From assembly GCA_026399755.1 (NCBI GenBank), contig JAPLQI010000132.1, forward strand, positions 1 through 33,134: DNA of 33,134 nucleotides. The letters are read 5' to 3'. Of the stretch, positions 1 to 33,134 are shown in pieces. The stretch comes from Pseudomonadota bacterium (GTDB lineage Bacteria > Pseudomonadota > Gammaproteobacteria > Burkholderiales > Chitinibacteraceae). The notes beneath the pieces are model-generated. The model made no database searches, was not told the origin of the DNA, and was given only the letters and a program-made list of their open reading frames with translations. Position 1 is the first letter of the stretch, and each line of letters begins with the position of its first letter. The position numbers and the translations under genes are program-made.

Positions 1-1
1 A

Positions 2-109
2 CTGAATGAGCTATGCAAAGCAGTGATTTACTTCGACCCTCATGCAAAAAAAGATCGCCCCAAACACCCTAAGCCGCATGATTTTACAGCCTATAAATCA
101 GGGGTTTGA
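2..109 (+). CDS. C-terminal end of an unidentified gene (5' end outside the window)
   Basis: The window opens inside an open frame that runs 35 codons to a TGA at 107-109. The peptide is basic and rich in Lys, Pro and His near its end (KKDRPKHPKPHDF). I do not recognise the family. A transposase or other DNA-binding protein tail would fit the composition, but nothing visible proves it. A hairpin repeat cluster starts immediately after the stop. It could be a chance frame, since only 35 codons are visible. Confidence 0.3.
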   Translation: MNELCKAVIYFDPHAKKDRPKHPKPHDFTAYKSGV

Positions 110-110
110 G

Positions 111-250
111 CTTAAGTTGATAGGATTGGGGTGAAACCCGCGAGCGGGTACTGAAAAATACGCGGGTTTCACCCGCCCTACGATGATTCAATGCTTGTCA
201 TGGCTTGGCTTATTGCTAAGTTGATAGGATTGGGTTGCACCTACCCTGCG
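111..250. repeat. Hairpin repeat cluster (GGGTGAAACCCGCG family), one full and one partial copy
   Basis: A perfect 14-bp inverted repeat, GGGTGAAACCCGCG (129-142) against CGCGGGTTTCACCC (161-174), is followed by GCCCTACGA. The lead-in AAGTTGATAGGATTGGG occurs just before the full copy and again about 103 bp later before a degraded copy (TGCACCTACCCTGCGA). A related full copy lies at 30614-30670, with the reverse complement of the lead-in near 30587. The set behaves as a dispersed REP-like family. It could be a terminator or boundary element for flanking genes, but no T-tract is attached. Confidence 0.7.
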
Positions 251-440
251 ATATTTATAATAAGCTTGATTACGAAGAATCATCAGTATAATTTTTATTA
301 ATAAATAATTTATTTTTAACGATTTAAATACAAATTTTAATTAAAAGCCTACTTTTATCAGTGAAACGCAGTGTTCTTAGTGAGACTCATGACTCAAGAA
401 GGATGATTTAATTGCCACCTTCCAAGGCATTAAAATGCAA

Positions 441-476
441 CCAAGCCCCCACTTTCCTTAAAAAGCGGGGGCTTGG
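441..476 (-). terminator. Rho-independent-like terminator of the truncated peroxiredoxin gene
   Basis: A perfect 10-bp stem, CCAAGCCCCC (441-450) against GGGGGCTTGG (467-476), lies 14 bp past the stop codon of the minus-strand gene at 490. Read on the minus strand it is followed by TTGCATTTTAA, a weak U-tract. Its position fits the original terminator of that gene. Confidence 0.7.
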
Positions 477-489
477 TTATGGGACTCAA

Positions 490-801
490 TTAACGATTGG
501 GCTGTGGTGTTAAACGCAGATAAGGACGAATCGCTTTATAGCCTTTAGGAAAGCGCTGGGCAATTTCATCGGCATCTTGCAAGGAAGGGATAATCACCAC
601 ATCGTCGCCATCTACCCAATCAGCAGGTGTGGCTACTTTATGATGATCCACAAGCTGTAAGGAATCGATCACGCGCAAGATTTCAGTAAAGTTGCGGCCT
701 GTGCTGGCTGGATAAGTCAGTGTTAAGCGAATTTTCTTCGCCGGATCAATCACAAACACCGAACGCACGGTCAGCTTAGCTAAAGAATTAGGGTGAATCA
801 T
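490..801 (-). pseudogene. 1-Cys peroxiredoxin (Prx6/AhpC-TSA type), C-terminal half only
   Basis: The 103 residues match the C-terminal part of bacterial 1-Cys peroxiredoxins: MIHPN, TVRSVFVIDP, then LTYPASTGRNF and LRVIDSLQL, ending in KPYLRLTPQP-like PYLRLTPQPNR. Family members are about 210-220 residues and carry the peroxidatic Cys in an N-terminal PVCTTE-type motif. That whole thioredoxin-fold half is missing. Homology begins exactly at the internal Met of the usual YDMIHPN segment, and the upstream codons (801-830, AT-rich) do not continue the family sequence. The protein cannot be a peroxidase as it stands. The remaining part is uninterrupted, so the deletion looks recent or the fragment is maintained. 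Its original terminator is still present. Confidence 0.85.
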
Positions 802-972
802 TTTACAATTTGTTTTTTTGTAATATTTTAGAATATCAAAAGGAGACGACCTTTACCGACGGAAGAGATGCGTGGCTTTGCCAAATCTTGCGTAAAATGC
901 GCTAAAAATTCTTTTTTGATAAAGAATCATGAAAGTATCAATAATTATTTTTGGCATAAGGAAAATATCCAG

Positions 973-1758
973 ATGCGATTTTTATTAGCGGCAGCGCTAC
1001 TGGCTCTTACGGCCTGCAAGCAAACCAACCAGCCGGTGCAGGCGAATAACAGCCCTGTTTCTGCCCCACTTGCATTGCTGACCGAAGTAAAAAACATCCC
1101 AGCCGGGATCAGTATGCAGGGCAAGCTGCTGCAGGCATTACGCTGGCAGGATAAGAGTGGGGATAATCTGCTGCTGCTCAGCCAGGCTGAGGGTGATTTT
1201 CAGCGTTCAAAAGATGGATTTGATGATGTGCGTGATGCACATGTCTATGCGGCCCATTATTTACTAAGTGCCGATAAACCAAGGCGGCTATGGTTGCTGC
1301 AGGACGGTGTGGAGCAGTGCATGTTTGATGTGGCTGCAAAATTTGATCCTGCCGCAACCCGCGTGGCCGATCTGGATGGCGACGGGGTAATGGAAACCAT
1401 ACTTGCATACAGCCAGACCTGTACCAGCGATGTCAGCCCGCATAGTTACAAGCTTATTTTGCATGCAGGCAAGGCTAAATACGGCTTGCGAGGCACAGAC
1501 CGTTTCGGGGTGACATGGCGGGACGCAGAAACTGGCCAGCTGTCAGGTACACCACTACTTGCTGATTGCAGCCGCAGCAGTCAGCAAGCTTTGCTTAACA
1601 GCAAGAAAACCGATGGCTTTGACGAATTGCCTTTACCTGGCTGCTACGAAGATGAAAAAGATTTTGCCGGAGCGCCACCCGCATTTCTCCCCGCCATGCG
1701 CCAGCAGTGGCACAAGCTGATGCAGCAGCAGGATGCAGAGTGGCGTAAGAATCTGTAA
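973..1758 (+). CDS. Putative lipoprotein with an FG-GAP/EF-hand-like acidic loop
   Basis: The open frame begins at 868, but the ATG at 973 is preferred. It follows an AAGGAAAA ribosome site and starts a lipoprotein signal peptide (MRFLLAAALLALTAC) with a clear lipobox LTAC, cleavage before Cys15. The product has 261 residues. The mature part starts with a low-complexity Gln/Asn/Pro-rich linker. A segment VADLDGDGVMETILAYSQTC at about 165-185 is a DxDxDG acidic loop of the kind seen in FG-GAP and EF-hand repeats. Several Cys residues follow, consistent with an envelope location. No enzyme motif is visible. It stands alone between the peroxiredoxin remnant and a gene-poor stretch. Function unknown; the lipoprotein call itself is secure. 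Confidence 0.8.
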   Translation: MRFLLAAALLALTACKQTNQPVQANNSPVSAPLALLTEVKNIPAGISMQGKLLQALRWQDKSGDNLLLLSQAEGDFQRSKDGFDDVRDAHVYAAHYLLSADKPRRLWLLQDGVEQCMFDVAAKFDPAATRVADLDGDGVMETILAYSQTCTSDVSPHSYKLILHAGKAKYGLRGTDRFGVTWRDAETGQLSGTPLLADCSRSSQQALLNSKKTDGFDELPLPGCYEDEKDFAGAPPAFLPAMRQQWHKLMQQQDAEWRKNL

Positions 1759-2471
1759 ATAGACAGAGCATTTAAGCAGACGGCGCTCACTTTATAAATA
1801 AAACAAAACTAGCGCACAACTAGAAAGGCTTATCGCCAGAGATGGTAGCGCGATGCATGATGCGCTGATGCGGTAAGTAATCTGCAATCGCATAGTGCGG
1901 GGGGCAAGCTGTTTTTTCCGCAGCCCGAAGGCTCAACAGCACCCTAGCTCGTCAGCGCAATGCTGAGTGATACCTCATTGCAGGCGGGGGGGGAGCCTGC
2001 GCCACACCCGAATAGCTCCAGCTGATCGGATTAACGATCAGCCGCTCACTGATGCTGGGCAGTCGCTAAGTGGCTCATCGTATTAGCGTACAAACTGATT
2101 ATTCACAAAGGGCGAGTAGCTTGCCTGCACCTAATCCACCTTGACCTGCTCTTTTAAAATACAGCCGTGCCAATCGCTTTGCTAATTGGCGCAGCCAGCG
2201 CTTTGTTTTGCTCAGCGGCCAGCAAACAAAGATTAGCTACCATTTTAAATTACCATAAAGAATATTGATCGATATCTTATATGTTAATTAGCGCTATAAA
2301 AGCCGCAGCAGCACATCAATGTGGGCGAATGTTTATATCAAAATCATTCAGCAAGACCACCCCACTCTTAATCAATTTGTAGATTTATGTTCAAGCGCCA
2401 AACAAATACTGTCACCTATACTGCTAATTACTTTGTCAAGTTATTCAATTATCTGACACAAGGAGTTAGAA
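1759..2471. other. Gene-poor stretch, probably decayed sequence
   Basis: No convincing gene is seen in about 710 bp. A minus-strand 29-codon frame at 2154-2243 (Ala/Leu-rich, ending AIGTAVF) looks like a gene fragment but cannot be identified. The rest is GC-rich up to about 2240 and AT-rich afterwards, with no strong terminator hairpin. It may hold remnants of earlier insertions. Confidence 0.4.
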
Positions 2472-2678
2472 ATGCCTTTTGATATCAACACCCCCATAAA
2501 TCAGGGGAATGGCCCCTTGTGCGGCGCTGCATGTGCTGTTTTTGTCTCACACTGGCTGGCAGATCAAGCCCTCAATCTTCCCGTAGACCCAGGTGTTCTG
2601 CTTGGGGGAACGGTTGTCGATGAAATCCGCTTGGCCATGGCGGCTACTTTAGCCGAGGCTGGGCATCAGTCGGGCTAG
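2472..2678 (+). CDS. Small hypothetical protein with a GNGPLCGAAC motif
   Basis: Sixty-eight codons start at ATG 2472 with a good ribosome site (AAGGAG about 7 bases upstream), so translation is likely. The product begins MPFDINTP, then NQGNGPLCGAACAVFVSHWL, a Gly-rich stretch ending in two nearby Cys residues before a hydrophobic helix. Gln and Cys in this spacing recall the start of papain-like or C39-like cysteine peptidase folds, but a His/Asp part is absent, so the protein would be at most the N-terminal portion of one. It may be a 3'-truncated gene. It sits on the chromosomal side of the element's left end, 270 bp from the attachment repeat. I do not recognise the family. Confidence 0.5.
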   Translation: MPFDINTPINQGNGPLCGAACAVFVSHWLADQALNLPVDPGVLLGGTVVDEIRLAMAATLAEAGHQSG

Positions 2679-2947
2679 ACTTACATATCTATAGGTAAGT
2701 GCAGCCTGCTCCCAAATAACAACGCAGACCATCCAAACCATTTCTTTCCAGCTATGTAGATTTGTAAGAAACAAAGAAATAGCGGCAGATCAAAAAAAAT
2801 CGAAAGGGAAGATATTTGCTTAGAGTAAAGCAAAGCAGAAACAACATGAGAGCAAAGAAAACACAGGGACCATGTAAGCATAAACCACAATTTCTTATGC
2901 TTTACATTCAGCCTAGCGGCTGTCGTCTTTGATTTAATTGATATTTG

Positions 2948-2994
2948 ATTGGTGCGCCCAGTAGGAATCGAACCTACGACCTTCAGCTTCGGAA
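2948..2994 (-). repeat. attL: 47-bp copy of the 3' half of tRNA-Arg(CCG)
   Basis: These 47 bases are identical to 17305-17351, which covers the 3' half of the complete tRNA-Arg gene from the anticodon loop through the T arm, acceptor and CCA. Beyond the 47 bp the similarity stops at once: no D arm follows. This is the displaced original 3' end left when an element recombined into the tRNA gene. Confidence 0.93.
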
Positions 2995-3102
2995 TCTGGC
3001 TATCTTGTGTTTCATGCCATTTCATTACACTTCAAAACCCAACAAATACAATGACTTATAAAAATAAACATGTCATGGGTCTATATAAAAGCTCGTGAAA
3101 CT

Positions 3103-3123
3103 GTAACCATAAAAGTAACCATA
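3103..3123 (+). promoter_or_regulatory. Candidate integrase/excisionase arm sites, left end
   Basis: GTAACCATA occurs at 3103-3111 and 3115-3123, a 12-bp period, about 110 bp inside the left attachment repeat and just upstream of the integrase start. The same pair with the same 12-bp period occurs at 17230-17250 inside the right end. Matching direct repeats near both ends of a tyrosine-recombinase element are typical of arm-type binding sites. The location also suits autoregulation of the integrase gene. Confidence 0.55.
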
Positions 3124-3142
3124 GAATTGACGGGGTACGGTT

Positions 3143-4645
3143 ATGGCAAAGAATAAGCTCAGTTATGACTCAGACGTAAAGAACGCACCGGAAAATATAG
3201 CCAAGGGCGAGAAAGAAATATTCTTACGCGATGGCGACGGCTTGGAATTGCGGATCACACAATCAGGTCGTTATTGGCAGTACCGATTTACATGGGAAGG
3301 CCAGCGCGGTGTGTTCCCAATGAACGGCGACAAAAGCGAGCGGGACGAGAAAGAAACCACCGCCAAGAATGAACTTGCCGAAGCAAGGCGCTGGGCCGCG
3401 TGGTGTAGAGCACAAAAGAACGCCAACCTAGACCCGCGCAAAGTTCGAGCAGATGCGGAGGCCGCGCGCAAGAAGGCCATACTTGACGCTGAGGCGGAGC
3501 TAATCCGCATTGCACGAGCAGAAGCGGCACAGCTCTCAATGAACGATCTGTATGAGCAATGGGATAAAACGCACGGGGCAACACTAGATACGCACTGGCG
3601 AGCGGTAAGACGTTCACACTGGCAATGCCACCTTGCGCCCATCATTGGCAGCACGCCCATTGCTGAGGCAAATAAAGTGCCTCTAATGGAGATCCACGAC
3701 CGGCTGACCTCGCAAGGAAAAAAAGCAACGGCCCGCAGCGTTTTAGCCTTGCTTATTCAGCTAGTAGGCTGGGGAGTAGAACGCGGTATTGTTGCGGATG
3801 ACCATAGATTGTTGGCCTTCAAGCTACCCAAGAAGCAAGAGATGGTTACTGAGGGGCAAAAAGGGGAGAATTTTAGGGCGGATGATTACATTGTAAAACA
3901 CGGCGTTGAAATCATCGGGCAAGATGGTGAAGACGATAAAGCAGGCCGCGCCCTGCAATTTAGCGAGCTAAGCGACTTACTGAGCCAGAGCCTAGCTAAA
4001 TCTTCACAGGCTTTGACCGGCAAGTGCATCATTCGCTATATGCTGGCAACAGGGGTTAGAGCATCGCAAGCCGTTCGATTGCGTTGGGACTGGGTATCGC
4101 TAGATCATCGAGTGGTTATCTATCCAACCGGCTCAATGAAAAAGCGCAAGATGCACCATGTTCACTTGAGTGATTATGCTTTTAAGCAAATTAACTTGAT
4201 GCTAGCACTGCGAGTGAACGATTTTGTGTTTCCTGCGCCAATCAAAGAAGCCGCACACGTTCGCAGAGATAATGTAAGCACGGACATTGCCACTCGCCAA
4301 CACTACAGCGGCGATGATCTAGTCAAGCGCATGAAATTACGTCGAGCCGTTGACCAGTACAATTTTTACAATCTAACGGGGGGAAAATGGGCGCTCTACG
4401 ATTTACGCAGAACAGCCGCTACCCGCCTAATGGAATTGACCGGCAGCAATTGGGATATCGTGCAAAAGATTTTGGCCCACTCACAGAAAGAAGCTCGCGG
4501 TGAAACGGATAAATACGACAGGTTTTCAAGATGGGCTGATCGCTGCAATGCACTTAATCAATGGGGTGAAGCGTTAGCCACATGCGAGGCAGGCAATGTG
4601 CCACTCGCTCATACTGAGAATGTAATTAAACTAAAAACAGCCTAA
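3143..4645 (+). CDS. Tyrosine site-specific integrase (DUF4102 arm-binding type)
   Basis: A 500-residue tyrosine recombinase that would integrate and excise the element at tRNA-Arg. Residues about 18-60 resemble the DUF4102/Arm-DNA-bind_3 domain (FLRDGDGLELRI, WQYRFTWEGQR). A Lys/Ala/Glu-rich helix joins it to a core-binding domain (about 135-230). The catalytic domain shows Arg306 (TGVRASQAVRLRW), a Lys cluster at 333-336, the box II segment YDLRRTAATRL with Arg422, LAHS with His446, and the nucleophile candidate Tyr458 (DKYDRFS). Box II normally reads HxxR; here the first residue is Tyr419. The insert between 235 and 265 is longer than usual. It is the first gene inside the left attachment site. 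The start is preceded by ACGGGG, a weak ribosome site. Confidence 0.92.
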   Translation: MAKNKLSYDSDVKNAPENIAKGEKEIFLRDGDGLELRITQSGRYWQYRFTWEGQRGVFPMNGDKSERDEKETTAKNELAEARRWAAWCRAQKNANLDPRKVRADAEAARKKAILDAEAELIRIARAEAAQLSMNDLYEQWDKTHGATLDTHWRAVRRSHWQCHLAPIIGSTPIAEANKVPLMEIHDRLTSQGKKATARSVLALLIQLVGWGVERGIVADDHRLLAFKLPKKQEMVTEGQKGENFRADDYIVKHGVEIIGQDGEDDKAGRALQFSELSDLLSQSLAKSSQALTGKCIIRYMLATGVRASQAVRLRWDWVSLDHRVVIYPTGSMKKRKMHHVHLSDYAFKQINLMLALRVNDFVFPAPIKEAAHVRRDNVSTDIATRQHYSGDDLVKRMKLRRAVDQYNFYNLTGGKWALYDLRRTAATRLMELTGSNWDIVQKILAHSQKEARGETDKYDRFSRWADRCNALNQWGEALATCEAGNVPLAHTENVIKLKTA

Positions 4646-4666
4646 TTTGAACTGAAGAGGTGAACC

Positions 4667-4888
4667 ATGAACCAAACCCAACAACTTAATGAAATTATTG
4701 CCCATTTGCCAGAGCAAGCCATTGCAGAGGTCATCGACTTCGCTGAATTTGTCGCACACAAACTGGCAAAAACACGTGGAAATGAACCACTAGAAAATCT
4801 GATTGGCAGCATGAAAAACAGTGATGTATTTGCTGGCCGTGACCCTTTAGAGATTCAACAAGAAATGCGTAGCGAGTGGGTACGCTAA
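4667..4888 (+). CDS. VapB-like antitoxin (DUF2281-like)
   Basis: Seventy-three residues with the pattern of DUF2281/VapB antitoxins. An N-terminal helix (NEIIAHLPEQAIAEVIDFAEFV) matches the family's LP-x-n-hydrophobic EVxDFxEFL core, and an acidic, probably disordered tail (residues 50-73, RDPLEIQQEMRSEWVR) would wrap the toxin. It follows a clear GAAGAGGTGA ribosome site and overlaps the PIN-domain gene by one base (TAATG), the usual translational coupling of toxin-antitoxin operons. It would neutralise the toxin and probably repress the operon. There is no AbrB or RHH fold visible, so how it binds DNA is unclear. Confidence 0.8.
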   Translation: MNQTQQLNEIIAHLPEQAIAEVIDFAEFVAHKLAKTRGNEPLENLIGSMKNSDVFAGRDPLEIQQEMRSEWVR

Positions 4889-5244
4889 TGTTACTTGATA
4901 CCAATATTGTGATCGGCTTACTGGCCGGTACAGATACAACGGTGGCCGCATTTAAGGTAGAGCAAAAGCCGCTAGCTAGCTGCGCCGTGTCCATTATTAC
5001 CCGCATGGAAGTATTGAGCTGGCAGGGTATGACTGAGGAAGGGGCAGCTTTAGCGAGCCGTCTATTTAGCGGCTTACGTGTACTGCCTATCAGTGACGAA
5101 ATAGAAGCCGCAACAATCGCACTACGCCGCCGCCGCAAGATAAAGCTACCTGATGCGATCATTGCGGCAACCGCGCAAGCGCACGGCCTGCAATTGCTGA
5201 CACTGGATCAAGGATTGTTATCGGTGATTAACGATACGATCTAA
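4888..5244 (+). CDS. VapC-like PIN-domain toxin (RNase)
   Basis: A 118-residue PIN-domain protein, the normal VapC length. The acidic residues of the metal site are visible: Asp4 (LLDTNIVIG), Glu41 (RMEVLSW), Asp89 (KLPDAIIAATA) and Asp107 (LLTLDQGL). Family members cleave tRNA or rRNA when freed from antitoxin. The frame is open from a GTG at 4876, but the ATG at 4888 puts the conserved LLDTN motif at the extreme N-terminus as in VapC proteins, and it overlaps the antitoxin stop by one base. The pair likely stabilises the element against loss. Confidence 0.88.
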   Translation: MLLDTNIVIGLLAGTDTTVAAFKVEQKPLASCAVSIITRMEVLSWQGMTEEGAALASRLFSGLRVLPISDEIEAATIALRRRRKIKLPDAIIAATAQAHGLQLLTLDQGLLSVINDTI

Positions 5245-5339
5245 AAAAGAGCTTGCCACGACTAGAGGGAGTGAAGAAAACAGTGTTCTTTGCCCGCTGG
5301 CGTGGCAATCACAAAGTATTACGCCAATAGGACGCGTGA

Positions 5340-5918
5340 ATGACATTGCTTTCAGTAAGAAAACCAACTGGCAGAGATATCGTAGATCTTCTTCTGCTGT
5401 GTGCCCCAAAAGAAGTCTTAGATGAACTAGAAATTTCAGAAAATGACCGCAAAGGTGGTGCTGCTGATTTTGATTGCTTAGATACTTTTCATTTTAACGA
5501 AATGTTTGCTTTATCTTTGTTTTATGCCTGTAGATCAGCAGTGACTAGAAAAAAATCCGTCCCACTAATTCAGTCTCTTCAGATTAACCCCCACACACTT
5601 TTTTCATTTAGAGAAGTTATTCTTGCAGAGGATTTCACAGAATTAACAGCCATTTATCAGCGAATTAAAAAAGATACATACGCGAAAGGTGGAAATGAAA
5701 CAGCAAGAAAATCCACTATTGCAGGTGCAAAAAATCACGCCAAGCTAACTTGGGTTACTTGGACAAAAAATCCCAAATTATTTAAGAGTAAGGCTGCTTT
5801 AGCAACGTATGTCTTGGATAAATTCCCCGACATAAAGACTAGTGCAAAAGACATGGCTAAGTGGTTTACAGAATGGGAAAGAGCCGCGAATTTACCGCCA
5901 TTGTGGTGGAAGAAATAA
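5340..5918 (+). CDS. Hypothetical protein of the element
   Basis: A 192-residue AT-rich gene whose composition differs from the integrase before it. The N-terminal 100 residues are helical and contain FNEMFALSLFYACRSA. The C-terminal part is basic with the order KLFKSKAALATYVLDKFPDI, then KTSAKDMAKWFTEW, which resembles a helix-turn-helix-like module in which a lysine-rich helix precedes an aromatic one. No ribosome site is obvious before the ATG. An 8-bp inverted repeat, TTGCCACG (5253-5260) and CGTGGCAA (5301-5308), lies just upstream and could be an operator. I do not recognise the family. A DNA-binding accessory or regulatory protein is a guess from context. Confidence 0.6.
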   Translation: MTLLSVRKPTGRDIVDLLLLCAPKEVLDELEISENDRKGGAADFDCLDTFHFNEMFALSLFYACRSAVTRKKSVPLIQSLQINPHTLFSFREVILAEDFTELTAIYQRIKKDTYAKGGNETARKSTIAGAKNHAKLTWVTWTKNPKLFKSKAALATYVLDKFPDIKTSAKDMAKWFTEWERAANLPPLWWKK

Positions 5919-6001
5919 AAAGGGGGTGCTACTAGTAGAGGGGTTTTTTTGTTTTGTTTGTAGCCTCAGCATAGCGTTTTTTCTACATAACGACGCTTTA
6001 C

Positions 6002-6232
6002 ATGCCACAGCATATCAATTCCCAAGTATCACCCCAGTCCTATGGTTCACTACCGGTAAGTGGCTTTGTTCGGCAGCCTGCGGTACTCGCTTGTGTTCCT
6101 TTTTCTGCTACGACTTTGTGGCGAAAATGTAAGGCTGGTCATTTTCCGGCCCCAGTAAAGCTATCCGAGCGTGTAACTGCTTGGCGTGCGGATGACGTGC
6201 GGCAATGGCTTGCTGCACAGGGGGCGATTTAA
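6002..6232 (+). CDS. AlpA-family HTH regulator (candidate excisionase)
   Basis: A 76-residue protein. Residues 22-76 match the AlpA/MerR-like winged helix-turn-helix: a FVRQPAVLACVPFSATTLWR recognition part, then the GHFPAPVKLSERVTAWRADDVRQW segment with the FP.PVKL and WR..DV.QWL signature. In P4-like islands and CP4-57, AlpA proteins activate excision of the island. The first 20 residues are not conserved-looking and no ribosome site precedes the ATG at 6002, so the true start may be further in. Its stop overlaps the next ATG by one base (TAATG), so the two are coupled. Confidence 0.82.
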   Translation: MPQHINSQVSPQSYGSLPVSGFVRQPAVLACVPFSATTLWRKCKAGHFPAPVKLSERVTAWRADDVRQWLAAQGAI

Positions 6233-6957
6233 TGGCTAAGCCACTTACCCCCATCATTCAAAATCACCAGATCCCATTTGAGCTAGGCATCATTAAAGCC
6301 ATTTCACACGGTGATGATATGTTTGTCTCTGTACGGCATATCTGCGAGGCATTTGGCATTGACTCAAAATCACAACAAAGAAAGCTAGCCAATGATTCGA
6401 GGTGGAGTTGTGGTCATATGACCGCAACTGCCGCTGATGGTAAAGCATATCAAATGCTCACCCTGCCACTTGAACAAGTCCCCGCTTTCCTTAATTCCAT
6501 CAATGCCAACAAAGTGAAGCCAGAGATACGTCCGAAATTTCGTGGCTTTCAAGATGAATGCACCAAGGCGATGTATGACTATTGGATGACGGGCAAGGCA
6601 GAGCGGCAAACACTCTCTATACAGATGTCCTTTCAGATTGCCGACACGCTGGCAGTGTTTAAAGACGAATACGCCACCATTTACGGAAAGCCTGCCGATG
6701 CAATACCACATTCAGGCATGTACGCCATGATTCAAACCGCCTTAAATCAAGCTATTTGTGGTGCTGACAGGCTACCAGAAGGACTGACCCGTCATTCGCT
6801 TCCAACGGCCGCGCTAGAACGCTTAAAGGATGCGGGAAAAATACTGAGGAAGGCATTTATTCGTGGGGTGAAGCTGAAGGATGCCGCTAAACAACTGCGA
6901 GTGACCTTTCCTGAGCCGGTGCTAAGGATCGAAATCAAGGTGGAGGTCACAGCATGA
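6232..6957 (+). CDS. Phage antirepressor-domain protein (P22_AR_N)
   Basis: 241 residues from the ATG at 6232. A GGGGGCG ribosome site and the one-base overlap with the AlpA stop support it over the upstream in-frame TTG at 6205. Residues 12-125 match the P22 antirepressor N-terminal domain: FVSVRHICEAFGIDSKSQQR, LPLEQVPAFLNSINANKV and CTKAMYDYW. In phage P22 this domain is part of Ant, which binds and inactivates repressors. The C-terminal part contains a helix-turn-helix-like stretch (KDAAKQLRVTF). It lies directly before the structured leader of the replication operon, so it may take part in the same lysogeny decision. In phage P1 the ant gene is also controlled by a C4 RNA, although there it is downstream. 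Confidence 0.85.
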   Translation: MAKPLTPIIQNHQIPFELGIIKAISHGDDMFVSVRHICEAFGIDSKSQQRKLANDSRWSCGHMTATAADGKAYQMLTLPLEQVPAFLNSINANKVKPEIRPKFRGFQDECTKAMYDYWMTGKAERQTLSIQMSFQIADTLAVFKDEYATIYGKPADAIPHSGMYAMIQTALNQAICGADRLPEGLTRHSLPTAALERLKDAGKILRKAFIRGVKLKDAAKQLRVTFPEPVLRIEIKVEVTA

Positions 6958-6972
6958 GCCAAGTTCTAGCGC

Positions 6973-7001
6973 TTGACCCGTGTCTTAGGTGGCATGATAA
7001 T
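6973..7001 (+). promoter_or_regulatory. Strong sigma70-type promoter of the leader RNA
   Basis: TTGACC (6973-6978), a 17-bp spacer and GATAAT (6996-7001) predict a start near 7008. A small hairpin (GCGCT-CAAT-AGCGC, 7011-7024) would sit at the 5' end of the RNA. The promoter lies inside the first codons of a long frame (6954-7391) that overlaps the antirepressor stop. This suggests the leader acts mainly as RNA and that this frame is not the main product. Confidence 0.65.
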
Positions 7002-7025
7002 AATGGTTCTGCGCTCAATAGCGCG

Positions 7026-7053
7026 GGCAGCTTTAGCAGGCTGAACACATTGG
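7026..7053 (+). promoter_or_regulatory. First target box set (b1/a1) of the antisense leader RNA
   Basis: GGCAGCTTTAGCAGGC (7026-7041) and CACATTGG (7046-7053) together are complementary over about 28 bases to 7154-7180, with two mismatches, a wobble, a short unpaired stretch and one bulge. The segment begins about 18 nt after the predicted transcription start and ends at the competing hairpin before the attenuator. It plays the part of seqA in P4 or a1/b1 in P1 c4. Confidence 0.65.
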
Positions 7054-7082
7054 CGGATAACCGCCGTCAAAGCGGTTTTTTT
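7052..7082 (+). terminator. Attenuator: intrinsic terminator with a competing anti-terminator hairpin
   Basis: ACCGC (7060-7064) pairs with GCGGT (7072-7076) and is followed by seven T residues (7076-7082), a short intrinsic terminator. The same CCGCC (7061-7065) can instead pair with GGCGG (7052-7056) across an ATAA loop, which prevents the terminator. GGCGG shares two bases with the CACATTGG box, so antisense RNA bound to that box would weaken the anti-terminator and favour termination. Confidence 0.6.
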
Positions 7083-7114
7083 ACGTCCGTTAACACCATA
7101 GTTACGCCTTCAAT

Positions 7115-7180
7115 GGCGGGGGCATGGTGGGGAAGCCTACGGGCTTGCCGGTTCCAATGTGCCGGTCTGCTAACCCTGCC
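7115..7180 (+). ncRNA. C4/CI-like antisense immunity RNA (candidate)
   Basis: A hairpin-rich segment containing AAGCC-TACG-GGCTT (7133-7146), then CCGG-TTCCAATGTG-CCGG (7148-7165), whose loop displays CCAATGTG, and then CTGCTAACCCTGCC. CCAATGTG is complementary to CACATTGG at 7046-7053 and again at 7229-7236. CTGCTAA is complementary to TTAGCAG at 7033-7039 and at 7200-7206. One antisense unit with two sense targets, one before and one after it, is the defining layout of C4 RNA of P1/P7 and CI RNA of P4. The exact ends are not visible and would come from processing. The identification rests on this base-pairing logic, not on a covariance search. Confidence 0.65.
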
Positions 7181-7182
7181 AT

Positions 7183-7239
7183 GTACCCGTCACCCTCATT
7201 TAGCAGTGAGGGGCGGGTTACTTAACCCCACATTGGAGG
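7183..7239 (+). promoter_or_regulatory. Second target box set (b2/a2) covering the Shine-Dalgarno of the next gene
   Basis: A composite hairpin pairs GTACCCG (7183-7189) with CGGGTTAC (7214-7221) and CCCTCA (7193-7198) with TGAGGG (7207-7212). Its loop shows TTTAGCAG, the b box. The a box CACATTGG (7229-7236) runs into GGAGG (7235-7239), the ribosome site for the ATG at 7248. Pairing with the antisense RNA would block translation there, as C4 RNA does for icd in phage P1. Confidence 0.62.
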
Positions 7240-7247
7240 CAATCACC

Positions 7248-7391
7248 ATGCCTAAGCTCGCTCGCGCCCTACTCTCACACCTCTCTTTTGCAGCCATCTT
7301 GCTAGCCGCCTATAACCATGCGCCTTTGATTGTCGTTTTGCTGGCCGTAATGATGCTGGCCTTGGTGCATCTTGTGGGTGCGCCTAAATGA
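7248..7391 (+). CDS. 47-residue membrane peptide under the antisense leader (Icd-like position)
   Basis: The ATG at 7248 has a strong GGAGG ribosome site at 7235-7239. The product is MPKLARALLSHLSF followed by two hydrophobic stretches (about residues 8-21 and 25-43) joined by a short NHAP turn, so it is probably a small membrane protein. It continues the longer frame that opens at 6954, but that start lies before the promoter at 6973-7001, so mRNA from this promoter would carry only the short form. Its stop overlaps the next ATG (ATGA). In P1-type systems the gene in this position is icd, a cell-division inhibitor. Similarity of position is all that supports that role here. Confidence 0.6.
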   Translation: MPKLARALLSHLSFAAILLAAYNHAPLIVVLLAVMMLALVHLVGAPK

Positions 7392-7609
7392 GCCAGCCTA
7401 GATCAGCACCACAGCGCCCAGTAATTGAGCTGTCCAAATTAATCACCATTGAGCTGGCTAATATGGTGGCGGTCAAAGTCACTGTAATAGCCGCGCTTGA
7501 TATGGCTCTATTTCACCTAGATAACGATGCTCGACTAGGCACAGCCAGCTATAGCAGCAAGGCCGCAAATGCCTACCTCACTGCCGTAATCGACTCAGTA
7601 AACCTTTAA
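7388..7609 (+). CDS. Small hypothetical protein of the replication operon
   Basis: Seventy-three residues, beginning at an ATG that overlaps the preceding stop by four bases. It has a basic, Pro-rich start and then a helical, mildly hydrophobic centre (NMVAVKVTVIAALDMALFHL) and a polar tail with KAANAYLTAVID. No motif is recognised. The tight overlap with its upstream neighbour argues that it is translated. Confidence 0.6.
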   Translation: MSQPRSAPQRPVIELSKLITIELANMVAVKVTVIAALDMALFHLDNDARLGTASYSSKAANAYLTAVIDSVNL

Positions 7610-7621
7610 GAGCACCTTGAA

Positions 7622-7831
7622 ATGAAAAACCCGTTTATCACGGGTGTGGCTACTGCTACGCCCAAAAAGGCTAAAACTCCTCTTTTTAAGGCTCTCACTT
7701 GGTTTATTAAGTGCGTTATCGTCATTGCCATGCAACAAATCGCCGTCGCATTAGCCATTGAGGATGGCCGCTTACAAGTAAAAAAACGGCATGGTGCTCT
7801 GTCGTTTGTTGAGCAGGGAGTGAAAGCATGA
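7622..7831 (+). CDS. Small hypothetical protein upstream of the primase
   Basis: Sixty-nine residues ending in an ATGA overlap with the primase start at 7828. The N-terminal half is basic (TPKKAKTP), followed by a hydrophobic segment (FIKCVIVIAMQQIAVALAI) that could be one membrane helix or a buried helix. The preceding ribosome site is weak. The coupling to the primase is the main support that the gene is real. Confidence 0.55.
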   Translation: MKNPFITGVATATPKKAKTPLFKALTWFIKCVIVIAMQQIAVALAIEDGRLQVKKRHGALSFVEQGVKA

Positions 7832-8898
7832 GCCAATCTTTTAGCCAACAAGTAAAGCAAGCCGCTAATGGTTATTGGCCTCTTATTCTTACCCGCATGG
7901 GGATCAATCCCAAATTACTTGATGGCCGTAATCACCCCTGCCCCGCTTGCGGTGGCAGGGATCGCTTTCAGTTCACAGCAAGCGGCAAAAGTGCGGAGTA
8001 TGGCCGTTTTGCTTGTCGCGGCATGGATAAGCTAGGCGGCGATGGATTCGCGCTAGTGATGCATGTGTTTAATCTCAGCTTTCTCGACGCAGTGAAGGCC
8101 GTGGCAAAAGCGCTTGGGATCAGCAGGAATGGGCCGCAATTAGATATGCCCGTCATGCCAGCACTACCAGCCAGCCCAGTAATCGACAGCACCACCAAGC
8201 TGCAAGCGATATTGAATAACTGCCAGCAAGTACGCAGCAATAATGCCGCTGGTAAATATCTGATCAACCGAGGATTGGCGGCTGATTACTGGCCTACTCA
8301 TAACGTACTGCGCTTTGCTAAGACTTTGGATTACTGGCATAGCAATGATGACGCTAAGCCCATCAAGCTAGGCGTGTGGCCTGCCTTAATCGCTCATATC
8401 CAAAAGCCTGATGGATCACTGGCAGGCATTCATCGCATTTACCTAAGCCAAGACGGTTACAAGGCCGATATCGCCGCTATTAATGGCGAAGTCCCCCCGT
8501 GCAAGAAATTGCAGTCCGCCCATACCGGTTCAATTCGTGGTGCTGCTTGCCGCTTATTCCCTATTGGCGAGGATGGCCGCTTAGCGCTAAGCGAAGGGAT
8601 AGAAACCGCCATCGCCGTGCATCGAATGACGGGCTTAGCTGTATGGGCGTGTATCTCTGCTGGTGGGCTTAAAAACGTGGTGCTGCCCGATAACGTGCGA
8701 GAGGTGCTGATCTATGGCGATAACGACTTGCCAGATGACAAGGGTCGCAATGTAGGTAAAGAAAGTGCTTACCTTTTAGCAGCCAAGCTGCTTGCAATGG
8801 GTAAGGCGGTCAAAGTTTTGTTGCCGCAAGTAGCAGGCATGGATTGGCTAGACGTACTCAATAACGACTTAAATAGAGCAATACCTAATGCTGAATAA
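7828..8898 (+). CDS. P4-type DNA primase (zinc ribbon plus Toprim-like domain)
   Basis: 356 residues matching the primase part of phage P4 alpha-like proteins. The zinc ribbon is at 36-75 (NHPCPACGGRDRFQF, Cys38 and Cys41, and FACRG, Cys63), followed by GGDGFALVMHVF. The Toprim-like fold follows: LSEGIETAIAV with Glu256, then a YGDND acidic motif at 296-300. It would make primers for replication of the excised element. The usual zinc ribbon has four Cys; the fourth position here appears to be Met66 (CRGM instead of CxxC), so metal binding may be weakened or use another ligand. It overlaps the DUF927 gene by 11 bases and is part of one operon beginning at the antisense leader. Confidence 0.88.
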   Translation: MSQSFSQQVKQAANGYWPLILTRMGINPKLLDGRNHPCPACGGRDRFQFTASGKSAEYGRFACRGMDKLGGDGFALVMHVFNLSFLDAVKAVAKALGISRNGPQLDMPVMPALPASPVIDSTTKLQAILNNCQQVRSNNAAGKYLINRGLAADYWPTHNVLRFAKTLDYWHSNDDAKPIKLGVWPALIAHIQKPDGSLAGIHRIYLSQDGYKADIAAINGEVPPCKKLQSAHTGSIRGAACRLFPIGEDGRLALSEGIETAIAVHRMTGLAVWACISAGGLKNVVLPDNVREVLIYGDNDLPDDKGRNVGKESAYLLAAKLLAMGKAVKVLLPQVAGMDWLDVLNNDLNRAIPNAE

Positions 8899-10693
8899 TA
8901 TGAATGACGAAGTTCCGCTGTTTAATGCGGCCAATCCTGATAACGCGGGCTACCAAGCACCTAAAGCAGACCCAGAACTTATCTCTAGTGAAACAACGGA
9001 GTATTACTGCACACTCAATAGTCATTTGGTTTACGTTGGTACAAAAATTGATCATTCCACTGGAGATAGACAGGATTTGCCCCCACTACGTCTATGCAAA
9101 TCACTAGCCATCCTTGGGCAGGGCGTTGATGATTACGGCGATCATTCCCGCGTTTTGTACTGGTCTGACCCGCTCACCAAACAAGAGCAGATGCTTGCCC
9201 TCGCAGCGGCGGATATTGGCGAGCGTGATGGCTGGAAGTTATTGAACAGCAAAGGCTTAGAGGTGGCATCGGGTAGAGCCGCGCGTGAAAAACTGGCCGA
9301 TTACTTGCAAAGCCAAGGCAGCCAGACTCGCTACCACATCGCCAACCAATCAGGCTGGAAATGCGGGGCATTTTTGCTGCCGACCGGCGAGGTGATCGGC
9401 ACACCAGACTGCAAGATTTATTATCCAGCATCGGTGGAACACAAGTCTAAATTTGCCCAAGTCAGAACGATTGAGGGTTGGCGAAATAATGTGGGTTCAT
9501 TGGCAAGGGGGAATAATCTCGCCATGACTTCAGTCGCATGTTCTCTAGCGGGGCCGGTACTAGCCTTGATCGGGGCGCGTGATGGGATCGGTCTGCACTT
9601 TCACGGAGAAACATCGACAGGGAAAAGTTCATGTGCTGATGTAGGTGCAAGCATATGGGGCAGCCCTGAACACATCATGCAGAGCTGGGATGGAACAAGC
9701 ATCGGCCTCACTAATTCGGCGGAATTCTCTAATAGCATAATGCTGTACCTTGATGAGATTGGCGCTGGAAAAGCTCAACATATGGGGGGCATCATTTACA
9801 CCATGCTCAACGGCGTTTCACGCACCCAAGGCCGCAAAGATGGCGGCAACCGAACTAGCCGCAGATGGCTATTGACGCTCATATCCACCGGCGAAGTGCC
9901 TATGAGCCAGTACTTAAGTGAAGGAGGGCAAACCTCACGTGGGGGCCAAGAAATCAGAATGTTAGATGTCCCTGTAGGTAGTGGAAAATATCGCGCATTT
10001 GATTGTATTCACCAAGCAAAAGACGGGGCTGAATTTTCTATTGCACTGACTAATGCAGCACGTAGCCATTACGGTACCGTAGGCCGTGAATTTGTTGCAT
10101 GGCTAATAGCCAATAAGGGCAGTGTTGACGGCCATGTCAAGGCTTGCCAAGACCGAATGCTGGCAGAGCTACCAGACCACGTTGCCGCGCCGGTTAAGAG
10201 GGCCACGCGTAAATGGGGCATTCTAGCTGCAGCCTTAGTCATGGCGAGCGAGGCAGAGCTAACAGGCTGGAGTGCAGAAGAGTCCTATCAGGCCGTACGT
10301 GCCATCTGGCAAAAATGGCTGGATGACTTTGGCCTGTCGAGCCGTGATGATGAGCGATTGATTGAACAGGTTGAAAACTTCCTAGAATCCAATCAATTTA
10401 GCCGCTTCGCCCCCCTCCCCCTAAGTGGTAACGAGTCAGGCATTCATAACCTAGCTGGCTATCGTCGAACCATGGGCGATAGCCGCACTGAGTTTTCCTT
10501 AAACAATGCAGGCTTTAAGGAAGCCATACAGGGTTATGTAATGAAAAAAGCTTGCGAGATATTGCACACGGCAGGGATGTTGCATAGGCCAGAAGGACGT
10601 GACCAGTGGACTAGAAACGCGGGGAAAGGCTTGGGCATGGTGTATAAAATGACGCTGAGGCCGTGCAAAGACGTGCAAATAGCAGCCCGATAA
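8888..10693 (+). CDS. DUF927 superfamily replicative helicase
   Basis: 601 residues. Residues from about 95 onwards match DUF927 proteins: GWKCGAFLLPTGEVIG, then a P-loop GETSTGKSS (Gly240-Ser248), and Walker B MLYLDEIG with Asp289 and Glu290. A TLISTGEVPM sensor-like segment follows. Together with the primase this forms the separated equivalent of the P4 alpha primase-helicase. The ATG at 8888 is used; another ATG at 8900 lies four codons further in and cannot be excluded. It overlaps the primase stop. A repeat cluster that looks like an origin begins 30 bases after its stop. Confidence 0.88.
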   Translation: MLNNMNDEVPLFNAANPDNAGYQAPKADPELISSETTEYYCTLNSHLVYVGTKIDHSTGDRQDLPPLRLCKSLAILGQGVDDYGDHSRVLYWSDPLTKQEQMLALAAADIGERDGWKLLNSKGLEVASGRAAREKLADYLQSQGSQTRYHIANQSGWKCGAFLLPTGEVIGTPDCKIYYPASVEHKSKFAQVRTIEGWRNNVGSLARGNNLAMTSVACSLAGPVLALIGARDGIGLHFHGETSTGKSSCADVGASIWGSPEHIMQSWDGTSIGLTNSAEFSNSIMLYLDEIGAGKAQHMGGIIYTMLNGVSRTQGRKDGGNRTSRRWLLTLISTGEVPMSQYLSEGGQTSRGGQEIRMLDVPVGSGKYRAFDCIHQAKDGAEFSIALTNAARSHYGTVGREFVAWLIANKGSVDGHVKACQDRMLAELPDHVAAPVKRATRKWGILAAALVMASEAELTGWSAEESYQAVRAIWQKWLDDFGLSSRDDERLIEQVENFLESNQFSRFAPLPLSGNESGIHNLAGYRRTMGDSRTEFSLNNAGFKEAIQGYVMKKACEILHTAGMLHRPEGRDQWTRNAGKGLGMVYKMTLRPCKDVQIAAR

Positions 10694-10723
10694 ATAAACG
10701 CACTAGATGCAAGAAAAACGCAA

Positions 10724-10979
10724 CCAACACCACCAACACCACCAATTCACTATTTTTATCTTATATAAGCCTTATAAATACTAGGTTTTTGAGTTGGTGC
10801 TTAAGTTGGTGGTTTTTGCCTAATTGGTGTTTGTGAAAATATTCTTGTTTGGTGGTGCTGGGTTATTAGTTGGTGGTGCGACAACACAAAAGGAGTAGCC
10901 ACCAACTAACTACCGCGCATAAAGTCAACGGGAATGCGGGCTGGGCGGTGAAGTTGGTGGTTTGGTGGCGTTGGTGGTG
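10724..10979. repeat. TTGGTG repeat cluster with AT-rich core, candidate replication origin
   Basis: TTGGTG occurs on the plus strand at 10794, 10806, 10824, 10849, 10870, 10954, 10962 and 10971, and on the minus strand (CACCAA) at 10731, 10740 and 10900: eleven copies in about 250 bp, several extended to TTGGTGGTG. A roughly 45-bp AT-rich stretch (10746-10790) lies inside. Directly after a primase and helicase, this matches the iteron plus DNA-unwinding layout of plasmid-like origins and the P4 ori. No gene is supported in 10694-11157. Confidence 0.6.
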
Positions 10980-11157
10980 TTTTTTTCTACCTAGAAAAAT
11001 AAAATACAACAGTACGGTGCAAAGCAGTCGTGAGGTAAGTACTAACCGCGCGTGGTTAAGCCAATACTCAGTGTTTTTTGATCGTAACAAGACGGGGAAA
11101 GACGGCCAAATAATGATCCAAAAACACAATCACTACGCTTTATTTTTTGATAAATAA

Positions 11158-11188
11158 GCCTCACCCAATCAAGGATGAGGCTTTTTTT
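11158..11188 (+). terminator. Hairpin terminator between convergent replication operon and R-M gene
   Basis: GCCTCA (11158-11163) pairs with TGAGGC (11176-11181), followed by seven T residues. It lies 12 bases past the end of the minus-strand R-M gene, and on that strand it is followed by TTATTTAT, so it may serve both directions. Confidence 0.78.
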
Positions 11189-11199
11189 ATGCTGGGTGA

Positions 11200-14100
11200 T
11201 TAAGCCAGATTTAATGCGGGCAAAGCTTTGACGATTTTCATTGTTTTTAGCGATACCGTTACCACGCGCAAGAATAGCTCTAGCGGGTAGCGAGGGTTAT
11301 TCATGGTATCGCAGGCCCAATCGTTTGCGTCGTTCACAATGCCGCTGTCTTTGTGCGTGCTAACGCATTGGCGCTCTACTACCCAATCCAAAGCCGGTTT
11401 GCCGTTCACCACGTATTCATACGCTTCCAATGGAATACCCGTCAGGGTGATTTTATGGTTGTAATGCAGCGTGCTTAAATCTTTATCTTTGCCTTTTTTA
11501 CCGTACTTCATTTTCTCCACACGGTAATCCGCCGCGCTGAGGCTTAAATCCAGACCTTGGGCGGGGTACATTGGTACGGTTTCATAATCCAGATGCAAGG
11601 CCGCCAATTGCCGCCCTGCCTGACTAAAAGCCCAAAAATCAGCAGCTGTTTTAACACAAGGAATACGCGGTAATTCTTTGCTTAAATTATCGGCATAACG
11701 CTCACGGTAATCGGGTGAATGCAGCAGACCGTAAACATAATAGAAAATATCTTCTTTAATGATTTTTTCATCAGGATAAGCCGCAAGGAAATGCGCCAAA
11801 CCTTCATCGGAGATAGCGTCCTTCTTGGTGTAGCCTTGGCTACTTTCTACAACCACTTGCTCATCAAGGGCTGCCAGCATATCTCCTTGCTGGCTATTCA
11901 CATTCCCCACTTCCACTGTTTTTGTCTCATAAAGGGATAGTGGGAAGCATTGACAGCCACCATCAGGCTGAAGGCACACAACGCTGTCGATCATTAGCAC
12001 AAATTGACCTTCCCCCCGCCAGTTACCTTTAAACATAATGGTTGGATTCTTTACTGTTGCATCGGGAAATAGTCTGGGCATCTGGTAAATCATGTCGTTC
12101 ATAGACTTACTGAAATACACATGCGATTTTGTATATGGTCGATAAAGCCCTGTAGCCAATGAAGAAGCTTGAAAAGCATGTCGAACAAGCCGACCTAAAT
12201 CATTTTTCAACCCTCGATTCCAGCTAATATTTACCATATCTGTATTAGCAAAGTCATCAATATCAGGATATTGATCTTTGCTTAAGCCTGAGCATGCCAA
12301 GGTATAGCGATTAACTTCAGTATTATAAAAATCAATCATCCTCAGCATATTACTTGCTACATTTTTATTAGAAAAATTGTAACACCAAGCATCTCGGTTT
12401 GTTTTTACTCCACTTGAATAACTTTCAAATAATGAAATAGCATCTTTATTTTTTTTATCCCCTAAATTAATAAATTCGTTAAAAGATTCATCACGCTGTT
12501 TCATCCAGTCCCCGTGAGAATCAGGAGTGACTTCTTGCCATGCATTCACTGCACTTATTCCTGCAATACTGTGAAATTCAGCAATTTTTTCTAATTTTGT
12601 TTTCTGACTTAAATAATCACCAATATCGTGCCAATAAATCTTCCCATGCTGCTTAGCCAGAGGATTTTTAACCAGCAAAGTAATTGCTATTGGAGCGCGG
12701 CTGCCACTACCAAAAATCTTACCGCCTTCACGGCGCGATAGCTCGCCAGATGTACGTTGATTACCACGCAGGTGGAAAACATAAATACTGCTAAATTCTT
12801 CAGCTAAACATCGCCGCAAACCATCGGCTGAATTTGTCTCCAAAAATCCAGCATTGGTCACAAAGCCAATTACACCGCTATCACCAAGGCGATCAGAAGC
12901 CCAACGAATCGCACGAATGTATGAGTCATAAAGTGCATTTTTATTTGTCGCCGTTGAGCGGGCAGCATAGCTTTCACGAATTGCACTATCCAGTACGGGA
13001 TAAGCCACATTTTGATTATTGTCATTGGCACTATCCTGACCTGCCGAATACGGCGGATTACCAATAATTACCCGAATATCCAGCGCTTTCTGCTTTTTAC
13101 GCCTTGCGCTGTTATCCACTAATAGCTGGTCTACCAAATCTTCCTTTTCGTACATCTGAAACGTATCGGTCAGGCAAATCCCTTCAAAGGGCACATAGTC
13201 GCCACCAACGATGCTGTGATAAACCGCTTCGATATTAATGGCGGCAATATAATAGGCCAGCAGTACAATTTCATTGGCGTGGATTTGGCCTTGGTATTTG
13301 GCTTGTAATTGCTCTTTAGAAATTAAGCCACTTTGCAGCAGGCGGGTAATAAAGGTGCCGGTGCCGGTAAATGGATCAATAATATGCACACCATCGCTGC
13401 CCAAGCTTTGGCCGAATTCTGTTTTTAAAATGTGATCTACGCTATGGATAATAAAATCCACCACCTCTACTGGCGTGTAGACAATACCTAGGCGTTCGGT
13501 CATGCGTGGAAAGGCGTTTTTAAAGAATTTTTCGTAAAGCTCAACAATGATTTTTTGCTTGCCATTGGCGTTTTCAATGCCTTCGGCACGCTGTTTTACG
13601 CTATGGTAAAAGCGCTCTAGCGTATCGGCTTCTTTATCTAAACGATGTTCTTGCAAGATATCCAGCACAGCTTGCATGGCGCAAGACATCGGGTTGTTAG
13701 AGGCAAAGCTGTAATCACTGAATAGCGCATCAAATACCGGCTTGGTAATTAAATGCTGGGCCAGCATTTCTACTACTTCGGCATCGCTGATGCTGTCATT
13801 CAGATCATCGCGTAATTCATTTGCAAAGGCGTAAAAAGCCTCACGCTCTTTGATATTTTCTGTGTTTTCAATAATGGTTTTAATGCGGGTAATGTGGGTG
13901 CGGGCAATCTTGGCAATATCATTCGCCCAGTCTTCCCAATGATGGCGATTACCGCATTTTTGCACGACTTTGGCGTAAATGGCCCGTTCAATTTCGCCAA
14001 TTTCAAATTGCAATTCTGCCTGAGCATCTTCAGCATATTTGGGTACAGCCTCACCAATCTTATATTCCCTTTTACCCGCGTCTTTATTGCTAGTACCGGT

Positions 14101-16131
14101 CGATTTTTTATCTTTCTTGGTGATTTTATCGGTAATGGAGATGACTTCCATTTTGGAGGTATCACGGCCAATTAACTCCAGCTTATTGACCATCGCATCA
14201 AAGCGATCATCATGCGAGCGCAAGGCTTGCAGCACTTGCCAGACCACCTTGTAAGTCTTGTTATCATCTAAGGCATCGTGCGCCTCTACACCAGCAGGAA
14301 TCACCACCGGCAAGATGACATAGCCGCGTGTCTTGCCCTCTGCAAGCCGCATTACGCGGCCAACCGATTGCACTACATCAACCTGAGAATTGCGCGGGGT
14401 AAGAAAGAGCACGGCATCCAGCGCGGGTACATCCACGCCTTCAGACAAGCAACGGACATTGCTGAGAATACGGCAGGTGTTATCTGGCGTTTCTGCTTTA
14501 AGCCAAGCCAGTTTTTCTTCTTTTTGGCTTGCGTTCATGCCGCCATCCACGTGCTCAGCTTCGCATTGCAAAGTGACCGAGACTTTATCTTCAGCAAATT
14601 CTTGCTCTTTGTAAGCCTCTACCACGCGGGAAAACATGCTGGCGATATTTTTAGAGCTGACCTTATGCGATCTGTTCGTGGTGCTGGCTTCAATCACTTG
14701 GCAAAAAGCCAAGGCACGGCGCATTGGATTGCCGTCATCCATAAGATCTACTTGGGTTTCTTGCTTGGATAAACCTTTCCAGCAACCAATAATTTTAGCG
14801 GCGTCGTCTACTTTTAGCTGGTTATCATCACCAGCCAGCAGCTTTTGCAAGCTGCGGCTGATGTGGGCCTCATCGACAGCTAAAACCACCACCTTGTAAT
14901 CGACCAAAAGCTTTTGGCGCACGGCTTCAGAAAAGTTGATCACATACAACTCTTTGCCATACAGCGCTTCATCATCCATAGAGCAGAGTGCAACGCTGTC
15001 TTTTTCTGCGGATGCTTTGGCGCTATCGCCATAAATACGCGGTGTGGCGGTCATATACAGGCGTTTGGCCGCCTTAATAAAGTCGCTATCGTGGACTTTT
15101 ACAAAATTTGATTCGTCAGCATCGCCAAAAGTAGCGCCGGTGGTGCGGTGTGCTTCATCGCAAATAATTAAATCGAAATCGGCCAGCGCGTGTTCTTTTT
15201 GCGCTTTGCTGATCACTTCAATAGATTGATAGGTTGAGAAGACCACGCTCATATGATGGGCATCGTGGCGCTTAGCCATTTCAAGCGCTAGGCGGGCAGG
15301 CTCGGTTGTAGCGGGGTAACGCAGCTCATGGGTAAAAGTTTGCACCACGTCATCATCTTTTTTACGCTTCTTACCCACGTCCACATCGGAGCAAACGGCA
15401 AAACTATGCAATGGCGTTTCGCTTTCTTGTGTCCACTCTGTGAGCGTTTGCGAGAGCAAAGACAGGCTAGGCACTAAAAATAAAACCCGCTTGCCCGTAC
15501 CCGCTAGCTTTTCAGCAATTTTTAAGCTGGTAAAGGTTTTACCTGTGCCACAAGCCATAATCAGCTTGCCTCGGTCTGCATCTTGCAAGCCTCTTTCTGC
15601 ACCGGCCAAAGCACCTGCTTGGTGTTCACGCAATTGCTTTTTAACTTTGAGCACGGGCGCGACTTTGGGCTGGTACTGCGCCCAATCAATCTGACTATTT
15701 TCTAAATCTTGTAAATCAATTTTACTCACCGGCGGGTGCTGATTTTGCAAGGCATCTTCTGCATTCACCCCCCAATGAATGGTGGTGGTGATAATCACGC
15801 GGTGGCTGAATGTTTTTTTGCCAGAGGCGGTAAAAAAGCTATCAATATCTGACTTTTGTACACGGTAATCAGGCGCGTAAAATTTGCACTGAATGGCATG
15901 AAACTCGCCCGTACCGTGAGTTTCGGCCACCAAATCAATACCGGTATCCCGCTTATCTAAAGCTTGCTCATCAGCCCAAGCTGAATACGTCCACACCTTG
16001 CTGTAAAGATCACGGTAAGTGGCTTCATTTCGCAAGTAGCAACAAATCAACTCCTCAAAATAAGTCCCTTTTTCACGTTGTGTTTCAGAGGCTTGACGAT
16101 AAGTTGAGAGTAGCGTTTGTAAGGGGGTCAT
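11200..16131 (-). CDS. Single-polypeptide restriction-modification enzyme (type ISP-like)
   Basis: A 1643-residue protein with every part of a type ISP enzyme in order. An Mrr/PD-(D/E)XK nuclease lies at about 1-120, with Asp66 (GIDLVAE) and the QCK at 81-83. A superfamily 2 helicase/translocase follows: Walker A CGTGKT (194-199), DEAH at 325-328, YMTATPR, and QSVGRVMR near the end of RecA domain 2. An adenine-N6 methyltransferase has motif I DPFTGTGTF (from Asp919) and NPPY (1025-1028). The last 500 residues should hold the target recognition domain. Known members such as LlaGI and LlaBIII are about 1570-1580 residues. One gene therefore both methylates and cuts, and no separate methylase is needed. 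It is the only minus-strand gene of the element and likely its phage-defence cargo. Confidence 0.92.
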   Translation of the reverse strand: MTPLQTLLSTYRQASETQREKGTYFEELICCYLRNEATYRDLYSKVWTYSAWADEQALDKRDTGIDLVAETHGTGEFHAIQCKFYAPDYRVQKSDIDSFFTASGKKTFSHRVIITTTIHWGVNAEDALQNQHPPVSKIDLQDLENSQIDWAQYQPKVAPVLKVKKQLREHQAGALAGAERGLQDADRGKLIMACGTGKTFTSLKIAEKLAGTGKRVLFLVPSLSLLSQTLTEWTQESETPLHSFAVCSDVDVGKKRKKDDDVVQTFTHELRYPATTEPARLALEMAKRHDAHHMSVVFSTYQSIEVISKAQKEHALADFDLIICDEAHRTTGATFGDADESNFVKVHDSDFIKAAKRLYMTATPRIYGDSAKASAEKDSVALCSMDDEALYGKELYVINFSEAVRQKLLVDYKVVVLAVDEAHISRSLQKLLAGDDNQLKVDDAAKIIGCWKGLSKQETQVDLMDDGNPMRRALAFCQVIEASTTNRSHKVSSKNIASMFSRVVEAYKEQEFAEDKVSVTLQCEAEHVDGGMNASQKEEKLAWLKAETPDNTCRILSNVRCLSEGVDVPALDAVLFLTPRNSQVDVVQSVGRVMRLAEGKTRGYVILPVVIPAGVEAHDALDDNKTYKVVWQVLQALRSHDDRFDAMVNKLELIGRDTSKMEVISITDKITKKDKKSTGTSNKDAGKREYKIGEAVPKYAEDAQAELQFEIGEIERAIYAKVVQKCGNRHHWEDWANDIAKIARTHITRIKTIIENTENIKEREAFYAFANELRDDLNDSISDAEVVEMLAQHLITKPVFDALFSDYSFASNNPMSCAMQAVLDILQEHRLDKEADTLERFYHSVKQRAEGIENANGKQKIIVELYEKFFKNAFPRMTERLGIVYTPVEVVDFIIHSVDHILKTEFGQSLGSDGVHIIDPFTGTGTFITRLLQSGLISKEQLQAKYQGQIHANEIVLLAYYIAAINIEAVYHSIVGGDYVPFEGICLTDTFQMYEKEDLVDQLLVDNSARRKKQKALDIRVIIGNPPYSAGQDSANDNNQNVAYPVLDSAIRESYAARSTATNKNALYDSYIRAIRWASDRLGDSGVIGFVTNAGFLETNSADGLRRCLAEEFSSIYVFHLRGNQRTSGELSRREGGKIFGSGSRAPIAITLLVKNPLAKQHGKIYWHDIGDYLSQKTKLEKIAEFHSIAGISAVNAWQEVTPDSHGDWMKQRDESFNEFINLGDKKNKDAISLFESYSSGVKTNRDAWCYNFSNKNVASNMLRMIDFYNTEVNRYTLACSGLSKDQYPDIDDFANTDMVNISWNRGLKNDLGRLVRHAFQASSLATGLYRPYTKSHVYFSKSMNDMIYQMPRLFPDATVKNPTIMFKGNWRGEGQFVLMIDSVVCLQPDGGCQCFPLSLYETKTVEVGNVNSQQGDMLAALDEQVVVESSQGYTKKDAISDEGLAHFLAAYPDEKIIKEDIFYYVYGLLHSPDYRERYADNLSKELPRIPCVKTAADFWAFSQAGRQLAALHLDYETVPMYPAQGLDLSLSAADYRVEKMKYGKKGKDKDLSTLHYNHKITLTGIPLEAYEYVVNGKPALDWVVERQCVSTHKDSGIVNDANDWACDTMNNPRYPLELFLRVVTVSLKTMKIVKALPALNLA

Positions 16132-16321
16132 TTTCTTGGGCTTGTAGGGGATTGGGTCAGTCGTTTGCGGGGCGAAAGCTGCAAATATGCTGCATTTCTA
16201 AAGTGCCGACATATTAAAGCAAGGACTTGGTTTTGGGGGTGATTCTGCTGGGAATTAATAGGTTTGGAAGCGGTATTTACTCAAAGACCACTGGAGTCGG
16301 TGGCGAAGCTCAGGCAGAGGG
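16132..16321. other. Upstream region of the R-M gene
   Basis: About 190 bp before the R-M start on its strand. The ribosome site is weak (AAGAAA directly before the ATG) and no confident promoter is seen. The AAAGTACCGC array begins just beyond. Confidence 0.35.
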
Positions 16322-16427
16322 AAAGTTACGGGGAAAGTTACGCTTAAAAGTACCGCTTGAAAGTACCGGCAAAGTTACGCCAAAGTACCGCCAAAGTACC
16401 GCATAAAAGTACCGCCTAAAGTACCGC
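16322..16427 (+). repeat. Nine-copy AAAGTACCGC direct-repeat array
   Basis: AAAGT(A/T)(C/A)CG units begin at 16322, 16334, 16347, 16360, 16371, 16382, 16393, 16406 and 16418. Spacing is 11-13 bp, close to one helical turn plus, with five central units being exact AAAGTACCGC. Short degenerate linkers (TTA, TTG, C, ATA) separate them. It lies about 190-300 bp upstream of the R-M start, so it could be an operator array, a second iteron set or decayed coding repeats. No protein is named by it. Confidence 0.7.
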
Positions 16428-17229
16428 ATAGCCTCCAGTAATAGCATTCCAAAAATATGAAAACGAGTATATGGCGGCTATTCATATCAGAGGAGGAAAT
16501 GCATTTTTTTCGGCAGCACCACAAAGAATTATTCTATATTTTTATTTGTTAATTCAAATAAAAACAATAGCTTATGGCTTGATTTAATCATACTGAGGTG
16601 GAATAAATTCTGCACTTAATCAGCCATTTCTCTTGAATTAGCTCATGTAAAAACCAACACAATTAAATGATGCATTTCATCACTTAGCAGTCATTTCAAA
16701 GGTAAGTCAGCCGCCGATTGGACTTGAGTTTTTGGGTACTAACGCGCACGCGCGCGAGGCAGGGGCGGTAGTTACGGGTAAATAGGCTAGATCGAGGCAC
16801 GCTACTTGCTGAGTTTACGGCGCTACTTACTAAAGCATTTCTTGCGCTTGGGATGGGGTATTGCCAGCAGGGATGTCTGCATACTTTCAAGCAGGCAGTC
16901 ACTATAAAAAGATATGCCTGAATTGATTACGCTCTTACAGGCATAGTCTTGCTGCTAATGTCTGCTGGTTAATTCGTTATCAGCAAACATCAGCGCTAAT
17001 TGGTCGCTGCGTGGCGAGATCTCCACAACTATTATTAGAGGAGGTAAAAATAGCTTGTTGATCGTTTGCGGTGAATATATCTGCGTTTGGATCAATTAAA
17101 TTTCTGTTTGCTAGCTGGCGAGCTGAGGAAAACGATTGTTTGCGTATAAGTACTACAAAATTTTAATCGTTTAAGGGGGAAATTCAGGCGGGGTAGAGCG
17201 GGGATACTTATGAGGCAAAAAAAGAGACT
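16428..17229. other. Gene-poor right arm of the element
   Basis: No convincing gene is seen. A minus-strand 68-codon frame (16696-16902) has no recognisable motif. A short alternating purine-pyrimidine run (ACGCGCACGCGCGCG, near 16740) could favour Z-DNA. The rest is AT-rich with many stops, typical of a decayed island end. Confidence 0.45.
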
Positions 17230-17250
17230 GTAACCATAACTGTAACCATA
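17230..17250 (+). promoter_or_regulatory. Candidate integrase/excisionase arm sites, right end
   Basis: GTAACCATA at 17230-17238 and 17242-17250, within ACTGTAACCATAA units that overlap by one base, with the same 12-bp period as the pair at 3103-3123. They lie 55 bp inside the right attachment repeat. Confidence 0.55.
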
Positions 17251-17304
17251 AACCGCTCATTTAGGATTTATGCATGCAGCTGAAAATGCTAAGTCTTTGT
17301 TTTA

Positions 17305-17351
17305 ATTGGTGCGCCCAGTAGGAATCGAACCTACGACCTTCAGCTTCGGAA
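17305..17351 (-). repeat. attR: 47-bp direct repeat inside the intact tRNA-Arg
   Basis: Identical to 2948-2994. It covers the 3' half of the tRNA, from the anticodon loop to two bases beyond the encoded CCA. After integration this half comes from the element and restores a functional tRNA, while the chromosomal original remains at the left end. Confidence 0.93.
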
Positions 17352-17383
17352 ACTGACACTCTATCCAACTGAGCTATGAGCGC
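17307..17383 (-). tRNA. tRNA-Arg, anticodon CCG
   Basis: Reading the minus strand from 17383: acceptor GCGCTCA pairs with TGGGCGC; D arm GCTC-AGTTGGATA-GAGT; anticodon stem TCAGT/GCTGA with loop TTCCGAA, anticodon CCG (codon CGG); T arm GTAGG-TTCGAAT-CCTAC; discriminator A and encoded CCA at 17307-17309. All stems form. It is the integration site of the element and is kept functional by it. Confidence 0.96.
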
Positions 17384-17400
17384 ACGACAGGAAGGACCGC

Positions 17401-17429
17401 ATAATAACGTGTTTATGCGCATCAGTCTA
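17401..17429 (-). promoter_or_regulatory. Promoter of tRNA-Arg
   Basis: On the minus strand, TAGACT (17424-17429) is followed by a 17-bp spacer and TATTAT (17401-17406), ending 17 bases before the mature tRNA 5' end. This lies on the chromosomal side, so the element does not break expression. Confidence 0.6.
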
Positions 17430-17439
17430 TGCGTAGGCT

Positions 17440-17469
17440 TTGTGGCTATCCACAAAATGTCGGTATAAT
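17440..17469 (+). promoter_or_regulatory. Promoter of the cytochrome c gene
   Basis: TTGTGG (17440-17445), an 18-bp spacer and a perfect TATAAT (17464-17469), about 60 bases before the cytochrome start. It is divergent from the tRNA promoter, with start sites only some 80 bp apart. Confidence 0.65.
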
Positions 17470-17529
17470 CCCCCTTAATCATATATGGTTTTATTTCCAA
17501 CTCATGAACTTACATAAAAAGGGATGACA

Positions 17530-18279
17530 ATGAGCGGTAGCAACGTGAAAGCGTCAAAGGGCATTGCTGGCTTGATACTGGCGGCAGTGATTGGAGTGCC
17601 GCTATTTGTTTATCTGCTTATCAAGCTATTTACCTCAGGCAGCGGCATTGATGTCACTCGCTCAACGATGACCACTGAAGCGGTTTCGGCACGCTTACAG
17701 CCCATTGGCAGCATCAAGATTGTGGATGGTGGCCCTCCAGGATCAAAAAGTGGTAAAGCGGTTTATGAAGCCGTCTGTATTTCCTGTCATGGCACGGGCC
17801 TTGCTGGTGCGCCTAAATTTGGCGATGCGGGCTCTTGGGGCACGCGTCTTTCTCAAGGCTTTGAAACCCTTTGGACACATGCCATCAAAGGTTTGAATGC
17901 CATGCCTGCTAAAGGTGGCGCAGCTGATTTAACGGATGATGAAGTCAAACGTGCCGTGGCCTTTATGGGCAATGCTGCCGGTGGAAAGTTTGAAGAGCCT
18001 AAGGTTGAAGGCGCAGCGGCTGGCGGTGCAATTGACCCAGCGACTAAGGGTAAAGAAATTTACGATTCAGTTTGTATGGCTTGCCACGCGGCTGGCTTAG
18101 CGGGCGCACCTAAGTTTGGCGATAAGGCAGCTTGGGCTCCTCGCTTGAAAGATGGCGTTGATAGTGCCATTGCCATCGCAAGCAAGGGCTTGAACGCAAT
18201 GCCACCTAAGGGCGGCTATAGCGGCTCGGATGCAGAGTTTGCTGCGGCAGCACACTACCTTATTAATAACAGCAAGTAA
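17530..18279 (+). CDS. Membrane-anchored dihaem cytochrome c5-like protein
   Basis: 249 residues carrying electrons in the periplasmic respiratory chain; dihaem c5 proteins of Neisseriales feed terminal oxidases. An uncleaved N-terminal helix (about 12-35, GLILAAVIGVPLFVYLLI) anchors it. Domain one has haem site CISCH (Cys83, Cys86, His87) with Met125 as the likely sixth ligand. Domain two has CMACH (Cys182, Cys185, His186) with Met224. The two domains repeat nearly the same text (GLAGAPKFGD, GLNAMP.KGG), so they arose by duplication. The linker is Ala/Gly/Glu-rich. The ATG at 17530 is preferred over the one at 17524, because AAGGG abuts the latter but stands six bases before the former. A terminator follows. 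Confidence 0.92.
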   Translation: MSGSNVKASKGIAGLILAAVIGVPLFVYLLIKLFTSGSGIDVTRSTMTTEAVSARLQPIGSIKIVDGGPPGSKSGKAVYEAVCISCHGTGLAGAPKFGDAGSWGTRLSQGFETLWTHAIKGLNAMPAKGGAADLTDDEVKRAVAFMGNAAGGKFEEPKVEGAAAGGAIDPATKGKEIYDSVCMACHAAGLAGAPKFGDKAAWAPRLKDGVDSAIAIASKGLNAMPPKGGYSGSDAEFAAAAHYLINNSK

Positions 18280-18298
18280 GACGTGTTTTAATCAAAAA

Positions 18299-18322
18299 GC
18301 GGGCAGCGTTGCCCGCTTTTTT
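18299..18322 (+). terminator. Intrinsic terminator of the cytochrome gene
   Basis: GCGGGCA (18299-18305), loop GCGT, TGCCCGC (18310-18316) and six T residues, 20 bases after the stop codon. Confidence 0.9.
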
Positions 18323-18504
18323 ATGCCTGTTCAGTAATAATTTCCCTTGTCCTTATCGCCTAGATCACTGAAAATTTCACCTCACTCCATGCTATTTACT
18401 TAAATTGATTATTCAATTTTTTAAGTAATTGGCCAACATCGTATTTCTTCCGGGTTTCCGATATGGTGTTTATTGATTAGCCCGTGGTGTGTAAGGCAGT
18501 TTCT

Positions 18505-18825
18505 ATGTTGAGTTATTGGCTAGTATTAGGCGTAGCCGTTTTTACTGAGATTATCTGGGCTTTATCATTAAAATATGTTCAGCTACACCCCAATCCATGG
18601 GTGATTGCAGGATCAATTGCTTTATCTTTTTTAAATATGGCATTGCTGTCTTATGCAATGAAAGGAATTCCAGCAGGCACGGCCTATGCTATTTGGACAG
18701 GCCTCGGTGCTGTGGGTGTAACCATAGGCGGCATTATGCTGTTCGGGGACCCGCTAGGCGCGACGCGGATTTTCTTTTTATGCATTATTGTAAGCGGTGT
18801 TGTAGGCCTGAAAATGGCGAGTTAA
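18505..18825 (+). CDS. sugE: Small multidrug resistance-family exporter, SugE/Gdx type
   Basis: 106 residues with four membrane helices, the SMR size. Glu15 (TEIIWALSLKY) is the essential coupling acid of helix 1. The helix 3 text GTAYAIWTGLGAVG is closer to the SugE/Gdx branch than to EmrE. Gdx members export guanidinium in exchange for protons as antiparallel dimers; whether this one does so, or handles quaternary ammonium compounds, is not decided by the sequence alone. The frame opens earlier at a GTG (18484), but ATG 18505 has AAGG eight bases upstream and begins directly at the first helix. No guanidine riboswitch could be recognised in the 180-base leader. It has its own terminator and stands alone. 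Confidence 0.85.
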   Translation: MLSYWLVLGVAVFTEIIWALSLKYVQLHPNPWVIAGSIALSFLNMALLSYAMKGIPAGTAYAIWTGLGAVGVTIGGIMLFGDPLGATRIFFLCIIVSGVVGLKMAS

Positions 18826-18830
18826 ATATA

Positions 18831-18861
18831 AAAAGGCCTGCTTAAAAAAGCAGGCCTTTTT
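18831..18861 (+). terminator. Terminator after the SMR gene
   Basis: AAAAGGCCTGC (18831-18841) pairs with GCAGGCCTTTT (18850-18860) across an A-rich loop, with a flanking T run. The symmetrical A and T runs allow use from both strands, but no minus-strand gene ends here. Confidence 0.9.
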
Positions 18862-18903
18862 ACATGTTCAAGCGCTTAGAAATATAGCTAAGCAAGGCAA
18901 AAC

Positions 18904-18977
18904 CGTCATCCCCGAATGTTTTTATCGGGGATCCAGCAGCGTAGCTGGATTCCCGCTAACGACACGCGGGAATGACG
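18904..18977. repeat. GTCATCCCCGA-type hairpin repeat, copy 1
   Basis: Ends are CGTCATCCCCGA and CGCGGGAATGACG, near-inverted. Inside, ATCCCCGA pairs with TCGGGGAT, CCAGC with GCTGG, and TTCCCGC with GCGGGAA, so three hairpins line up in 74 bp. A second copy lies at 26389-26456. It lies in the space between the SMR terminator and the end of pepD, and may be a mobile MITE or REP-like unit. Confidence 0.8.
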
Positions 18978-18997
18978 ATAAGCCACGTCCTTAGGCT

Positions 18998-20446
18998 TTA
19001 GGCTTTAGGCACTGCGGCCAGTGTATCGACCAGTAATTCCCAGAACGAGGCCACAGAGGCAATCTCTACTCGCTCATCAGGTGAATGCGCGCCTCTTATC
19101 GTTGGGCCAAATGACACCATATCCATTTTAGGATAGGCCGCACCAAGCAGGCCACATTCAAGGCCTGCATGAATCACTTGTACTTTTGGCTGTGCACCGT
19201 AACGCTGCTGATACACATTTTGAACTAGGGCTAAGGCTGTGGAATTAAGATCAGGCGTCCAACCAGGATATTCGCCTTCTTCTTCCACCACGCAGCCGCC
19301 TAAACGCCCTACTGCCGTAATGGCATCGGCCAGCTCACGCATACGGATATTTTTAAGCGATCTGACCATTAATACCGCTTCAAAACGTCCATTTTCTACG
19401 CTCACAACGCCCAAATTATTCGACGTTTCTACAACGCCCGGCAGTGATTTGCTCCAGCGGCGCACACCGTGCGGCAGCGCCAATAACAAATCAAGGGCCA
19501 AACGAGCATGGGCGGCAATCGGCACAATATCTGTGCTCGATGGCTTTAATGAAATGGCAAGATGCGGATCTACATCCACTAATTCATCACGAAATAGCGC
19601 TTGATAGCTATCTACAATTTCTGCCAAACGCGGCGCATCACATGCCGCCACAGAGATTTTAGCGAAGGCTTCCCGAGCCAAGGCATTGCGTAAAGTACCG
19701 CCCGTAAATGAGATCAGCTTGGCTTCAATTTCACGGCTGGCCGCATTGATCACCCGTGCTAGTAATCGAATTGCATTCCCCCGCTCCAGATGAATATCCA
19801 CACCAGAATGCCCGCCCACAAGGCCAGTCAGGGCGATTTCAAATACATCAAAACCAGCAGCCAAAGGCTCGGTGCTTAATTTGCGCGACAGGGTAATATC
19901 TACGCCACCCGCGCAGCCCACATACACCTCGCCCCATTCCTCGGTATCCAAGTTTAATAATAACTGGCCCTGCAATAAATCAGGCTCAAGCGCGCGTGCG
20001 CCTGTCATGCCGCTTTCTTCATCGACAGTCAGCAGCACTTCGAGCGGGCCATGGCGCAAATTGCTCTCTAGCATGGCTAAGGCTGCAGCTACCCCAATGC
20101 CATTATCCGCGCCCAACGTTGTGCCCTCGGCGTAAACCCAGCTACCTTCAATGCGCGTGCGGATAGGGTCCCGCATAAAATCATGGCTATGATTGGCATT
20201 TTTCTGCGCCACCATATCCAAATGCCCTTGTAAAACCACGCCTTGCCTATCTTCCATGCCGGGCGATGCAGGTTTACGAATAATTAAATTCCCACCCCGA
20301 TCGAGCTGCGCAAACAAGCCACGATCTGTAGCCCAAGCCTGAATATGATCGCGCAGGGCGGATTCATGGCGAGATGGCCGCGGAAAGCGACAAATTGTAT
20401 CGAAATGACGCCACAAAGGCTGTGGTGCAAGATCTGTAATTACCAT
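18998..20446 (-). CDS. pepD: Cytosolic dipeptidase PepD (aminoacyl-histidine dipeptidase, M20)
   Basis: 482 residues, the usual size for PepD (about 485). It hydrolyses Xaa-His and many other dipeptides in the cytosol with two zinc ions. The family motifs are clear: LQGHLDMVAQK (His75, Asp77), TTLGADNGIGVAAALAML (Asp114), VDEESGMTGA (Glu143-Glu144), NLDTEEWGE (Asp167) and, near the end, GPTIRGAHSPDE with the last His ligand. The lid domain lies at about 200-390. The start codon at 20446 is the first Met; the ribosome site (GAGATTGAACC) is modest. It is monocistronic. A hairpin repeat, not a terminator, follows its stop. Confidence 0.95.
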   Translation of the reverse strand: MVITDLAPQPLWRHFDTICRFPRPSRHESALRDHIQAWATDRGLFAQLDRGGNLIIRKPASPGMEDRQGVVLQGHLDMVAQKNANHSHDFMRDPIRTRIEGSWVYAEGTTLGADNGIGVAAALAMLESNLRHGPLEVLLTVDEESGMTGARALEPDLLQGQLLLNLDTEEWGEVYVGCAGGVDITLSRKLSTEPLAAGFDVFEIALTGLVGGHSGVDIHLERGNAIRLLARVINAASREIEAKLISFTGGTLRNALAREAFAKISVAACDAPRLAEIVDSYQALFRDELVDVDPHLAISLKPSSTDIVPIAAHARLALDLLLALPHGVRRWSKSLPGVVETSNNLGVVSVENGRFEAVLMVRSLKNIRMRELADAITAVGRLGGCVVEEEGEYPGWTPDLNSTALALVQNVYQQRYGAQPKVQVIHAGLECGLLGAAYPKMDMVSFGPTIRGAHSPDERVEIASVASFWELLVDTLAAVPKA

Positions 20447-21388
20447 GGTTCAATCTCAGTCAATGACAAGCTGTAGCGATTTGCCAGATGAATCTGGCAA
20501 AAGCAAAATGGGGTTGTGAAGAATTCCTCAGCGGCACGCAGGTGCTTTGGAAGGGTAAACCTGTGTAAACGAGTAAGGAGCGATGACATTTGATGTTTAT
20601 TTATTTTTTTACGATTCAATGCCATCACGATTAGCAATAGATTTAATTATCGTTTATTAAAAAATTTGATCTCTCAGACTACATTGATTCATTTATGTGA
20701 ATAACAAGGGCCACTTCGTGTAAAAAATATGCGTCAAAAAATTCAGCCCAAGGTTCTTGAGATCCTAAAACCTAAAATCAGGCTTGCTCATCGCTAGATA
20801 TTTTTCAGAAAAGTAAAAACACTTCAAATCAGAGCAGCCCCATGCTATCGCAAACCGCTAGCGCCGTGAATCCTCATCTTCATTTAATATCGAAGTTAAG
20901 CCAAATAAACATGGCGATTAAGGCCTTACTGAGCAAAGATCAAGTAAATAAATTTTTATACACCCTAAGATTATTTTTTGGCTGTGTTTATTTAATTTGC
21001 GCAACAGCCACATCCAAATTTTATAATCTATTTCACTTTATAAAATATAATTTATTTTATTTTTCTGGCGTCATTAATTCACAAATCTCATTATGCAGCT
21101 CGGCCATTTTTCACGACACACCATGCAGCCTAAGGCACTAATCGGTCAGCTTATACCGTTAAAAGGCTGGCGCGCATTATATATTAGGAATCTTACGCAT
21201 TAAAAGGAGGGATAACAGGGGCAGCGCATTTTGTACGACCAGTGGTATTATCTAATAATATTTTTAATCATAAAGAAACTCACAGTGTATAAACCTTGAG
21301 TTTTAAGTGTTCCATTTCCATCAAAAGATTCTCAATCTTCGATTTATTTTTTCTAAGCCTATTTCTAATCACCATAAAAAGATGACGT
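20447..21388. other. Long intergenic region between pepD and rarD
   Basis: About 940 bp, mostly AT-rich. No convincing gene was found. A 99-codon plus-strand frame (20842-21141) has no motif and an amino-acid make-up of non-coding AT-rich DNA. No repeat of the kinds seen elsewhere in the window was recognised. It carries the upstream regions of both divergent genes. Confidence 0.5.
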
Positions 21389-22282
21389 ATGCTGTCTGCC
21401 CAAGGTTTATTACTCTCACTGATTGCATCGCTAGTTTTCTCAGTATTGGGCTGGTATAGCACCCAGCTTAGCCCCTTGCGTGGTTTAGATATTTTTGCGT
21501 GGCGCATTATTTGGACCGTCCCAGCCATGCTGTTATTACTTGCTTTGCTCAAGCATGGCGCAAAAATGCGCAGCACGCTTGCCCGCTTTAAACACGAGCG
21601 TATTTTGTGGCTAGCGCTGCCTGTGAATGCGCTGCTATTAGCCATTCAACAAGTCATGTTTATGTGGGCTCCATTAGAAGGGCGCTTGCAGGAAGTATCA
21701 CTGGGCTATTTTTTATTGCCCTTGGTGATGGTACTGGTTGGGTACTTTGTATATAAAGAGCGCCCAAGTCGATTGCAATGGATTGCCGTTTTTCTTGCCC
21801 TCTTAGGGGTATTGCATGAGCTTTGGCTGACTCGGGCTTTTTCTTGGGTGACACTGGTAACAGCGCTAGGCTATCCGCCCTATTTAATGATACGCAGAGC
21901 CTTACATCTCGATCCATTTAGTGGCTTTTTGCTCGAAACGCTCTTTATTCTGCCCGTTGCCGTGGCCATGGTTTATCTACACCCGGCAGCAACTGATGCA
22001 TTACACAGCGCGCCCCTACTCTGGGTGCTGCTTCCCTGCCTTGGCATCATGACCGCCACCGCTTTTGTCTGCTATTTAATGGCGAGTAAATTACTCACTA
22101 TCGGCCTGCTTGGGATCTTGGGCTATGTGGAGCCGGTGCTGCTGTTTATGATCTCGCTCTTTGTACTCGGCGAGCCCTTTAGCGCCGCAGGATTGGGGAC
22201 TTATATCCCAATTTGGCTAGCGATTTTACTAACCTGTTGGCAAAGCATACGAACCCTACGCCAGCAGCGACGGAAAGCCTAA
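21389..22282 (+). CDS. rarD: RarD family EamA-type transporter
   Basis: 297 residues, the size of RarD (about 296), with ten hydrophobic segments. Family text is seen from the start: GLLLSLIASLVFSVLGWYSTQLSPL, FAWRIIWTVPAMLLLL (split here by short gaps), and later LGFLGILGYVEP-like LLGILGYVEPVLLFMISLFVLGE. RarD proteins belong to the drug/metabolite transporter superfamily; E. coli RarD was linked to chloramphenicol sensitivity, but the substrate is unknown. It has its own terminator six bases after the stop. Ribosome site AAGATGA is weak. Confidence 0.88.
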   Translation: MLSAQGLLLSLIASLVFSVLGWYSTQLSPLRGLDIFAWRIIWTVPAMLLLLALLKHGAKMRSTLARFKHERILWLALPVNALLLAIQQVMFMWAPLEGRLQEVSLGYFLLPLVMVLVGYFVYKERPSRLQWIAVFLALLGVLHELWLTRAFSWVTLVTALGYPPYLMIRRALHLDPFSGFLLETLFILPVAVAMVYLHPAATDALHSAPLLWVLLPCLGIMTATAFVCYLMASKLLTIGLLGILGYVEPVLLFMISLFVLGEPFSAAGLGTYIPIWLAILLTCWQSIRTLRQQRRKA

Positions 22283-22287
22283 GCCAA

Positions 22288-22318
22288 CACCGCTCGAAAT
22301 CTGAGCGGTGGTTTTTTT
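22288..22318 (+). terminator. Intrinsic terminator of rarD
   Basis: CACCGCTC (22288-22295) pairs with GAGCGGTG (22303-22310), followed by GTTTTTTT. Confidence 0.92.
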
Positions 22319-22398
22319 CCCCTCGGGTACTTTGCCTCACAACAGCGGCAAGGCATTCTTTTATGATTCCTCAGTTCCCACTGAGATGACTCATAATT

Positions 22399-22779
22399 AT
22401 GAAAAGTTTTGCCTTAAGCAGCATGCTCATGATCTGCCTTGCTGCCCCAAGCTACGCCAGTCAATGGCTAGAATTAGGCAGTATGCCCAATGGCAATCTG
22501 ATTTCGGTGCTCGATACGCAAATTCGTAAAGGTGACATTATCACCACCCGCATCCGTAATGATTTATCAGAACCCAAGCCAACAGAACACGGCAGCATTA
22601 CTCGTATCGAAGCAGACTTACAAATTAATTGCAGCAAGAAAACAATTTCCCCAATTCGTACCTTTTTATTTGATGATCAGGGCAGCACAGAACTTTCTGT
22701 GAATTTACGTGGCGGGCGGGATTTCATCAAAAAGAATGAAGACAGCTCTTTTGGTTTAGCCATTAAGGAGTTGTGCTAA
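22399..22779 (+). CDS. Secreted protein, surface-adhesin E-like
   Basis: 126 residues with a Sec signal peptide ending in PSYA (about residue 20). The mature part, WLELGSMPNGNLISVLDTQI then KGDIITTRIRNDL, and later IEADLQINCSKK and a C-terminal Cys, follows the pattern of the adhesin E domain (PF16747), in which an alternating beta pattern carries a strand-turn VxxVWxR segment and two conserved Cys form a disulfide. The two Cys in the mature part (one in INCSKK, one as the last residue) would do so. Role unknown; the Haemophilus namesake binds host proteins, but most members are uncharacterised. It stands alone after rarD. Confidence 0.55.
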   Translation: MKSFALSSMLMICLAAPSYASQWLELGSMPNGNLISVLDTQIRKGDIITTRIRNDLSEPKPTEHGSITRIEADLQINCSKKTISPIRTFLFDDQGSTELSVNLRGGRDFIKKNEDSSFGLAIKELC

Positions 22780-22884
22780 AAAACACGTGCAGTAAGTTTA
22801 TTGATTGTGATCCGAAATAATTGGTTAGAGTCAAAAAAGCTTTTTTAAACTAACGATATGCAAAAACAACTATTTTTAAACCGT

Positions 22885-23048
22885 AGTAGCCTGTCAGACT
22901 TAGGCGATCGTAGCGAGGGAAAGACCGGTTTGAGACAGATTTCATGCATTTTTGAGGCGTATAGCTGGCTATACAACGAAAAAATGCATGGAATGTGGCC
23001 AAATCCGGCTTTTCCGCAGTAGATCAGCCCTAAGCCTGACAGGCTGCT
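22885..23048. repeat. 164-bp palindromic MITE-like element
   Basis: Ends are near-perfect inverted repeats: AGTAGCCTGTCAGACTTAGG (from 22885) and, at the other end, the reverse complement of AGCAGCCTGTCAGGCTTAGG (ending 23048). Further inside, ATGCATTTTT faces AAAAATGCAT, GACCGGTTT faces AAATCCGGC, and GTATAGC faces GCTATAC at the centre. The whole unit folds back on itself. No open frame of useful size is inside. This fits a non-autonomous transposable unit mobilised in trans; target duplications were not clear. Confidence 0.75.
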
Positions 23049-23095
23049 GAATAGCACGGTATTATCTAAGCATCGCAACACATCGAGAATCTGCC

Positions 23096-24670
23096 ATGCG
23101 CTTGATTTCCTCTCTTTTTGTTTTACTCTGGGCCGTTACCGTAGAAGCCAAGCCGCTCACGGTATGCACCGAAGCCAGCCCAGATGGCTTTGATGTTGTG
23201 CAATACAATTCACTGACCACCACCAATGCTTCTGCTGACGTATTGTTTAATCGCCTAATCAATTATGACGCCGCTACCGGTAAGCTGGTGCCTAGCCTTG
23301 CCGAAAAATGGGAAATCAGCCCAGATGGCCTGAGCTATACCTTTACCCTAAGAAAGAATGTCGCTTTTCATAGCACCGATTACTTTAAACCTACACGCGC
23401 ACTGAATGCCGACGATGTAGTGTTCACGTTTAATCGCATGCTGGATAGCAACCACCCTTGGCATAAGAGTGCCCCCAATGGCTATCCCCACGCGCAAACT
23501 TTTCAATTACCCAAGCATATCAAGGCCGTTAAAAAAATAGACGCGCAAACGGTACGCTTTGAATTAAATGCACCCGAAGCCACTTTCTCTGCCCTGCTCA
23601 CCATGGGCTTTGCCTCGATTTACTCGGCCGAATATGCCAATCAATTACTGGCCGCAGGCAAAACCAGTGATTTAAATAGTAAACCAATCGGCACAGGGCC
23701 TTTTGTATTAAAAAGCTATCAAAAAGACAGCACGATACGCTTTGATGTTGCTGCCCAATACTTTGGCAATAAACCTAAAATCGATAAGCTGATTTATGCC
23801 ATCACCCCTGATGCCAGCGTAAGAGTACAAAAATTAAAAGCAGGCGAATGCCAGATTGCGCTATCACCCAAGCCACAGGATGTATTAGCGGCAAGGCAGG
23901 ATAAAAGCATTCAAATCATTGAAACACCGGCTTTCTCTACCGCCTTTATTGCTTTTAATAGCCAACACAAGCCTTTTGACAATGTAAAAGTGCGCCAAGC
24001 GCTTAATCATGCCTTTGATAAAAAAGCCTATCTAAAACAGGTTTTTGACGGCACGGCCACCGCCGCGGATGGCCCTTACCCGCCAAATACTTGGGGCTAT
24101 ATCAACCTAGAAGATTACAAATATGACCCCGCTAAGGCCAAGCAATTGCTGGCTGAAGCAGGCTTTCCCAATGGTTTTTCCACCACCGTCTGGATACGTC
24201 CTGCGGGTAGCACGCTTAACCCTAATCCACGGGCTGGCGGGGAATTACTACAAGCCGACTTAGCCAAAATCGGAGTTAAAGCCGAGCTAAAAGTGATTGA
24301 ATGGGGCGAGCTGATTAAACGCGCCAAGGCTGGCGAGCACGATCTCTTATTTATGGGCTGGAGTGGCGACAATGGCGATCCAGATAATTTCTTAACGCCG
24401 CAATTTGCCTGCTCATCCGTAGAATCAGGGCTTAACTTTGCCCGCTATTGCGACCCGCAGCTGGATAAGCTCATCACCAATGGCAAAAAAACAGCAGATC
24501 AAACTGCGCGAACCAAGCTTTATGAAACCGCGCAAAAAATCATTCATGATCAGGCCTTGTGGATTCCATTAGCCCATCCTATTGCTGCGGTGCTAGCTAA
24601 GCCCAATGTCAGTGGCTATAAAATCAACCCATTTAGCCGGCAGGACTTTAGTAATGTAATTGTGAAGTAA
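23096..24670 (+). CDS. dppA: Periplasmic dipeptide-binding protein, DppA-like (SBP_bac_5)
   Basis: 524 residues with a signal peptide (cleavage near EAKP, about residue 19). The mature sequence tracks E. coli DppA closely: VCTEASPDGFD, LAEKWEISPDGLSYTF, ALNADDVVFTFNRM, PIGTGPFVLKSYQKDS, ITPDASVR, KVRQALNHAFDKKA, and the late WSGDNGDPDNF that lines the binding site. It would deliver dipeptides, or possibly haem as shown for E. coli DppA, to an ABC importer. No permease or ATPase genes are beside it, so the transporter is encoded elsewhere. The start ATG has only a weak upstream ribosome site. A strong terminator follows. Confidence 0.9.
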   Translation: MRLISSLFVLLWAVTVEAKPLTVCTEASPDGFDVVQYNSLTTTNASADVLFNRLINYDAATGKLVPSLAEKWEISPDGLSYTFTLRKNVAFHSTDYFKPTRALNADDVVFTFNRMLDSNHPWHKSAPNGYPHAQTFQLPKHIKAVKKIDAQTVRFELNAPEATFSALLTMGFASIYSAEYANQLLAAGKTSDLNSKPIGTGPFVLKSYQKDSTIRFDVAAQYFGNKPKIDKLIYAITPDASVRVQKLKAGECQIALSPKPQDVLAARQDKSIQIIETPAFSTAFIAFNSQHKPFDNVKVRQALNHAFDKKAYLKQVFDGTATAADGPYPPNTWGYINLEDYKYDPAKAKQLLAEAGFPNGFSTTVWIRPAGSTLNPNPRAGGELLQADLAKIGVKAELKVIEWGELIKRAKAGEHDLLFMGWSGDNGDPDNFLTPQFACSSVESGLNFARYCDPQLDKLITNGKKTADQTARTKLYETAQKIIHDQALWIPLAHPIAAVLAKPNVSGYKINPFSRQDFSNVIVK

Positions 24671-24685
24671 CACATTTAGGGATCA

Positions 24686-24737
24686 ATAAGGGCGATTAAA
24701 ACTCGGAGAAATAGAGTTTTAACCGCCCTTATTTTTT
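24686..24737 (+). terminator. Long-stem terminator after the dppA-like gene
   Basis: ATAAGGGCGATTAAAACTC (24686-24704) pairs with GAGTTTTAACCGCCCTTAT (24714-24732) at 18 of 19 positions, followed by a T run. Confidence 0.9.
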
Positions 24738-24796
24738 AGATGAAAAATATGAGCGATGGGCGCTTAGTCTATAAAGACAAATAGCAGCGATCTAGA

Positions 24797-25261
24797 ATGG
24801 GGAATAGTTCAATGGCATTACTATTATTTGGTAGTTTGCTGATGGTATTTGGCTTATTAGCGGGCTGCCTCTTACTGATCGCCCCCCTTGGCATTATAGA
24901 AATCACGCCAGGAATAGGGCTTTGGCTATTGTTTCCTGGCTTTAGCATAGGCGGCTATATTCTGCTGACGCTAGCGCCCCACTTTGCAAAATTACGCGTA
25001 CTAGCTTTGTTTTTATCTAGCTTATTGCTCTTATTGGCGGCTGCCGCAGCGGCCGAAATAATGCTCTATGCCAGCACGCTGATGCAGCCTACAGGCAGCA
25101 CGCTGATCTTGTGGTATGTGTTAATGATTGCTGGCGGGCTGGGTGTGGTGGCTACGGGGGCTTTCGATATTAAAAAGCTGTTTTCCAAGCTACGCCGCCC
25201 CAAAACTGCAGCCCCCCCAACACCTGCCGCTCCACCAATTAGCCAAAAACCCAAGCACTAA
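24797..25261 (+). CDS. Four-helix membrane protein of unknown function
   Basis: 154 residues with four hydrophobic segments (about 7-30, 37-58, 66-88 and 104-123), short loops, and a basic, Pro/Ala-rich cytosolic tail (KKLFSKLRRPK, then APPTPAAPPI). No family is recognised. Two starts compete: ATG 24797 has a poor ribosome site, ATG 24812 has GGGG nine bases before it. The gene ends nine bases before a set of tandem repeats derived from the convergent DUF455 gene, so it has no visible terminator of its own. Confidence 0.65.
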   Translation: MGNSSMALLLFGSLLMVFGLLAGCLLLIAPLGIIEITPGIGLWLLFPGFSIGGYILLTLAPHFAKLRVLALFLSSLLLLLAAAAAAEIMLYASTLMQPTGSTLILWYVLMIAGGLGVVATGAFDIKKLFSKLRRPKTAAPPTPAAPPISQKPKH

Positions 25262-25269
25262 TCCGCTAA

Positions 25270-25450
25270 CTGTAATGCCGCCAGCTCTTCCTCACTAAAC
25301 CCAGCGGCCCTTACATCCTTCTAGATTAAACGCCCTATTTAATTACACTCATCCACGGCTTGTAATGCCGCCAGCTCTTCCTCGCTAAACCCAGCGGCCC
25401 TTACATCCTTCTAGATTAAACGCCCTGTTTAATTACACTCATCCACGGCT
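25270..25450. repeat. Tandem 90-bp copies of the DUF455 gene 3' end
   Basis: The unit beginning TGTAATGCCGCC repeats at 25271, 25361 and 25451, an exact 90-bp period. The third copy is the genuine end of the DUF455 coding sequence. The first two differ from each other at only a few positions (for example CTCACT against CTCGCT, and CTATTT against CTGTTT). On the minus strand each extra copy would still encode the AAGFSEEELAALQ tail and its stop, but an in-frame TAG interrupts each unit (GRLI-stop-KDV). They are untranslated leftovers of tandem duplication. Confidence 0.9.
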
Positions 25451-26223
25451 TGTAAGGCGGCTAGCTCTTCCTCGCTAAACCCAGCGGCCCTACGCGCTTC
25501 TAAATTAAATGGCCCGCGCTGCTTGGCTGCTTGGTATTGCAAGGCCAACTGCTCGTAGGCCGAGATCGTGTCTAAGCCTCGCTCTTCGCACAGTGCCTTG
25601 TACCAGCGATTACCAATCGCCACATGGCCGACTTCATCCCTCAAGATAATATCCAGAATAGCGGCCCCTGCCTTGTCACCACGGTGCCTCAGCCGATCAC
25701 GAATTTGCGGCGTGACATCCAAGCCACGCGCTTCCAGAGTTCGGGGAACCAGCGCCAGCCTTGCCAACAAATCATCCTTAGTTCTTTCTGCCATGTCCCA
25801 TAGGCCGTTATGCGCAGTGAAATCGCCATAAGCGTAGCCCAGCGTCAGCAGATGATCTTGCAAGAGCACAAAATGGTAGCTCTCTTCACGGGCCACTTTT
25901 AGCCAATCACGGTAAAAGTCTTCGGGCTGGCCTGCAAAGCGCCACAAAATATCGAGAGCCAAATTCATCGCATTAAATTCGATATGCGCCAAGGCATGCA
26001 CCAAGGCGGCGTGGCCTTCTGGCGTGCTAATTTTGCGGCGCGGCACATCCATAGGTGGCACTAAGGGCGGGCGCTCGCTCAAGCCTGGCGTTTGCTCTGT
26101 GCTGGCAATCAGCTCATCACAAGCAAGTGCGTGCTGATCTTCGATAGCACGCACAAGAGCGACTTTATCTTGATGATTGGCCATTTGCAGCGCGAACAAG
26201 GCTTGATGGCGGATTGATTTCAT
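25429..26223 (-). CDS. DUF455 ferritin-like diiron protein
   Basis: 264 residues. DUF455 proteins have the ferritin-like four-helix fold and are related to the tRNA hydroxylase MiaE. Likely iron ligands are seen: HIEFNAMNLALD, then EESYHFVLLQDH and DEVGHVAIGNRW, giving Glu and ExxH pairs on successive helices. The substrate is not known. The frame opens at a TTG three codons earlier (26232); the ATG at 26223 is chosen because no ribosome site favours TTG. It is convergent with the membrane protein gene. Its 3' end has been triplicated in tandem. Confidence 0.85.
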   Translation of the reverse strand: MKSIRHQALFALQMANHQDKVALVRAIEDQHALACDELIASTEQTPGLSERPPLVPPMDVPRRKISTPEGHAALVHALAHIEFNAMNLALDILWRFAGQPEDFYRDWLKVAREESYHFVLLQDHLLTLGYAYGDFTAHNGLWDMAERTKDDLLARLALVPRTLEARGLDVTPQIRDRLRHRGDKAGAAILDIILRDEVGHVAIGNRWYKALCEERGLDTISAYEQLALQYQAAKQRGPFNLEARRAAGFSEEELAALQAVDECN

Positions 26224-26310
26224 GGCGGGCAACGATAAACAAAAGGCGTATTTTGGGCAGTAGGGCTAGGCTTGGCAAATAGATCGTCCATGCTTGCCCC
26301 CTAAAAAAGG

Positions 26311-26512
26311 TCTGTAGACACAGAGATTAGGAAGAACACAGAGCACACGGAGAAAACCAAGACTATTTTAGGAATGCTCTGATTAAATCGTCATCCCCGA
26401 CTGTTTTTATCGGGGATCCACTGCAAATACTGGATTCCCACCCGCTCGGGAATGACAAAATTAGTTTTCTCTGTGTTCTTCTTTTCCTCACCGATCTCTG
26501 TGTCTACAAGTC
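26311..26512. repeat. Long inverted repeat (CACAGAGA/GAACACAGAG family) holding a nested hairpin repeat
   Basis: TGTAGACACAGAGAT (26313-26327) faces ATCTCTGTGTCTACA (26494-26508), and GAAGAACACAGAG (26331-26343) faces CTCTGTGTTCTTC (26469-26481). Between them lies the second GTCATCCCCGA unit. Related pieces (CACGGAGAAAAC and its complement) occur alone near 28066-28101 and 30528-30572, so this is a dispersed family. Confidence 0.75.
26389..26456. repeat. GTCATCCCCGA-type hairpin repeat, copy 2
   Basis: Same structure as 18904-18977: CGTCATCCCCGA at the left, CGGGAATGAC at the right, a TCCCCGA/TCGGGGA hairpin and a shortened centre. It is 68 bp long and lies inside another repeat. Confidence 0.8.
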
Positions 26513-26540
26513 TAAGGTTCTTAGACTGAGGTTCTTACCC

Positions 26541-27857
26541 TTAATGCAATTTAATTCTTGGCTTGCTGACGCGGTCGATACATTCTGCCCATGTGGCCAG
26601 CCATGTTTTAAACCAACCATTCACTGCTAACTGGTGCTTTTTGTATAGCGACCAATACATCATCTTGGCAAACTGGCCCTCGATAAATAAGCTACCTCGA
26701 GCGATACCGCCCATTAAACTGCCTACCGTACTGTATTCACCCAAAGACACCAGCGAGCCGTAATCCTGATATTTAAACTCTGGCAGAGTTTTGCCTGCCA
26801 AATACAGCGGAATACTTTTCGCCAGCAACATCGCCTGCTGATGTGCAGATTGTGCACGCGGCGGCACGGTGGCCCCTGTATCACCGAGCGGACAAGCAGC
26901 GCAATCGCCCAGCGCAAAAATACTAGGATCACGCGAGGTTTGTAATGTGCGGCTGACCACCAGCTGATTAAGACGATTGCTCTCTAGGCCGGCGATATCT
27001 TTGAGGAAATCCGCCGCTTTAATCCCCGCCGCCCACACCACTAAATCGCTAGGAATAAACTTGCCTGATGCCATTTGAACGCCCGAAGCCGATACATCGA
27101 CTACCCGCTCATTGGCATGAATTTCTACCGCCATTTTGCGCAGCTCAAGCGCCACTGCGTCAGATAAGCGCTCTGGCAGGGCTGAGAGCAGCCTTGGCGC
27201 GGCATCGACAATCACAATTTTTAAATCACGCTCAGGATGGATATTGGCAAAGCCAAAGCTACTCATAATGCGCGTGGCCATATGCAGCTCGGCCGATAGC
27301 TCGACCCCTGTGGCTCCACCACCAATAATAGTGACGGTAAAACGCCCTTCACCTGCTTGTTTACGCCTTGCTTGTGCGCGTAAGCAGCTATTGATAAAGC
27401 GTTTATTGAAGCGCTCTGCAGCCTCTGGGGTATCGAGCATAATGGCGTGGTTTGCCACACCCGGCGTGCCAAAATCATTGGTCTGGCTGCCCAGCGCCAT
27501 CACCAAAGCATCGTAAGCAATGGTTTGCTCTGGCACTAGCTCGCTACCATCTTCCTCATCCAGCGTTGGGGCCAGCACCACTTGCTTAGCGTCTCTATCC
27601 AGCCCCGTCATACGGCCTAGGCGAAAATCAAAATGATGCCAGCGGGCCAACGCGATATATTCCAGCTCGTCGGCATGGCTATCTAAAGTGCCTGCTGCCA
27701 CCTGATGCAAGAGTGGCTTCCAGATATGGGTACGGGCCGCGTCGATCAAGGTGATATGCGCCTTGCCCTTGCGGCCTAGCTTTTCACCCAGCTTTACCGC
27801 CAACTCCAAACCTCCCGCCCCGCCCCCTACAATGACAATACGCTGCAATGCAGTCAT
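26541..27857 (-). CDS. ndh: Type II NADH dehydrogenase (NDH-2)
   Basis: 438 residues from the ATG at 27857, which gives the usual MT(A)LQRIVIVGGG start and places GGGGG nine bases upstream; the ATG at 27863 leaves only three bases. It transfers electrons from NADH to quinone at the inner membrane without pumping protons. Two dinucleotide folds are seen: FAD site GGGAGGLELA at the N-terminus and NADH site GGGATGVELSAEL at about 175-187. FALGDCAAC is the second FAD contact. The C-terminal YKKHQLAVNGWFKTWLATW segment should be the amphipathic membrane anchor. It is monocistronic, and its 3' side is the nested repeat region. Confidence 0.93.
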   Translation of the reverse strand: MTALQRIVIVGGGAGGLELAVKLGEKLGRKGKAHITLIDAARTHIWKPLLHQVAAGTLDSHADELEYIALARWHHFDFRLGRMTGLDRDAKQVVLAPTLDEEDGSELVPEQTIAYDALVMALGSQTNDFGTPGVANHAIMLDTPEAAERFNKRFINSCLRAQARRKQAGEGRFTVTIIGGGATGVELSAELHMATRIMSSFGFANIHPERDLKIVIVDAAPRLLSALPERLSDAVALELRKMAVEIHANERVVDVSASGVQMASGKFIPSDLVVWAAGIKAADFLKDIAGLESNRLNQLVVSRTLQTSRDPSIFALGDCAACPLGDTGATVPPRAQSAHQQAMLLAKSIPLYLAGKTLPEFKYQDYGSLVSLGEYSTVGSLMGGIARGSLFIEGQFAKMMYWSLYKKHQLAVNGWFKTWLATWAECIDRVSKPRIKLH

Positions 27858-27992
27858 AGCCATCCACCCCCAATTGATTAACTGCCCTTATTATGCGTGA
27901 AGCGGTCATGAAAAGGGCATGTAAAACAACCATTTAAAGGGGCTTGATTACATGGATGGAATACGCTATTTACAAGCGCCAACTAACCCTCG

Positions 27993-28036
27993 CGCCCTCA
28001 CCCCCAATCCCTATCGCGAAAAGGGAGAGGGGGCTA
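27993..28036. repeat. CCCTCACCCC/GAGAGGGGG intergenic hairpin
   Basis: GCGCCCTCACCCCC and, across a CCCT-ATCGCGAAA-AGGG hairpin, GAGAGGGGGC can pair. Sequences of this style are common intergenic repeats in many proteobacteria. It lies between ndh and the 3' end of selD. Confidence 0.6.
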
Positions 28037-28065
28037 AAAGCAGATACCCACGAAAAACTGACTAT

Positions 28066-28101
28066 TTCTCTTGGTTTTCTACGTGTCCTCTGCGCCCTCT
28101 G
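28066..28101. repeat. Fragment of the CACGGAGAAAAC dispersed family
   Basis: TTCTCTTGGTTTTCTACGTG-like text is the reverse complement of the left arm of the 26311-26512 repeat (AGAACACAGAG...CACGGAGAAAACCAAG). It is a single decayed arm between ndh and selD. Confidence 0.5.
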
Positions 28102-28140
28102 CAGTTCAAGGGTGGGTTTTGTCAGATATCTGAGTAGTTA

Positions 28141-29178
28141 CTAAGCCACCAACACCCTCGCCTCACCCTCGGCAAGTTGCCCAATCACCGCCGCCTGTGC
28201 AAAGCCTTGTGCCTTAAATAGCGCCATGACTTCATCCACGGTTTCAGCAGAGCAAGCCACGAGCAGGCCGCCGGAGGTTTGCGCGTCGGCCATGATGCGC
28301 TGCTGCCATTCTGGCACTTGCTCAGCAAAGTCCACATCTTGCCCGAAGCTAGCTAAATTGCGCTCGATCGCGCCGGGGCCAATGCCTTGCTGGGCAAAGC
28401 CCACAGCCGCAGAGAGTAGCGGCAAATCATTGGCAGCCACATTCGCCGTCAGCTTGGCACCACGGCAAACTTCTAGCAGATGGCCGAGCAGGCCAAAGCC
28501 TGTTACATCGGTCAGCGCATGCACGCCGGCCAGTTTCGCCAAATCACTACCGACTTTATTGAGCTGCGTGGTGGTATCAATCAGCTGCTTATAGCCTGCA
28601 TCATCCAGCAAGCCCTTTTTCATGGCCGTGCCCAAGATACCGATCCCAAGCGGCTTGCCTAAGATCAGCACATCGCCTGCTTTGGCATCGCTATTTTTTT
28701 TAAGCTGTTTGGGATGCACAAGGCCCATTGCCACTAAACCGTAAATAGGCTCGGGGGCGTCGATCGAATGCCCACCTGCAATTGGAATGCCCGCATCGCT
28801 ACAGACAGCCGCGCCACCCGCCAAGATTTGCTGGATATCTTCGATCGGCAGCAGATTGACTGGCATGCCGACAATGGCCAAAGCCATAATCGGCGTGCCG
28901 CCCATGGCGTAAATATCGGAAATCGCGTTAGTGGCGGCGATGCGGCCAAAATCAAAGGCATCGTCCACAATCGGCATAAAGAAATCGGTGGTGGCAACCA
29001 GTGCTTGCTCATCGTTCAACCAATAAACAGCGGCGTCATCTGCTGTTTCAGTGCCAACCAAAAGTTTGGGAAACAAGGCTGCAGTTGGTAATTTAGATAG
29101 CATTTCTGACAAAACAGCGGGGGCGATTTTGCAGCCGCAACCACCACCGTGAGATAAAGACGTTAATTTTGTGCTCAT
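28141..29178 (-). CDS. selD: Selenophosphate synthetase SelD (Cys form)
   Basis: 345 residues, the SelD size. It makes selenophosphate from selenide and ATP, the donor for selenouridine in tRNA and for selenocysteine. The glycine-rich N-terminal loop HGGGCGCK carries the catalytic Cys14 and Lys17; Cys rather than selenocysteine is encoded. Further family text: TTDFFMPIVDDAFDFGRIAA (metal/ATP Asp residues), SDIYAMGG, AGGHSID and LTDVTGFGLLGH. It is divergent from mnmH, the tRNA 2-selenouridine synthase, whose substrate it supplies. The start at 29178 is followed upstream by GTCATGAGC-like copies that belong to a duplication. Confidence 0.96.
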   Translation of the reverse strand: MSTKLTSLSHGGGCGCKIAPAVLSEMLSKLPTAALFPKLLVGTETADDAAVYWLNDEQALVATTDFFMPIVDDAFDFGRIAATNAISDIYAMGGTPIMALAIVGMPVNLLPIEDIQQILAGGAAVCSDAGIPIAGGHSIDAPEPIYGLVAMGLVHPKQLKKNSDAKAGDVLILGKPLGIGILGTAMKKGLLDDAGYKQLIDTTTQLNKVGSDLAKLAGVHALTDVTGFGLLGHLLEVCRGAKLTANVAANDLPLLSAAVGFAQQGIGPGAIERNLASFGQDVDFAEQVPEWQQRIMADAQTSGGLLVACSAETVDEVMALFKAQGFAQAAVIGQLAEGEARVLVA

Positions 29179-29457
29179 GACATAATCCTGATAAGAAATT
29201 TACAGCCCACCGCCGCTCTCTGCCAAATGCAGGCGACTTACTATTTAGATGATTGTTCCACGAACATCACACCACCGTGAGATAAAGAAGCTCACTATGT
29301 GCTCATGACATCATCCTGATTAAATATTTATTGCCCACCTTAGCAGCCTGACTCCGCTTTGACGAGCACAGGATACTTGCAAAATGAGTGAATTTTTCCA
29401 CGACCATCGCACTGCCGTGGGACAATTACGCCCATCAAGTGCTTATAGTGAAATGAA
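29179..29457. repeat. Triplicated selD/mnmH start region
   Basis: The selD start text ACCACCGTGAGATAAAG at 29143 recurs at 29271 and, degraded (ACTGCCGTGGGACAAT), at about 29411. The mnmH start text TTATTG(G/C)C(G/C)ACCTTAGCAG at 29467 recurs at 29328 and, degraded, near 29198. TCCACGA(A/C)CATC appears at 29257 and 29397. The units are about 128-140 bp. The extra selD start reads ATG AGC ACA TAG, and so is dead. No gene lies in the region. Confidence 0.85.
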
Positions 29458-30501
29458 GTGAAAAATTTATTGGCGACCTTAGCAGACCTCTCCACCTTTG
29501 ATGAGGTGATCGATGTACGCACCCCGCTTGAATTTGCCGATGACCATATTCCAGGCGCAATCAACGCGCCCGTGCTCAGCAATGAAGAACGCGTCATCGT
29601 CGGCACGCTCTATAAGCAAGACCCCTTTGCCGCCACAAAATTAGGCGCGGGTTTGGTCGCAAAAAACCTCGGCATTCACCTTGCCACCACTTTTAAAGAC
29701 AAACCCAAAAACTGGAAGCCGCTAATTTACTGCTGGCGTGGCGGTAAGCGCTCTGGATCGATGACCACTTGGTTTAATCTCATTGGCTGGAAAGCGCGGC
29801 AATTACAAGGTGGCTACAAGGCTTATCGTGGTGAGATTTTAGTTAAATTAGAAGCCATCCCCGCCGTATCACGCTTTATTGTTTTGGCCGGCCATACGGG
29901 CTGCGGCAAAACACGTTTACTCAATGCACTAGAGAATGAAGGGGCGCAAACGCTGGATTTAGAAGGCCTTGCCAAGCATCGTGGCTCGGTACTCGGTGCC
30001 AGCCCTGCTAGCCCACAGCCTTCACAAAAAAGCTTTGATAGCCAGCTCATCCACCAGCTCTCTCAATTTGACCCTAGCCGTCCGGTGTTTGTTGAAGCCG
30101 AAAGCAAACGCATCGGCTTGGTGCATCTACCCGCCAGCCTGATGCTCGCCATTCGCGCCGCCGATTGCATCTTGGTGCAAGCCAGCTTTGAAGACCGAAT
30201 CCGCTTTTTATGCGACGACTACAGCAACCTATTTGATGACCCGCTTAACTTTAAAACTAAATTAAGCCGCCTAGTTGAAATGCACGGTAAAGCGGTCTTG
30301 GCAGATTGGAATGAGCTGATTGATCAAGGCAAAAAAGCCGAGCTATTTGGCGAGCTGATCAGCAAACACTACGACCCCGCCTACAAACGCAGCAGCCAAA
30401 ACAATTACCTCAGGCTCGCCGACGCAAGGCCTCTTGTAATTGATCCATCGGGTGATTTAAGCGAAAGTGCAAGGCAATTGATTGTTGATTTGGGAGTGTG
30501 A
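29458..30501 (+). CDS. mnmH: tRNA 2-selenouridine synthase (SelU)
   Basis: 347 residues. It converts 2-thiouridine at the wobble position of Lys, Glu and Gln tRNAs to 2-selenouridine through a geranyl intermediate, using selenophosphate. The rhodanese domain (1-125) has VIDVRTPLEF at its start and the catalytic Cys92 in YCWRGGKRSGS. The second half carries a P-loop AGHTGCGKT (144-152) and LEGLAKHRGS. The initiation codon is GTG at 29458, since no in-frame ATG lies upstream; no clear ribosome site is present, possibly because the duplicated upstream DNA disturbed it. E. coli SelU is slightly longer. Divergent from selD, which fits a shared selenium pathway. Confidence 0.94.
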   Translation: MKNLLATLADLSTFDEVIDVRTPLEFADDHIPGAINAPVLSNEERVIVGTLYKQDPFAATKLGAGLVAKNLGIHLATTFKDKPKNWKPLIYCWRGGKRSGSMTTWFNLIGWKARQLQGGYKAYRGEILVKLEAIPAVSRFIVLAGHTGCGKTRLLNALENEGAQTLDLEGLAKHRGSVLGASPASPQPSQKSFDSQLIHQLSQFDPSRPVFVEAESKRIGLVHLPASLMLAIRAADCILVQASFEDRIRFLCDDYSNLFDDPLNFKTKLSRLVEMHGKAVLADWNELIDQGKKAELFGELISKHYDPAYKRSSQNNYLRLADARPLVIDPSGDLSESARQLIVDLGV

Positions 30502-30527
30502 AAGATATTGCACAAGCCAAATCTTGA

Positions 30528-30572
30528 AACACGGAAGCCCAAGGACACACGGAGTTTCACGGAGAAAAACAG
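30528..30572. repeat. CACGGAGAAAAC-family fragment after mnmH
   Basis: ACACGGAAGCCCAAGGACAC then ACGGAG-TTTC-ACGGAGAAAAAC, related to the arm of the 26311-26512 repeat. It lies directly after the mnmH stop. Confidence 0.5.
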
Positions 30573-30613
30573 GCTTTAAACTCCAATCCTATCAGCTTAA
30601 GAATATGTTTTCC

Positions 30614-30670
30614 TAGGGCGGGTGCAACCTGCGTGTTTTTTAGCATGGCTCGCGGGTTGTACCCGCCCTA
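30614..30670. repeat. TAGGGCGGGT hairpin repeat (second copy of the 111-250 family)
   Basis: TAGGGCGGGTGCAACCTGCG faces CGCGGGTTGTACCCGCCCTA across a T-rich loop. The family lead-in AATCCTATCAGCTTAAG precedes it in inverse orientation. Same family as 111-250. Confidence 0.8.
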
Positions 30671-30737
30671 CGAATAATGCAATACCTGCAAGGGGATGTA
30701 CATCGCCTAACTTGATGCGCATAGCCCCCTATTTCCC

Positions 30738-32375
30738 CTACAAAATAAACCGCTGTACCGACTGATGCAAATGGGCAGATAAATTTTGCAAATCTTGTGC
30801 AGAGCGGGCGCTTAGCTGAATTTCTCGCGCTTCTACTTCTGCGCTTTGGGCGATTTGCTCCACTGCCTTGGCGATTTCTGTAGTGGCCATGCTCTGCTCA
30901 CGAATGGCGCTGCTGATGCTATCGACCACACTGCGTACCTGCTCTGCCCCAATGCGAATATCTTCGATTGCAGTGCCCGCTTCATTAGCCAGTAGCACGC
31001 TGGCATTTGCTTGCTGCACGCCACTTTCCATTTGCACAATTGCTTCCCGCGTACCAGATTGAATCTGCCCAACCATTGCTGCAATTTCCACAGTGGATTG
31101 ACTGGTGCGCTCAGCCAATTTGCGTACTTCATCGGCCACCACGGCAAAGCCACGACCCTGCTCGCCTGCCCTTGCCGCTTCAATTGCGGCATTGAGCGCC
31201 AGCAAATTTGTTTGATCGGCAATATCTTTAATCGTGCCGACAATCGAGGTGATCTTGTCGGACTGACGGCCCAACTCCTCAATCCTTACCGCCGATCCTT
31301 TAACCAGCTCGGCAATTTTATGCACCTCGGATGTGGCGCGATGAATCACTACCGCACCACGGCCTGACATCTCTCTGGCCGATTCGGCCAAGCCACGGGC
31401 ATCATTGGTGTTCGCGGTGACATGATCAATCGACACCGACATTTCCTCTACCGATGCCGCCATCGACGATGCCGACTCGCTCTGCTCATTGGAGCGACGG
31501 GCCACCTCGGCCGAGCGTTCACTCAAGCTGCTCGCCGCCGTGCTCATTTGCCCAGCGCCGCTAATCACCTCGCCTATCATCGCGCGTAAGGTTTGCTGCA
31601 TATCTCGCAGGCTAGCCATCAGGCTGTCTTTATCATCGGCCTTACAGGCTACGTTTTGATCAAGATGACCGCTCGCCACACTTCTGGCTAATGCAACGGC
31701 TTCCTGCGGCTCACAGCCCAGCAGCTTAAATAAAGAGCGCCCCAGCAGGATCAGCGTGAACGTCACCAGCGCCATCATCAATATGCCTAATGGCAAGAGC
31801 ACATATAAAACCCTGCGGAATTTTTCATTTACATCATCAATGTAAATACCCGTGCCGATCACCCAGCCCCAAGGGGCGAAGCCTTGCACATAAGAAATTT
31901 TATCGACTGGCTCGGTGCTGCTCGGCTTACTCCACTGATAGCCGACAAAACCCGCGCCTTCACTCTTAACCACCTTCACCATTTCAAGAAACAGTGCCTT
32001 GCCATTAGGATCTTTCAACGCCGACAAATCCTTGCCTTCCAGCTCAGGCTTCATGGGGTGCATTAGCATTTTCGGGCTTTCATCATTCACCCAGAAATAT
32101 TCTTTTTTATCGTAACGAATCGCTCGTAAAGCTTGCAGCGCAGCGGCTTGTGCCGTGGGCTGATCCATTTTTCCATCGCGGCTCAGCTGCTCAAAATGCG
32201 CCACCACCGTTTGCGCCGATTCGGCTAAATTGCGAACCTTATCTTTTCGGCCGCTCAGCATCTCATCCTTAAAATGAAATAGCATTAAACCGCCCATCAT
32301 CATAAACGCTAGCAAGGTAATGCCTGCAACCACAACCAATCGACTACGTAATGTCATTCCAGCTTGCCCCTTCAT
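30738..32375 (-). CDS. Methyl-accepting chemotaxis protein with a single Cache domain
   Basis: 545 residues. An inner-membrane chemoreceptor signalling to CheA/CheW. Helix TM1 is at about 11-33, the periplasmic part (34-188) is a single Cache-type sensor (sCache_2): [21 protein letters not shown], then [20 protein letters not shown]2 is at 189-212, HAMP follows to about 265, and the signalling domain with its hairpin tip [20 protein letters not shown] and [18 protein letters not shown] fills the C-terminal half. The protein ends in QRFIL with no CheR/CheB-binding pentapeptide. The ligand is not predictable; related sCache_2 sensors bind small organic acids. ATG 32375 has GGAGAAG six bases upstream. 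Confidence 0.94.
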
Positions 32376-32572
32376 GGTCTTCTCCAGTGTTTATTATTAA
32401 ATACTTATTAACTGAATTATGCCCATGTAAGGATTTGACTATCTAGCCTTTCGGTTATTTGTTGTAAATCCACGACTACGTGCAAGCCCGTATACCAAGA
32501 GATAGCAGAATTTATCAGCCATCATCATCGAGCGTCTAAGCGGGATTAGAAACAAGTGAAAATATATAGTAA

Positions 32573-33067
32573 TTATAAAGATTCAAATTTATATACAGTG
32601 CAATCACAACCATCAATTTCTTGTTGGCGCTGAGTAAACTCACTTCCACTTAAATTAGGAATTGTTTTTGTCCAAAATCGAGCCGCCCCATCGTTTTGAT
32701 TAATATAAAATATTTGCCAGCGCCCCGTAAATTGGCGAAGAATTTCTTTAATGACCGCCATTCCTAACCCTTGCCCGCGATAGCTTCGAGCAATAAAGAA
32801 ATAGCCTAGGTTATATGCGCAATCTGTATCGCAATCTTCATTATCAATACACGCAAAGCCAGCAATATCCCCGTCCACAATAATACTAAATGCCTTTGTT
32901 GCGGGATGAGCAAAATACGCCTCCTTGGGGCGCAAGGTATATAAACCTGAATCGCTAAACTGCAATGGCAGCCATTCACTAAAGTCGTATGTGTAAAACT
33001 GCATCATATTTTCAATACGAGCAAAATCATCGGGCACAGAGGCCCGCAAAAGAGAGAATTGAATCAT
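32573..33067 (-). CDS. GNAT family N-acetyltransferase
   Basis: 164 residues. The acetyl-CoA binding motif A is seen as LGYFFIARSYRGQGLGMAVI (residues 88-106, R97-G98-Q99-G100-x-G102), preceded by a DGDIAGFACID strand and followed by YINQNDGAARFW, the usual motif B. The acceptor is unknown. The start is the first Met; the upstream AT-rich sequence has a plausible but weak ribosome site. It lies alone at the right end of the window. Confidence 0.82.
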   Translation of the reverse strand: MIQFSLLRASVPDDFARIENMMQFYTYDFSEWLPLQFSDSGLYTLRPKEAYFAHPATKAFSIIVDGDIAGFACIDNEDCDTDCAYNLGYFFIARSYRGQGLGMAVIKEILRQFTGRWQIFYINQNDGAARFWTKTIPNLSGSEFTQRQQEIDGCDCTVYKFESL

Positions 33068-33134
33068 TTAATTGATCTTTTTACTGAATATGAGAGAACT
33101 TTTCCTGCATTAAACCTCAAGCCTGCAAGCCGCC

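What the first reader, a model, noticed from the sequence alone, without database searches (positions are those of the whole stretch)
6973..7391. C4/CI-type antisense RNA immunity circuit controlling the replication operon
Seen: a sigma70-like promoter (6973-7001), then sense boxes TTAGCAG and CACATTGG (7033-7053), a segment holding their complements CCAATGTG and CTGCTAA (7154-7173), and the same sense boxes again (7200-7206 and 7229-7236). The full complement of the first set runs about 28 bases with about five interruptions. The last CACATTGG shares bases with the GGAGG ribosome site of the gene at 7248. Known: phage P1/P7 C4 RNA and P4 CI RNA have exactly this logic, one antisense unit pairing with targets on both sides of itself. 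Inference: this element uses such an RNA to stay silent. If the sequence family is new, this is a distinct branch of the immunity RNAs.
Basis: partly seen in the sequence, partly recalled or inferred. Interest (0 to 1): 0.88.

Follow-up and report, generated by a model that had tools for sequence, protein, structure and literature searches.

The report
C4 antisense RNA island switch
A mobile DNA island in a bacterial chromosome carries a known kind of small antisense RNA that probably keeps its replication genes off, and comparison with relatives suggests that it does so partly by tipping a terminator switch in its own leader, as predicted also for the classic phages P1 and P7.

Summary
Boxes, promoter and ribosome-site overlap lie where stated; 0 of 1000 shuffles reach either pairing score. 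The antisense unit is a standard Rfam C4 RNA (RF01695, 71.3 bits, cut-off 45), so the "distinct branch" idea fails. Across 160 distinct C4 loci the boxes covary with their own C4: upstream pairing beats all 40 swapped C4s in 130, downstream in 111.

Beyond the finding, an intrinsic terminator sits between the upstream boxes and C4, its 5' arm about 6 nt after box b1. A competing hairpin uses the last bases of b1. In the window, predicted terminator pairing rises from 0.04 to 0.89 when the boxes are occupied; over 89 leaders the mean rises from 0.57 to 0.89 (control block 0.58), nearly all through the last three bases of b1. P1 and P7 fold the same way; P4 and Gifsy-1 show no change. I infer an antisense-driven attenuator plus ribosome-site block, on a 14.4-kb tRNA-Arg island with a P4-like layout. 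Nothing was tested at the bench. New member of a known kind.

The parts
2944..17362 (.). mobile island, about 14.4 kb, bounded by a 62-nt direct repeat (2944-3005 and 17301-17362) that overlaps the tRNA-Arg(CCG) gene
   Evidence: repeat 92% identical; tRNA 17307-17383 minus strand; integrase 3143-4645 next to the left repeat
6205..6957 (+). antirepressor-like (Bro-network) gene just upstream of the RNA region
   Evidence: P22_AR_N 4e-33; phrog_524 anti-repressor 7.3e-28
6973..7001 (+). sigma-70 promoter TTGACC-17-GATAAT
   Evidence: conserved position in relatives
7011..7024 (+). 5' leader hairpin H1
   Evidence: covariation in 88 leaders
7028..7043 (+). hairpin H2 with box a1 (TTAGCAG 7033-7039) in its loop
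   Evidence: 98.6% of cells paired, three of four pairs with two-sided changes; a1 covaries with a'
7046..7053 (+). box b1 CACATTGG; its last two G belong also to the competing hairpin
7052..7065 (+). competing (antiterminator-like) hairpin X.Y, GGCGG-ATAA-CCGCC
   Evidence: -7.9 kcal/mol; helix of at least 4 bp in 123 of 154 leaders; covariation score reached by 0 of 500 column shuffles
7059..7082 (+). intrinsic terminator Y.Z (stem 7059-7077, T tract from 7076)
7086..7089 (+). segment W, can pair with 7054-7057 once RNA polymerase has passed the T tract
   Evidence: 76.1% of cells paired in 88 leaders
7109..7197 (+). C4 antisense RNA; mature 5' end predicted at GG 7115 by analogy with P1
   Evidence: RF01695 71.3 bits, full length 1-87; P1 c4 is annotated from the matching GG
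7152..7161 (+). b' loop of C4 (TTCCAATGTG)
   Evidence: C4 alignment and fold
7167..7173 (+). a' segment of C4 (CTGCTAA)
7200..7206 (+). downstream box a2 TTAGCAG
7229..7239 (+). downstream box b2 CACATTGG running into the ribosome site GGAGG
7248..7391 (+). 47-aa ORF whose ribosome site is covered by b2; no family match
6954..7391 (+). 145-aa open frame starting at ATGA over the antirepressor stop and running in frame through leader, C4 and the 47-aa ORF (P4 eta-like arrangement)
   Evidence: open right through in 57 of 145 relatives against 34 and 36 for the other frames
7388..7609 (+). 73-aa ORF, no family match
7622..7831 (+). 69-aa ORF, no family match
7828..8898 (+). P4-alpha-like primase (Zn_Ribbon_Prim, Toprim_3)
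   Evidence: phrog_510 1.2e-52; matches P4 alpha at 26.7%
8888..10693 (+). DUF927 replication protein
   Evidence: phrog_1139 9.3e-67

Best explanation
A C4-family antisense RNA controls the island's replication operon from within its own leader, in two places. Transcription starts near 7008. As RNA polymerase passes the leader, segment X (last two bases of b1 plus CGG) folds on Y, which keeps the terminator from forming, and read-through transcripts arise; these are processed to C4. C4 then pairs with a1 and b1 of the next nascent leader. Taking the last bases of b1 breaks X.Y, frees Y to pair with Z, and transcription stops at the T tract. On transcripts that escape, C4 pairs with a2 and b2 and covers the ribosome site of the first ORF. 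The result is a self-limiting supply of C4 and a silent primase operon; an incoming element with the same boxes would be silenced too. Shown by sequence: C4 membership, boxes, their covariation, the terminator, its fixed place, the shared bases; predicted by folding: the switch. Inferred: start site, processing, real termination, silencing, immunity.
For: RF01695 full-length match, 71.3 bits. Cognate boxes beat swapped boxes: upstream all 40 in 130 of 160, at most 2 of 40 reach it in 151 of 160; downstream 111 and 133 of 160. Terminator within 110 nt before C4 in 107 of 164 loci, against 11 of 164 shuffles and 9 of 163 stretches of real downstream DNA; its 5' arm starts a median of 6 nt (IQR 5-7) after b1. 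X.Y helix of 4 bp or more in 123 of 154 leaders, taking in 2 or 3 b1 bases in 105 of these; covariation score 0.199 against 0.131 shuffled, 0 of 500. Window folds: terminator 0.04 free, 0.89 with boxes occupied, at 7083. 89 leaders: 0.57 free, 0.86 b1 occupied, 0.55 a1 alone, 0.89 both, 0.58 control block; 44 gain more than 0.2 (control 11), none loses more than 0.1 (control 17). Occupying only the last 3 nt of b1 gains 0.28, the rest of b1 0.02. P1 and P7 change to the terminator fold when b1 is occupied.
Against: No equilibrium switch in P4 (0.98 to 0.98) or Gifsy-1 (1.0 to 1.0); 45 of 89 leaders gain 0.2 or less; the two other own-genome loci change only from 0.68 to 0.98 and 0.84 to 0.96. 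Swap test for X.Y is weak: mean rank 17.2 of 40 where 20 is chance, 7 of 154 beat all; of 103 leaders without GGCGG, 46 pair better with their own X than with consensus X and 57 do not; of 70 loci whose b1 does not end in GG, 31 keep at least two b1 bases in X.Y, against a permuted mean of 22.5, maximum 32. The 88-89 leaders were chosen for having a terminator; 57 of 164 loci lacked one at my threshold. Once RNA reaches 7100 the terminator stem forms (0.90) even unbound, so timing matters. A nested-only fold of whole C4 with the leader keeps C4 closed. Folding is equilibrium, without RNA polymerase. Recalled literature on P1 and P4 invokes Rho.
Confidence: 0.64

Rival explanations
1. Classic P1 reading only: C4 blocks the ribosome site at b2 and untranslated mRNA is then cut off by Rho (recalled); the leader terminator is constitutive and a1/b1 merely titrate C4 or are relics.
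For: b2 lies on the ribosome site in the window and downstream boxes covary. The P1 record calls a1 and b1 'putative' targets and a2/b2 sites of translational repression. P4 and Gifsy-1 terminators are predicted to form regardless.
Against: Upstream boxes covary at least as strongly as downstream ones (130 against 111 of 160; search spans differ), which relics would not. The last bases of b1 are those that decide the predicted fold.
Confidence: 0.21
2. IsrK-like reading: the short terminated leader RNA is itself the regulator, acting in trans as an activator or as a sponge for C4 through a1/b1.
For: Leader 7008-7082 resembles isrK (36.8 bits, below cut-off) and Gifsy-1 has isrK followed by C4; short IsrK was reported to activate translation of the read-through mRNA (PMC4825925, abstract and passages).
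Against: Does not explain the sharing of b1 bases with the hairpin that opposes the terminator. It could coexist with the best explanation.
Confidence: 0.1
3. Degenerate or retargeted C4: an inert relic, or one that acts mainly on host transcripts, as proposed for Acinetobacter C4-like RNAs.
For: C4-like RNAs are an abundant class in A. baumannii and may target host RNAs (PMC5320573, passages); own genome has three C4 loci.
Against: Promoter, cognate boxes on both sides and a leader terminator are present at all three own-genome loci.
Confidence: 0.03
4. No RNA function: the region is simply coding (open frame 6954-7391).
For: The frame is open for 145 codons.
Against: C4 covariance match and box covariation. 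The frame is open right through in only 57 of 145 relatives.
Confidence: 0.02

Closest known systems
C4 antisense RNA of phages P1/P7 (Rfam RF01695), upstream of icd-ant1, then kilA-N and repL in the P1-like record
   Same: C4 fold at full length, a1/b1 - C4 - a2/b2 order, b2 at the ribosome site, promoter just upstream, repL downstream in the P1-like record; same predicted terminator switch in P1 and P7; blastn match 70% over window 7032-7227
   Different: In P1 the antirepressor lies downstream of C4, here upstream; here primase and DUF927 follow; no C1-type operator was looked for
Satellite phage P4 CI RNA with seqA/seqC
   Same: P4 CI scores 74.9 bits with the C4 model and the seqA region 60.8 with isrK; layout integrase - Bro gene with immunity RNA - primase; open frame through the RNA region in frame with the first ORF, as eta/kil (PMC10111431, passages)
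   Different: P4 terminator predicted to form with or without pairing; no AlpA among the proteins scanned here
isrK / STnc1160 of Gifsy-1 (Rfam RF01394)
   Same: leader RNA ending in an intrinsic terminator, followed by a C4 RNA; authors suggested that STnc1160 might modulate termination at the IsrK terminator (PMC4825925, passages)
   Different: window leader below the isrK cut-off; Gifsy-1 shows no predicted equilibrium switch
Antisense-RNA attenuation of plasmid copy number (pT181, pIP501; recalled)
   Same: antisense RNA promotes intrinsic termination in a replication-gene leader by preventing a competing fold
   Different: no sequence relation tested; here the antisense RNA is cut from the same strand further downstream, not transcribed from the opposite strand

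Membership tests
C4 antisense RNA (RF01695) | score above the curated cut-off over the full model | tested here: met
   71.3 bits, cut-off 45, positions 1-87
C4 antisense RNA (RF01695) | a' and b' complementary to boxes upstream and downstream, changing together with them in relatives | tested here: met
C4 antisense RNA (RF01695) | b2 overlaps the ribosome site of the first gene | tested here: met
   CACATTGGAGG 7229-7239 before ATG 7248
C4 antisense RNA (RF01695) | about 77-nt RNA made by RNase P processing | not testable with these tools
   GG at the expected place (7115); no expression data
C4 antisense RNA (RF01695) | confers immunity / represses the operon | not testable with these tools
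   bench only
isrK (RF01394) | score above the curated cut-off | tested here: not met
   36.8 bits, cut-off 50; still the second-best of 33 hits at E up to 10 in the own genome, the top three all lying just before the three C4 loci
c4-a1b1 (RF03163) | score above the curated cut-off | tested here: not met
   13.8 bits, cut-off 46.7
P4/PICI-type satellite island | integrase and attachment repeats at a tRNA | tested here: met
P4/PICI-type satellite island | P4-alpha-like primase after an immunity-RNA zone | tested here: met
P4/PICI-type satellite island | AlpA regulator | tested here: inconclusive
   none among the 10 proteins scanned with Pfam; other small ORFs not scanned
P4/PICI-type satellite island | mobilised by a helper phage | not testable with these tools
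   no helper sought

The most novel reading that the evidence does not exclude
C4-family RNAs, the founding P1/P7 ones included, are not only translation blockers: their upstream target is an intrinsic-terminator switch in which 2-3 bases are shared between the antisense target b1 and the hairpin that opposes the terminator. The same bases of b' thus read a ribosome site (b2) and an attenuator (b1), giving Rho-independent, self-limiting immunity across proteobacterial islands and prophages.
Probability: 0.48. Interest if true: 0.66.

Novelty: new member of a known kind. Interest (0 to 1): 0.5.

Why it matters
The element itself is one more C4 immunity RNA. What may matter is the leader. P1 and P4 have two targets each, and the P1 record lists the upstream one as 'putative'. 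The shared-base terminator switch gives that target a specific, cheap-to-test job, links three separate Rfam entries (C4, c4-a1b1, isrK) as parts of one circuit, and predicts which bases of the antisense loop are free to diverge (specificity) and which are not (those that meet both the ribosome site and the attenuator). Published precedent covers parts of this: C4 and isrK profiles detecting CI and seqA (PMC10111431) and a suggestion that STnc1160 modulates the IsrK terminator (PMC4825925).

Tried and rejected
Distinct-branch idea: rejected, since the C4 score equals that of P1-like and P4 RNAs. Membership of isrK and c4-a1b1: rejected by cut-off. A universal switch: not upheld, P4 and Gifsy-1 show none at equilibrium. 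Swapping X between loci to prove X.Y: weak, because many share GGCGG; swapping Y between GG and non-GG loci: 75 of 84 GG loci keep the helix against a mean of 59.4, maximum 70, with foreign Y, while the non-GG loci give only 31 of 70 against 20.4, maximum 27; the column-wise test was clearer. Downstream gene census: of the first ORFs of 150 aa or more taken at 134 of 165 loci, 12 matched Bro-N, 10 Toprim_3, 5 pRha, 3 AntA, 3 DUF927 and 1 P22_AR_N in Pfam; the first long ORF is often not in the operon, so this says little. Within-genome specificity: 297 of 299 same-genome pairs of C4 loci differ in a' or b', but boxes are so diverse that this is uninformative. Literature: five older P1/P4 papers are not held, so whether their authors already mapped a leader terminator could not be read. 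Searches made for an attenuator in print; in their listings and the passages I read I saw only the suggestion in PMC4825925 and the general statement on P4 in PMC10111431.

Rows dropped: by my count searches list about 177 C4 places; 165 were analysed and 12, mostly low-scoring, were not fetched; 1 of 165 lacked flank; duplicates removed to 160 (boxes) or 154 (leaders, b1 end 25-85 nt before C4); 88 or 89 leaders with a scored terminator at the right spacing were used for alignment and folding.

Full report
What was claimed and what is there. Against 1000 Markov shuffles of each flank, none reached the paired-box score. The antisense segment lies in a full-length match to the Rfam C4 antisense RNA, 71.3 bits against a cut-off of 45. 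The RNA is therefore a C4 RNA, and not a new branch: the same model gives 71.9 bits for a P1-like phage, 69.0 for the RNA after isrK in Gifsy-1 and 74.9 for P4 CI.

Setting. The window lies in a genome of 4.95 Mb that holds three C4 loci. The island runs from 2944 to 17362 between a 62-nt repeat (92% identical) that overlaps the tRNA-Arg(CCG) gene. It carries an integrase, a PIN-domain protein, a P22_AR_N antirepressor-like protein, the C4 region, three small ORFs without family matches, a P4-alpha-like primase, a DUF927 protein and, on the other strand, a type ISP/IIG restriction-modification enzyme. This follows the order integration, Bro zone with immunity RNA, replication described for Gram-negative phage-inducible islands, and resembles P4 (PMC10111431, passages read), with a restriction system where those carry late genes. 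No capsid or AlpA gene was seen among the proteins scanned (10, 8); other small ORFs were not scanned.

Relatives. C4 matches at E up to 0.001 were found in 24 of 369 genomes of the class (24 over the cut-off) and 55 of 399 of the order (53 over the cut-off). I analysed 165 of about 177 places. For 160 with distinct a'/b' segments, the C4 of each locus was tried against its own flanks and 40 C4s of other loci were swapped in. Upstream, the own C4 beat all 40 in 130 and was reached by at most two in 151; downstream 111 and 133. Taken singly against 25 swaps, b' beats all in 60 upstream and 82 downstream, a' in 39 and 39, of 160. A promoter at a fixed place is conserved too (145 of 154 above their own shuffle mean).

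The leader. Between b1 and C4, 107 of 164 loci have an intrinsic terminator, against 11 of 164 shuffles and 9 of 163 control stretches of real DNA; its 5' arm starts a median of 6 nt after b1, IQR 5-7. The bases between form a second hairpin with that arm: in the window GGCGG (7052-7056) with CCGCC (7061-7065), the first two G being the end of b1. I call the four segments X, Y (terminator 5' arm), Z (3' arm) and W (after the T tract, can pair with X). X.Y is present at 4 bp or more in 123 of 154 leaders and takes in two or three b1 bases in 105 of these. In an alignment of 88 leaders X.Y has 77.7% of cells paired, five of six pairs with two-sided changes, covariation score 0.199 against 0.131 shuffled (0 of 500) and 0.019-0.109 when slid. 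The two leader hairpins, Y.Z and X.W together score 0.330 against 0.153 (0 of 500). As the tool warns, relatedness can inflate such counts, and the 88 were chosen for having a terminator, which favours Y.Z.

The switch. Folding the window leader as it would emerge, X.Y is at 1.0 when RNA reaches 7066, and at 7083 it is 0.59 with the terminator at 0.04; with a1 and b1 kept from pairing, as when bound by C4, X.Y falls to 0.02 and the terminator rises to 0.89. Further on, when W has emerged (7100), the terminator stem forms at 0.90 even unbound, but the T tract is then past. In 89 leaders the mean terminator probability is 0.57 free, 0.86 with b1 occupied, 0.55 with a1 alone, 0.89 with both and 0.58 with an equal block placed elsewhere; 44 gain more than 0.2 and 26 more than 0.5 (control block 11 and 4), none loses more than 0.1 (control 17). 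Same-size blocks at other places upstream of b1 give -0.013 on average, b1 0.29, and b1 is better than every other place in 58 of 89; occupying only its last three bases gives 0.28, the rest of b1 0.02. In P1 and P7 the minimum-energy leader fold changes to a stem next to the T tract when b1 is occupied; D6 forms such a stem too. The P1-like phage 813R1 goes from 0.01 to 0.79, although with a longer stretch and a slightly different block its minimum-energy fold is another structure. The P1 record marks a1 and b1 as putative targets and lists no terminator in that stretch.

What speaks against it. P4 and Gifsy-1 terminators are predicted to form in any case. Half of the 89 leaders gain little, and the other two own-genome loci start high (0.68 and 0.84). 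Swapping X between loci separates own from foreign only weakly (mean rank 17.2 of 40; 46 better, 57 not, of 103), and the test on loci whose b1 does not end in GG is modest (31 of 70 against 22.5 permuted, maximum 32). Conservation is highest in the last bases of b1 and just after it, as expected if they serve several partners, but a ribosome-site match would also fix them in b2 and so in b' and b1. The strong duplex energies are for excised segments; a nested-only fold of whole C4 with the leader does not pair the boxes, and such folds cannot represent loop-loop contacts. All folds are equilibrium predictions.

How it most likely works. C4, cut from read-through transcripts, pairs with a1 and b1 of later nascent leaders, frees the terminator, and covers the ribosome site on transcripts that escape. 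Two brakes in one RNA keep the primase operon off and C4 supply steady. What is shown is sequence and prediction; processing, termination and silencing are inferred from P1, P4 and Gifsy-1.

An override is possible. A 145-codon frame starts at ATGA over the antirepressor stop and runs in frame through the RNA region into the 47-aa ORF. In P4, translation of eta through the same kind of region prevents termination (PMC10111431). In relatives the frame is open throughout in 57 of 145 loci, against 34 and 36 for the other two frames: suggestive only.

Known and new. The circuit is known from P1/P7 and P4. The link of C4 and isrK profiles to CI and seqA is in print (PMC10111431), and so is the suggestion that STnc1160 may modulate termination at the IsrK terminator (PMC4825925, whose authors also report a co-expression result that did not favour it). 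A shared-base antiterminator in C4 leaders I did not find in searches, but the key older papers are not held, so priority is open.

Noticed in passing
window 6954-7391: Open frame starting at ATGA over the stop of the antirepressor gene and running in frame through promoter, leader, C4 and the 47-aa ORF, like P4 eta/kil; could let an upstream promoter override the RNA brake.
   Followed up: partly
L045 (another genome, different family) and L026: L045 has exactly the window's a' and b' boxes, and L026 the same b'; elements in distant hosts may share an immunity specificity.
   Followed up: no
own genome contigs C84 and C29 (L001, L003; L179, L180): Two further C4 loci in the same genome, each with its own cognate boxes and terminator; the C84 one also has a 69% identical antirepressor and a 37% identical primase.
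   Followed up: partly
window 11200-16131, minus strand: 1643-aa type ISP/IIG restriction-modification enzyme as cargo (PADLOC REase_MTase_IIG 2457 bits).
   Followed up: partly
window 3097-3123 and 17224-17250: 27-nt near-repeat (89% identical) just inside both ends of the island; possibly integrase arm sites.
   Followed up: no
window 16315-16420: Closely spaced repeats of the kind AAAGTACCGC; possible iterons or a regulatory array.
   Followed up: no
G261 contig 9 (L037, L071, L075, L080); G274, G464, G440: Genomes with clusters or many copies of C4 loci: four within about 1.4 kb on one contig of G261; 10 each in G274, G464 and G440.
   Followed up: no
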